From Ilex aquifolium (lineage: Eukaryota; Streptophyta; Magnoliopsida; Aquifoliales; Aquifoliaceae), in the NCBI GenBank assembly GCA_951799425.1, contig OX637394.1, positions 7,637,501 to 7,701,500 on the forward strand: DNA of 64,000 bases, read 5' to 3'. The translations under genes were made by a program, and so were the position numbers. A model generated the notes under the pieces. That model was not told the DNA's origin and did not search any database. It saw nothing but the letters and a program-made list of their open reading frames with translations. Below are positions 1-64,000 of this stretch, piece after piece (the first letter of the stretch is position 1; the number at the start of each line of letters is the position of its first letter).

Positions 1-842
1 TATGAAGTAATGGGACAATGGAGCACTCATATCATGATGAACCTGAAATGTATAAAGAACTCAGCACTGCTAACAATGATGGTCTACGTAACATAACTCT
101 AACCAAATATCTCTGCAATCTGCATCTACTAAAAAGCTATCAAGACTAAGATCAACATATTAGATAAGTGCAAATATACAGAACTTAACAATGGCACAAG
201 GGAATAACTGCACCAAATTACGTTGATACCCAGAATTGAGCTCTAAATAAGTCTTGGCAATCCATATATAGAACAGTAAGTTTGGTTTGCTATAAAAAGT
301 CAAAATTACACGAACTCCCCCTTTCCCTTTTCCTCTTGAGAAAAACATTGGAAACTTCAAAACTAATGCTAGATCCAAAAACACAAACATAAGAAGTTAT
401 TGAACTAACACCATTCTCAATCAAAAATACCCAATTTTATTTCTTTCCAGGAATGTCATTGGCTATAGTAATTAATTAGTGTTTATAGTGTGTGGGGTGT
501 GTGTGAACTTGAAGGATGATGGTATACCTCAGTTCCTATTGGGGGGTTGAGATCCGCATCAAACAGGTAGTGATGAAAATCATCAAGGGTGAGAGTGGAG
601 CGAGTGGATTGAGCATTATGGTTTCTTTTTTGGAGAATCTGCCGTACAATGTCCTCAGCATGGGAGATCGTAGCTTTATCATTGCCCTGTACCTCGACAA
701 GGAACTGCCGGAGCTGCTCCGCCGACATCTGGGTCCCACCATCCGAGTACTTCTTGAACACTTTCTTCACCTCCACCGGTGGCCCCGCCTCCGTTACTTT
801 GTATTTTCTCGTAAAGCACAAACAGATCCTATAACTACCCAT
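1..842 (-). CDS. Phosphoinositide phospholipase C, paralog A (5' part, runs off window)
   Basis: PLC cleaves PI(4,5)P2 to inositol trisphosphate and diacylglycerol at the plasma membrane. Exon 1 is 842-528 (105 codons, phase 0), ending at a GAG|GTATAC donor. Exon 2 starts at 42 after TTTCAG and reads [14 protein letters not shown], the start of the catalytic X domain, before the window ends. Exon 1 encodes the N-terminal EF-hand-like module of plant PLCs (MSAEQLRQFLVEVQG, then [11 protein letters not shown]). The ATG gives the same 105-codon exon 1 as paralog B at 4772-11341. By hand count 77 of 105 residues match B, and intron 1 and 5'UTR DNA are also alike, so A and B are an older tandem duplication in the same orientation. 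Catalytic residues lie outside the window, so activity cannot be judged. Confidence 0.93.
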
Positions 843-844
843 TA

Positions 845-871
845 CTCTCTCTCTCTCTCACACACACACAC
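845..871. repeat. CT/CA microsatellite in PLC-A 5'UTR
   Basis: A (CT)n run followed by (CA)n lies immediately upstream of the PLC-A start codon; on the sense strand it reads (TG)n(AG)n. The same compound repeat occupies the same place in PLC-B but is longer there, so it predates the duplication. Confidence 0.85.
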
Positions 872-872
872 T

Positions 873-1838
873 ATATCTATGGGGGTATGTGTATATACCA
901 TGAATCAAAGGACCAATTGATCCGAAGAACTGAACTGAAGAAGAGAAGTCAAAGGAGAGAGAGGCAGAGAGTTCGGAGCAGACAGAGAAAGTAATGGTGG
1001 CTTAGCTGCCTACGATACCACCGTGTAGGCGAATACATAAACACGTTTGTATATAAAAGTCGAACGTGTGTGGATTTTTGATTGTTTTTTTCTTGTTTTT
1101 GTAGGTGGTGATTATCTGTGTTCTTATTAGAGTTCTCAGACAGACGCATCATGCATAACATTCCCGCCAATTTTTTAATTCGGCCATGATTACGTAGTCT
1201 CGTTACTCTCAGCGTGACGACTGTATAAACATTTTGTTTGATTACTTGAAGGATAATCTACACTACCTTAAAAAAATGATATGAATATGATAACGAAATT
1301 CATGGAGAATCGTAAATTTTTAGCTGTTAAAAATATAGGGATTGCACCTGGTGAAGTAAACCTTCCTCGGTAGAGTTTGTCTGCTAATTGCAGAGATGCT
1401 TTTCTCTAAAACGATGTAATTTTCAAATAGGACAAATCTCACTTTGTCACCTAAAAGATATCAAAATTTTAATTTATACCCTAAAAATTTAATTTTCTTA
1501 CATTAAACCTTGAATCGTGTAAATCTGTTTCAATGTGGTCTAGGAGCTAAAGACAGTGTAAGGAGACCTATGATCTAGGGCCAAAAAATTCAAGAAATAA
1601 TCTAGGGCTACACCAAAACTACCTGCTTAATCCCTCTCAATCTCACGATATGGGATGTGCATCTTAAAAGTGGAAGAATGTTATGGGTCTATGGGAAGGG
1701 ATCTATCATCTATATGTATTATCTTATTGTTTGTCATTGTCAAATGCATGATTTTTGTGATTTGTTTAGTTGTTTGTTTTTTTTAAACGTTTATGTTATA
1801 TGATAGATGATGGTTCTTGATACTTCACTATTAAACAG
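873..1838. other. PLC-A upstream region
   Basis: No gene seen. The first 150 bases resemble the PLC-B leader (shared phrase AACTGAAGAAGAGAAGTCA), so this is probably 5'UTR and proximal promoter of PLC-A. The rest is AT-rich spacer with no clear element borders. Confidence 0.6.
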
Positions 1839-2263
1839 CACTATAGTGGTAAATATGTGGATGGAGTGTATATTAGTGAGAAGGTGAATCACGTTGGTAT
1901 GCGTGTGGCTTCCGAACAAATTTCCATGATTGAGTTAGACAATTTGAAAAAAGTATTGGATTAGAATATTGTGCACTCAGTAGGTTTCTTCATAGAACTA
2001 GTGAAGGATGGAGGGTGTTGGAATATGACCATGATACATTGGACTTGATTAATTGGGTTGATAGGGATAAAGTAATAGACGTATATGTTGAGCATATAAA
2101 GACAAATGTGTATAGTTAAAATCATGTCGAATCAAATTTCCATGAAAATAATAATATTGTTTCTTCAAATGAATCTGACAGTGAGCTATGCTCAAATAGG
2201 TCATCATCTGATTACGAATATTGTTATGACAGTGAACACGACTTGGATGAAGGTAATTTGTAA
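1839..2263 (+). pseudogene. Decayed MULE transposase N-terminal fragment
   Basis: Two frames join into one recognisable protein. Frame one (1839-1964) reads HYSGKYVDGVYIS and then ELDNLKKVLD before a stop. The next frame (from 1961) reads GWRVLEYDHDTLDLINW followed by KVIDVYVEH. An in-frame stop at 2117-2119 is followed by an acidic serine-rich stretch (SNESDSELCSNRSSSDYE) up to a stop at 2261-2263. The order HxGGxFV-like start, 'ID(V)YVEH' motif, then acidic linker is that of the N-terminal PB1-like domain of plant Mutator-like transposases. The zinc-finger and catalytic parts are absent. At least one frameshift and one nonsense codon make it non-functional. The family is assigned from motif memory, not a search. 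Confidence 0.65.
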
Positions 2264-4771
2264 TGTGGGAAAATTAAAATTTTGGTTTGTAAATTGGAAA
2301 TTTTTGATATTTTTTAGGGACATAGTGGGATTTGCCTTTTTAAAAAATAGTATTTGTGTTGTACTGTAGAGGATTTCTTTCATACCAAGCCAAGCCCAAA
2401 AACAAAAAAATAAAGAAGAAAGAAAGAACAAGGAGGACTTGGTATGAACAGTTAATATAAGCACGTAGATATTAGTAAACGCCGAATAAATTAGGAGGAA
2501 AAGAAAAGTCACACGCTAAAAATCAGCGAATCACACTCAGTATTGGTTGTTAACAAGATACAATTACAAAGATGTTTTTTTTTTCAACTACAGAGAATTG
2601 TTTTAATCATGAGTACTTTAATATGATTGCGATTATATAAAAAAAATTGAGATATATATAATAATTACAACAACCATAACTGGTGTTTGCAAAGATTAAA
2701 AATGTTAGCTAGAGAATTGTATGGGTCACACCATTTTTTTCCTATTCTTATATTGGACTTTAGAATTCCAATGACATAATGATATGGTTACTCTTAGAGA
2801 GAGAGAGGACCTAATTATTAATTTTATGTTATGTAAGGTCAATACATTTGTATGAGAATGGATTAGTTAAAGAATGAACAATAGAGAAGTTATTGACAAC
2901 TTCACATGTTTCTTTGCAAGTTGACTTTAATCGTAATGTAAGACTTATAGGCTGAAATTTTATAAGGGATTTGTAAGTAGTTTACTATTAAATGTGCTCG
3001 ATAGTTGAGAGGATGGTAATACTTGAACATCTTTCTCTTTCATTGTAGGTATGACCGTTAACCCGACTTGACCCGACGGGTAAAAAATAGTGTATTTTAC
3101 ATTTCGAACTGATGAATTGCGAAAGGTTAATCTCGAGAGTAATATTCTGAGCCGAATTCCGGTCAAAAAATCGGCTTGGAAGTCGGATAGGAATGCAAAA
3201 TATCTCTATTATTTTTAGTTTTAAAGTTATTTATTTTTGGGTTATTTTAACAGCTCAATTACAATTTTTGGGCTACTTTTACAATTAGGCTATTAAAATA
3301 TAATATAAGAACATGTAAACCAACACAATAAACCAATAATATTAAAGAAAACATAATAAATCCGATAATATGAGCATATAAAACAACATTGTTTTATACC
3401 AAATATATTATTTTAAAAAAAAAAATTAAATATATGTATAGGTCGGGTAGGAATATATGCAGAATTTTTATGGGTATTCCGCATTGCTACCCGCAGTTTT
3501 GTGAAATACTAAAATTTCTTTTATTGGCCTGCCAAAATTTTGTGGAATTCTAATAATTGAGTAGGGTTGGATAGGAAGGATGCATAACAGGTCGGGTGAG
3601 CGGAATTTTGGACAGCCCTAATCCTAGGTTATGAGAATTCAACTAATACAAATGATATTAATTCCAGCTGCTCTATAATTTGGGCATATTTGTATGAAGC
3701 TGCTCTGTAATTTGGACATTCATAAAAAACATATAAATTATTAGAGAGAACTTGAGAGCAATTGAGATTTGAAATGGATAAATTCTATGACTTGAAATGA
3801 AATGAATTATGTTCTATTTTAAGCAAGATCTTAGTCTGCAAATCCTCTCATTGGATGACTTATAAAATTCAAAAATTACTTCTTAAATAAATATTTCTCA
3901 AAAATATTTTTTTATAAAGTACTTTCATTAAATAAACACGGTCTAGATGCTCAAACAAAAAATACTAAAATAAAAAATATTTTATCAAAAAATGCATGGT
4001 GATGGTGATGGCGGTGGTGAAGTGTTTTGTTGAGAAATGATTTTAAGAAAGTATAAGTTATTTTATTTTTTTTTACTTTTACTTACTTATTAAAGCGGTA
4101 AAATTGTTTTTGACTTATTAGGAAGTAATTAAAATAATGTGTTCTAAACACTTTTTTTTTTTTTAAATTGTTTATGAGAAATCATAAATCCTAAAAATAC
4201 TTTTGAAAAGTCATCTAAAACACACCAAATAAATTATCTCGAGAGGGGTTAAAAGACTTTTCTTTTCTTTTTTTCAAAACTAGTTGAGTAGATAGAGAGA
4301 TCAAACCATAAATCCAATGAGTAAAGAAAAAAAAAAAAAAAGAACTTCCACCAAGATGGTTTCCACGGGCCAACTTGACCTATGGACGCCAAAATGTAGG
4401 TTCAAGTTTTATGAAAAAGTTCATCAATCCCGGCAACAAAGGTCAATCGATTTAGCCCAAGAAAATAACGTACTAACCCGCCCGGGTTAGCGGGTAATTG
4501 TTCATTGACATGATGTCTTATTTATCTAAACCCCATTTGCATCCCTTCAAATTTCTATCATACTAAACGAACCATTTAATTAACAAGAATGTTTTTTCTC
4601 TTTTTGCTTTGTCCGAATTTCCCCACCTAATCTCAAAAGAAGATTCATAAAATTACACAAATCTTCTACAACAAATGCCAATTAGAGTGTTCTCAAAGCC
4701 AAATACAAACACCATAGTAGAAAGCCAGAGTGGGTAAAAAGAGAACAAATATACAGATGAAAATGAAGATT
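2264..4771. other. Intergenic spacer between PLC paralogs
   Basis: No gene found. It is AT-rich with scattered poly-A and poly-T runs. A block near 2450-2500 (AAGCACGTAG, then GCCGAATAAATTAGGAGG) resembles one near 13290-13345, about 2 kb upstream of PLC-B, suggesting that the tandem duplication included distal promoter DNA. At 3995-4020 there is a short GGTGATGGTGATGG run followed by AAAAGTCATCTAAAACACACC, related to the GTG-rich repeat at 34139. Confidence 0.5.
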
Positions 4772-7700
4772 TCAGACAAACTCAAAGCGCATGAGAAGCC
4801 TCACTGAGTTGTACTTCTCTCCCTTGCGGTCACACAGGGGGACTGCATGTATCCCGGGCCTCAATTCAGAAACAGGTAAGCACGTCTGCCCAGCAAAATC
4901 ATCTTTCTCAGACATGTCATACTCGTGTACTTCAATCCGAAGTAAAGCTAGCTCAGGAACTGTCAATGGAAATGTGAATTCTTCACCCCAAACAGGTGTC
5001 CAATTATCCTCTTTTGTCTTTGTTTTCTTCATTACCTCATCATCAGGCACTCCAGCTATGCCAACCTGGTTTTCAGATTGATGAGCACATACATGTGACT
5101 AGAATATGTATAATTGATTATGACATTGTGTTTTGGCTGTTGATCATCACCTATGGGGTTTAACTACCGTCGAGAGTAAACAGGAGGAGGAAAGCATATG
5201 CAGACACATCATTAAAACAGGGGATCTTGTATGTGATATAAAGCCAGGTGCGCTTTGAGGTATGTAATATTGACACCTTAGGAAATAGCATACCAACCGT
5301 TCAAAAAGATAAGTCAACAAGTAAGAAGGATATAAAATCGTTCTTTGAAGGTTCATACTTTGATATTTTTTTCTGATGGCAGTGGACCATGTAAATCGCA
5401 GTTTGTGTCCCAAAACATAACTGCCACATGGCCTACGTCTCTACTGAATCGATGAATGTTACTGATTTAGAATGTAAAACAATAGGTAAAGCAACGGAAA
5501 ATAGATAACAAGTCACGACCAACTTACCCTAGTGTAGAAGTCAGGGGGGGAATACAGATCAAAGTGAGTTTGCTTAAAATCCAAATGCCATCCATCTCCC
5601 ATATAGACTTTCACCTGTGAAGTAACATAGCAGTGTAAGAATAGATGCGTACAGGATTAAGTTACGTTTGTGAAGTAGTTTGCACACCTTCAAAGTTTTC
5701 TTCACTGGCAACTTTGCTCTAGGATCAAAAACTTCATTATGGGGACCAACGTTCATCAAGAAATCAGGTTTTTTCACATAACCACACCCTCCGTTGGATC
5801 TGAACATCCCCTGCATCAACCAAAGTGCTCTACCATATCCCTGCCATTGGAACAACAATGGATCAGTCTTTGAAAGATTCATGAAAAGGCATTTTTTTTG
5901 CTAAATTCTGAACCAACACTCCTATTCCATACTTCTTGCACTATCAGAATGTGTTTTTGAACAAACAAAATACGGTGTAACTGCAAAATTCTACTCTATT
6001 TTCCATTGAACCTATGTTTTCAAGTTGCAGATGGTCCAGAGTTCACATTTTCTTCTTTTTGATAAATATAATTTGTTGCAGAATCAATGGTGGTATTAAT
6101 CTAGCTATGCACCCTCGTTTGCGTCCCTCCCAATATGCCTGTGATAGTCATTCAAATTATTTTCACATACTAGTGATATCTTTCAGATCAACCACTAGGA
6201 GTTTGTGCTACCTGAAACTGATACAAGACAAGTGCAGATTAAAGAGACATGTTACAAGCCCAATCTCACAAAATAAGGCAATACGGTTACAAATATTTTT
6301 CTTTCTTTTTATTTTATTTGGTATCAAGGCAGGCAGGGAATGAGAAAAACATACTAATGGACAAGTAAAATGTCTTAGAGAACCTAGAATATTGGTGGTC
6401 CAGCACTGTCTTCAACAGACAATTTAACTCTCAAGGAAATAACTTTACTTAGAAGAATATACAGTGGAAGATCACTTAAAATGCATATGCTAGCAATCGA
6501 ACATATAGAAACTATACAAATAAATTGAGATGCTTCATCCATAAAGCTGGCAGGTAAACTTATAAAAGTCACTACAGGCAGTTGCAAATAATAAAATAGA
6601 ACTGAACCTGCATATTAAATGCAACCATCTGAGCTCCATGCATCCAACCAATGAATGGCTCGTAGTTGGATGAGTTAAACCGAGTACCTTTAGGGTACAC
6701 CCTCAGGATATTCTTCTGGGTGAACCTAGCGATAGATGAACACCCATCAGAGTTGTTCCCTCTAAAACTCTAATATAACCAGAAGCAAAACCATGAATGT
6801 TAACCATCTTTATGGAATGAAAAACAATAAATTAGGTATCTCACAATAGAATGATTTATATATACCTCACAACACCCAGTCCATGGGATTCAGCTGCCTT
6901 TTCTAGTGCTTGTTCACTCAAACTGAGGCGTCTAACTCTATCAATTTCTACTTTTAGTGCCTCCTTTAACCCACCTTTGGGTTTTCCTGCATGGATAGTT
7001 ATTAGACGCTTATATTCAAGACATGATCGTAATTTTTTATCATCATCGTCTGCTTCATCGTGGTTGTGATCACTCCTATCACTATCACTCTGCAAGCCAG
7101 GTAAACAAATATCAATAATTAAGCAACAGAAGATCAATGTGTAAGATGGAAATGATGGTAAGACATGAAATCTTTATATAGTCGCACACCGTATCATTTT
7201 CTTCTTGGTCAGCAGTAAGGCTTGATGGCTCCTTTCCCCAAACATCTTCATCCGAATCCTTCGAATTTTGTGAGTTATTTCTCTTGTTCTTGAAACTGTC
7301 AGCTTCAAGGTACTCCTTTGGAGGTTTGGTTGAAATAATAATGCGATATTTCAACTCTTCGGGAGAAGGAAATTCGTTTAAGCATTCTGATTCAGGGTAA
7401 AACAGTGTTTCCCCAAATGTCTCGGTGACCATCTAGAAAAATAACAAATGAGATCATTTAGTAGGTGTTTGTAATTAAAATGGAAGCCTTTAAATCCATG
7501 AAAGATGGTAGATATCCACCTGTGCTGCTTTAGCCTGAAGATCTGGTGTGAGGTGGTCTTCCAGAGTTATTATGACAGGGTACGGAGAGGCACAAAAGGC
7601 ATTTTCTTTGATGGATTTTAGACATGTTTTAAGTTCCACAGGAGTTGTCGCAGTCCTACATTATACAATACACAACTTTTACAAATTCCAGAGAACATAT

Positions 7701-10700
7701 ATACTGGAGGAAAGAAAAAGAATGAGTCTCACAGAAGATCCATTGGTAATAGGAACATGAAATGTGTCAGAGCAACATAACATACTGAATGTACAAAAAC
7801 AATATTTTAATGTTTATACATGCCTAGAACTTTTTCCTTTTGATAATAAGAATCCACGAAAAGTCTCCAAACTGGGACTGGACCCGTACCTGTGATCAAT
7901 TTCCCTAGAGCCTATCATTCAAGCAGAGATAAATTTTTAGTCGACTTCTATAAGAATCCAATCTTCAGGAATATTTCTAATTTTTCTTTTGGTTTCCAGG
8001 AAAGGAGGTTAGGTCCGAATATTTCCTCAGTAATGTATCATTTGACAAACATAGACATTTGTACATAATGAGGATCTCCAAAAGCTGCAGCTTCAGCAAT
8101 ACAACAAGTTAAGGTTTAATTTCTGTGGCTTCAAAATTAAACCTGATAATATCATCATCCCACAACAAATGACCCATTACATTCCATTTTCCACTTGAAA
8201 GGAAACTGCGGTCCTATTTGATGCATCATGAAAGATAATCCCTCATAAAGAAACAATGAGAAATCAGTTGGGCTGATCACAAAAGAGGAAGCAACTAGCA
8301 CAGGATTGGACACAACTAACACCTAGTGACCTAAGAATCCTCTAAAGCAGCAACACCAATGTCACAAGGAAATAATATTCCATAATCTCCAATCTACGTG
8401 TCTCTGCTCTGATTTCTTCTCCCAGGCAAAAGAATTCAACATCTATAAAAAAGATTCAACATTCATGATCGCTTGAAACCCATCCATGCTTGATTGACTT
8501 GTATTGATAATTGGCACCAAACAACATCACAATGACTCAAGTTTTCAGTAGATGGAATCCAAGCATAATGCTTTTGAACACTCCAAGGTTCATACAAATG
8601 AGGCAACTAATAAAAACAAGATTTGCTACTAAGAATTTATTTGGTGCAATAGGAAAAAGCTCTCACAATGACTCCAGTCTTCAGTAGATGGAATCCAAGG
8701 ATAATGCTTTTGAACCATCCAAGGTTCGTACATATGAGGCAACTAATAAAAACAAGATTTGCTACTAAACATTTATTTGGTGCAATAGGAAAAAGCTCAA
8801 GATAATAAGTGTTGAAATGCAGGTTTGAGACGTTAGCAGTTACTTTGTGCAATTAAAATTTGAAAATTTAAGTATATTCATAGCCTAATCATCCAACACC
8901 CATTTTGATGGGATCTGCCAAGCAATTTTTTTCAAGTACAGAGACTTTATTTGATTATCAGTATGCATTTCCAGAGTGTATACCCTATAATATATGCTAC
9001 TGGTCTGCAGTATCAACTCATGCCATATTAACATCCAAGAAGTTCTACAAGAACTACAAAATTATTTTTCTGTACATTCTGCCTAGCACTAATGCTATTG
9101 GTACATAATTTATGGACATAATACATTAGGACTATTGGATTGATAGTGGAATGCATTTAATGCTGTGACCCACTGATAATCTAATAGCCACAACCATTAT
9201 GTCCCAGCCTAGTGGCCATGTCTTCCATCTAATCATACCAATTTTAGTGGTATTGTGTGTACTCAATCAGTCTAGCTAAAACAGCCAACTACATATGCAA
9301 TTACCATATGGCTATGGTTGATACTTGATAGAATAAGCAAACAAGCGGGAGTTTTAAGACCAAGTTAATGTTTTCTAAAGGGAACATGGACTGGACAATT
9401 GACAATCCAAACAAATGATTTACTAATACATATTGAGATGATGGTCTATAAGAAGCAAAATATATAGTAATAACTCAAGGAAGAGCATCAGTAATAATAC
9501 ATCATATATGTTATGGGTACATAAGGTGAACAAATAACAAGCATAATTAGCAAAATGTAGTTTAATGACACATTAAGTCATCTAAATTAGGTATACATAC
9601 AGTATTATATCTGACAGAAAAATTATTAACTTAGAATGAGCTCTGGTTTTATGCTTCACCCGGTGTCTTTTGTTATTTCGGGGAATCTAACCAACTTTTC
9701 TAAAACTCTAGTTATTAGAAAGACTGTTACCTAAATATTTATATAATTCAACACGAACCCTCACATGTGGGCCATATTTTGAGCAAGTAAGTGCAAGTCT
9801 TATAATTACCAGGCTAGCGGCGAGCTTTGAATGCAAGTTCTCTTGCTTTAATACCATCTTAAACTATCTAATTTCCTAAAAACTTGCACTATTAGAAATA
9901 GTGTAACATATATTTTTTATACATCAAGTACACAAATAGGATGAATCTGTGGCAGAAAGCACTAGCCCAATCAGTCAACAAAACATATAAAGCCTCGCAA
10001 GCACTTAATTAACATAACAAAATTTTGGATATAAGTCGCGCACCTTCCATGAAGAACATTCACATCATTCTTGGCAGAATTTGGCCACACATCAAGTTCT
10101 ATTACCTTCACCCCTCTTTTTAGTGCCTTTATTATTGGGACATCACTGCAATCACTGGTCAGCTGGTTTCCAGTCAAGTAAGAATTGTGTCCGGTGAATA
10201 TATAATAACGAGACAGTGGAGCGCTCATATCATGATGAACCTGAAAGGTAAAACAAAATTCAGCACTGCTACCACTAATGATCTACAGAACAGTAACCAA
10301 CTTCTATGAATCTCCAAGATCAACATGCTGAAATCCATATAAACAGAATGCAATGACAGAGAATAATTACTCTAAATTATGTCGATGTCAGTAATCAAGC
10401 TCTAAAGAAGACTCTTGGCAGTCCAAAGAACACTAAATTCGTTCTGTTTCACACAGAATTTATATTATCAAGGAACCATGGTTCTTTCCCACTTCATTGT
10501 TGGAAATAAAAAGATCATCAATAACTCTAGTGAATCTAGAAAACTGCAATTAGATTTCCATTCCAAAAAAAAAAAACTGCAATTAGCTCTCTCAGAAAAC
10601 TAAACCTTGGATTCCAAATATCTTAATGTGGGAGAACTCACCATTTCAAAACCTCATATGTATTTGTCTCTTCCCCAAAATGAACTTTGTCAACTCTGCC

Positions 10701-11337
10701 CCTTTAGCTCTTATAGTCTCGGTTCATCATTTCTATTCTCCCCTTTTTGGGAAAAAAATCAAAATTGTACGGATAATTTCCCCATTTTCCATATTTTCCC
10801 CTTGAGAAAAATAATTGGGTATTTCAGAATTAATTCTGATTTCCAAAAACAAAAAAGTATAAAAAAATGCAAACATTAACAGATTCAATTATTGAACTAT
10901 CGCAATGGTCAATAGAGACAAACATGTTAAAAGATTCCAAATTTCATTTTTTTCGAAGAATGTCATTGGCTATGTATATTAATGTCCATAGTATGTGACT
11001 GTGTGTGTGTGAAGGTGATCATGTACCTGTGATCCAATTGGGGGGTTGAGATCAGCGTTAAAGAGGTAGTGATGGAAGTCATCAAGAGTGAGAGTGTGGC
11101 GAGTGAACTTAACAAGATGATGTCTTTTTTGGAGAATCTGCTGTACAATGCCCTCAGCATCGGAGATCGTAGCTTTATCATCGCCCTGTACCTCAACAAG
11201 GAAACGCCGGAGCTGCTCCGCCGACATGTGGGTCCCACCCTCCGAGTATTTTTTGAACGCTTCCTTCACATCCGTTGGTGGCTCCGCCTCCTTTATTGCG
11301 AATTTCCTCGTAAAACACATACATACCCTGTATGTCC

Positions 11338-11341
<4 letters not shown>
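4772..11341 (-). CDS. Phosphoinositide-specific phospholipase C, paralog B (complete, 9 exons)
   Basis: Exons: 11341-11027, 10240-10044, 7655-7520, 7432-7190, 7089-6866, 6725-6608, 5840-5688, 5614-5528, 5065-4772. All borders are GT/AG and the phases agree, giving 588 aa, the usual size for plant PLCs without a PH domain. Residues 1-105 are EF-hand-like. The X domain starts near 108 with GHNSYLTG (His123), the acidic pair in IELDVW (Glu153, Asp155) and LHGR (His169), the catalytic histidines and calcium ligands of the family. An acidic linker (about 255-320, DEADDDDKK) precedes the Y domain ([30 protein letters not shown]). The C2 domain ends the protein ([20 protein letters not shown]). For exon 6 the acceptor GCTAG|GTTCACC was chosen because it joins R to FTQ as in the family. 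No lesion is seen, so it is probably functional. Intron 2 (2.4 kb) is the largest. Confidence 0.95.
8527..8798. repeat. 136-bp tandem duplication in PLC-B intron 2
   Basis: Two direct copies (8527-8662 and 8663-8798) start TCACAATGACTC and end GGAAAAAGCTC. They differ at about a dozen positions. Purely intronic; no coding content seen. Confidence 0.9.

Positions 11342-11402
<61 letters not shown>
11342..11402. repeat. Long CT/CA microsatellite abutting PLC-B start codon
   Basis: About 21 TC units are followed by about 10 CA units. On the sense strand the GA run reaches directly into the ATG at 11341, so this is immediate 5'UTR. It is much longer than the equivalent repeat of PLC-A. Confidence 0.93.
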
Positions 11403-13513
11403 CCTCTCTAGATGGCACAGAGAGAGAGACACACAATCACCCTCTCTATGTGGGTATGTGAATATAGCATAGAAATCAACGGATCAACTGATATGAGGGA
11501 TTGAACTGAAGAAGAGAAGTCAGAGAGACTAGAGAGAGAAATTAATGGTGACTTTGCTAGCTACCGGTGCATATACATATATATATATATATATGGGAAA
11601 TACTATGTAATTGTCTTTTTTTTCCTTGTTGTTTAAGGTGATAATGATGACCTGTCTTTTGGGTTTCATATTAGCGTAACGACAACCAGGACGAGCCCAA
11701 CAGTCAGTCATAGATCGGTTGATGAAGAATGTGCTTCAATACATCGGATTTTATTGACACTGTGCTTCACACGTACATTGATTTTTATAGTTAGCCTTTG
11801 GACCCTACCGCGATGATTAAAGCCCTCTACAGTGTGAACTGATTAATAAGTCGTAGGTTCAAATTCTCTCCGCCCTATTCTTCACCCCCTAATATAAAAA
11901 AAAATATTATAAATTTGAATACAATATCAGAAATTATTTTTTAATATTATATCTTTATTTTTTTATTTAATAAAAATATAATACATATAATTTTTTATTT
12001 ATTTTTTTATTTTACATGACCATTATCACGATAACAACTACTAAGTGAGATTTACAAATTAAAATTATTTTTGATATTATTTTTCGATTTATTAGTTATG
12101 GTATACATAAAGTGGTCCTACTCATATCCCCGAGATACACATGACATGGTCGTCTTTGTTTATTTATGACAGTGAAACCCCAACTCAGAGCAAATAATAT
12201 TAATAAAGACCTGGGTGGACCTCACCAAAATGAACATGGGGGGTTCAAATCATTTTTAATTAAAGTATTGTTCCATTAGGAGGGGTATGGTGTGGACTGA
12301 TTAATCATGAGGTTACTTAAGAAATATTTATGTAGTTTTAAAGTAAAGTCGTATGGTTTATAGATAAGTCGTAAAGTATGCACGTTTAAACACGATGTAA
12401 CATTTACATTGTCACAAGCCAATAATCGTACTTTCAAATTTCGCTACAGACAACAAACAAATGACCTAATAATTGGATAAGTATATCATCTTGTAATTTA
12501 TGATGTGTCGTATTTTATTAATAGTTTCTTACTGTTTTTTTTTTAAAAAAAAAATATAGATTACCAATCACTTAATCCCATGATGATAAATTTGCTTAAA
12601 AATTAGACATAAAAAAGGGTGCTTGCACATCACATCTAAACTACTTTATAAAATTTATTCTTATTTCTGCATTAAAAACCTTTGATGTCTAGTTGGTACT
12701 TGGTATTTGTTCAAAAAAAATTGGTACTTGGTATGGTACAACTATAAATGTTTACTACCATACCATGAATTTCTAACAACCAACCAACCAACCAATTACT
12801 ATGATACTGTATTTTATGATAGAATTGTCATAGATATCTTTTATGGGTATTTTTATTATTGTCATGAGTATATTTACTACTGTCATGAGTGTTTTTATTA
12901 TATTTGTGGTAATTATTTTTACCACTTTTTTAAGTACAAATTTTTTTTATCACTTTTGTGGGTGATTTACCACATTTATGAGTGATTTATCATATTTGTA
13001 GGTGTTTTTATTACATTTGTGAATATTTTTACCACTGTTGTGATGACTATTTTTATCATTTTTTTGGATACCACAATAATAATAAAATTACCCATAAATA
13101 TAATAAATTTCGGTACCATAGCCAAGTCCGAGAAACTAATATTATTTGAAGAACAATGGAATATTTTTCGGCAAAAAAAAGAAAAGTGATATTTGTTTCA
13201 TCTATATATACAACAAATCAAATATACATGATGAGTACATTGAAGGGATGAGATGGTAATGCAGTGGTGAGGAAATTGGACATGTAGCTTAGTATTAAAA
13301 GCACGTGGTTATTATAAGTAAAGTGAACGCAGAATAAAGGAGGTCAAGAAGCTGTGGTGTTCACAACTGCACATAATAATGTGAACACCGTTTCATTTAT
13401 TTGCTTGGACCCTTCATTTGTTTGTCTCGTCGACTCAGGGAGGGTGAAGTCGCCGGGTACTACCAAGTACCCACTAAATCAACACACCTCCCTCTACCTG
13501 GTAATTGATTGTT
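11403..13513. other. PLC-B upstream spacer
   Basis: No gene found. About 11460-11570 is leader-like and resembles PLC-A upstream DNA. At 11850-11870 GTAGGTTCAAATTCTC resembles a Pol III B box, as in tRNA-derived SINEs, but no convincing A box or tail was found. 13290-13345 resembles 2450-2500. Confidence 0.5.
12838..13065. repeat. Degenerate T-rich short tandem repeat
   Basis: Repeated variants of 'TTTTTATTAC ATTTGTGAGTG ATTTACCAC' with a period of roughly 20-30 bases, heavily diverged. It can be read as a Tyr/Phe-rich frame, which I regard as an artefact of the repeat. Confidence 0.55.
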
Positions 13514-14302
13514 GGAAAAATTTCAGCCACGTCCCTTATAATTTATTATATTTTGAAGGATATTCCCTATATTTTTTGATTAAAGGCCTTAATTAAAATG
13601 TAATTTTAATAAATTATTCATGATATATTTTAAGAAAATTTTTATCCACATCCTCTCTAGATAGACATATCTTCAATAAAACCCCCTCTATTTTATAATT
13701 TTAACATATCTTCAATAAAACCCTATAGTTTTATAATTTGTTTACGTATTAAAATTCAGACCAATTAAAATTCAATTCGACTGATTAAAATTCATTTTTA
13801 ATTGACTTGAATCAAATTTTAATCAACTCGTATTGAATTTTAATCGGCCCGAATTTTGATACGTAAAAAAATATAAATTTTAATACGTAAAAAGTGAATT
13901 TTAATTAACTTAAATCGAATTTTAATTGACAATAATTTTAATAAGTAAAAAAATATAAATTTTAATCGACTCAAATCGAATTTTAATACGTAAAAAAAAA
14001 ATTAATCGACTCAAATTTTAATATGTAGAAAAATGAATTTTAACCAGTTTGAATTTTAATATGTAAAAAAATAAATTTTAATCGACTCGAATTTTATGTA
14101 GACAAATTATTTGGGGTTTATGTAGGGACAATTTTACTATTTTAGATGATTTTTTTTTTTATTAGAAATAGTGGTTTAACGGCAGGGGATGTCAATGATG
14201 ATTAAATATAAATTAAAAGGGTGTCAGTAATATTTTAGATAATAGAGAAGGTGTCTTTAAAGATATAATAAGTTAAAAGAGGTGTCTAACTATAATTTTT
14301 CC
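13514..14302 (-). mobile_element. Non-autonomous MULE-type element, satellite-core family, copy 1
   Basis: The left end GGAAAAATTTCAGCCAC and the right end, reverse complemented, GGAAAAATTATAGTTAGAC form terminal inverted repeats. The flanks TTGATTGTT and TTGACTGTT are a 9-bp target duplication with one mismatch. The core (13740-14100) is an array of diverged 'TTAAAATTCGA..CGATTAAAATT..TTTTTTACGTA' units. It lies in reverse orientation to the copies at 23897 and 32647. No coding capacity. Confidence 0.85.
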
Positions 14303-14902
14303 TTGACTGTTTAATTTCCTCAAGACACACAAAGGTTCTATCACTTTTAACCTGAGTTTTAGTTAATATAAAAACTTAAAAGAAAATGCTATTTGTATTT
14401 AAAATGTTGACATATTTGCTGACTTGATGAATCACAGTTATTGAATTAATATCGGTCCTAATAAATGTTCGAAACCATAACTACGAGTCAGTTCAAAACC
14501 CATAAATGGTATCCACTATATGAAACCATTCAAGGTTATATATTTTCAAACCATGTGTATCCACTATCAAACCAACCAATATACTCAAATTCATAATCTC
14601 AAAGTATCACACCATTGAGGCCATTTCATTCATAGAGCTGTCCCTAATCATTGCTTTTACCCATTCCTATTCTATGGAACCATCATCATACAAACTGGAT
14701 TAGTGCGCTACTTGAGGACAGGACAGAAATCATCATGCATAGGCGACTGCCAAAAATGATCAGAGAGACAAATTAGCCAAGGGTCCTCATTTTTGGATAT
14801 ATAGCATAGCGCATGCAAAATTAGATGATCGATTTTACCTACCCAAAAAAAAAAATAGTCAATTTTCAAAAAATTTATTACACCAAGTTCCATTAAAAAT
14901 AA

Positions 14903-15227
14903 GGGGAAATTGGAAGGGGGTACACCAAATTAGACTTAATTGTAAAAAAGTACACAGAAAAAAATGTTGGGTAATTAAGTCTTTAATTTTGATACTTATT
15001 TGTCTCTAAGTACATTATTTGAATTTTAATGATTTTTTTGTGACATTTTTGTCCTCCATTGATCCATGTGTATTTTCTTTGGAAAGTGGTGCATTAAACA
15101 TCTCCTAGTTTTATGGGAAAGTGGTGCATTAAATTCATGTATCTACTTGTTTGAATATATATACAAATTCAAACAAGTATATATATATATACACACAAAT
15201 GTTTATATATATATACACATATATATA

Positions 15228-15272
<45 letters not shown>

Positions 15273-15437
15273 TGTATATATACGTACATAAATTTGTATA
15301 TATATATATATACACACACGAATTTATATATATATATACACATATACACACACGAATTTATATATATATATATACGTACATAAATTCGTATATAAATATA
15401 TATACACATTTAAATTCGTATATAAATATATATACAC

Positions 15438-15487
<50 letters not shown>

Positions 15488-16305
15488 TCGTGTATATATA
15501 TATATATTCGTACACACATATACATATATATACATATATAAATTCGTATATATATACACACACACACAGATATATATAAGAACTTTAATATTTTATTTTT
15601 GTATATCCTCCCTTGATTCTTGTGAATTTTTTTTGAAACTTTAATATTCTATATTTGTATGTCCTCCCTTGATTCATGCGAATTTTTTTTGGAAAGTGAT
15701 TTTGTTTTCAAATTATATTTAATACACCTTTATTCATGCGATTTTTTTTTTGGAAAGTGATTTTATTTTTAAATTAATTTAATATCCGAAATAGTATAAT
15801 AGTGTAACAATAACAGTGTAACAATAAAAGTGTAACAGTGTACAATAACAGTGTAACAGTTATTGTTACACTATTACACTTTTATTGTTACACTTTGTGC
15901 ATGTGGTAATAAATTCTAAACGGAGATGGACTGTTTTGAATGAAATTATGTGAAAATATATGTTTAAAAAAATGTAATAGTACAATATTTAGTGTATATA
16001 ATTTGTTACACTGTTATTGTTACACTGTTACACTTTTATTGTTACACTGTTACACTTTTGTTGTTACACTGTTATTGTTACACTATTACACTATTTCGGA
16101 TATTAAATTAATTTGAAAATAAAACCACTTTCCAAAAAAAAAAAAACGCATGAATAAAGGTATATTAAATGTAATTTGAAAACAAAATCACTTTCCAAAA
16201 AAAATTCGCATGAATCGAGGGAGGACATACAAATATAGAATATTAAAGTTCCAAAAAAAATTCGCATGAATCAGGGGAGGATATACAAATATAGAATATT
16301 AAAGT

Positions 16306-16341
<36 letters not shown>

Positions 16342-16482
16342 TCAAACAAGTATTTATATATATACGAATTTATATACATATATATATATATATATAAATT
16401 ATATATATGTGTATATATATATAATATACGAATTTTTATATATATAAATTATATATATGTGTATATATATAATATACGAATT

Positions 16483-16523
<41 letters not shown>

Positions 16524-16747
16524 ATTAACAAATACACATGAATCAAGGTGTATTAAAGATAAGAGATTTTGAATTGTTAATACACATGAATCAAGGTGCA
16601 TTAAAGATAAAAAATTTTGAATTAAATGACCCTAAAGGGGGTATTTAGGTCTTTGTATCCATGTAGTGTACTTTCTTCCAAGATGTTTTTTAATGTGTAC
16701 TTTTTGCCAAATAACTCTAATTAGGTGTACCGGCTTCCAAAAACCCC
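14903..16747. mobile_element. 1.85-kb foldback element with 9-bp target duplication
   Basis: The ends GGGGAAATTGGAAGGGGGTA and, reverse complemented, GGGGTTTTTGGAAGCCGGTA are inverted repeats. They are flanked by a perfect 9-bp duplication TAAAAATAA (14894-14902 and 16748-16756). Nearly the whole element is two inverted arms. Each arm contains a (TA)n-rich block, a 'CCTCCCTTGATTCATGCGAA' unit block and a TGTTACACTGTTATTG array; the spacer is near 15900-15990. Arms include a (TG)n run at 16497-16522. The 9-bp duplication and long arms suggest a MULE-type foldback. No coding capacity; the Tyr/Ile-rich frames here are microsatellite artefacts. Confidence 0.85.
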
Positions 16748-16756
16748 TAAAAATAA

Positions 16757-18818
16757 TAAATTGCATGTAATGAATAGTCTAGATTTCGAATATTGGGTTA
16801 TAATCATCCTATCTTGTTATGAGAATGAGGTTGCCTAATCCCTCGCGGCTATGAACTGTTCGTATGAAAGAGCTCTAAAATTCATCTCTCCCAATTCCCT
16901 AGTATAGGAAAGCATTGAGGATAACTAAAAGAGTATTAATCCAGGAGGCTGTCATGTTTCTTGAAGGATAACTAAAGTGATTCAATGTAATGATGGTATA
17001 AATATGGATGTTATCGGGGATAAATGCAGTGAGCTTAAACTAAAATAGTAGTAGAAAATAAATTAAACAAGAAGTGAAGTGGTTCACCAGCTAAAAAGCT
17101 TGACTAATCCAATGTGATGGAGTTTCTTACTCTAAGGGTTTTTATTGCTCTATGAGGAAAAAAACGGTTACAATTCTCTTGAGAGTGTATTTGTACATTT
17201 TTTGGGCAATACAATGGTCTGCCTGTTTATGCACTAGGATAATGTGGTTCTCATATAATGATGGTGGAGTTCCCCAATCTGTTAGGATATTGGAGGGAAT
17301 GTTGGGATGTCAGAGACTATATTTCCTAGGTATGACGTGACATTTTAGAAGTAGATGATTGAGCACTAATAATCTTATCCTTAGGTGAGGTCCGGACTTG
17401 AGAGGCACTCTTTGTCCCTCTTCTTCTGATTGGCCCAAGTTATTTTAGTTTACGAAACGGCTCCTTGACCCCAACTTGTGCCCAGCCTGAATTGACCTGT
17501 CTTTCTCTGTTGTCGGGGGGAAGTCGTCTTTGAAGATGACTTTATTTTTGGTATCATCAAAAACCATTTGTTTAGTTGACGCAGATGTTGATCTCAAAGG
17601 CTAGTGACATCCAACATCCTCCAGCAAACATAAAACTTGGGAACATATACCACCATTGGAAAGCTAAGCACCAGTGAATATTGTTTTGATAAGAAGGCAC
17701 TAGTCATCATGGTCGTCTCTCAAATTTGTCAAAGTGGAAGGAAAATGATGGGGAGATTCGGCATGGTGCTTAACCCATCATGTAGAGAAACATTGCTAAT
17801 GAATTATTGAAACCCACCAGAAATTAAGGTTGTTTGGGTCGAGGATTTTGGTATTTGGCACAAATCATTCCTCCTGATCGAATATTTTGAGTGTGTGTGT
17901 GTGAAACTGGAGGGAATGAAAGAATCCTTTAAAGCATCTCATAGGAGCTAGTTTTTTCGTAATCTTCCCCAATTCTTTGGCTCTGTTTGTTTAGCGAGTA
18001 AGTGCAGGAAAGTGAGGAAAAAGAAAAAAAAAAAAAAAAATTTCATGTGTTTTATTAGCTTGAAAATATGGTTTCTCGAGAAAGTTTTTTTTCCCACATC
18101 AGCAAACAATTGCTTTCATTTCTCGCAAATTATGCGGGAATTTTTTTTTTTTTTCACGGGAAACTTATCTTGTTTCTTGCTTTGTCCACTTCGCATGTTA
18201 TCCATTTCAGTGAGAGAAATGAGAAAAATTTAGATATTTTGCTCATAACAAAATAAAAAGAATATGATATTTTGGTAACAAATGTTACTTTTTTTTTTTT
18301 AATTAATTGAACTAGAGTTGTAAATGGATATTATTCATGTTATGTTTAAATAGTTTTGTGTTAAAATTTGTCTAATACTTAAACCAATTTTTTCTAGCAA
18401 ACTTTTCATTCTAATCAAACGCATATAACTATATAAGAAAATAATTTTTTTTTATATTTTTTTTTCACTTCACTTTCTACCGTTTGCCCTTTCTATCATC
18501 AATATTTTTCTAACCAACCGAACCTTTATAACAACTGATTCCCTCCTTTGCTCCTCCTACTTACATAATAATACACTTTCCATTCCTCCTATTTTAACTT
18601 TATGTTCCCCTGCTAGTATTCCTCACACATGCAAAAGATTACTGCCGTCCTTCCCTCCTCCTTCCTTTCCTAGTCATCCAGAAAATTTGGCGGAGTTATC
18701 ACTGTTTTTTCTATTACTCTCTCCCAACTGATGTTGGTGTCCTTTTCCATGCCTATGCTAGTCCACATGTGCACCGTTAAGTGTCAGCATCCAAGCAGTT
18801 CCCATTGGTAGTCGCAAA
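16757..18818. other. Gene-poor spacer
   Basis: No gene or bordered element recognised. 17000-17580 is less AT-rich and has a feel of old LTR DNA (AAGTGGTTCACCAGC near 17081 recalls the Tat LTR core), but no termini were found. Confidence 0.4.
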
Positions 18819-19673
18819 GGTTTTTAAAATCCGGATCTTATGTCCGTCCGATGGGATGGCCAATGGATTGAGATTATAGGATCGAATCGAGAATCATAAA
18901 ATTTTACCAATTAAAAAAATGAGATAAAAAACATATGTAATAATACAAAATGTTTAAAATCAATAGTTAAACAAATATATATGCAAATAGAAATGTTATG
19001 ACAAATATAAAACTTAGAAATATGATTGAAATTTGACAAATTACAATTTGAGCATTGATGAGAGTTAAAAATCAAAGGTGGACTATTGATCTTGTGGGAT
19101 TTTGCAGGGAGGAATTTGAAAATTGAATTTTTTTTTTTTATCTTCAGATGTAGAGGATAGACATGCAATTTGAAAGGCTGTTGAATAATAATTTTGATTG
19201 TTTTACATTCAAACGAAAAAAGCAAAAAAAAAAAAGTGGAGAACTATAATGACTATGATCACTTGTTGAGAGAGAACATCAAACCTATTGTTGCTTTCAA
19301 CGATAGAGATGAATGAATAAATAGACTTTTTGTGAACGAAATAAATTTTATGTAACTTTTCTCATTTGTTGAAATTCCCCAATAGACTGACAATTATATG
19401 AGATATTCGCATTCGGATTAAGTCTTTAACAGTTTAACACGATAAATACGATTTGGGTTTGCTCATTAACTAAATGCTCTTAACAAACAAACCCAATAAC
19501 TTAGATCAGTAAAGCTGCAATTCCGATCGAGATCCTATAATCTTATGAGATTCGAATCATGATACATTTAAATTTTTTGAATTTGAAATTCTACAATAGA
19601 TGCGAATTGATTTAATTGTAGCAAATTGTGGGATAATAAAGATCCTATGATTTGAATTGGAATTTTGATAACC
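18819..19673. mobile_element. Candidate inverted-repeat element
   Basis: The left end GGTTTTTAAAATCCGGATC and the right region (reverse complement GGTTATCAAAATTCCAATTC) match imperfectly, and 'GATCCTATAATCTTATGAGA' type segments recur in inverted order. Flanking GTCGCAAA and GTCACAAA could be an 8-bp duplication but are offset from the right terminus, so the borders are uncertain. Confidence 0.4.
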
Positions 19674-20880
19674 ATGATTGTCACAAACTTCATGTGCTCG
19701 TCTATCCCTGATAACTCTGCAGTCTTCAGACCATGAAAAACCCTTCGGGTAAATTGGAGATTTCTTTAAACAAAAGTACCATAATTACCAACAGAGAGAG
19801 CAAGTTTTTGAACGAAATCTGTTTAGAATCCTTCCCTCAGAAATGCACTCAGAATGCATGAATTTGTGCATCACATTTCCTTCAAAATAGAATTAGTAGG
19901 TCCTTCGCTTTCTCCAGATGGTAACAATACAACAGTCACTTCGTCCCAACCCACAACCCATCACATTTGACAATCATGGGAATGAAAAGAAGAAAAGACA
20001 GATGGGGAAAGACAATCATAGAATGCTTCCAACCGAGACCAAAAGTTGTACCAGTTGGTACAGGGCCACACTTACTTTACAAAAGGGTTGAGCCTCCCCC
20101 AATATAAAACCTGGCGCTCTCTCTCTCTCTCTCTCTCTCTGTGCGCGCGCGCGCGCACACACACACACACACAAACTTCCAACTGTCTGGTTACGTGGTA
20201 ATTGTCCTCAAATACGTAAAATCAGGAAACCTCCAAAGTCCAAGCCTCACTTGGAGGTTCCCATGAATGTGTTAATGACCTGATTCAAAATCCACTACGA
20301 GATGCTCATGAACGTACAAAAAAAGCTTGATTTACAAGTGTCAATAGGGTGTTGTCAAACAGGATCATCGACCTTGTTGGGGTACAAACTACTCCTAGCA
20401 CTCAAACAATGTTAAGTCTCTTAACAAAAAAAATTCTAATCAGGGTCAATCTCTGACTAAATACCCACTAGATTGAGGCGTAAGTAGTAAACTGGATATA
20501 TATGCACACACAATTTGGGGTCAAAGTAAATGCTAAAACCAACTCACTCTGATCAATTAAGATGCAAGAAAACATGTTACCCATTAAACCAAGCAAAGAC
20601 ATTTCATACTTTTCCAGAGCGAAAAATGATTCTCCTAGATTTAAAATATCATGATCAAACACTTCCCCAATAAAACCATCCTCAGTTTTATATAACAGCC
20701 AAAAAAATTTGTCATATGGAGATCTCTGGTCTATTAGTCTTTCACATAAAATATGATAAAGGCAGCAAATTCCAAAGCACTGAAGTAACCAGTTCACAAT
20801 GAATTTCTAGTATTCAATCGAATTTGGGGATAGCAGGTTTACCTCCAGTTTTCAGTATGACCTGACCAGCTAGAAATCAC
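19674..20880. other. Spacer downstream of PDX1
   Basis: No gene supported. A 109-codon open frame on the minus strand (20468-20797) has no recognisable motif and no splice partners, and I do not call it. Confidence 0.5.
20117..20174. repeat. Compound (CT)n(GC)n(AC)n microsatellite
   Basis: Successive runs of CT, then GTGCGCGCGCGC, then ACACAC. The central alternating purine-pyrimidine block is potential Z-DNA. Confidence 0.92.
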
Positions 20881-21142
20881 GGATTTAGATCCCTTCCATT
20901 ACCCCTCTTCTCTTCAATTCCCTCCATTCCCTCCAATCCAGTAATACATGGGTGACATGTAAAATTTAAATTTTAATGGACAAAATGTTTCCTCATTCAT
21001 TTTGTTGTTGGTGGAGTGTTAACCATTGGTAAGGAATTTTTTCGCATGAAAAAAAACTTGCCATTGAAATTCAAAATTTTACACACGTCACACTGTATTG
21101 GAGATAATTGAAGGGAAGGGATAATAGAGGGGATCTAAATCC
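20881..21142. mobile_element. 262-bp MULE-type MITE
   Basis: The inverted ends GGATTTAGATCCC and GGGGATCTAAATCC extend imperfectly for about 90 bases each. They are flanked by a perfect 9-bp direct repeat AGAAATCAC (20872-20880 and 21143-21151). No coding capacity. Confidence 0.88.
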
Positions 21143-21414
21143 AGAAATCACATGGCCACAAACTCTACCACAACAAACCTACTGTGGAAGAATCTTCATA
21201 TAGATACACTGAAGTCCGGGTCATCAAGAGCTAATGAAACTTGAGATAAACATGGAAGAATTGCCAACTAATATAAAGGATAAACTTTAGACAAATCACC
21301 ATTAAAGCCATAACATATACATACAATTAAAAGGACAGGACAACATATTACCCTTCAAATCAGTATCAAAGTTAAACATGGCAACACTAATATTCAAATT
21401 CTAGCAGACTGTAC

Positions 21415-21976
21415 TGCTGATGCACAAAACAGGCTTATGCACAATTAACAGCAATAAAACAATCAATAGCAAGAGACAAATATTGGGTTAACACACAAAT
21501 GTATAGTGGTTTGGTCAGGGGACCTATTCCACTTTCGAAGGTGGCAACGGTGGCCGATGACTTTTATTAATAAAGTAAGGTGAGAGAGAGAATCAAGGTG
21601 AGCTCTGGGAGAGGTATGGTAAGTATGAGAGAGATAGTTTTATGTGGGATGTAGAGGTGTGTCCCTCTCATGGAGAGGACTTACAATTTATATGCACAGA
21701 GCCTTGGGTGAGGCAGCCTTGGTAAGGCAGTGACGTGATGGGTTAGGTACTAGCTTATAGAAGAGGATAACTATAACTAGGATAGGTACAATTAGAGATA
21801 GTCTCGATCTTGGAGAGTGGCTATCCTGACGATTGTTCCCCACGTGTACTAATCTTCCTGAACTCCTTAAACTTTAGACCGGATCGAATTCACGAGTTGG
21901 ATTTGACCTGCCTTTTAGTTAATTTGGACTTACTTGATTAATTAGGTCTAGACTCGGCTGAATTTGGGCCTCATCA
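21415..21976 (-). mobile_element. Solo LTR, Tat-family, copy 1
   Basis: Starts TGCTGATGCACAAAAC and ends GGGCCTCATCA (TG...CA), flanked by TGTAC and TGCAC, a 5-bp target duplication with one mismatch. It shares internal landmarks (TATAGTGGTTTGGTC, then CCTATTCCACTTTCGAAGG) with the LTRs at 46807, 48929 and 56330. Orientation follows the 56330 element. It lies about 440 bases past the stop codon of PDX1. Confidence 0.82.
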
Positions 21977-22411
21977 TGCACCAACATAAACAGCTAAAGT
22001 AAAAGCCAAATAACATTCACACAAACCAAAAAAGGGTAAAACAGCAGCTTCAAATTGACAGAGGACAAGTTAATAATTTAAGCACTCAACAATTCATATC
22101 ACTTTCATACTACAAAATTCTACCTTGTTATCTTCAAACCCATCAACCTTCCCATGACCACATATGCAATTGTTGTGAACATACCAAGATAACAACCATT
22201 ACTACAATAAGCAAAAAAAAGGAAACCCAATATCTTCCATAAAAACATTTAACATAGCAATTCAACATGTTTGTGACTAAAAGTAATGATATCGATTGAA
22301 ACCTGAAGTAAGACGATTGACAAAACAAAATCATAATACTGACGAATATAAATCGTCCAAGAGGTTCAATGGGACCTCACCTACAAGCATGAGAAAGCAA
22401 CGAACCCTTCC

Positions 22412-23344
22412 TTACTCTGACCTATTCGCAAACCTTTCAACCTTATCATCATTCAGGTTAATCCCAACCATAGCCTCGCCCAAGCCACAGCTCACATCCG
22501 CCAGAACCTCCGGATCACTATAATGCGTAACGGCCTGCACAATCGCCCGAGCCCTCCTCGCCGGATCACCGCTCTTAAAAACCCCAGACCCAACAAAGAC
22601 ACCATCGCATCCGAGCTGCATCATTAAAGCAGCATCCGCTGGAGTCGCCACGCCACCGGCGGCGAAGTGCACCACCGGAAGCCTCCCCAGTTGCTTCGTC
22701 TGCATAACCAAATCATAGGGTGCCTGAATTTTCTTTGCAAAAGTAAACACCTCATCGTCGTCCATGTTTCGGAGAACACGAATGTCCCCCATCACAGACC
22801 TCACGTGACGGACGGCCTCGATAATGTTTCCGGTGCCCGCCTCGCCTTTGGTGCGAATCATGGCCGCACCTTCACGAATACGTCTGAGAGCTTCTCCGAG
22901 GTTTCGGCAGCCACATACAAAGGGAATGCGGAAATTATGTTTGTTGATGTGGTTATCTTCGTCGGCCAGAGTGAGGACTTCGGACTCGTCGACGTAATCA
23001 ATTCCGATGGCTTCGAGGATTTGGGCCTCCACGAAATGGCCGATCCGGGCCTTCGCCATGACGGGTATGGTGACTGCCTGCTTGATTTCCTTAATGAGTT
23101 GTGGGTCCGACATGCGAGCCACGCCGCCTTGAGCTCGGATGTCGGCGGGGACGCGTTCCAGGGCCATGACGGCGCACGCGCCGGCTTCTTCGGCGATGCG
23201 TGCCTGCTCGGCGTTAACGACGTCCATTATGACGCCGCCTCGCAGCATCTGGGCCAGGCCTACCTTCACAGAGAAAGGGGATTTCTTTGTGGTCTCGGTG
23301 ATTGCGCCGTTTCCGTAAACTGTTACCACACCGGTTCCGGCCAT
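22412..23344 (-). CDS. PDX1: Pyridoxal 5'-phosphate synthase subunit PDX1
   Basis: A single uninterrupted 310-codon frame covers the whole family length (Arabidopsis PDX1 proteins are about 309 aa). PDX1 builds pyridoxal 5'-phosphate (vitamin B6) from ribose 5-phosphate, glyceraldehyde 3-phosphate and ammonia delivered by the glutaminase PDX2, and assembles as a dodecamer. The (beta/alpha)8 barrel landmarks are present: Asp41 (VIMDVV), Lys98 in MAKARIGHF (forms the Schiff base with the pentose), Lys166 in [10 protein letters not shown] (second lysine) and the phosphate-binding [13 protein letters not shown] and VFVGSGVF segments. The intronless structure is usual for plant PDX1 genes. The start is the first ATG of the frame and matches [13 protein letters not shown] of the family. 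No lesions; predicted functional. No PDX2 gene is seen in this window. Confidence 0.97.
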
Positions 23345-23440
23345 TTTGAGAAAGAAAAGAACCAGAGAGAGAGAGACAAAGACAGAGAGAGATTATGGGA
23401 AACCCTAATGTAAATTGGGGAAAGGGGGCGAAGATTTATA
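23345..23440 (-). promoter_or_regulatory. PDX1 leader and TATA box
   Basis: On the minus strand TATAAATC (23440-23433) lies about 90 bases before the ATG, followed by a GA-rich leader (GAGAGAGAG runs at 23363-23392). Spacing fits a TATA box with a short 5'UTR; transcript evidence is lacking. Confidence 0.6.
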
Positions 23441-23571
23441 GGAGAAGGGAGAGGATTGAGTGAAGGGGTGGAGAACAATGTGCGTCAAGTGGCTGGGAAT
23501 TCTGCGTCTGTGGCTCTTGGAAATATTTCTAATTTTGCAGTATAAATGTATATCATGTCAAATAAATTAGG

Positions 23572-23892
23572 CAGAATTATACTTTGTACCTCAAAAAATT
23601 ATAAGATTCGCATTTTATACTTTTAAAATTAAATTTCTTATATTATACTCTCAATATAACAAAAATATTACAATGTGACATTTTTATTAACTTTTTATTA
23701 GTTTTTTTCGTTAGTATCAATGAGTTAATTTTTAACGAAAAAAATAACGAAATCTAATAAAAGAGTTACATTTCAACATTTTTGATATATTAAAGGTGTA
23801 ATATTAGAAATTTAATATTTAAGAGTATAAAATAAAAATTTTAAAATTTTTTAAGGTATAAAATGCGACAATAATTAAGAAGTATAATTAAA
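23572..23892. mobile_element. Small inverted-repeat element (MITE-like)
   Basis: The left arm AATTATACTTTGTACCTC.. with GCATTTTATAC and the right arm (reverse complement AATTATACTTCTTAATTATT.. with GCATTTTATAC) match over about 100 bases each. A clear target duplication was not found. It sits directly against the MULE-type element at 23897. Confidence 0.6.
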
Positions 23893-23896
23893 TAAA

Positions 23897-24758
23897 GGAA
23901 AATTTTTAGCCACATTTATTTTAATTTATTATATCTTTTAAGACATCCCCTCTATTATCTAAAATATCACTGACACCCTTTCTAATTTTTATTTAAATAT
24001 TACTGACAATCCCCGTCGTTAAACTACTATTTCTAACAAAAAAAAATATATAAAATACTAAAATTACCTCTATATAAATTTCAAACAATCTTTTTATATA
24101 AAATTTGAGTCGATTAAAGTTTATTTTTTTAACATATTAAAATTTGAGCTGATTAAAACATATTAAAGTATGAACCGATTAAAATTCGATTAGAGTTGAT
24201 TAAATTTTATTTTTTACGTATTAAAATTCGAGCCTATTAAAATTATTTCTTTACATATTAAAATTTGAGTCGATTTGAGCTTAACTTGAACTGTTAGCGC
24301 CGATTAAAATTCGATTCGAGTCAATTAAAATTTATATTTTTTATTTATTAAAATTCGTGTCAATTAAAATTCGATTCAAGTTAATTAATTTTTTTTTTTT
24401 TACGTATTAAAATTTGAATCGATTAAAATTTATATTTTTTTACATATCAAAATACAAGCATATTAAAATTCAATGCCAATTGATTAAAATTTAATTTGAG
24501 TCGATTAAAATCAAATTTTAATCGACCCGAAATTTAATATGTAAAAAAATTCATAAAATAAAGGGGGTCTAATTGAATATATGTTTATCTAGAGAGAGTG
24601 TGAATGGATATATTCTTAAAATATATCATTAGCAATTCAATAAAATTGTATTCTCGTTAAGGCCTTTAGTCTGACAGAGGAGTCAGTAAAGATTCAAAAA
24701 ATAGAGAGCCTGTAATTGAATATATGATAAACTAAAAGCATGTGATTGAAATTTTTCC
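23897..24758 (+). mobile_element. Non-autonomous MULE-type element, satellite-core family, copy 2
   Basis: The ends GGAAAATTTTTAGCCACA and, reverse complemented, GGAAAAATTTCAATCACA are inverted. They are flanked by a perfect 9-bp duplication TTAAATAAA (23888-23896 and 24759-24767). The core (24100-24540) is an array of 'TTAAAATTCGA(T/G)TCGATTAAAATT' variants separated by T-rich ACGTATTAAAA spacers. Same order of segments as copies at 13514 (inverted) and 32647. Confidence 0.88.
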
Positions 24759-24767
24759 TTAAATAAA

Positions 24768-25427
24768 TTTATAAAATTTCGCTGAAAAAAAAAAACATTT
24801 CATCATAGAGATTCAAGCATAGTGCGAACACAAGGGGTTTGGCACTTTCCAATTGTTAAAAAAAAAATTATAAAATAATTAGAGTATCTTTCAAAAATTT
24901 TTTTTTTTTTGCATGGTGAGTTTTAAGGTTATTAAATTTTAAATTATTTTAAAATTTAAAATATTTATTTAAATTCAAGATAAAGATTTGATAGAGAATA
25001 GAGCGAAACCCGAACAGAGGGCGTTAGAGGGTGGCGGCGGGAGAGTCGTGGTGAGCCATGAAAAAGTGTCGCCATCGTCTTCTTGTTACATCGTACTGCT
25101 TGTCTGCTAATGACAGAAAAATAATTATTTTTTTGAAAAGAGAGAGAAAGATAATAAATATAAATATAATAATTTATAAGGTGACCAAAATGAATCGTGG
25201 CATTTGGTAAGACCATTGTCCATTGACTAATCCTTTACAAATTACACTTTATACCCTTTTTATGTGTAACTGCGTTCAAGGTATGAAATGTAACTCAAGT
25301 GTAATATAAGAAAACTCAAATACGTAATCTGATATTGTTGAACTCTCTATTTGTTGGAGTTAAAAGAGTTAACAGTGTTGTTTTTTCAATAATAAAATAT
25401 AAGAAAGAGATCAATAGAATAATTTTA
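24768..25427. other. Spacer
   Basis: AT-rich, no gene supported. An 83-codon minus frame at 24965-25216 has no recognisable motif. Confidence 0.5.
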
Positions 25428-26893
25428 AATGTTAAGAAAATAAAATTATAGGGGGATAAAATATAATTATCCTAAAAAAGCTGAAGTGGTGGGCAAGGAA
25501 ATGAATGAAAGCAAAATCGAAGTCCTCCACTCCTTCCCGATGCCTTCATTCTTCCACAAAAAAAAAACATTAAATTAATCCACATGAAAAATGCACTTTC
25601 TCAGTTAAACAGTGTTTATTTTTTAAAAAATAAAATAAAAAAATTACTAATCTGTATTACTTTTTTCCACAAAAATTCATTGAGTACTATTATTTTTATT
25701 TTATATCAATGAAGTTCTATTTTTGATATTTTATGTTAATAAAGTCCTATAGTCCATAAATATTATATTTTGTTTTAATTTTATCATTCTCTTGAAAAAT
25801 ATTGAGGTTGTAACAATAGTCTTCTTTTATTCATAAATATCCCAACATCTTGCTTTTTAATTTATGTGTTACCTGCTTCCTAGTTTTATAAAATATCTAA
25901 TTATTAATTATTTTTAGAATTGTCATTATAAGATGCAACAAACGGATTTGGACCTTATGTATTCTCAATGGATAAGAGTTTCTTGATGAAAACTCTAGTG
26001 TTTTGTGTTTTTAGAATTACAATTGAAGTGAACAAAAATTGAGTATTCATGTCTCTGGTTTTTCTTTTTTTATGAAAGTTTCAAATATAGAAAATAATTC
26101 ATAACGAAAATGCAAAAATAGTTTCAACAAAAACTAAACATTATTTCTAGAAAAAAATAAGTAAATTAACTCATATAAAAAAGATATGACAACTAATTCA
26201 TTCTAAAAAAAATATAAAATTGAGCTACATAACAATTGATACACAACAATAATGTATTCTTTAACTCTGACAATTTTTCGAAGAGGGAAAAGAGAGACCA
26301 AAAAGGCAACAAAATCTACTAAGAGAACTAATATATTATTAATCTCCCACTAAAGTCATAAGTTAATCTGCATTACATACATATTACCTTAGTCGATGTA
26401 AGAATTAGGAGTTATAGTCAGAAGAGAACCTGTCACCGTAGTGACTAAGGGAATAAATGATAATTAAAAAGTCTACACTGTGTTGTCAGTGTTGTGATAC
26501 AAGTAAAGAATAGAAGAGTTTTGGTAATTAAAAGTTAAGGACAAAATTGAAATATAATAGAATTAGGATTTTATTGATATAAAATATAAAAAATAGGACT
26601 TCATTAATATAAAAACAAAATAATAGGATTTAATGAATTTTTGAAGAAAAAAATAATACTTATTGATAATTTTTTCAACAAAATATAAAGATGGGGTAAG
26701 TAATATAATTTTAAATGTTAAGAAGATAAAATAGTGTCAGATAAAATTATAGGAGATATAAAAGATAATTATCCTAAAAAAGTTGAAGTGGTGGGCAAGG
26801 AAAGGAAGGAAAGCAAAATCAAAGTTCTCCACTCCTTCCTGATTTCTTCATTCTTCCACACAAAAAACACTAAATTAATCTACATGAAAAATG
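25428..26893. repeat. Diverged direct repeats (about 170 bp) flanking an inverted-repeat element
   Basis: 25428-25598 and 26714-26893 are direct copies sharing ATAATTATCCTAAAAAAG, GAAGTGGTGGGCAAGGAAA and CTTCATTCTTCCACA. The DNA between them is mostly the inverted-repeat element at 25655-26658. The repeats are too long to be target duplications; they could be remnants of LTRs or of a segmental duplication. Confidence 0.7.
25655..26658. mobile_element. About 1-kb inverted-repeat element
   Basis: The left end TATTACTTTTTTCCACAAAA and the right end (reverse complement TATTATTTTTTTCTTCAAAA) continue as imperfect inverted repeats of roughly 110 bases (TTCATT.., ATATCAATGAAGT.. against ATATTAATGAAGTCC). 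No target duplication identified and no coding frame. Confidence 0.6.
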
Positions 26894-26899
26894 CAAAAT

Positions 26900-27450
26900 C
26901 GTTGTCCGTTAATAGAGAGAGAGAGAGAGAGATCAGACACTATTGTCCAGCTCCTGTTTGCCACATGACAGCCCTTTCTTCTCCATCTTCTACCCCCAAA
27001 CCAATCTCCTCATTTCACCATCCACTTGACTATATAATTAGACGACAAAACAAGAGATTGGGACCCAATCACTCTCAACTTTTATTTCACTTCTCCATCT
27101 TCCACCCCCAAACAAGGATAGGAATTCTTTGTTTTTATTTTTTATTTTTGTGTCTTTGTTTGGGGTTGGGGTAGGATTTTTTTTTTTTTTTGGGGGGGGG
27201 GGCTTAATCTTAAGCACTGCCATTATACATTAGTTTTCTTAGTAAAGGGAAGATGAGACTTGAACTCCTGTGAATTTATGTAGGAATCCATATACTCTGT
27301 TGACTGTATTTCTTGTGAATCACTTCGTTTTCAAGAACAAACTGATACAGAAACTACAGATCATTTTTCTTAATAACCAGCCAGGGCACACACGTTACTT
27401 TGACTCATACTGTGTTTTCAGCTATCCTATGATTTTGCCCCTTTTCTTTT
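26900..27450. other. Region just downstream of the GT90 gene
   Basis: Contains a GAGAGA run (26917-26931), a duplicated CTTCTCCATCTTC(T/C)ACCCCC segment (26976 and 27092) and a T13G10-type homopolymer junction at 27178-27201. No gene supported; the first part may be 3'UTR of the minus-strand gene. Confidence 0.45.
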
Positions 27451-30400
27451 TTATCCAACTCTTCTTGTACTTGCTATATCTCGAGGCTGAAGTGTGCATG
27501 GAGGTGCTGGTGAAGGGAGGGAAGTTGACTTTTTCAGGAATTGCCTTTGCTTTTCATCCGCAAAGCAGAGCAGGGAATCCACACATATTTCTTGGGCAGA
27601 TGAAGGTAGAACAGGTGTGAAGTCCAGCAGCTTTGAATACTCTGTTATGAGATGATACATGTAATCATAAACACGCCGCATGCTCAAGTTTTCCATGAAA
27701 TCCTGTGCTCCTCTTCCTATCATCTCAGCCTGATCAGCCAAATTTAGAAAAAAGATAAGTTCCACTAACTATTTGGAAGAGATTATTTAGGCTGCAACTA
27801 AACCTACTCCCCCATGGCAGCAGGGAAAAAAGGTTGTTGTCTACAAGTGAAAAAGGTGGCTAGAGTTAAAAAAAGAAAAGAAAAGAGATAAGTGGCTAGA
27901 GCAAATAAAAACCTGCATTGTCACACCCTTGCACGGGCAAAGCATTTGAAATAGCTGGGGGTAGTCCCGAACAACAACATTAGCTTCTTGAGAATATATC
28001 CTAAGGTTGTTCTGTTTTCATGTCCTCATAAAGAAAGCTCTCTCTCTCTCTCTCTCTCTATACTAGTGTAATAGCTCAGTTGAGGCTGCGTTGTTAATTT
28101 AATATTACATTTATTTATTTTTCCTTTTTTGGCTGTCTTGCAGGGTGGAGACTGGGGGGAGGTTGCGGCAAGCATCTGGCGGTCTTTTCATGCTTGTCCA
28201 AGCAAAGCCCAGAAGCCATCACCATACCATTCACTAAATTGTCATATCAATTTAAGTCAAGTAGCAAACTGAATAGCAAGACCAAACATGCCATAAGAAA
28301 AGAGTGAAACTGTACCTCGGATGGATGGACATTACCCCAGTCAACAGCAAACTTTATAGATCTGCATAAATCATCAGGAGGGATAGGCCAATAATTTTTC
28401 TTGGGAATGAGACCACGACTAAAGAAGTCTTCATATTGTGGAGATATTATAAGAGGAACCGAACCACATGACAGAATATATTTCAAGCTGACGGACCAGG
28501 CATATCCTTCAGCATAGATCTTGTACCTGCATAGTTAAAACCAACAAATCAACTAAAAAATCAAGTGCATTCTCCACTCAAGGTCAAGGAAGATAGATCG
28601 AATAACGCATGATTACCTAGTTTAACAAGTACCACGACTCAAGCATAACACACAAAAAGCATAGTTGAACACCAAGTCACACATACAATTATGAAATCTT
28701 TATCATGATAAAAAAATTAATTTAATTTTGCTCTCATAATTTACAACAAATAGACCGCCAAACCTACAATAAATAGCATGCAGTTTAGTCCCCATTAATG
28801 GGGGTCTGGGAGGAATATATTGGATGTAGAATTAACATTTAACAATTTTTGCACTAAGTGATCAACAAAAATGTCTGATTAGAATAATTAGGGTTCGAAT
28901 TGGGATCGCCAATTTACATACTCATGCAACATGAAAATGTGAAGTATGGAAACAATGATAACCTTATTTGAAACTTTAAGGTGGGGTTGAAAAAGTAAAA
29001 TCAGTTAGCAGATTAAAATGGTAAATTGAAAGCTTCTCAAATCAATGCTTTGCATTTTTGGTTCTACTGTTTCTATCTGAAACCAAATCAATAAAAGGGA
29101 ACAAAAAAATTCAGTTTATACACCAAACACCATCCAAATTGGTTTGAACAAGATCTGGACATCTTCATAAACCATGATGTTATGCTAGTTCTCAGTATGG
29201 CGACGTCACACTCAAAAGAGTGACCTACCGATGATTGCACTGCTTTGATAGTTTGGACTGCTTGAATCCACCTTTTGCTGCTTCACCCCAATCCTGAAAT
29301 TCATCAACAAAAAAATTGAAATTTAGTGGTCCAGAAACCGTTATATTGACATTAATTTTTGAAGAAGTCATCCAAACAATGCTTGAATTTCAAGTCATTC
29401 ACCTGACGCATAATTTGAGCTCTCCACTGCCTAGTGTCATTGCATTGCAGCAACTTTGTACGAATAGGAGAATTAACATCGGGGTTTCCTTTCCAGTATG
29501 CAAGAGGCCACTTCTTCAGCCAACTTTGAGCTTGTGAACCGCGTTTAATATTTTTAAATTCTTCATCCCAGGGTCCTATGTTTATCTCTGACCTGTAAGA
29601 ATCATTTATAATGCTGCTGTTGGGTTTAAAATAAATTACACTCTGGCATTTATAGCCTAAATGAACCAGACCTTATGCAGCTCCTACTGGCAGTTGCAAA
29701 TCACAGTAATAATTAACAAATCCAGTCATTCATTCTACAAAGTAAAAAACATTTGATAGCCACCTTGAACATTCTTACAGAAGCAAGTGCAAGATGGACA
29801 CCAAACCTTAACACAAAAAAATAGGCAGTATTCAGACATGGGCTAGTGGGACAGTTGCAGCTGGGTAAGTAGACCCAATCGTTAATGTCATTCAACTTGT
29901 CTGATGAAATAAATCAAAACAACAATCCTGCCTACTGCTTCTCATCCTATTTCCCATGAAATTATCCACCGTAGCCTTTCTTTTCAGTTTTACCTTATTC
30001 TTGTCATATTTGGATTCTAAGATACCTCGATTGTCATTATGCTTTCTATACCAATGTTTACATGAGGTTTATAGCAAGTTTATGCCAACTAATATGTTTG
30101 TGGGGGTATGAATGGTACCGTACATAATATCACAAGTAAAAAATTTCATCACACTAAGAAAATTGGTTTAACGTTAAAAAAACATTCATGAAAGCCCCTG
30201 TTACACGCAATAAAGAACAAATGACAAAATATAAATCCCTAGATTGGAAGTGTCTTCATCTCTCTTCACAGAATGTTTGAAGTATGCATAAACTTTATAC
30301 AAACAGACAATAATAATTCTAACTAAACTGTGAACTTCTTTCCAAAAACACTATCTAAAAGAGAAAAAAAAGAATAAAGAAAGAATAACATAATCAAAAC

Positions 30401-32221
30401 TCCTCAAAGCTCACTTGGAACAGAGTGTGCAGCTCAACTGCCTTGTAACCTTGATTTGATCAACCCTAAAGGTGATTTTTCTAGCCTCTTTCCTTTATGC
30501 AATGCCTTCACACACTATAGGCATTTAAAAAAGCTCCAAATGAAGTTTTGGGTAATGAAAAGAAGATTGGAATTGAAGTATCTGTTACGTTTGGGTCCCC
30601 TACCAAAACAGGTAGCAGTGATGTTGTCAAAGTGCAAGTGAAAATTGGTTGATTAATTTAGCCATTGACTTATAAATCGTAAGTTCCAGAGTACTTCATC
30701 TCAAGATGTACGTAGAACAACCATTACATGACAATGATACAAAATATTTCAAAAACCATCATACCCAATATCAAAAAATAAACTTTAGGGAGAATTACAC
30801 CGAGACCCCTTATAGTTTGTCACTCAATCACTAGACCCTTTGACATTTAAAATATTACACACAGATCCCCTAAAGTTTGTATGCATGTACTCCTGTTGTC
30901 AATGTCCGTTAGTATATCCATTAATAAATTATATTCAGACCCCCTAAAATTTATAGGCATGTAATACTTAGACTCCTCAAATTTAAAATGTTATACTTAG
31001 ACAAAAAATACTCCAATCAAAGATAGAATATCAAATATTTTAAAATTTACAACCAAAATTCATATCTATTATGACATTTATTGAAATAAAATCAAAAATA
31101 AAAATCTAAATTTTTTCTTAAAATATTATAATTAATATAAATTATACTATCTATTGGAATTTAATTTGGTCGTTTAAACGATCAAATTAAACTACCAAAT
31201 TATCCCAATTAAAGTTAGAAGATATTGTACCGATTATAGTTTGGCGTCTTGTTTGATTTTTTAGTTTTATTTCAATAGATAGTATAATTGCATACTAATT
31301 ATGATTTTTAAGAAAAAAATAATTTTTTATTTTTAATTTTATTTTAATAAATGACATAATAGAACATGAATTTAGTTGTAAAATTTATATTCTATTATGA
31401 ATGATTTAGACCCCTTGTGTGTAATATTTTAAATATTAGAAGGTTTAAGTAATTAAATAACAAATATTAAAGGGTCTGATTATAAACCTCCCTAAACTTT
31501 ATTCAAATACAATACACAAATTGACAACAGCTACAAGAAAGCGGGTTTATTATTCTTACCAACCCCAGAAAGACCAGTCAGGAAACGGGATATCAAAATG
31601 CTCCGGCGTGGTGCAATACCGAAACAGAGGCAAAGGCATCGCCGCATGCTCGGTCCGATTAATGCTTGGCTTGTCCATGCAATCAAACATCAAATCAACA
31701 TCTGGAACCCTACCAGGGTACCTCCTAAGAAGCTGCAGCAATCCCCAAATGGTAAACATAGCCCTACTCTGCACACAAGCATAGTAAAAATCCACATAGA
31801 GTCTTCCCCCAACAATCACAACCCGAAAAGCCGCGAATTCCTTGGCTTCCATTAAATGGGTCAACGATATCTTAGTCTTGGACCAAGGCTTGAGGTCATG
31901 ATGTATAGATCTGAAGAATTCGGGACAATTCTCCGCTTGATTGGCCAATGCAGATTGGTTTTTGTAAGGTACATTGTCGCTAGCACTACGTCCACAGCTG
32001 AGATATGAACATCGGATGATTTTGGAAGCTCTGGCGTACTTGGTCTCCTCGTTGAAGGTCTTGGTTGGGAATGGGTGCCATGGTGTGGCCTCTAAGTTGT
32101 GACCTGCGATGGTTTTCGTCTGATAAACGAAGTCGTCCACCTGTTCGATCAATTGTCACAATGAAATAAACTATCAGAGGCTTATCAACATCAACACACT
32201 TACACACACAAACATAAATCT

Positions 32222-32292
<71 letters not shown>

Positions 32293-32388
32293 CTCGAAAA
32301 GGAGGAGGAGGGCGAGGGAGAAGAAAGCCAAGAGGAGGACCAAGCGAGGGACGAAAAAGGGGGTTCTTGAAAGTACCCCCATACCCAT
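27451..32388 (-). CDS. Glycosyltransferase family 90 (rumi/DUF821-like) type II membrane protein
   Basis: Exons: 32388-32293, 32140-31560, 29592-29403, 29293-29229, 28526-28316, 27729-27451. All GT/AG, phases consistent, 473 aa. Residues 11-31 (FFVPRLVLLLAFFSLALLLL) form a signal anchor, placing the catalytic part in the endomembrane lumen, probably Golgi. The ATG was chosen because only this frame gives the anchor and splices in phase. Family landmarks are VDLMFDCMDKP, PWDEEFKNIKRG, AYWKGNPDV, NHRYKIYAEGYAWSVSLKY and LIISPQYEDFFSRGL. Family members are protein O-glucosyl or O-xylosyl transferases in animals; plant members are linked to wall glycans, but the sugar and acceptor cannot be read from sequence. 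Intron 2 carries a foldback element (30788-31492), and intron 1 begins with a long CT tract. No coding lesion seen. Confidence 0.93.
30788..31492. mobile_element. 705-bp foldback (MULE-type) in GT90 intron 2
   Basis: The termini GGGAGAATTACACCGAGACC and, reverse complemented, GGGAGGTTTATAATCAGACC begin two arms of about 340 bases that fold nearly end to end; the centre is the near-palindrome GGTCGTTTAAACGATC. A perfect 9-bp duplication TAAACTTTA flanks it (30779-30787 and 31493-31501). No coding content. Confidence 0.88.
32225..32288. repeat. Long GA microsatellite at start of GT90 intron 1
   Basis: About 32 GA units on the plus strand. On the sense strand the intron opens GTACC and then becomes an uninterrupted CT run within a few bases of the donor. 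Confidence 0.95.
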
Positions 32389-32646
32389 TTTTGATAGAGT
32401 TTGATGAGGTTGATAGCAATGGTGGTGACGATGGGCTCCATTTTGTCGCCGATTAACACTTTCTACCTCATCCTTTTCGTCGTTTCTCTTTCAGGGAAGG
32501 AGTTATGGTTATGGTGCACTGAACTCACCACGTGGAATACTACCACTTCCGTGTCCGTCTCCTACTCTTCGTAACGTCTGCCCGAATATGCAAAGGTACC
32601 GCACTCCTCTCTATCCCGTGCGCTTCAATGGATCCAATTTTAATTT

Positions 32647-33596
32647 GGAAAAATTTTAGTGATACCATTTCTAATTTATTATATCTTTAAGCATATCCTT
32701 TTTATTATCAAAAATATTACTAACATCTCTTTTAGTTTATATTTAAACAGCACTAATACCTCTGTCATTAAACCACAATTTCTAACAAAAAAATTCATGT
32801 AAAATACAAAAAATATCCCTACATAAACCTCAAACAATCTTTCTATACAAAATTCGATTAAAATTCAAATTGATTAAAATTTATTTTCCTATTAAAATTC
32901 AAATGGGTTAAAATTCGTTTTTCTACATATTAAAATTTTAGTTGATAAAAATTCGATTCGAGCTGATTAAATTTTAATTTTTTTACATATTAAAATTTGA
33001 GTCGATTTGAGCTATACCTGAATTGTTAGCGTCGATTAAAATTCGCTTCGAGTCAATTAAAATTTATATTTTTTTTACTTATTAAAATTTGTGCCAATTA
33101 AAATTCGATTCAAGTTGATTAAAATTTATTTTTTACATATTAAAAATTGGATCGATTAAAATTTATATTTTTTTATGTATCAAAATTAGGGCCGATTAAA
33201 ATTCAATACGAGTTGATTAAAATTTGATTCAAACTGATTTTTAATCGACTCGAATAGAATTTTAATCGGCTCAAATTTTAATACGTAAAAAAATATAATT
33301 TTTAATCGACTTGAATTTTAATATGTAAAAAATAAATTTTAATTAATTCGAATCAAATTTTAATTGGTCTAAATTTAATACATAAAAAAATTTAGAAAAT
33401 AGAGGGGATCTCATTGAAAATATGTCTATCTAAAGGGGGTGTGCATGAAGTTTTTGTTCAAATATATCATGAGTAATTTAGTAAAATTGTATTTTAATTA
33501 ACACCTTTAATCTAACAGGAGTTCAATGAAGATTAAAAAAATAGAAGGAATGTCCTTGAAGTGATAGTAAACAAGAGGTGTGACTGAAATTTTCTC
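32647..33596 (+). mobile_element. Non-autonomous MULE-type element, satellite-core family, copy 3
   Basis: The ends GGAAAAATTTTAGTGATACC and, reverse complemented, GAGAAAATTTCAGTCACACC are inverted, with a perfect 9-bp duplication TTTTAATTT (32638-32646 and 33597-33605). The core (32850-33390) holds the same diverged TTAAAATTCGA-type array as copies at 13514 and 23897. It lies about 260 bases upstream of the GT90 start codon. Confidence 0.88.
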
Positions 33597-33605
33597 TTTT
33601 AATTT

Positions 33606-34138
33606 CAATTCAATTCAAATATGAATTTAATTAAATGGATTATAATTGAAATTTTTTATTAATAATTCAAATTTGAAACCAAATTCATTATATCACATGG
33701 AAGAGGAGAAAATCCCTCACTTTAAGTTTGAAGAATTTTGATTGGGGACAACGAACTTGGATATCAATCTTTCTCCCGCAAAATGAATAAATTGTTAGAG
33801 ATCGGGATTAGACCGGTCGAATGTATTCTGATGCTTAAATCAGTAAGGTTCCTATCAATAGGTAAAAATAACAGGAGAAGGTGTGTGTATCTTAAACTTA
33901 AGTTTTACCTAGTATTTATATCGATGGATTGTCCCCTTTTCGTTAGGGTTCCTACTTCTCCTCTAGGCTAGGTGGCACACCTATGTCTTAGCCGGATCCT
34001 TCTTCATTTGACCTTTGGTTTCTTTTGACTCATATTCTGCCTGTGAGTTAGCCTACGTGTTCTTATGATCTAGACGGTTTTGTAGATTACTCGTGATTTC
34101 TTGGAGATTTATTTGAAGATGGACTATAATTAGAACTA
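33606..34138. other. Spacer
   Basis: No gene supported. 33740-34100 has mixed composition (AGGTTCCTATCAATAGG, TATTTATATCGATGG) that could be old LTR DNA, without visible termini. Confidence 0.4.
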
Positions 34139-34985
34139 GTTATTCCCTATGTCTGAAGGCACAGAATAATAAAAAAATAGTCAACAATAAATATTTTTGT
34201 ATTCATATTCAAAATCAAATCACAAACATAGAAGAGAAAGAAACGAATTTAAGCACTGATTGTAGTGGGGGTGAGTGGTGGTAGTGGTGGTGGGCGATAG
34301 TAATGATGGTGGGAGACGGTAGTGGTTGTGGTGGGTGGCGACAACCGTGGTGGTGGTGGTGACAGCCGTGGGTGGCAACGGTAATGGTGGTTGTGGGTTT
34401 TGGGTGATGATGGTGGTAGTGATAATCATGGGTGATGATGGTAGTGGTGGTGGGTGTGGGTGGTAATGGATGACGGTGATGGTAGTTGGTAGTGGTGGTG
34501 GTGTGGCAACGACAGTGGTGATGGGCGGTGACGATGGTGGTAATGGGTGACAATGGGTGGTTGTAGTGGTGGGCGATGATGGGTGGTGGTGGTAGGTGTG
34601 GTGGGGGTGGGTGACAGTAGCTGGTGGTGATAGTGAGTGACGACGAGTGGTGGTGAGTTGTGGTAGTGGGTGACAGTGGACAGCAATGGTGGTGATGGGT
34701 GCTGACAGTGAGTGTGAGATGATTGTGGTAATGATAATAAATATAAAAATAAGATGACGATGATGATGAGTGGTAACAATCGGTGGTGGGTGGCGATGGC
34801 AAGGGGTGAGGTGGAGTAGGGGTGAAGGTGGGGCAGTGACAGTGGTGGCGGCGACAGTGATGCCGACGGCGACTGTGGTGTGTTGGCGGCAGTGGCAGTG
34901 GTGGGATGGCAATGGAGCTAGGGTGTGGTGGTAGTGGGGCGAATATCATTTTTAAAGTCCTAAATAAGTCCTAAAACCATTTTTT
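34139..34985. repeat. GTG/GAT-rich minisatellite repeat, copy 1
   Basis: An AT-rich lead-in (CACAGAATAATAAAAAAATA, then CAACAATAAATATTTTTGTA) is followed from 34260 by about 680 bases built from GTGGTGGTGATGG-like words. The lead-in and array are shared with 55083-55560, so this is a dispersed element. The long His/Thr/Pro-rich frames on the minus strand result from the repeat and are not called as proteins. The right side ends near AAAAAGTCACTCCAAACACACC, as also seen near 4200. Confidence 0.75.
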
Positions 34986-35540
34986 AAAAAGTCACTCCAA
35001 ACACACCATTAGATGTCTATTTTTTCTATTAAATTTGAGGTGTTAATATTAGTCGTCGGATTAACTTTAAAGTAAAATTTAAAGATATCTCAACCGCGAA
35101 TATCAAAAATCATTTTGTTTATCTTTTAAAATTTGAATTGTATTGTATTTTATTATATAGATATTAATTGTCCTTGTCCGCCTTGGCCGATAAGCTTGGC
35201 TCGGTGTGTGTCTTTTGTGTTATGTGACTGGATGCTTGGTATATCTCGTCAATCTTCTTGCTCGATTCGCTGTTTTTCCTGAGCTCTTGTCACGTGTCTT
35301 TGCTACGTGACTTCACTATAACCATTATTTTGTACGTAGTCGTTTTACACCTCTTTATTTGCCCCTCAAAGAATGTTTGCCATGTGGCACGTAATGGTTG
35401 ACATGTTAAATGCATGTGTTAGAGGAAAGGGTGTCTTACATGTCCTTTCGCATCACATCATCAAATTTATGTGTCTTTTTGTCTGCAACGCTGTTTTATT
35501 TGACGCCTTTTCCCATTCCTTTTGAAGGGTTGTCTCCTTT

Positions 35541-35824
35541 TGTAAGAGAATAGGAGTAGAGGCTACAGATGCAATTGTTTTGACTGTATGTTTTTGTTCA
35601 AATGTAATTGATACAAAGTTACTCTTTTATAGAGTTTGAGTACAACAGAAATAGCAACAGAAAATCTAATCAAAATTTATTTAAAATTTAAATGACAGTT
35701 GAAGATGGAGAGCAGATCAATAGAGAATCAGATCAGTTGGACTTCCTATTCTTCCTCCAGATTTTCCTCTTGTTGACAACTATCGTTGCTTGATTTGTTA
35801 GGCAGTTCCACATTTTCTTCTACA
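35541..35824 (-). repeat. Copia 3' LTR
   Basis: 284 bases, TG...CA on the minus strand, next to the CCTTT target duplication; nearly identical to 40073-40357. Confidence 0.9.
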
Positions 35825-38800
35825 CGCCCCCTCAATCTGGATAGAAGTGCTCGAACGTTCAGATTGCCCAAGATGGTTTGGAACTTGCGTGGAGACACTG
35901 GTTTAGTTAGTGAATCAGCAAGTTGATCTCTAGTAGAAATAAACTGAACCGTAAGTTGCTTTCTTCGAACTTGGTCACGCACATAATGAAAATTAATTCG
36001 ATGTGCTTAGTACGGGCATGAAACAGAGGATTAGCATTCAAGTATGTGGCTCCAATATTGTCACACCATAACACTAGCGGGGTTAGAATCTTTAAGCCAA
36101 TTTCAGATAAAATTGATTGCAACCATTGTAGTTCTGAAGCAGTATTTGCAAGGGACTTATATTCAGCTTCGGTACTACTATGAGCAACTGTAAATTGTTG
36201 CTTGCAGAGCCAGGAAATAAGGTTGGTGCCCATGTAAACACAATAAGCACCGACTGATCGACGATCATCGCGATCAGCTGCCTAATCGGAATCTGAAAAA
36301 AGCTTGAATTGCAAAATTAGACGACCTGCTAAGAAACAAACCCGTTGATATGGTATGTTTAAGATAACGTAGAATCCTTTTTACCGCCTGCCAATGTGGA
36401 TCCAACGGGTTATGCATGAATTTGCTTACTTTGTGAATTGAGAAAGCAAGATCAGGTCTAGTAAAAGCTAAATATTGCAGGCTCCCAACAACTTGTCTAT
36501 AGAGAGAAGGATCCGAAAACTTAGCTCCGTCGGTTGCAGATAGGTGACAATTAGTTGACATAGGACACTTGCATGGCTTGACTTCTGCCATGTGAGTGCG
36601 GTTTAGGAGATCAGCCACATACTTACGTTGAGTTAAATACATACCGTCGTTTGAGCGCAATACTTCTACACCCAAAAAATAGCTAAGGTCACAAAGTTCT
36701 TTAACTGCAAAATCCGAATGCAAGGCCTGATGTACATGTCGTATGGCAGTACCAGAATTGCCCGTGATGATAATATCATCAACATAAATAAGAATCACAA
36801 TCAGAACACCATTCTTGCGCCAAATAAAAAGAGAAGTGTCGGCCTTGCTATCATGAAATCCAATCGCCCATAATTTATCAGTTAGACGAGAGAACTAAGC
36901 TCTCGGAGCTTGTTTCAAGCCATATAATGACTTATGTAACCTGCAAATATGATGAGGATATTGTGGATGAATGTACCCCTGAGGTTGGGCCATATAAACT
37001 TCATCCTCCAATTCGTCGTGTAGAAAAGCATTTTGAATATCAATTTGCTTAATCTGCCAGTTATAAGAAATAGCCAGGGACAAGACTATTCGAATTGTAG
37101 CATGCTTGACAACAAGACTAAATGTCTCATGAAAATCAACACCTTCGTGCTGATGAAAGCCCTTGGCAACCAACCTTGCTTTATACCGCTCTATGGAACC
37201 ATCAACATGTCGTTTAATTTTATATATCCATCGGCAACCAGCGATGTTGGCCTTTGGAGGTGGAGCAACTAATGACCATGTCCCATTGCGTAGAAGAGCA
37301 TCGAACTTAGCATTCATCGCTGCACTCCAGTGTGGTGACTTTATTACATCACTATAACATGATGGTTCTACATCAGTAGAATTAAGAGAGCTAAGTAATG
37401 CTTTCGGTAGAGGATACTGTACAAAATCATTTGAGCTAGCTTTTGGTTTAAAAATATTGTTCTGCAATCTGGTAACCATGGCATGGGTGCTGGTATTTCC
37501 TTGCATTACTGGAGGATCCGAGGTGGGTTGAGGTGGTTCCGCTGGTATGCTGGAGGATAGAGAATTTTCAGCAGCTACTAGAAATGGCGAGGAGACAGAA
37601 TTAACATGCCTAACAGGTGTTCCTTCGTCTATTCTTGTAGAGTGAGACACTAGAGGCACATTATGACTAGTTGCAGATGATATAATTCAGGATTGCATAT
37701 CATTTGTTCTGGCAGTCGGTGGTAATTTAAGATGTAAAGGTAAGGCGACATGTGTGGATGAGTGGGACTTTGAGGACGATGTAGAGAAGATATTTTTTTG
37801 GTAAGGAAACAAATTTTCATCAAAGATTATGTGACGTGACACATAAACATGACCAGTTGATAAGTCAAGGCACTTGTACCCGTGATGATTAACACTATAG
37901 CCAATGAAAACACATGATTTGCTTCTAAAATACAATTTATGTTTATTATATGGTCTAAGATTAGGCCAACATGCACATCCGAAGACACGTAAGAAAGAAA
38001 AATCAGGGATCCGGTTATAGAGCATTTCATAAGGTGACAAATTGTTGAGAATGGGTCTTGGAAGACGATTAATTAAATAAGTTGCAGTGTAAAAGACATC
38101 TTCCCAGTAAAGTAGAGGTAAATTCGAATGTGCTAATAGACTAAGTCCAATTTCAACAATTTGTCTATGCCTTTGTTCAATTGAACCGATTTGTTGGTGA
38201 GTATGAGGGCATGCTATGCGATGAGTAATGCCATTTTCTTGAGAATAATTATGAAGTCTACGGTAATCACCACCCCAATCTGATTGTATGACCTTTATTT
38301 TACGTTCAAAATATTTTTTCCACATAACATTGAAATTGAAGAAAAACACGTTCAACATCAGATTTTAATTTAATTGGAAATAACTACAAGAATTTTGAAT
38401 AATTATCCAGAAAACTAACATAGTATCGAGCACCTGTAGTTGAGGCTACAGATGCCGGACCCCATACATCTGTAAAAATTAAGTCTAATGGAGAAGTAGC
38501 AACATAAGTAGAATTGTTAAAAGGCAAAGCATGACTCTTGGCTAATTGGCAATCAGAGCACACAGAGTGCCTCTTTATTTTATCAACTGGAAGCTTATTG
38601 AAGGACATAACACGTTGAACAACTTGAGAAGCAGCATGACCAAGGCGACGATGCCACTGATCAAACGAAATGCGAACACTCGAAAGGGCTTGAGGAGAAA
38701 CATTTTTGTTGGAGAAACGGTATAACCCATTACTGACTTGGCCTCGATGAAGGACGGTCCCCGAGTAATCCTTCACAAGAAAATATTTGTCATGAAACTC

Positions 38801-40037
38801 GAAATAAATATTATTGTCAATACAAAATTTCTGAACATAAAGTAAATTTTTCTGAATTTGAGGGACTAAGAGAACTTGATTAATACAAATGAATGAGATG
38901 ATGTATGAAGAGAAGAATTGCTAGTTTTAGAGATACGCAAACCTTGTCCATTGCCAACTTGAAGTTGATCTGTACCATTATAGTCATCACTCTTTAGATT
39001 CAGATTGGCCATATCATGTGTGATATGGTGAGTGGCACCTGTGTCCGCATGCCAGTCATTCTCCCAGCCGCCATTGTTGGCTGCAACAAAGGCTTGTTTA
39101 TTCTGAGAAGGAGGACGATCTTGATAGGTGAGATCGAAACGGTGGTAGATTTGTGAGCGGAGTGGCCAGGTTTCTCGCAGACTTGACACTCAACTATAGA
39201 AGAATTAAATGTGTCACTGCGATTATAGGAGGAAACACCCCCTCCCCGAGAGTTGTTATGGCGGCCTCTACCACGAGAACCACCTCGGGCCCTATTTTTG
39301 GATTGTTGCGGTTGTCTCTGAACGACATTCGCCTCACCAAGTGGTGCCAGAGTAGAAAGATGATGGCGGTTTGGACGAGATTCAGTCACAATTAAGAGAG
39401 AGTATACTTCCTCAAGTGTGACGTGATTAGTGCGAGCATAGATAGAGGATACGAAGTTGTCGTATTCATGTCCTAATCCAACAAGAACATAAGAAATGAT
39501 GTTGTCACATTTGAGAGGTTGGCCGGCCATATCAAGTTCATCAGCTAATTTTTTGATTGACAAAAAATAATCATTGGCAGATTGACTGCCTTTATTTGCA
39601 TTGGCAAGTTGAGTTCGAACCTGGATGGTGCGAGCTTGAGATTGTGAAGAAAATTTTGTTTCAAGTGCGCGCCAGATCTCATGAGAAGTGGCAGGAGAGA
39701 CTATCTGAGCTAAGACACCCTCAGTCATGGAAGACATGAGAGTGCTCAGGATGAGACTGCCCTATCGCAACAATTGAGATTGCATAGGATTTGGAATTTG
39801 ATTGATTGCATCCGTATCAGGATGCAGAGCATCAATAGTTTGGGGAGGGAGACTGAGAGTACCATAAAGGTAGCCATACAGGTCTTGGCCACGGAAATAG
39901 TGCAGTAATTGTGCCTTCCAAAGAGGATAATTATTAGGAGTCAACTTGATTGAAACAATATTAGAGATTGGAGTGATTGTAGGGATAGAAGAGGAGGGAT
40001 TGTTGATGCTAGTGAACGAGGAAGGAGAGGAGGACAT
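35746..40037 (-). pseudogene. Copia gag-pol remnant
   Basis: Domains occur in copia order on the minus strand. Gag (40037-39190: LTPNNYPLWKAQLLHYF, then CQVCEKPGHSAHK zinc knuckle); protease (WHADTGATHHIT near 39050); integrase zinc-binding WHRRLGHAA..CSDCQLAKSH and core DVWGP/SDWGGDY (38780-37690); reverse transcriptase with ARLVAKGFHQHEG, QIDIQNAFLHDELEDEVYM and YVDD (37660-36280); RNase H with [10 protein letters not shown] (36233-35746). A nonsense codon at 39762-39764 replaces a usual Trp, a frameshift lies inside the zinc knuckle near 39170, and the frame breaks again near 38866, 38384, 37687, 36895, 36274 and 35907. No functional polyprotein can be made. Confidence 0.93.
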
Positions 40038-40072
40038 GATGAGACACTAGTCTTTTGGTAGCTCTGATACCA

Positions 40073-40357
40073 AATAGGAAATTCAGAAGCAGAGGCTACA
40101 GATGTAATTATTTTGACTGTATGTTTTTGTTCAAATGTCATTGATACAAAGTTACTCTTTTATACAGTTTGAGTACAACAGAAATAGCAACATAAAATCT
40201 AATCAAAAGCTATTTAAAATTTATATGACAGTTGAAAATGGAGAGCAGATCAGTAGAGAATCAGATCAGTTGGACTTCCTATTCTTCCTCCAGATTTTCC
40301 TCTTGTTGACAGCTACCGTTGCTTGATTTGTTAGGCAGTTCCACATTTTCTTCTACA
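40073..40357 (-). repeat. Copia 5' LTR
   Basis: About 285 bases, bounded by the primer site at 40061-40072 and by the target duplication at 40358; the last 14 bases do not match the end of the other LTR. Confidence 0.88.
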
Positions 40358-40445
40358 CCTTTAACTTCTAATTTTCACAAGTTTTGTTTGTGCTTAGTTT
40401 CTCTGCAAACCTATTGTAGGTAACTTTTCTAATCTTTTTCTTACT

Positions 40446-41306
40446 ATGGCTCCTTTGAAGAACGAACAAATCCCTGAGTTTTGGTCTAAGTATGGTATCC
40501 CAAATGATGTGTCCATTAGAGTTGCTGGTGAAGATAAACCCCTGCTTGGTTTTAGAGAGTATCCCCATAGCTACTAGGGCCATTACAGATGGTGTAGTTA
40601 GGTTTCCCCTCCACCCTTTACTCCTTTAGGTCTTCCATGCGCTGAAGCTTTGGCCCATTCAGTGTTGTCCAAACATTTTTAGGATTGTTGTGGGGTAGTT
40701 GCTTTGAACAATATTCTGAATACGAATTGGGGCTTTGGGAGATTCTCTATTGTTATACGATTGCTTCCACCTCTGAGAAAAAAATATTATTTTTGAGTTA
40801 AGAAAATTGATCATTGCCTGGTTACCCATCTTCCTGATTTAGACGAAGGTCATGAAAATGATATCTTGTTTGTCTTTGGCAATTGGGAACATCGAGAGGA
40901 CGAAGAGTCTCGCTATAACTGTCCATTCAAAGGTGCACCAGGTAACTTTCATTGGTACCGTTTTCTTTCTTTCTTTTTTTGGCTTGTTCATTCTCTTTTC
41001 TCTTTTCCCTTTCTTTTTTTTTTAAATCTTGGTTCTTCGTATGCTGCAAGTGAGTCTGTGAAGGGCAAAGTACTAGATTCGAGGGTTAATTTATCTAATC
41101 TGCAGAGGGTTTGGGAGTTTGGTGCTACGGATCACTGGTGTAGAGCCACACATGTACTCCTAGGATACGAACCTACTTACAAGTCTTTCATATTAGTTCC
41201 TTTATCGACGTCCCAACAACTGTCGGTCTTAAGAGCTGCTCGGTCAATGGAAACCTCTTCTTTTACACAGTTGATGGATACCAGAAGAAGAGGAATGGGC
41301 GGATGA
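40446..41306 (+). pseudogene. Decayed Tat antisense-type ORF (Transposase_28-like)
   Basis: After an ATG at 40446 the protein reads EQIPEFWSKYGIPNDVSIR, then in broken frames VVRFPLHPLLL and FVFGNWEHREDEESRYNCPF, ending at GCACCAG|GTAACT. The order and splice position match the intact-looking ORF at 57665 (STYHIPPTVL, ARLRLPMSPPICRIL, FLFVGGEW, donor). A second open part (41036-41306) follows. Several stops (for example TAG in the first 160 bases) make it non-functional. Assignment rests on comparison within the window and memory of PF04195. Confidence 0.5.
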
Positions 41307-41358
41307 AGGAGTGTAACGAATTTCAGTGACTTAGTTCTTGGTCCTTTGTCTGGGAAGG

Positions 41359-42472
41359 TGTAATATCTGGCCCGAAAATAAATTTATTATTTATTTAATA
41401 TAATGAATGATGTAGAAAAGTTTAGTGAATTAATTTGGCCATAATAAAGTTATGAGTCAAATGTAAGACCAAAAGTATATTGAAAACCTAAATTAAACCA
41501 AAGTGTAAAAAAAAAAAAAGAGAAGGAATGACGTGTATTTATATATAAAAATATCTAAAGACAAAAAATGAGGAGAATTCTTTCATTCTTTCATCATACC
41601 CATTGGAAGCATTTTAGAACGAGAGAGAGTGAGTTCTAGAGAGAGAGAGAGAGCTTGAAAGAGTGAGAGAGAAGAGTTGAAGTTGATTTCCAAGCTTAGG
41701 AAAACATTATTCTACCTCATCGAAGTCATAAACAAGGTATATATATGCATATTTTTGGGTTTTGAAGCATTGAGTAGAAATCTTAGTTTTGGGTTTGTGT
41801 AGAAATCATGTTTACACTTGATGAAATGAGTTCTAAATGATATATATATGTGTGTGTGTGTGTGTTTATTATGCGTATTAAATAGATATACTAGCATTTG
41901 AAGCCCTTTGATTTGGAAAAATCTCTTAAATATCTAACTTTTGATGAGGTTTGAGAGATTTGGTCAAAGGGTGGTGCTAGAGTGATTGTTGAGTATAATG
42001 ACTTTACATAATTTATTAGTAGCATGATGGATAATAACATACTAAAAATTTAGATGGATTGTTATTGAATTGAGAATACCCACTTGTTGGAACACGAGTA
42101 TACTTTTGGGTCGGGTCCACTTGATCTAGTCTAGGGTTCTTGGTGGGGGTTGGGCCACTAGTAGTATTTTGTCTTCCGCTGTTTGTCTGAGACTTTTGAC
42201 ATAAGAATATCTAGTATTCTTTTAGGGGCCTCCATGCCGGTCATTTAGGCCTGCGTGCCATGGTTATACATTTCGCCATGGTGTTTGGGAGTGGTGTACC
42301 GATTTTGATCAAAAAATGATATTTCTCTTATATTTTGTTTTTTTTATGATTGGTTTTTTTTTTCTTATATTATTATAACGAGGATGTTAGAGTATAATAA
42401 CCCTTAGTCAGAGTGCCCGAGTCGGACAGCCCTCGCATTAGTCCTCAGGTTAGCAGATCGGGGCGTGACAGA
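41359..42472 (+). mobile_element. Probable solo LTR of a Ty3/gypsy element
   Basis: Starts TGTAATATCTGGCCCG and ends CGGGGCGTGACA, the inverted TGTAAC..CCCG ends typical of plant gypsy LTRs. Within it are a GA-rich leader-like stretch (41620-41670) and ACAAGGTATATATATG, a possible donor. The flanks GAAGG and GACAG are not a clean duplication, so borders are provisional. Confidence 0.5.
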
Positions 42473-42514
42473 CAGCATCCGAGCCCAGAGCCATAGTTGT
42501 GACGCAAGCCGATC

Positions 42515-43417
42515 CAGTGCCGGCCCAACCTAAAGGCCACTTAGGCCATTGCCTAAGGCCCCCAAATTGGAAGAAAAATTTGGGGCCCCAAAATAAAATT
42601 TTATATTATGGTACACAATCTAGATATTGTGATATAATTTAAATATTCAATACATTTTAACAATTGAATTAGTAGGGAGTGCAAACTTTAAACAAAATAT
42701 ATTATTTATCCAATGTATTTGATTTTCAAATTAAGTGCAAATAGCATTATCGTAAAATTTTTAAAACCTCTTTAAAAAAAAATTAGGGCCCTATAGTTTA
42801 ACCTAATTTTTTTATCTCACTCAATGTTTATATTATATGTATTATCACTTTACAGTCTTATTATTAAAATCAATTGTTTATCGTATAATATATATGAATA
42901 ATGATTTTACATATCTATAAGTTAAATTTGATGTCATTTTTTGATTAATTTGTTTATAATGCAAAAAATGACTATAAAATAGAGTGAGTATAATTAGTGC
43001 ACTATTTGAAATTAATCAGCCATAGTTGTCTTACTAAATTTTCTTATTTAAACATAATACTATTTCTCTACATATCTTGTAATGTCTCATTTATTTTAGG
43101 ACCACTCAACTTGTATAAATTCTTATTTTTATATTCATTGAGAGAAAAATCATTTTATTAGTTAAACTAATTTTTAATTATATTTTTTTTATCTTAAACA
43201 AATAGCATGTATCATTGCATTTGATCTCCAAATTTGACTTTAGTTAACAATGCAATTTTTATTTGCAAAATTCATGTTGTATCTAAAACAAATACAAAAT
43301 AAATAATTTTTAAATAAACATAATAACTATTTAATACTAATATTATTACTGAATAAATATTACTAAGACACCAAATAAAATTTTTGCCTAGGTCCTAGTT
43401 GGGTTGGGCCGCCCCTG
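42515..43417. mobile_element. Non-autonomous hAT-type element
   Basis: The inverted ends CAGTGCCGGCCCAACC and, reverse complemented, CAGGGGCGGCCCAACC carry the CAG start of hAT termini. The flanks AGCCGATC (42507-42514) and AGCCGATT (43418-43425) form an 8-bp target duplication with one mismatch. The interior is AT-rich without coding frames. Confidence 0.85.
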
Positions 43418-43888
43418 AGCCGATTCCATTCCTTCGGTTCCACAAACTGTCCTTTCCTCACTGAGAGATGATCCAGTCCCCCTTATGACCGATCACCAAC
43501 CTTCGCAAACCGAGGTGGGGGTGATACCGATCATGCGAAGGATTCCGCTTCCATCACAGAGTTGGTTCGGAGGGAGAGCGCTACGAGGAAGTGGAAGGCC
43601 TTTGCTAATCCTTCTGTTGACGAGGCCGAGGGGGCTTTGGTTCGGACCCTTATTGTTTGAACTAAAGAACCAATGCAGTTAAGTCGGATGAGAAACATAA
43701 CAATTAATGTATTTTAAAGTTACAAATCTCATGGTTATTACGTAATTATTTTTACAATATTATTTTTTGGACCTATTTTATTGACATAATTTACTAAATA
43801 ATCCATCACAACCATTAGATTGGTTGTAGGTCTTAATGAAGATCACCGTTAATCTAATGATTATGATTGAATAAGTTAGCAAATTAAT

Positions 43889-44416
43889 GGTCCGTTTGGT
43901 AAGTTAGATGAAAAAATGAAAGGATGAAAAGTGGGAGTGATGCATTTTTTACTCTTCAAGAGAGAAATCATTTTTTCCCTCCTTTGTATTTGGTAAGAGG
44001 GATAAAAATTAGGAATGATTGGTTTTTTTATTTTATTTGGTAAGATTGAAAAAATATTTTTTTTTACTTTTTATTTTATTTTTTGAAAAAAAAATATAAA
44101 TATATATTTTATCATTATATCTAATATGAAATTAATATATACATGATATGTAATTGATAAATATGATATATCTATATATCAAAGAATATATAGACAAATA
44201 ACATACATTTCAATACATATAATTAATTTTTTATCAATTTTTACTTCCAATTTTGGAGGGATTGATTTTGGTAAATTGGAAGAAAAATTTATCCATAAAT
44301 TTTTTCATTCTTCCTATTTTCTTTCCTTACCAAACATGATGTTTTATCTTTCTCTCCAATTTTTAATATTTTCAACTTTTCATCATTCTTTTTATCCATT
44401 GTACCAAATGAAACAT
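43889..44416. mobile_element. MITE with GTTTGGTA-type ends
   Basis: The left end GGTCCGTTTGGTAAG and the right end (reverse complement ATGTTTCATTTGGTACAATG) are inverted, and both arms continue as GATAAAAAG/GAATGATGAAAAG-rich sequence. A half-length relative lies at 50280-50445. Target duplication not resolved. Confidence 0.6.
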
Positions 44417-46286
44417 AAGTCTAAATAATATTAATCTTATTTTTAAATGTGAGGGAAATGATAAAAAAAGAAATTTAACCACGTGACCCACCAGACCATA
44501 GACTTTGCCATCACCAGACCATACCTTCACCGAATCGAAAAAATCCCCATGGCAATTCCGAAAAAGATCACATGGCAAATCCTTAAATTATGTCGGAGTT
44601 AAGGTAATTGGCAAGCTTAACCACAAGATTTAATATTTTGACTGAATTAGCTTGTTAAAAGTCTTCTACTAATATGAATAGAAATATCATCTTTCTATTA
44701 CATTTTCATTATCATTTTAGTCGGTGACAGATCACCTACTATATGTGTGTAAAACACCCACTTATAAAAAGAGGGTCCTACTTAAATCTATGATAATTGA
44801 TCTAACATTAAATGAATATAATGGAGAGAATCTATATCCAACAAAATAAGCGCCTACTTGAAAGAGTAAGATTTTTTTCGATAGTTTTTTTTTTTCCTTC
44901 TATAGATCACTAACTAATTTAACTAGGACACTATATATAAGTTTGTCTCTCACAAATAATGGTGAGCGATATCCCAAAAATATTTGGGGAAAAAGAGATT
45001 TGGATCCCTAATTGAAGCCTAGGACGTTTACAAACTCGTTATAAATCTCATTAGCTTATGTTAATAAGAGTCTTAAATAAGACCCGAAAGGTGTGTATTT
45101 GTAAGGGGGTGTTAATCTAGACTAGCTTGAGTACCCTTAAGTTTGACTTGGTTGTAATTGGCCAAGCATGACTCAGGCTGAACTGTTAGGCTTAAATTTT
45201 GCTCAAGTTCAATTCGGTAGAAATTTAGAGAGTATTTGAGCCAAAATCGAGCTTAGTTTTTGAAAAAAATAAAATAAAATAATATCTTTGAACTTAATAA
45301 TTAATCTTAAAATAATTTGCTTGTCAACTAGAATCCCTTAATAATCAAATTCTTAGAACTCTGAATTTCCTTAAAAAGCTATTAGAGAAGCGAGGGAAAT
45401 GGAGAAACACATATGATTTAAAATTACTTCGATCAGCCGGGGTGAGACAACTTGAGCGAAGTTACACATTACTCGAATTAAGTTGGTTTATAAAACAAAT
45501 TTCAAAATTTAATTTGATAAGTATGAATTAGTCACAAGGCGGGCACGTAAAAGCGAGCTTGGCATGTGAGCGTTTGGCACATGACGCTCTTCTTCACAGG
45601 AGGGCTCCAGTAACTATCTAGCAGCCTGCTCGCCCATATCTCACGAAAGTACCTCACTCCAATTGTTATACTTTTGGGGAGAGTTCCATTTTTCTTGTCG
45701 CCTCATTTAAAAAGCAGTTAAGGGATTCTAACGGTAAAATTGGCCCAACCTATAAAAGAATCGTGCATGCCATAAATCAGGTAAGTAATCCTCGTCAAGC
45801 TAAATATAATTCAGTCTGTTTCTCTGTTTCTGTTTTTATCATCGGAGGGTCGATCATTGGAGTCTCTCCGGTTTTCGACTTTCTTTTCAGGAACCCTCTG
45901 TCGATTGCCAGATCATCTCATATTCCAGTGGTGCAATTTTTGGGATCAATATAATTAATTTCGATATGTTTTATAATTCGAATGGAACTTGGTGTAACAA
46001 GGTTAGGTGGTGGTTAGGAGTTAAAGAATATTGCAAAAATGAATAAATAATCAGAGGAGCAAAATGGAAATAATGAAATATGGAAGTCACATGGCGAGAC
46101 AAATTAAAAATGAAGTCAAGTCGCTTACCAGTGTGAAACAATAAATAAAATAAAATAGAAGGGGGAATTCGAAAGTCAATGTTTGGCATATCCTCCCTCC
46201 ATAAATGGAGCTCCAACTTCCATATCCAATCTGTCCTATTCTTCTTCACCTCCCCTCCCAATACTCTCACATTGCTAAAAGCCATT
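44417..46286. other. Spacer upstream of the malectin-LRR gene, with LTR-like remnant
   Basis: No gene supported. 45540-45955 resembles the promoter-to-leader part of a gypsy LTR: a TATA-like CTATAAAAG (45750), a donor-like ATCAGGTAAGT (45777) and GGAGTCTCTCCGG near 45860. No termini were identified. Confidence 0.4.
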
Positions 46287-46806
46287 ATGCTTAAACACTT
46301 CTATTATTGTTTGTTGTTACTAGTTTTACCTCTCTCTGCTTTATCCGAGGGTAATTAAGCTTATGAAACCTACCCAGTATTTTTTTTTCCTCAGTTTATT
46401 TTTTATATGTAATTGATTGCTATTCACTCACACTGATCATTTTCAAAAAAAATTTCCATGAAACATGGATTTTGCAGTATTTGTGAGCATTGATTGCGGG
46501 GCATCCGATGTTTACACCGATGAAAATTCTATAGTGTGGAGCAGAGACAATGACATTATCCAGAATGGAGTGTTCCGTGTGGTACCGCAGAATAACTCAA
46601 TATCTCATGTAATGGACACTCTGAGAGTGTTCACAACTCGGAAAAAGAACTGTTACTCTATAAACGTCAATAACAGTAGCCGAGTTCTCGTCCGCCCTAG
46701 CTTTTACTATGGAAACTACGACAACAAATCTACTCCTCCTACCTTTGATCTTCTATTTGATGGGAATTATTGGGATACTGTCGAGACTTTGATAAATGAT
46801 TATTAT

Positions 46807-47388
46807 TGATGATGCACAAATTGATTTTCGTGCACCACAGTCAAGTAAATAATATAAAATGCAGTAAACAAACAATCAATGACCAAAATAGCAAATAAAG
46901 GATCAATACAGAGATTTATAGTGGTTCGGTCGTGGCCTACGTCCACTTTGAATGTCAACGGTGGCCTTTGGTGTTCTTTATTAATGAATAATCGTCACCG
47001 GAGCTACAGGGTTTTGAGGGAAAAAGGAACAACAATCTTGTGGTAAGGTAGGAGATGAGGTATTTTTGGGAGACGTACCATAGATGATAAGAGGGCTTAC
47101 ATTTATAGAGTTAGGGTTTTGAGGTGACGCGGTGACGTGAGGGAGGGGTTTTCCTACTTGTTTTGATAATTACAAATTTGGTAGGGTTTCGCCGCATTTC
47201 TCTCCCTCGTACTCCAATTCCTTCGGAGGAGAGCCCCAGCTGGATTGGACTTGAACTTGGACTTGGTGGGTCTTTGCATAGTTGAGCTCTTTGGGTTTCA
47301 TTGGGCCTGCTGGATCTTTATAAATTCTAATCTTTAATTATAATTGGGCTTTGAGCTTGGATTTGAGCCTTTTGGGCCTGGCCCATCA
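46807..47388 (-). mobile_element. Solo LTR, Tat-family, copy 2, inside a coding exon
   Basis: TGATGATGCACAAATTG ... GGCCTGGCCCATCA with a perfect 5-bp duplication ATTAT (46802-46806 and 47389-47393). The core TTATAGTGGTTCGGTC is at about 46917. It is inserted between the codons for ND and YYE of the malectin domain. Confidence 0.93.
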
Positions 47389-48554
47389 ATTATTACTATG
47401 AAATAATATATGTTGTCGAAGGTAAGACAATTAACGTTTGTCTTGCTCAAACAAAACCCGATCAGTTTCCCTTTATATCAGCACTTGAAGTACGGAGCTT
47501 GGACTGGTCCATGTACTCTTATGTCGATTCCAGTTACGCCTTGAATTTGAATACTAGGAATGCTTACGGCTCAATTGCAAATGTCAGGTATGTAATCTAT
47601 ATGTCATTTTTTTTTTCTTCCAGGAAGCGAATCAGCTTACCATTGCCCAACCAAACCCACAGTTGCTCGCTCACATAATTCTATGAATTATATTCAGGTA
47701 TAGGGATGATCTTTACGATCGAATTTGGGAATCGGATATGGCTGGAGAAGGATTAATTAATGTGTCAAGCAATGTATCGCCCGTTAATGTCGATCCATAT
47801 GGTACTGATAGGCCCCCACAAAAAGTGCTACAGAATGCAATTGCCTGCCCAAACACATCTGTCTCTCTTGTCTTGGACACAAGTTTTCCACCTCATGAAG
47901 TTTCCATCCACATAAATTGGTATTTCTCCGAAGTGACTCGGCAAACACTACCTTTTCTTTGGTGCCTACCAACGATTCGACGCTTTCCCCTCTTGTCAAT
48001 GCCATGGAAGTATTTTACATTAGCGATCCGATATCAGACGGAACCAACAGCAAGGATGGTTGGTATCAACTTGTTTATTTATTTGTCTGATTTGTTTTCC
48101 CTTCCCTTTCTGCACATTATATAAGTAGATGCTTTAACTTACATGAACTTTCATGGTTGGTATCAACTTTTTTGTTTAGTGGAAGGGTTAAATTCACTGC
48201 AGTCCAAGTTTCATGTATTGCAAGGATGGGGCGGCGATCCGTGCCTTCCAGCACCATATAACTGGGACTGGATCAATTGTAGCTCCGATGCCACTCCTCG
48301 TGTGACGGCACTGTAAGGGCGTCTTTTTATCTACTGAGAAACATTTACAATTTCTTTCCATAAATTCACTTATATTCTTGTGCAAATTAATTTAGGTATC
48401 TAAGTAGCTTCGGTCTGTCAGGGCCACTTCCAGATATCAGCTCCATGGATGCTCTTGAGGCAATGTGAGTTTCTTTTTTTCTCAACTTTGAGCCAGTGTG
48501 AGTTCAAAGCAAAGAGAACAATTGCAGTTTTCACACACACACATGGGTGTATAT

Positions 48555-48570
48555 TCACACGGGCCCCCCG

Positions 48571-48602
<32 letters not shown>
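48555..48602. repeat. C-rich and CA low-complexity tract in intron 5
   Basis: GGGCCCCCCGCCCCCCCCCC followed by CACACACA, within the intron between exons 5 and 6 of the malectin-LRR pseudogene. Confidence 0.85.
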
Positions 48603-48603
<1 letters not shown>

Positions 48604-48928
48604 CTCACATGCATATTTTAACCCCTTTTTTGTGTTGGTTTTGAATTGCAGAGATTTGCATAATAACAGCTTAAATGGACATATTCCCAAATTTCTGGGC
48701 CAGTTACCTAAGCTGAAACAACTGTGAGTACATATCATGATGCTCTCTGACCTTCACTAGAAGACCCCATAGTTGTGGGAATCTTGTGCATTGACGTTTT
48801 TTTTTTTTTCTATTTACAGGAATTTAGCGGATAACCAGTTCAGTGGATCAATACCCTCTTCACTAACAAAGGAAACAAATCTAAAACTAATGTAAGTTGA
48901 ATTATATCTCACTTTTATTAATCTATGA

Positions 48929-49544
48929 TGATGATGCACAAATTGATTTTATGCACCACCTGTCAAGTGATTAGTAATTAATGCAGTAATTAAGTAGAAA
49001 GAGAATAACTTCAGCAAGACAAAGATGTAGAGTGGTTCGGTCAAGGTGACCTACTCCACTATGAAAAGTTAGGATGGTCTAAGTATTTTATTACTTTGAG
49101 GAGTGTAGGGAGATAAGTGAGAGCAATGGAGATACAGGCTATGAGAGAGAGATGGGAGATTGATAGCTGATGTGTTTGATGCCCCCCAAGTATTGGTGGG
49201 GCTTACAATTTATAGTGCTTCTTAACAGATTGAGGCGTCTTTTCAGTAACTAAGTGGCTAATTTGGTGGAGCTAGCGCTATCTTCTTAACGGGTGAGGCA
49301 GTTACAGAGCTCCCCTTAAGATCAGGTCAAATGATGACGTGGTGGTTGACTTATTCTAAGGCGGCGTGGATAAGGCTCTTGGGATTGCGCTGCCTATTCC
49401 CTTGGTGATGTAGTTCCTCGAACTCTGATGAACTTGATTGGACGTGGATCTCTTTTGGGCTGGATCCATTGGATCTTTGCTAAAATAAATCTTAATTCAA
49501 AATGGACTTATAACTTGAGTTGAGCGCTTGGGCCTGACACATCA
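48929..49544 (-). mobile_element. Solo LTR, Tat-family, copy 3, in an intron
   Basis: TGATGATGCACAAATTG ... GGGCCTGACACATCA with a perfect 5-bp duplication TATGA (48924-48928 and 49545-49549). It lies in the intron after exon 7 of the malectin-LRR pseudogene. Confidence 0.92.
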
Positions 49545-50279
49545 TATGATATGAGTAAACCTTACGCCTACACCTATAAAAAATTAAAAACCTGTTGCTT
49601 GTTGATATTTGAGAAATAACTTGTATCTTCAATGTTCAAAAAATTATAATATATGGCAATTCCGATGTATAGTTTCACATATATATTTGCTTCTTATTTT
49701 GAATCACAGAGTGACGGACAATCCTGAATTGTGCACATCAGGCAAATCGTGCGAGAAGAAGAGCAAAAAGCTAGCAATAATACTTGGCACCTCAATTCCA
49801 GCCTTTGTTTTGGTGATCGTGGGTGTCAGGTCAGCAAACTTTCTTCTTTTTTGATATTATTAATATTATTGAGACATAATTGAAGGACATAATGAATTGT
49901 GACCCATGGTTCTGAAAATCATCTATTGATTTTTTGTACAATGTCGGTTAGCTTCAGTTCTGAAAATTTAAACTGCTAAAATCATTCAGCTTTATCACAA
50001 GATGGTGGAGCCGAAGTGCCAAATGACAAGCCGCATGGAGCTGTTGTTACCGTTTGAGTTCAAGGTCAACATGGAGGAGAAGATACGAGGAAGATTAGAA
50101 GAGTATGAAGTTACAAAGGAAAGGACGTGAGAAGCTCGAGTAGTGATTATGTGTACGATGCGAAAATTTCAATTGCAGAAAACTTTGTTTTCTTATTTAC
50201 TAAACCAAAATTCTGAAATTGTGTTTGGTACGTGAGAATGAAATGTACATTACTATTCTAATGTTTAATAACAATTATA

Positions 50280-50445
50280 ATTCGTTTGGTATGATAAAAA
50301 ATAGAAGGATAAAAAGTTGGAGGGATAAATAAAATATCATGTTTAGTAAGGAATAAAAATAGAAATAATGAATGGACTTTCCTTTTAACTCACCAAAATT
50401 AATCCTTCTAAAATTTGGAGGAAAAGTGGATGAAAAGTTGACGGG
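50280..50445. mobile_element. Truncated MITE, relative of 43889-44416
   Basis: ATTCGTTTGGTATGATAAAA followed by GGATAAAAAGTTGGAGGGAT and ATCATGTTTAGTAAGGAA matches the reverse complement of 44250-44410. Only one arm is present; it ends against gypsy gag sequence. Confidence 0.65.
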
Positions 50446-51698
50446 CCAAGGGGGTTGATTTTCCAGCCCCAATGCTCAAGCGAGTTTGGCGGGTTTTCTC
50501 CTTAGAACGATCCGAAAGTTCCTTGTTGACACTTTCAACATGATCTTTGGTTCTCGATATAGAGGAAGCTGGTAAATCGATATTCCTTTGTTGATGACCC
50601 TTTCCCTTTTGACGAGTATTCACCATGGTCACTGTTCTTCGGAAAACTTGGTCGTTTCCCACAGACGGAGCCAGATTGTGCGGGGTGATTTTCGCACAAT
50701 AAAGAAATAGAAACAAATCTCTCCCTTGGTGAGCTCGTGTTTGCCTCAAGAGTCGACGATCTCGCGGCAAAGGAAAGCACAAGATGGCCAAAGGGGGCCT
50801 AAGGAGTGGTGATGAATTATTTTAGGGGCTGTCCGATCGATTTCGGTGGCCAAAAGAGGTTCCTGATACACAGAAAATGGGTTAGAAGGGCGCCAGAGTG
50901 TTTTCTGACGTATCCCCTCCAACAATCAAGTCAGTTCCTTGAGAGAGGGAAAGAAAAAATCACTGTTTTGTATTCTTGAGAGGTGAATTTGCGTACTTTT
51001 GTATTACATTTTTTGGAGCTATTTATACCTCCAAAGACTCATCATTATTGATGGTTTAGACAGTAGGTAGTATCCAGACATGGGCTAATGCGCCTCCTAT
51101 TTTGCATGGGGGAGACCCCGTTATTAATTGTTCAGGCTCCCGAGCATTTAGTGCTCTTTCTCCTATGCAGAGACACTAAATGCTCGGGTTCTGAAGCATT
51201 TAATGTTCTTTCTTCTCTGCTTCAAAAGTTATCGTGGATGTCCCATCAACTTAGGTTTTATTAAATGCTTGCTTGAAGTTGCCGTGTGTCGGCAGGAGTA
51301 TTATTGTCCATTTACCCCTCATCTTGTACTTTATGCCATGTGTCTAACTCCCCTTGGTTGAGTGTCTTGTTTTTTTTGTCATTCTGACTTCATTGGGGAA
51401 AGTAAACCAATAATTCAAAGCATGTCCCTGAGATTGATGGGCTGTAACTTTCAGTGACCCCTCTAGAAGAAGAGGTGACGTGTCCACAACTAGTCCTCAG
51501 AGTCTAGTAACGTATGGAATGCGTGGATCCACCAGGGAGTAAGGGGTGCCGAGGGCATGTGGCTGCCTAAGGGAGAAGGACGTGCCTCGGTGCCGAGGAC
51601 ACGTGGCTTCATCAGGGAGAAGGACGTGTCTCGATGCCGAGAACACGTGGCTTCATCAGAGAGAAGGATGTGCCTTGAGCGTCGAGAACACGTGTACA
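50446..51698 (-). mobile_element. Truncated Ty3/gypsy element: LTR, primer site and gag start
   Basis: On the minus strand an LTR of about 1 kb (51698-50677, TGTACACGTG ... CCCCGCACA) carries a TATA box GGTATAAATAGC (near 51025). It is followed by a primer-site-like TGGCTCCGTCTGTGGGAA (50673-50656) and a gag start MVNTRQKGKGHQQRN (from 50635). Gag breaks off near 50446. No second LTR or pol was found. Confidence 0.65.
51556..51694. repeat. 44-bp tandem repeat with CACGTG boxes in the LTR
   Basis: Three units start at 51556, 51600 and 51644 (C[AT][CT]GTGGCT..., GGGAGAAGGACGTG..., GCCGAGAA), followed by a further CACGTG at 51689. G-box (CACGTG) motifs lie at or near each unit start, upstream of the LTR TATA box, so this could be an enhancer array. 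Confidence 0.8.
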
Positions 51699-51792
51699 AA
51701 TCCTATCATATCTCAGAAGTGTCCCATCAAGATGAATCAATTCGCTGATCAACTCCAGAGTCTGTTCCATACTCTCCACCTTATTGCTGCTG

Positions 51793-52153
51793 TCACAGCA
51801 GCGATTGATCTTCGAACCGATGATTGCACATAGTTAATGAACTGTCAGTGAAATTCTCCGAGTAGAGACCCATGACCTTTCAAAATATATTACCTTTAAT
51901 CTCTTGAATTAGGAAAACCATTTTCACAAGATTATCTAGAATTTTGGACTGGTGATTTTCATTAACCTCTTGAATCAAAGCTCGATTCTGATCCAAAAAC
52001 GATTGAATCTCCAGGAAGCTCTTGCCCAGCGTCTCCCAAACCCCAACACCACATTCTCCGACTCTATTTTCTTCAGGCTGCTAGAATGGTTGTTTTTCGT
52101 TTTTGCTTTGGTGGAGTTGAGTTTGTGTGCTTTTGTCAGGTGTCCTCCAGCAT
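51793..52153 (-). pseudogene. ELF4-like (EARLY FLOWERING 4) pseudogene
   Basis: ELF4 proteins are small single-exon nuclear components of the circadian evening complex. On the minus strand the conserved helix reads from 52041: VWETLGKSFLEIQSFLDQNR, then ALIQEVNENHQSK, ILDNLVKMVFLIQEIKGNI, matching the core ELF4 domain order. In the same frame a TGA at 51882-51880 interrupts it, followed by KVMGLYSENFTDSS up to a stop at 51793. An N-terminal part beginning with an ATG at 52153 (MLEDT, then a stop) lies in another frame. The gene therefore has at least one nonsense codon inside the domain and an N-terminal frame disruption. Identification is from family memory; the gene is probably dead. Confidence 0.8.
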
Positions 52154-52399
52154 CAAAACCACCACTGCCGACGACTCATTGTTTTTTCATGCATATGCAT
52201 TTGTTTAATAGCTCTCTCGGTGTCTCTAACTCTTACTCAGGCATGTATTCTAACTTGCCATTAAATGATTGTGGACATTGGACCATATGATTAACACAGA
52301 ATTTCAAACTCATACATCTCTTCATTCAACATAAAATTTATGAAGGAAAAACAGAACAGGGAGGGGGGAAGGAATGGAGGGGTTCCAAATATGTCAAGG

Positions 52400-54159
52400 T
52401 TAGCTTTCAGCTGTCTTAATTGGATCTTCATAGACAGTGTCTGGTAATAATTTTGGCTGAAGACTGTATTGTGAGTGGACAACCTGCTCCACCGGTATAG
52501 TTGATCGTGGTAAATTCCATGGACATTCCTGGAGTATTGATTTGGCTGCATTAAGTAAAGCATGGAACTGTTCATGATCTAATGGCTTTATGAACTTCTT
52601 CCATTCATCGTCTGGTCTCTCATGGCAGCTAATGCATTGCATCTTCTGAACCTCATCCTTAATTCTCTGAAATGATAAAAAGGCCACATTAGCAGAATAA
52701 CATGTATCTGCGAAATGAACTCCTGGACTACTTGAAGAAGAATCAAATAAGATATGGGCATGAAATAGATTCACTACCAGTACTGAGTTTCAATAAACAA
52801 GATGAGCGTAGAAGAGAGATTAAATCATCCCAAATTGTTATTGCAAAACATGTTTCAATACAAGTATCATCGATGATCTGGTCTGTAATTATAAAGTTTA
52901 TGATCTGGCTCATAGAGTATTTAGCCTATGAAGGAAAGTGAAAATGCAGAAACCAGAGGTCCCGATTGTTTTCCGGCAAGTTACGGTAGCCTTACCTATC
53001 ATGGGTACATCAAAGAACCAAGTTAATGCTTTCTGTAAAGTAGAAACCCCATTCTGTTGGTACATGATAGTCAAGGCAGAGGCTATGGAATAATTTTGCC
53101 CTTACCTATGTCAACAATGGCCAGCTTTTGAAAACTTAAAACGAAAATTTCTTAAACCAGTTTTTTTTTTTTCCTGTTTGGAAAACCATCAAAATACATT
53201 AAAAAAAAAAATAGCAGAAACAGAATCATTCAACAACAGTATGTATGGCTCTTGTCAAAATAATTATACAAAAAGAAAAACAGTATGGCGACACAAACCT
53301 GCAACAACCTCAAGTCGAACTTGGGAAGCCCAATTTGCCCAACAGTCAGCGACCCGAAATAGTTCCCCAGCAATGCAGCATCCGGTACCGCCAACCCTTG
53401 CACAAACCCCGCCACAAAGCCACCGAGAAAACTATCCCCAGCGCCGGTGGGATCAACCTGTACTGTCGGAAATGGGTCAATCTGAACTTCACCGTCCTTC
53501 CAATACACTTTACACCCATCCTTCCCATTGGTCACCACCACAGAACACCACTTCCTCGCCGCCTCCATATCCATATACGGCGCTTCCTCCGCCGAAGCTT
53601 TCAGAAACCCAATTCTGGGTAGCAAATGATAAAACCCACTTTCCTCCAATCTAACAAGCCTCACTGTTCCATCAACACTGTCAAATTCACGAATTAGGGC
53701 TTGAATGTCGACAAACACGAATTTACATATATCTAGCATTTTCTCTAGGGTTTCGGGCAAAATTTCTCCCGCAACCCCAATGGCCATGCCGAAATCGAAG
53801 TCTGATTCTGGGAGATCCGAGGGGAAAATCGGTTCGCAACAGCGGACCCGTTTGAGGATCCGATCTTGGCGTCTGATTTCGGAGGATTCAGATGAAAAAT
53901 AGGCGTGGAATAGAGTGGTGTTTGAGGTAGGTGAAATGATTGGAGGGTGATTGACGGTGTAGGAAAAGTCAGTTCCGACTTTAGCAATGTAATCGGAGGA
54001 GATTGAGAGGCCGTCGAGCACGGCGGAGATAAACGACGCCGCACCCCCGAGTGATTCGACCATTACGACGTCGTCTTTGATCAACACATCATGGCAATAA
54101 TTCCCGACGATCAGACCTCTGCGAGTTGGGACGGAAGGGTCTTGATTTCCGATCACCAT
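52400..54159 (-). CDS. Inositol 3-kinase, pfkB family (MIK-like)
   Basis: Exons 54159-53299 and 52666-52400 (GT/AG, phase 0), 375 aa; the Arabidopsis myo-inositol kinase is of similar size. It phosphorylates myo-inositol with ATP, feeding inositol phosphate and phytate synthesis in the cytosol. Landmarks: RGLIVGNYCHDVL (14-26), the glycine motif SLGGAASFIS (36-45), DIQALIREFD, ESGFYHLLPRIGFLKAS, VVVTNGKDGC and the pfkB signature DPTGAGDSF (236-244) with catalytic Asp242. The second exon carries KDEVQKMQC and SQYSLQPKLLP, typical of this kinase. The ATG at 54159 was chosen by family length; an upstream in-frame ATG at 54369 would add 70 residues. No coding lesion seen. Confidence 0.92.
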
Positions 54160-54479
54160 AGGTGGTTTTCTCTTGGTAAATACGACGTCGCTCGGGCCTT
54201 GATGTTGTTGGCGGTGCAATTTGTCCCTCGAGATCAAGAGTGCAACGCTCTCAAGAGTTGGGGCCTGTGAGAAGCCATGGAAGCAGAGTGTTTTGCGATG
54301 AGGACAAAAGGGTTGGTCGTCGGTATATGAAGAGGTGTCAAGAAGAGGCGATTCGAGACGACATTGCAAGTATGAATACTGCTTTTGCTTTTTGTATAAA
54401 CGATCGGTGTGGAGTTTTTGAAAATGGCGGTGGGGGAAGAGGAATGAAACGATGGCCGTTCATGCGTTGAAGTGCGAAC

Positions 54480-55082
54480 CTTTTAGAAAGCGATTGATTC
54501 TTAGGATAAAACTCTACACGGAACCAGAGATTGGCTCCTGAAACATTAATGGAAAATTACACTTTGACCCTAAATTATTGAATTTTTTATATTATCTCCT
54601 TAATTATTTAAATTATTTCAAATTATCCCAATCACAATTGTATACTACCATTTTGGACAAAATTGCTAATGGGTTAAGGTAAAGTAAAAAAATTACACAG
54701 TTCAAGGATAAAATGAAATGATTTTTTGTTAAATATGTAACAAACATTAATATCTAGGTTAATATATTAATTATATAGTTGAGAATATAATGTGAATAAA
54801 TATTAATAGAGAGGACAACAGAAAAAAAAAATTTATAGTTAAGAGGGTTAACATATAAATTTTTTTCATGCATTAGATCCCTACTTTTTCTATGGAATTA
54901 ATTCTCTCGTCGTCAGGCTCGCTATTCCCACTTAATAAAGACAGGGTGGGAACTCCAGAAATCCCAATTTTCATGCTTTTTTATTCTTTCTTTTGGGGGA
55001 TAAAGATTCGATTACATAAACAAAAATCAATGAATTGACTGTACATTTCGCGAAAGGAAAAGGCAATCTTTCTTTATTGAAA
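54480..55082. other. Spacer upstream of the inositol kinase
   Basis: AT-rich; nothing recognised beyond scattered short A/T runs. The first part probably contains the kinase promoter. Confidence 0.5.
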
Positions 55083-55560
55083 TACTAGTTATTTCCCGTA
55101 TATAAAGACACGGAATAATAAAAAAAAAAGTTAACAATAAATATATTTGTATTCACACCTAAAATCAAATTACAAACATAAAAGAGAGATAAAAAATTTA
55201 GTACCGATTATAATGAGGGAGAGCGGGGTTACTGGTGGTGGGCGACAGTGGTGATGGTGGGAGACGGTAATGGTTGTGGTGGGTGGCGACAATCGTGGTG
55301 GTGATTGCAGCCGTAGGTAACAATGATGATGGTGGTGGTGGTGGTGGCAGCTGTGGGTAACAATGATGATGGTGGTAGTGTGTTTTGGGTGACAATGATG
55401 GTAGTGACAGCCATGTGTGACAGCGGTGGTGGTGGACGACGGTGATGGTGGTTGGTAGTGGTGGTGGTGGGCGGTGATAGTGACAGGTGGTGATGGTGGG
55501 CGACGACGGATGCTGGTGGGTTGTGATGGTGGGTGACGGTGGGCAACAATACAGAGCCTT
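55083..55560. repeat. GTG-rich minisatellite repeat, copy 2
   Basis: The lead-in ACTAGTTATTTCCC..CACGGAATAATAAAA and the following GTGGTGGTGATGG-type array match 34130-34900. Minus-strand His/Pro/Thr frames are repeat artefacts. Confidence 0.75.
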
Positions 55561-55599
55561 AAGCCACAAACAGAGCTCTTTATTTTGTCTTTCAGGTTG

Positions 55600-56329
55600 T
55601 ATGGCATAAGGGGTAGGCAGGTCGGTCTATAGAGCTAGTAAAAATCGAAAACAAAATGTTACTGTTTATGGATTGTGCACGGTATGTGAATTGAGTGGTT
55701 TTGTGTTTTTTTTTTTAAATTCATTTCAAGTTCTAATAAATTCTAATTTAATTTTTTGAACCAATTATATTAGATATTATGATATTAAATTAACTTATTT
55801 TATTAAACATCGATATACAAAATTGGTGGACCAAAAACTCAAAATTAGGACTATTTTCTCCCTCAATCAAAGGAAGTACGATCGAGATTTTAATAAAATC
55901 AATTAAAAAACTCTAGTACCATATAGAATTATACAATATGAGATTAAAAAAAATAGGACACTTCAATATTATATCAATTAAACATGTGTATCTTGTCAAA
56001 ATGTAGCTCCACCGATGACAAACTTTTTTCTTTCCTCTAATTTAGTGATTCCATCATACAAGGTCAGAAATTGGAGTCATTTCAGAACTCTTTGGAGTGG
56101 TTCAGTGATCAAGTATAATTTCTTGCAAGCAAGAGGTCACAAGCTAGATCACACAGTGCCCCCCCGAGGGGAGGGAGAGAGCAGAAGTTGGAGCGGGAGC
56201 ACAAAAGTGACAATATTCAATTACTCTTATTTGGGAAACCGTTTGGAATCCGAAGTATTTTCCATTATATATAGCTTTACAAAACAAAAACAAAAAAAAA
56301 GAAGAAGAACATAATGTATATATGACACC
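55600..56329. other. Spacer left of the Tat element
   Basis: AT-rich; no gene or bordered element recognised. ACACC (56325-56329) directly flanks the LTR. Confidence 0.5.
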
Positions 56330-56905
56330 TGATGATGCACAAAATTGGTTTGCACACCACAGTCAAGTGATTGGTATAAAATGCAGTAAGTAATGAGAAG
56401 AGGAAAGACAAGAACAACACAAGGATTATAGTGGTTCGGTCAACAAGACCTACGTCCACTTTCAATGGCTGAGTTCGCCGGGAAGTTTATTAACTCCGGT
56501 GTGTAAGGAGATCAGGGCATTACAAGAGAGAGAGAGAGAGATGAGCTTGAGTTTTTTGTCAGATGTCCCAAGTGTTGGTGGGGCTTACACTTTATAGTGG
56601 TTGCCTCATAATGGGTATTTAATCAGGTAGGCAGGGGGTCTCAACGGATTAGGAAGATTTTAATAGTAAGTAATGGTTCGGCGACCCCTCCTCTTCTCAA
56701 CGGGCAGGGGAGCTCCAAAGGACTCGGTCAATGTTTGAGGGAAGGTTGACTCTCTCTCCAAGCGGCAGGGGTGAGGCTCATGGACGCTCCCTTGATGACG
56801 TAGCTCGTTGAGGGACTTGACCGGCTTGGATCTCATAGTGTTTGTTGGATCTTCTCTATCCTTGGGCTTTACCCAAGGATTGGGCCATTTGGGTCTGGCC
56901 CATCA
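56330..56905 (-). repeat. 3' LTR of the Tat element
   Basis: TGATGATGCACAAAATTGG ... GGTCTGGCCCATCA on the plus strand. It shares ends and core (TTATAGTGGTTCGGTC near 56427) with the solo LTRs at 21415, 46807 and 48929. The polypurine tract on its right fixes it as a 3' LTR on the minus strand. Confidence 0.9.
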
Positions 56906-57530
56906 TTTGCCCCCCAATGCCCTGCGTCTAACGGAACTTGGAAAGGAGGGCATTCAGCTTGAGTTTAATTTTTCGGCTGATCGGCAAAACTGGAAAAACT
57001 TCGGGAGGCCAAAACATGTGCTTCCAGGCCTTTCTTGAGCTTTTAACAACATCAGTCACAGCGAGCAAGAGTTACGGTCAAAACTTCGAGCAAAGAGTTG
57101 GGCGCCTGGTTTTGGGCGAGCAGACAGCTTTTGGGCGAGCACACTGCATCTTGGGCGAGCAGAGAGTGTCCTGGACGAGCAGGAATAATAATAATTTTTT
57201 TTTTTTTTTTTTAAAAAAAACTTCGGGAGGTCAAAATACTTGTTTCTAAGCCTTTTCTGGTCTTTTTTTAAAAAACTCATTACCAACGGGAATGAGTTTT
57301 GCTCGGCTCGTCGAGAGCTTCAGTTTTGACATATTACCCGTCCCGTTCGGAGTTACTATCAAAATAACCCCTTTTAAATCCGATTTTTTTTTTTTTTTTT
57401 TCTGAAACTTCATTAGCTATACTCCTTCTTCTACTTCCTTCTTTTCATTCTTGAAGAGCCCTTGGTTTTGGGTTTGGGCCTTTTTGTTTTTCCTTTTTCC
57501 CTCATTCAATTGGATTTGAAAAAACCCTAG

Positions 57531-57540
57531 GTATAAATAG
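57531..57540 (+). promoter_or_regulatory. TATA box of the Tat antisense ORF
   Basis: GTATAAATAG lies 134 bases before the ATG at 57665, preceded by TTTGAAAAAACCCTAG. It suggests that the antisense ORF has its own Pol II promoter inside the element; start site not known. Confidence 0.6.
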
Positions 57541-57961
57541 GAAATTTCCTTCCTTCTTGCTCATTCATTCACCTCACCCACTCCATTGAGACTTAAAGGT
57601 GAACCTTTCTGAAATTCTTTGGGGACCAAGTTTTGACTTTCTTGAGTTTGAGCATTTGGAGGCCATGTCGGTTGTGGAACAAGAAAAGCAAATACCCACT
57701 GTTATTGAAGAAGAAGGAGACGTTAATGACCGAAGTGGGAGCTTGGGAGAAGATGACCATGGTGGTGGAATGGAGGGGCCATTAGGTGTTGCTGGGAGTG
57801 CGCCGGTTGTGCACGAGAAAGAAGTGTTAGGTTCCCTTTTTGGGGGTGATTTGGGTGATTTAGGCGAGCAAGGAAAAGGGCTGGACAGCTTGGGCGTGCT
57901 GCCTGATCGTGTAGCTGCTGTGGAGAGGCGAACAAGGCTGGCTGCTCGTCATGCTGAGCAG

Positions 57962-58345
57962 GTTGTCCCTGCTGTCCAGACGAGCAGACAGGCTGTCCCT
58001 GCTGTCCAGGAGAGCAAACAGGCTGTCCCTGCTGTCCAAGCGAGCAAACAGGCTGCCTTGGGAAGCCAAGCGGGCGAGCAGGCTGTCCAGGCCGGATCTG
58101 GGCGTGCGGACTGCCTGGGTGCGCTGTCTGGTCGCGCGGACTGTCCGGGCGTGCTGCCTGGGCGCGCGGACTGCCTGGGCGCGCTGTCTGGTCTCGCGGA
58201 CTGTCCGGGCGCGCGGACTGCCTGGGCGAGCTGTCTGGTCGCGCGGACTGTCCGGGCGTGCTGCCTGGGCGCGCGGTCTGGTCGCGCGGACTGCCTGGGC
58301 GCGCTGCCTGGGCGCGCTGACTGTCCGAACGAGCTGTCCGGGCGC
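57962..58345. repeat. 30-bp coding minisatellite
   Basis: Two linked arrays: four GCTGTCCCTGCTGTCCAGRC-type units (57962-58081), then GCGGACTGYCYGGGCGYGCT-type units (58104-58330). All units are near 30 bp, so the frame is kept. The array is strongly GC-rich against AT-rich surroundings. Related GGGCGAGCAGACAG words occur in the leader (57110-57180). Confidence 0.85.
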
Positions 58346-60105
58346 GTTTTGGGTGTGCAAGGAGCTGCACTCAGTGCCTGTGGTGGACCCGACACTTGTG
58401 TTGGTGATGATCCCGTTTCTCGGAATGTAGCTACTCAAGGTCAAACTCTTCAGAGCCTCCGTAAGAAAAAATACAGAAGCAAAATAGTTGACGATGGGTC
58501 CAAGGTAAATACTATCTTTAGTACCTTAACTTCAGATGATATTTCGCGGATTGTTTCCACCTACCATATTCCTCCGACTGTGTTATGTCGTCGGGCCGAG
58601 ATGGATGAGCCCGCCTCTGATGACTCTTCTGGGGATATTGTTGTTTATGAGGAGATGTTTGAGGCTAGGCTCCGACTTCCCATGTCCCCTCCTATCTGTC
58701 GCATCCTCGAATATTTTTCACTCTCCCCGGGGCGATTGTCACCCAACGGCTGGAGAGTTCTGCTATGCTTTTTGGTGTTGTGGAAAAAAGTGCATCATGA
58801 GGATGCCTCTCCAAAGGAGTTTCATGGATCTTATACTCTGAGCGAGACCCCTGCTCCCAATCGGGGTTGGTATTACTTTTCAACGAGAGACAAGTTGATC
58901 ACTGGACTGAAGTCCAACTGTGGAACCTGGAAATCCCGTTTTCTATTTGTCGGTGGAGAATGGGCTGCTGAGGCCGATAGATCTTCGGTACTACGGGGAT
59001 GGAGTACCCCCAAAGAGCTTGGTAAGCTTCATACTTGTTTTAACTCTTTTGTGTATTTCCTGTATTTTACTCATCATCCTTTTTGCAGATCCTATTGTGC
59101 TTTCCAAGGGTCAAGAGTGGAAACTGCAGGTGGTGAAGGCTTATCCTGAAAAAGATATTGGAGTCCTCATGCCCGGAGTTCGTGCCACCCCTAAGTCTGG
59201 CGGCTCCTCTTTGAAGAGAAAAAGTGAGTTGTCCATCTGGTACCTTCTTTTAATCTCGTACCCTTTTTTTTTTTTTTTAACACTCTATTTATTTGCAGCA
59301 ATAGATAGGGAGGCGATTGGGTCTCTCCTCTCTGGTAGGAGTCCTCCTCTTCCCAAGGTGGCGAGGGTCCCTGAGATGGTGAAGACGGGCCAGGTCTCCC
59401 AAGTGACATCTCCAATGGTACCGCCCGAGGGGAGCTCTCCTCAATCAACTCCTCTAGTGATTCCTAGGGCTCCCTTGGGTCCAGTGCCCCCTCCAGTGGT
59501 GTCTACACCCTCAGTTGTACCTCTTACTCCGGAGTTTTTCCTATCGGCTGCACCTTCTATTTTCCCTCCATCTTCTCCTGTGGGGACTTCTTCTGGGATA
59601 CATTCTCAGGATATCTCTATGCTGGGTAACCTGCCGCTCATTAGGGATCGGATTGGGAAGTTCGTGTGTTCCAGGGATGTGACCGAGCTCGGTTCCATGG
59701 GCACCGATAGAATTCTCCGCTCTTACTTGGAAAGTTGGGCTCAGGTAAGGGTTTATTATCTCCCTTTCCTCCTTTCCTCTCATACATTTCTGACATCTTT
59801 TTGCCTTTTGTTTTTTCTCAGGCCTCAACAGCATCTATGTGTATGTTTGCAAGGACCCTCATTTATCACCAGTTGAAGCAAACCCATGAAGTTGTGAAAA
59901 ATGAACTTCTAGCTGCTTAGGGGAGGATCACAGAACTTGAAGCTGCTGGGCGTGCTTTTGACAAGAGGGCGACTGGTCTTGAGGATGAGCTTTTGGCGAG
60001 CCATGGGAGGGTGGCCAGGCTCGAGGATGAGCTTGTTGAGGTCCGTGAGAGGGCCACGCTCAGTGAGGCTGAGCTTGTAAAGACCCGCGAGAGGGCCATG
60101 CTCAA

Positions 60106-60445
60106 AGAGGCTGAGTTTTCAACGACCCATGGGAGGGTGGCCAAACTCGAGGCTGAGCTTGCAGAGACCCGCGAGAGGGCCATGCTCAGAGAGGCTGAGT
60201 TTTCAACGACCCATGGGAGGGTGGCCAAACTCGAGGCTGAGCTTGCAGAGACCCGCGAGAGGGCCATGCTCAAAGAGGCTGAGTTTTCAACGACCCATGG
60301 GAGGGTGGCCAAACTCGAGGCTGAGCTTGCAGAGACCCGCGAGAGGGCCATGCTCAGAGAGGCTGAGTTTTCAACGACCCATGGGAGGGTAGCCAAACTC
60401 GAGGCTGAGCTTGCAGAGACCCGTGAGAGGGCCATGCTCAGAGAG
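60106..60445. repeat. 84-bp near-perfect tandem repeat coding for coiled coil
   Basis: Four units with period 84 (TTTTCAACGACCCATGGGAG at 60115, 60199, 60283 and 60367) encode 28-residue blocks, exactly four heptads (THGRVAKLEAELAETRERAM). Differences between units are only a few bases; older, more diverged units precede (60003-60100). Confidence 0.93.
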
Positions 60446-60929
60446 GCTGCCGCAGAGGCAGATGTGAAGACTGCTCAAGAGAGAGCTTCCCGGGCTGAGG
60501 CGGACCTGAGGTATGGCACTGCCGAAGCTTTCATTGACGGCTATGAGGAGCTTCGGGGAAAGATTTCCGCTGTTTACCCCAATATTGATGTCTCACACTT
60601 CGTGGCGCCTGAGAGTGATGGAGGTTCTGAGGATGCCGAGGAGGAGGATGACAACCCCGAGAGTAGTTAAAGTGTTAGGGACTTTTTGATTTAAGGATTT
60701 CTTTATTTCTTTGTTTGAAAAGCATTTTGTAGCCGTACTTTTGCGAAAGTGGTAGTGGTTTTGCCCTTTTGATCTTAAATATAAAAATGCAAAGATTTTT
60801 TGAGTAAATCTAGAAATTTCGTTTTACTTATTTCATTGCTTCTGAAAAAGCAACATCGAGCAACAGCCCAAAAAGGTACAGAAAATAAAATCAAGTTCCC
60901 AACTTTTCTACTTTGAGTCTCTCCAGGTG

Positions 60930-62263
60930 TTACTGATAGTACCTCTTCAGGTGCTCGGCATTCCATGGATGGGGCAAAACTTTCCCCTCAGAACCCTGTA
61001 TTTTGTAGGTACCCGGCCTCACCACTTCTATTATGAGGTAGGGTCCTTCCCAATTCGGTCCCAGCTTTCCTTCTCGTGAATCCTTTGTGGCTAGGATCAC
61101 TTTCTTAAGGACCAAGTCTCCTGGTTGGAAGGAACGAGGCTTCACCCTCGAATTGTAGTATTTCGCCATGCGACGCTTGTACTCCGCGTTGCGGACCACA
61201 GCCATCTCCCTTGCCTCCTCTACTAAGTCGAGGTTGATGCGGAGTCCTTCCTCATTGGTGACAGGGTCGTGGTGTTGGACCCTTAGAGAATGCACCCCGA
61301 TCTCTACAGGAATGACTGCCTCAGTTCCAAAGGCGAGGGAGAAAGGGGTTTCTCCGGTTGGAGTTCTTGGGGTGGTCCGATAGGCTCATAATACGCCTGG
61401 GAGCTCCTCGACCCAAAGACCTTTTGCCTTTTCGAGCCTTGTCTTTAGGTTACGCAGCACCGTTCTCACCATGACCTCAGCCTGCCCGTTTGCCTGTGGG
61501 TGTGCCGGGCTGGAATGAGGTTGCTTTATTTGAAGGTCTGAGCAGAAGGAGTTTAGGAGCTTGTTGTCGAACTGCTTGGCGTTGTCGCTGACAATGGCGT
61601 GGGGTATCCCAAAGCGACAGACCAGGCTTTTCCAGATGAAATCCTTCACCTTGACGTCTGTTATTTTTGCTAAGGGTTCTGCCTCCGCCCATTTAGTGAA
61701 GTAGTCCACCGCTACCACCACGAACTTGCACTGTCCTTTGCTGAGGGGTAGGGGACCTAGGATGTCGATGCCCCATTTGGAGAAAGGCCATGGACTTGTG
61801 ACGACTGTGAGTTCCTCTGGTGGTTGTCTGGGCACAATGGCGAAGCGCTGACATTTATCGCACTTCTTGGCAAATTCCTGAGCATCCCTCATCATACTAG
61901 GCCAGAAGTAGCCTTGTCTGAGCGCCTTGTGGGCAAGGGAGCGCCCTCCAGAATGATTCCCACAAATCCCTTCATGGATCTCCCGCAGGGCATAGTTTGC
62001 CTCTTCAGGCGAAAGGCACCGCAACAACGGCAAGGAGTACCCTTTTTTGTACAGAGTATCTTGTAAAATAGTAAATTTGGAGGCTCTCATCCTGAGTTTC
62101 CTGGCTTCACTAGAGTCATTAGGCAACACACCTTCCTGGAGGTATGCCTTTATTGGGGTCATCCAGTTTGTCTCGGCAGATGCACAATTGATACTTGTAG
62201 CTTCCATGTCTAACCTGCTTGGTTCTAACTGGTGACCCATGAATGTTGGTCCTGGTGGGGCGT
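60930..62263 (-). pseudogene. Tat pol remnant: integrase
   Basis: On the minus strand: the linker after RNase H (LDMEATSINCASAETNWM), the zinc-binding HHCC (REIHEGICGNHSGGRSLAHK, CDKCQRF) and the integrase core with D in WGIDILGPL, D in IVSDNAKQFDN and E in QANGQAEVMVRTV. The C-terminal module follows (PGDLVLKKV, GPNWEGPYLI), ending LKRYYQ at 60930. A TGA at 61388-61386 replaces the Trp-type codon before AYRTTPRTPTGETPF. The 5' part of pol is absent at the 62264 junction. It faces the antisense ORF tail to tail, 259 bases apart. Confidence 0.9.
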
Positions 62264-64000
62264 GTAACACCCCAACCCGGGGTACAATATCTGTAATCCC
62301 TGCTTATTATTGTCATACACCTTTCTTTATGTAAAAATAAGCATATAAAAAAAATAATCATATAATCCCTTAGTGGTACGGCTTGTCATGAGTCCTGCTT
62401 ATTTACAAACCATAATATTGATCTCAAGAATATGACATAGAATAATACAATTTAAATTTAAAGGTCATATTAAAATAAACCCCATGATGACATCTCAATC
62501 GACCCTCTAGACTCGGCAGTGGACTTCTCACGTCTTTATGGTTTTTCCTGAAAAGTCATTAAGACCATTAGTAAAAGCAAATATGTAATTAATATTTAAG
62601 AGCACAACAAGTGATAAATAAAACTTTATTTATTTAGGAACAACCTTAACCACGAATTAGATATTTACTTTCAAATTACACTTCACCTCATACACATTTG
62701 TTTACATCGCATAGGCATAACCTGTATATATCACATCGACCAAATATACATCACATATATCTACTTCCACATAATTAAATTATTCCTCACAAAGAATACC
62801 CTACACACACACAAACTAATTGCCTTGTAAACAACAACCGCCACACAGACTATATATAGTTGTGCAAGTTTTTGCGCCACATAGGCCACATGTATCGCAA
62901 GCTTGTAACACCTCATAGATATCATTCATTAGTGGGACAACCCAAACCACATTAATGGTTTTCCTTCAGATGACCCACATCACAGAGAGTTTTTGATCAC
63001 GTTACTTAGACGACTCCACCACATAATCAAATCCTATCACATAAACAACTCAAGCTATATAAATACTTCATGTTACTTAGACCACTGAAATCACATAATC
63101 CTCTCTCGTCATTTAAACGACTCTCGTAATGTATCGTGAGTCCCTGATCAATTAATTATTCCCAACAATAACCATAGTAAAAACATATACTTAAAAGTCT
63201 AATAAATTATCACAAAAAGTTGTAGGGTAGTGCACCTACCTTGCTTGGAATTCTACCTTGTAGATGACCCGTCTGCCAGAACTTTGAGTGAGGCGTACTT
63301 TGAGGTGTTCGCCTCCAGGCCTAGCACACCCAATATTTGCAATTCCACTCAGACATTAATACGTAATAATGCTCAAGTTTGAAATAGTTTATTCGAACCG
63401 AGTTTAATTATCAATTCGAGTCGAATTAAATAATCCATTCGCATCGAGTAAAATTATCTACTCAAATCGATTAAGCTAGTAGCTTAATAATCAATTCGTG
63501 TCGAATTAAATAATCCATTCCTGTCGAGTAAAATTATCTACTCGAATCGATTGAGCTAGTCTTCTCAAATCTGTTAAAATAATATTTATTTGAACCAATT
63601 ACACTAAATTAAACATTTCCCATATAATTGCAAATACAAAAGTAAACTTGAATTTACTCCATTTTCTATAAAACCATAAAATTACATACTTTCTTGCAAT
63701 TAAATTATATCCATGAATTTATGAAAGTTAAAGAACAATTACCACAAGCATCACATTTAACCCACATGCAATACCCAAATACATACACTAGAATGTATCC
63801 ATACATTCAAGAGGAGAGAAAGTAGATTATATGACTAAGCTTACCTCTTGTATCCACTTCCTTCACCACCAAACACCATCACTTGTCTTCCACCATTAAG
63901 CCCACCACCAAGCTCCAACATTTCCCCCTTCTAGTCTTGGCCGAAATTCTCAAGTGCAAGACCCTTTTTTCTCTCTCCTGTTCCTTAGCCTTGCATGTGA
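62264..64000 (-). mobile_element. LTR of another Ty3/gypsy element, running off the window
   Basis: A sharp junction at 62264 begins TGTAACACCCCAACCCGGGG, the inverted end of many plant gypsy LTRs. Leader-like features on the minus strand (GAGAATTTCGGCC near 63950, AAGAGGTAAGCTTAG near 63845 as a possible donor) suggest that this is the 3' end of a minus-strand LTR. The other border lies outside the window. No coding frame seen. Confidence 0.6.
63411..63570. repeat. 80-bp tandem duplication in the LTR
   Basis: Two copies start TCAATTCG at 63411 and 63491 and share GTCGAATTAAATAATCCATT and GAGTAAAATTATCTACTC. Its TCGA/AATTAA wording superficially recalls the MULE satellite core, but order and spacing differ. 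Confidence 0.85.

Follow-up and report, generated by a model that had tools for sequence, protein, structure and literature searches.

Three short, probably Mutator-like transposon copies with an inherited core of diverged tandem units in a 64-kb stretch of plant DNA

Three copies of one transposon family lie in the 64-kb window, as the whole stretch of DNA analysed here is termed, and very probably they belong to an old non-autonomous Mutator-like (MULE-type), partly foldback family of plant DNA transposons that was moved in trans and carried along an ancestral array of short repeats. The sample on which this is based consists of these three copies in a single window. The elements, their target-site duplications and their repeat cores are located as follows.

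13514..14302, minus strand: copy 1, 789 bp, in the opposite orientation to copies 2 and 3; identified by its ends, 9-bp duplication (one mismatch) and co-linear alignment
23897..24758, plus strand: copy 2, 862 bp; identified by its ends, 9-bp duplication and co-linear alignment
32647..33596, plus strand: copy 3, 950 bp, the longest of the three, with right end AATTTTCTC; identified by its ends, 9-bp duplication and co-linear alignment
13505..13513, strandless: copy 1 target-site duplication TTGATTGTT, partner TTGACTGTT at 14303-14311, one mismatch
23888..23896, strandless: copy 2 target-site duplication TTAAATAAA, repeated exactly at 24759-24767
32638..32646, strandless: copy 3 target-site duplication TTTTAATTT, repeated exactly at 33597-33605
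13699..14098, minus strand: copy 1 repeat core of A, B and C units, slot C2 missing, inverted part short (from the unit map)
24096..24548, plus strand: copy 2 repeat core, inverted half short, two units (from the unit map)
32845..33390, plus strand: copy 3 repeat core (from the unit map)
33035..33236, plus strand: ten co-linear units A1 B1 C1 A2 B2 C2 B3 C3 A3 A4 in copy 3, delimited by hand
33239..33364, minus strand: inverted duplicate in copy 3 of the array units at 33097-33222, identical in 111 of 127 aligned columns

Inverted termini of the GGAAAAWTT type bound all three copies, and one of the six ends deviates, namely the right end of copy 3, which has two mismatches to the nine-base end. 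All three plus-strand GGAAAAWTT words of the 64-kb window have a partner end together with a 9-bp duplication, the two minus-strand occurrences form the right termini of copy 1 and copy 2, and no paired GGAAAAWTT ends with a 9-bp duplication were present in 40 dinucleotide-shuffled windows. The duplication is 9 bp long at each of the three copies and different at each; when the flanks were compared at 7, 8, 10, 11 or 12 bp, 2 to 10 mismatches were seen, and random 9-mer pairs of the local flanks would match equally well with a chance of 0.0013, 0.0011 and 0.0023. An earlier, sequence-only reading of this DNA had proposed three copies at these positions with inverted GGAAAAWTT ends, a common order from flank to core, and a separate 9-bp duplication for each copy (two perfect, one with one mismatch). 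The copies and their ends were confirmed except for the right end of copy 3, the duplications hold as described, with other lengths fitting worse, and the common order is borne out by end-to-end co-linear alignment (left arm 76–80%, core 83–86% in ungapped columns, right arm 75–81%).

Long terminal inverted repeats are common among MULEs, and here the two arms of an element show some likeness to each other. A profile built from the left arms only matched the opposite end in inverted orientation in all three copies (E 8e-7, 1.4e-5 and 5.7e-4), the matches spanning 60, 87 and 72 bp, and similarity of the opposite ends is thus detectable over about 60–87 bp. Local alignment of each arm to the opposite arm over 220 bp gave scores of 35, 35 and 29, a weak likeness that is not clearly above the shuffle control (200 shuffles, means 22–23, maxima 39, 35 and 34). 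The capacity to fold back differs among the copies. Copy 3 scored 375 when aligned to its own inverted sequence, the best of 100 shuffles reaching 70, and its fold had a z of −11 (20 shuffles). The fold-back of copy 1 is weak (z −3.0, none of 20 shuffles as good; self-inverted score 137 vs. 86) and that of copy 2 is not significant (z −1.6, two of 20 shuffles as good; self-inverted score 81 vs. 70). Strong fold-back is confined to copy 3, and the family would be partly foldback. The three elements have a G+C content of 22% and together make up 4% of the window.

No ORF of at least 90 aa in the window ORF list overlaps any of the three elements, which, together with the 9-bp duplication and the inverted ends, suits a non-autonomous Mutator-like element. 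The sequence-only reading had spoken of a MULE-like MITE family. What stood was a single family of transposons whose copies have fixed ends, duplications of 9 bp and a common repeat core; no MULE transposase domain was found among the 44 scanned of the 92 window ORFs (at least 90 aa; batches of 36 and 8). The term MITE suits gene-less elements with inverted ends and a target duplication, but MITEs are usually shorter than 789–950 bp, and "short non-autonomous MULE" is the safer label.

Target duplications of 8–9 bp are also typical of hAT, P and Merlin elements, to which the copies might belong instead of Mutator. No transposase turned up in the 44 of 92 scanned window ORFs to decide the matter, and foldback structure is described from several superfamilies (PMC3169594); still, an origin of this kind is improbable, as the duplication is 9 bp, not 8, in all three copies and lies within the 8–11 bp given for MULEs (PMC6446971), and a nearby element whose ends are weakly related likewise has a 9-bp duplication. 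The location of all three copies inside 20 kb would also suit diverged local segmental duplicates of inverted-repeat DNA that arose without transposition. To this there attaches next to no probability, because the 9-bp duplication differs from copy to copy at the same ends and the similarity detected by a full-length profile of the element stops at the termini in all three, and local duplication in place of transposition was ruled out on these grounds.

The core of the presumed Mutator-like elements was described earlier as an array of diverged units, which was found to be correct, and the order proved stricter than had been noted, with three unit types in fixed slots. There are about 20–30 diverged motif units per element (one mismatch allowed, arm matches counted in), of type A (21 bp), B (21–25 bp) or C (16 bp), and ATTAAAATT heads every unit. 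The core limits are chosen alignment columns positioned via the arm profiles, and the unit boundaries were set by hand from the motif map. In all three copies the order is A-B-C-A-B-C-B-C-A-A, slot C2 being absent in copy 1, after which the array flips to the inverted orientation; the ten-unit array of copy 3 is matched slot for slot by copy 2 (10/10) and copy 1 (9/10). Units in the same slot have an identity of 0.865 between elements (28 pairs), vs. 0.781 across elements (68 pairs) and 0.771 within an element (34 pairs) for units of the same type in other slots, and none of 2000 slot shuffles reached 0.865. Judged by this greater likeness of units that share a slot, the array predates the spread of the three copies.

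The following history may be proposed. A transposase encoded elsewhere in the genome would cut the element at its ends, and the element would be inserted at AT-rich targets with a stagger of 9 bp. Tandem duplication followed by inverted duplication could have built the array in an ancestral element; the inverted array of copy 3 repeats the terminal portion of the direct one. Since then the array would have been carried along, while differences of whole or partial units presumably accumulated among the copies. Gaps in the pairwise alignments include ones of 16, 20, 38, 40, 46, 57 and 60 bp, that is near unit multiples, and also of 11, 12, 19, 25 and 35 bp. The unit differences between the copies are read as losses, a direction assigned without an outgroup. 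Most likely the array either serves the element, in the form of putative extra internal binding sites, or is neutral; such sites were proposed for other repeat-bearing MULE and foldback elements.

It was also suggested by the sequence-only reading that a transposon of this sort may seed satellites, so that the core would be an active source of tandem-repeat DNA, which is spread with the element and then grows into longer arrays at other places. A short-repeat array was indeed brought to new places, as three insertions with different duplications indicate, and in Drosophila virilis the foldback element Tetris is described as a seed of satellites (PMC4079207). However, the units have been passed on slot by slot and are not homogenised, and the exact core words, counted on both strands with element limits padded by at most 20 bp, fall inside the three elements in 7 of 7 cases for TTAAAATTCGA, 18 of 18 for GATTAAAATT and 49 of 55 for ATTAAAATT. 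Outside the elements, neither exact words in the whole window nor a tandem-repeat scan of 13000–34000 revealed a long array of these units. Satellite DNA consists of long homogenised tandem arrays, and here there are diverged units, without homogenisation and with few exact words outside the elements. Because of the slot-wise inheritance and the missing outside arrays, the suggestion finds no support in the window and is very improbable, and the case speaks against taking every repeat-bearing transposon for a satellite seed.

Another function may be considered for the core, namely that of a protein-binding array in which the head ATTAAAATT is kept constant by a transposase or by a VANC-type anti-silencing protein supplied in trans. 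Of the A/T columns, 3 of 80 are variable in the unit heads, whereas the arms (55 of 276, Fisher p 0.0002) and the tails (8 of 45, p 0.017) vary more; in these counts slot C2, absent in copy 1, was omitted throughout and B1 and B2, of unequal length, were omitted from the tails. A separate head count used the eight equal-length slots, without B1 and B2; the B1 heads are identical in all three copies, and the B2 head differs at two bases in one copy. In a matched test, bases differed at 7 of 261 motif positions and 7 of 63 arm positions, and the other A/T words of the core differed at just 2 of 72, a control that is not clean, as four of its eight words extend into unit heads although those with TAAAAT or ATTTTA had been removed in advance. 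An initial estimate of motif constraint (3.4% vs. 17%) was discarded as unfair, for it required the exact motif in the reference copy, and a B-tail word under that requirement gave 5.1% (7/136). CpG is 3.8–4.2 times the expected level in the core, 0–0.48 times in the arms and 0.64 times in the window, the high core value being largely due to TCGA present in the A and C units. Transitions in the core affected 32 of 150 CpG C/G sites vs. 86 of 277 other C/G sites, i.e., CpG sites change no faster and, if anything, slower, and CpG decay as a mark of past methylation was not seen; the arms contain too few CpG sites for this test (4/12 and 4/8). An alternative count gave 29 changed and 18 kept for CG, and 9 and 5 for GC.

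The low variability of the heads, in three copies and for a motif picked post hoc, hints at such a protein-binding array, and in Arabidopsis the VANC proteins of VANDAL elements are described as acting on motifs of 8–9 bases that lie in tandemly repeated noncoding sequence (PMC5735166). Yet, the motif was chosen after looking, as the common part of the units, the unit limits were set by hand, and short gene-conversion tracts between units would yield the same pattern. No VANC-like gene was found among the 44 of 92 ORFs scanned, and both published VANC motifs are absent from the three elements, their window matches (YAGTATTAY 3, AGTTGTMC 5) being about the chance number. Selection on the heads by a bound protein is possible, although doubtful. 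The bolder proposal, that the core consists of about 20 putative nine-base protein-binding sites under constraint, by which a gene-less MULE would recruit a trans-made factor, transposase or VANC-like, and so stay open and mobile, is unlikely; if it were true, the CpG-rich units within CpG-poor arms would be its visible trace.

Repeat-bearing MULEs and foldback elements are already known, and the layout described here resembles that of known repeat-bearing Mutator-like transposons and is not a new kind of element. Tetris is, as described, also gene-less, bears tandem repeats, is placed in Mutator and has no autonomous partner found; its repeats in long inverted arms and its 8–10 bp duplications add to the likeness (PMC4079207). 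Its placement in Mutator follows from the size of the duplications and from the general foldback–Mutator link, and its units of ~220 bp have grown to kilobase satellite-like arrays, whereas the units here are 16–25 bp with no outside array in the window (PMC4079207). Muta1 and related long-TIR MULEs of Aedes aegypti are reported with 8–9 bp duplications, many non-autonomous derivatives of variable repeat number and, in 10 of 12 families, tandem repeats just inside the ends; however, the Muta repeats are 9–15 bp and located in the TIR, while here three unit types fill the core between the arms, and Muta1 transposition was shown in yeast, whereas the present elements are known from sequence alone (PMC5225508). 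The Tm1 Mutator/Foldback family of root-knot nematodes is similar in its 9-bp duplications, MITE-like members, composite inverted repeats, ~14-bp tandem motifs and unequal arms from differing repeat numbers, and differs in its motif, host and linked transposase (PMC3169594).

Among plant elements, the Arabidopsis VANDALs have 8–9 base motifs in noncoding tandem repeats that contract and expand, but they are described as carrying VANC genes and the motifs YAGTATTAY or AGTTGTMC, in place of ATTAAAATT and no gene here (PMC5735166, PMC10398659). MuTAnT of Medicago truncatula comprises short MULE derivatives with foldback structure, which target TA microsatellites, unlike the three copies (PMC4486113). 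The tandem-repeat MITEs miDNA4 and Xstir of Xenopus also tie a MITE to an internal tandem array, but miDNA4 is classed as Tc1/mariner and is not a 9-bp duplication element (reviewed in PMC12628747). A plant MULE with this core was not present among the literature matches listed (titles and abstract openings), which does not establish novelty, since this covers papers and not repeat libraries; "ATTAAAATT" as a word retrieved no paper, and exact-pattern scans of viral contigs and prokaryote genome contigs gave no matches, a result uninformative on plants. The family offers a small clean case for asking why several Mutator-like elements bear short tandem motifs: unit slots are traceable copy by copy, so that decay, gene conversion and binding-site selection become separable once genome copies are counted.

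A whole-window scan for ends (15 of 20 end bases plus a perfect duplication) missed the three copies. For duplications of 9 bp there were two matches, a new small element at 20881-21142 and another whose duplication consists of two letters; for 8 and 10 bp there were hundreds, of which those listed lie in the TA-rich 15.3–16.4 kb. Weak profile matches were seen at 63403-63593 (E about 0.02) and 48702-48594 (E 0.56). Two further elements are neighbours of the copies: one at 15579-16309 sits in TA repeats, and one at 30788-31492 has weakly related ends and a 9-bp duplication.

Three related gene-less elements, best explained as non-autonomous Mutator-like (MULE) transposons, are found in the window:

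13514-14302, inverted: copy 1, 789 bp, ~22% G+C
23897-24758, forward strand: copy 2, 862 bp, ~22% G+C
32647-33596, forward strand: copy 3, 950 bp, ~22% G+C

All three are bordered by inverted GGAAAAWTT-type ends, with the right end of copy 3 (AATTTTCTC) as the sole deviant among the six, and each is flanked by a separate 9-bp duplication. This arrangement, proposed in the sequence-only reading, was borne out when GGAAAAWTT was paired with a right end no more than 2 kb away (two mismatches allowed) and a 9-bp duplication (one mismatch allowed): the plus strand of the window holds three such words, all three form pairs, and 40 dinucleotide-shuffled windows gave none. Duplications of 8 or 11 bp yielded no pairs, 7 bp yielded one that used another right end, and 10 bp yielded two, both shifted readings of the same sites. 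A profile built from the left arm only matched the opposite, inverted end in every copy (60, 87, and 72 bp; E 8e-7, 1.4e-5, and 5.7e-4); direct local alignments between arms were weak and did not clearly exceed shuffles.

Once copy 1 is reversed, the three copies align end to end, which upholds the common flank-to-core order claimed in the same reading. Between copies, the left arms share 76-80% ungapped identity, the cores (the arrays of repeat units between the arms) 83-86% and the right arms 75-81%. Among A/T sites 15.9% differ in the left arm, 15.3% in the right arm, 16.5% in the core outside the unit-starting motif and 3.7% in that motif, the last figure being favoured by a count that demanded the exact motif in one copy. 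The core is no slower than the arms once base class is allowed for, unit heads excepted. Judged from sequence, the three copies are one family, inherited whole.

The core units start with the nine-base head ATTAAAATT, with some variants, and are of three types according to the remainder, or tail:

A: 21 bp, with a CGATTCGAGTCG-like tail
B: 21-25 bp, with a TATATTTTTTTACGT-like tail
C: 16 bp, with a CGAGTCG-like tail

A-B-C makes ~61 bp, and tandem repeat periods (TRF) of 58, 59, and 61 bp were returned for the three cores, among several others. The best preserved stretch, A1 B1 C1 A2 B2 C2 B3 C3 A3 A4, is common to all copies, except that copy 1 is without C2. Units occupying the same slot in different elements are more alike (identity 0.865, 28 pairs) than units of the same type from other slots, either within elements (0.771, 34 pairs) or between them (0.781, 68 pairs), a difference matched by none of 2000 slot shuffles; the array is therefore older than the spread of the copies, with no homogenisation since. 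Copies are distinguished by the presence or absence of whole or part units, seen as alignment gaps and read as losses, a direction assigned without an outgroup. Past slot A4 the array orientation flips, and the flipped part of copy 3 is an inverted duplicate of the units before it (111/127 aligned columns). Fold-back is strong in copy 3 (z -11), weak in copy 1 (z -3.0) and not significant in copy 2 (z -1.6, 2/20 shuffles equally good); the inverted half is much shorter in copies 1 and 2 than in copy 3.

In an ancestor element, array growth and inverted duplication would have built this core, after which the descendant copies would have diverged and their unit numbers become unequal. By what is known of the family, a MULE transposase would act in trans on the ends and insert the element into AT-rich sites with a 9-bp stagger. 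No MULE transposase domain was detected in the 44 ORFs scanned (36 + 8) of the 92 window ORFs of at least 90 aa.

It is possible, though less likely than not, that the array is a protein-binding array. A units do not vary between elements in positions 1-10, and in the nine slots common to the three copies variable A/T columns number 3/80 in heads and 55/276 in arms (Fisher p 0.0002), or 8/45 in tails, taken from equal-length slots only (p 0.017). Pairwise, across eight equal-length slots, 6/390 A/T cells differ in heads and 51/293 in tails. Neutral inheritance or short conversion tracts offer an alternative explanation of the constant heads, and several points weigh against binding: the motif was picked because it is common to the units, there are three copies only, and the unit limits were set by us. 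In a matched test the motif (7/261) differed less than the arms (7/63), but other core A/T words, a control that partly overlaps unit heads, were as constant (2/72). Moreover, both published motifs of VANC, the anti-silencing proteins of Arabidopsis VANDAL elements, gave no match in the three elements. Observed/expected CpG is 3.8-4.2 in the core, 0-0.48 in the arms and 0.64 in the whole window, largely because TCGA occurs in A and C units; core CpG loss is no faster than that of other C/G, rather slower (32/150 vs. 86/277).

Similar carriage of tandem repeats, subterminal or internal, is described for Muta1 (PMC5225508), Tm1 (PMC3169594) and Tetris (PMC4079207), all with duplications within 8-10 bp, and is also reported for VANDAL elements (PMC5735166, PMC10398659). 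A table notes a minisatellite and 9-bp duplications for the Rehavkus group (PMC6446971), and the Arabidopsis FARE foldback is cited as containing a MULE transposase (PMC3169594). As far as we have seen, the family is new and the kind of element already known.

Further gene-less elements of similar style occur in the window:

15579-16309: foldback with ends AGAACTTTAAT / GAGAACTTTAAT and ATATATATA on each side (limits drawn by eye), embedded in a long TA microsatellite
20881-21142: 262-bp element, inverted ends GGATTTAGATCCC... (18/20 bases matching), perfect 9-bp duplication AGAAATCAC
30788-31492: 705-bp element, ends GGGAG..., perfect 9-bp duplication TAAACTTTA

The 705-bp element, in which exact ATTAAAATT is absent, has ends weakly related to those of the three copies, the resemblance being modest: compared with copies 1, 2, and 3 in turn, its left end outscored 500, 498, and 500 of 500 shuffles and its right end 500, 499, and 498, and the left-arm profile gave only E 0.07 and 0.95 for the two ends. 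If this kinship is true, related ends exist without the array, and ends and array would be separable. The foldback is separate from the three-copy family and looks younger; its inverted arms of ~290 bp (279/295 aligned bases identical) contain 56-bp, ~60-bp, and 22-bp tandem repeats. It is reminiscent of TA-targeting MULEs of the MuTAnT type from Medicago truncatula.

Window ORFs carry SOR/SNZ (PDX1 type), GT90, PI-PLC, PfkB, and malectin-like domains, besides Copia- and Gypsy-type ORFs, a gene content that points to plant DNA. A tandem repeat of ~80 bp (counted by eye) at 63403-63593, with abundant TCGA words, matches the core profile weakly (E ~0.02) and looks unlike the core. The ORF at 59921-60670, adjoining Gypsy-type ORFs, has a protein-level tandem repeat (EAEFSTTHGRVAKLEAELAETRERAML x4). 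A GC-rich repeat at 57915-58430, readable in several frames (e.g., CLVARTVRACCLGARTAWARCL), lies within a 519-aa ORF stretch (57590-59149), and two tracts alike in look (34215-34970 and 55170-55634) have His/Pro/Thr-rich open frames in several frames.
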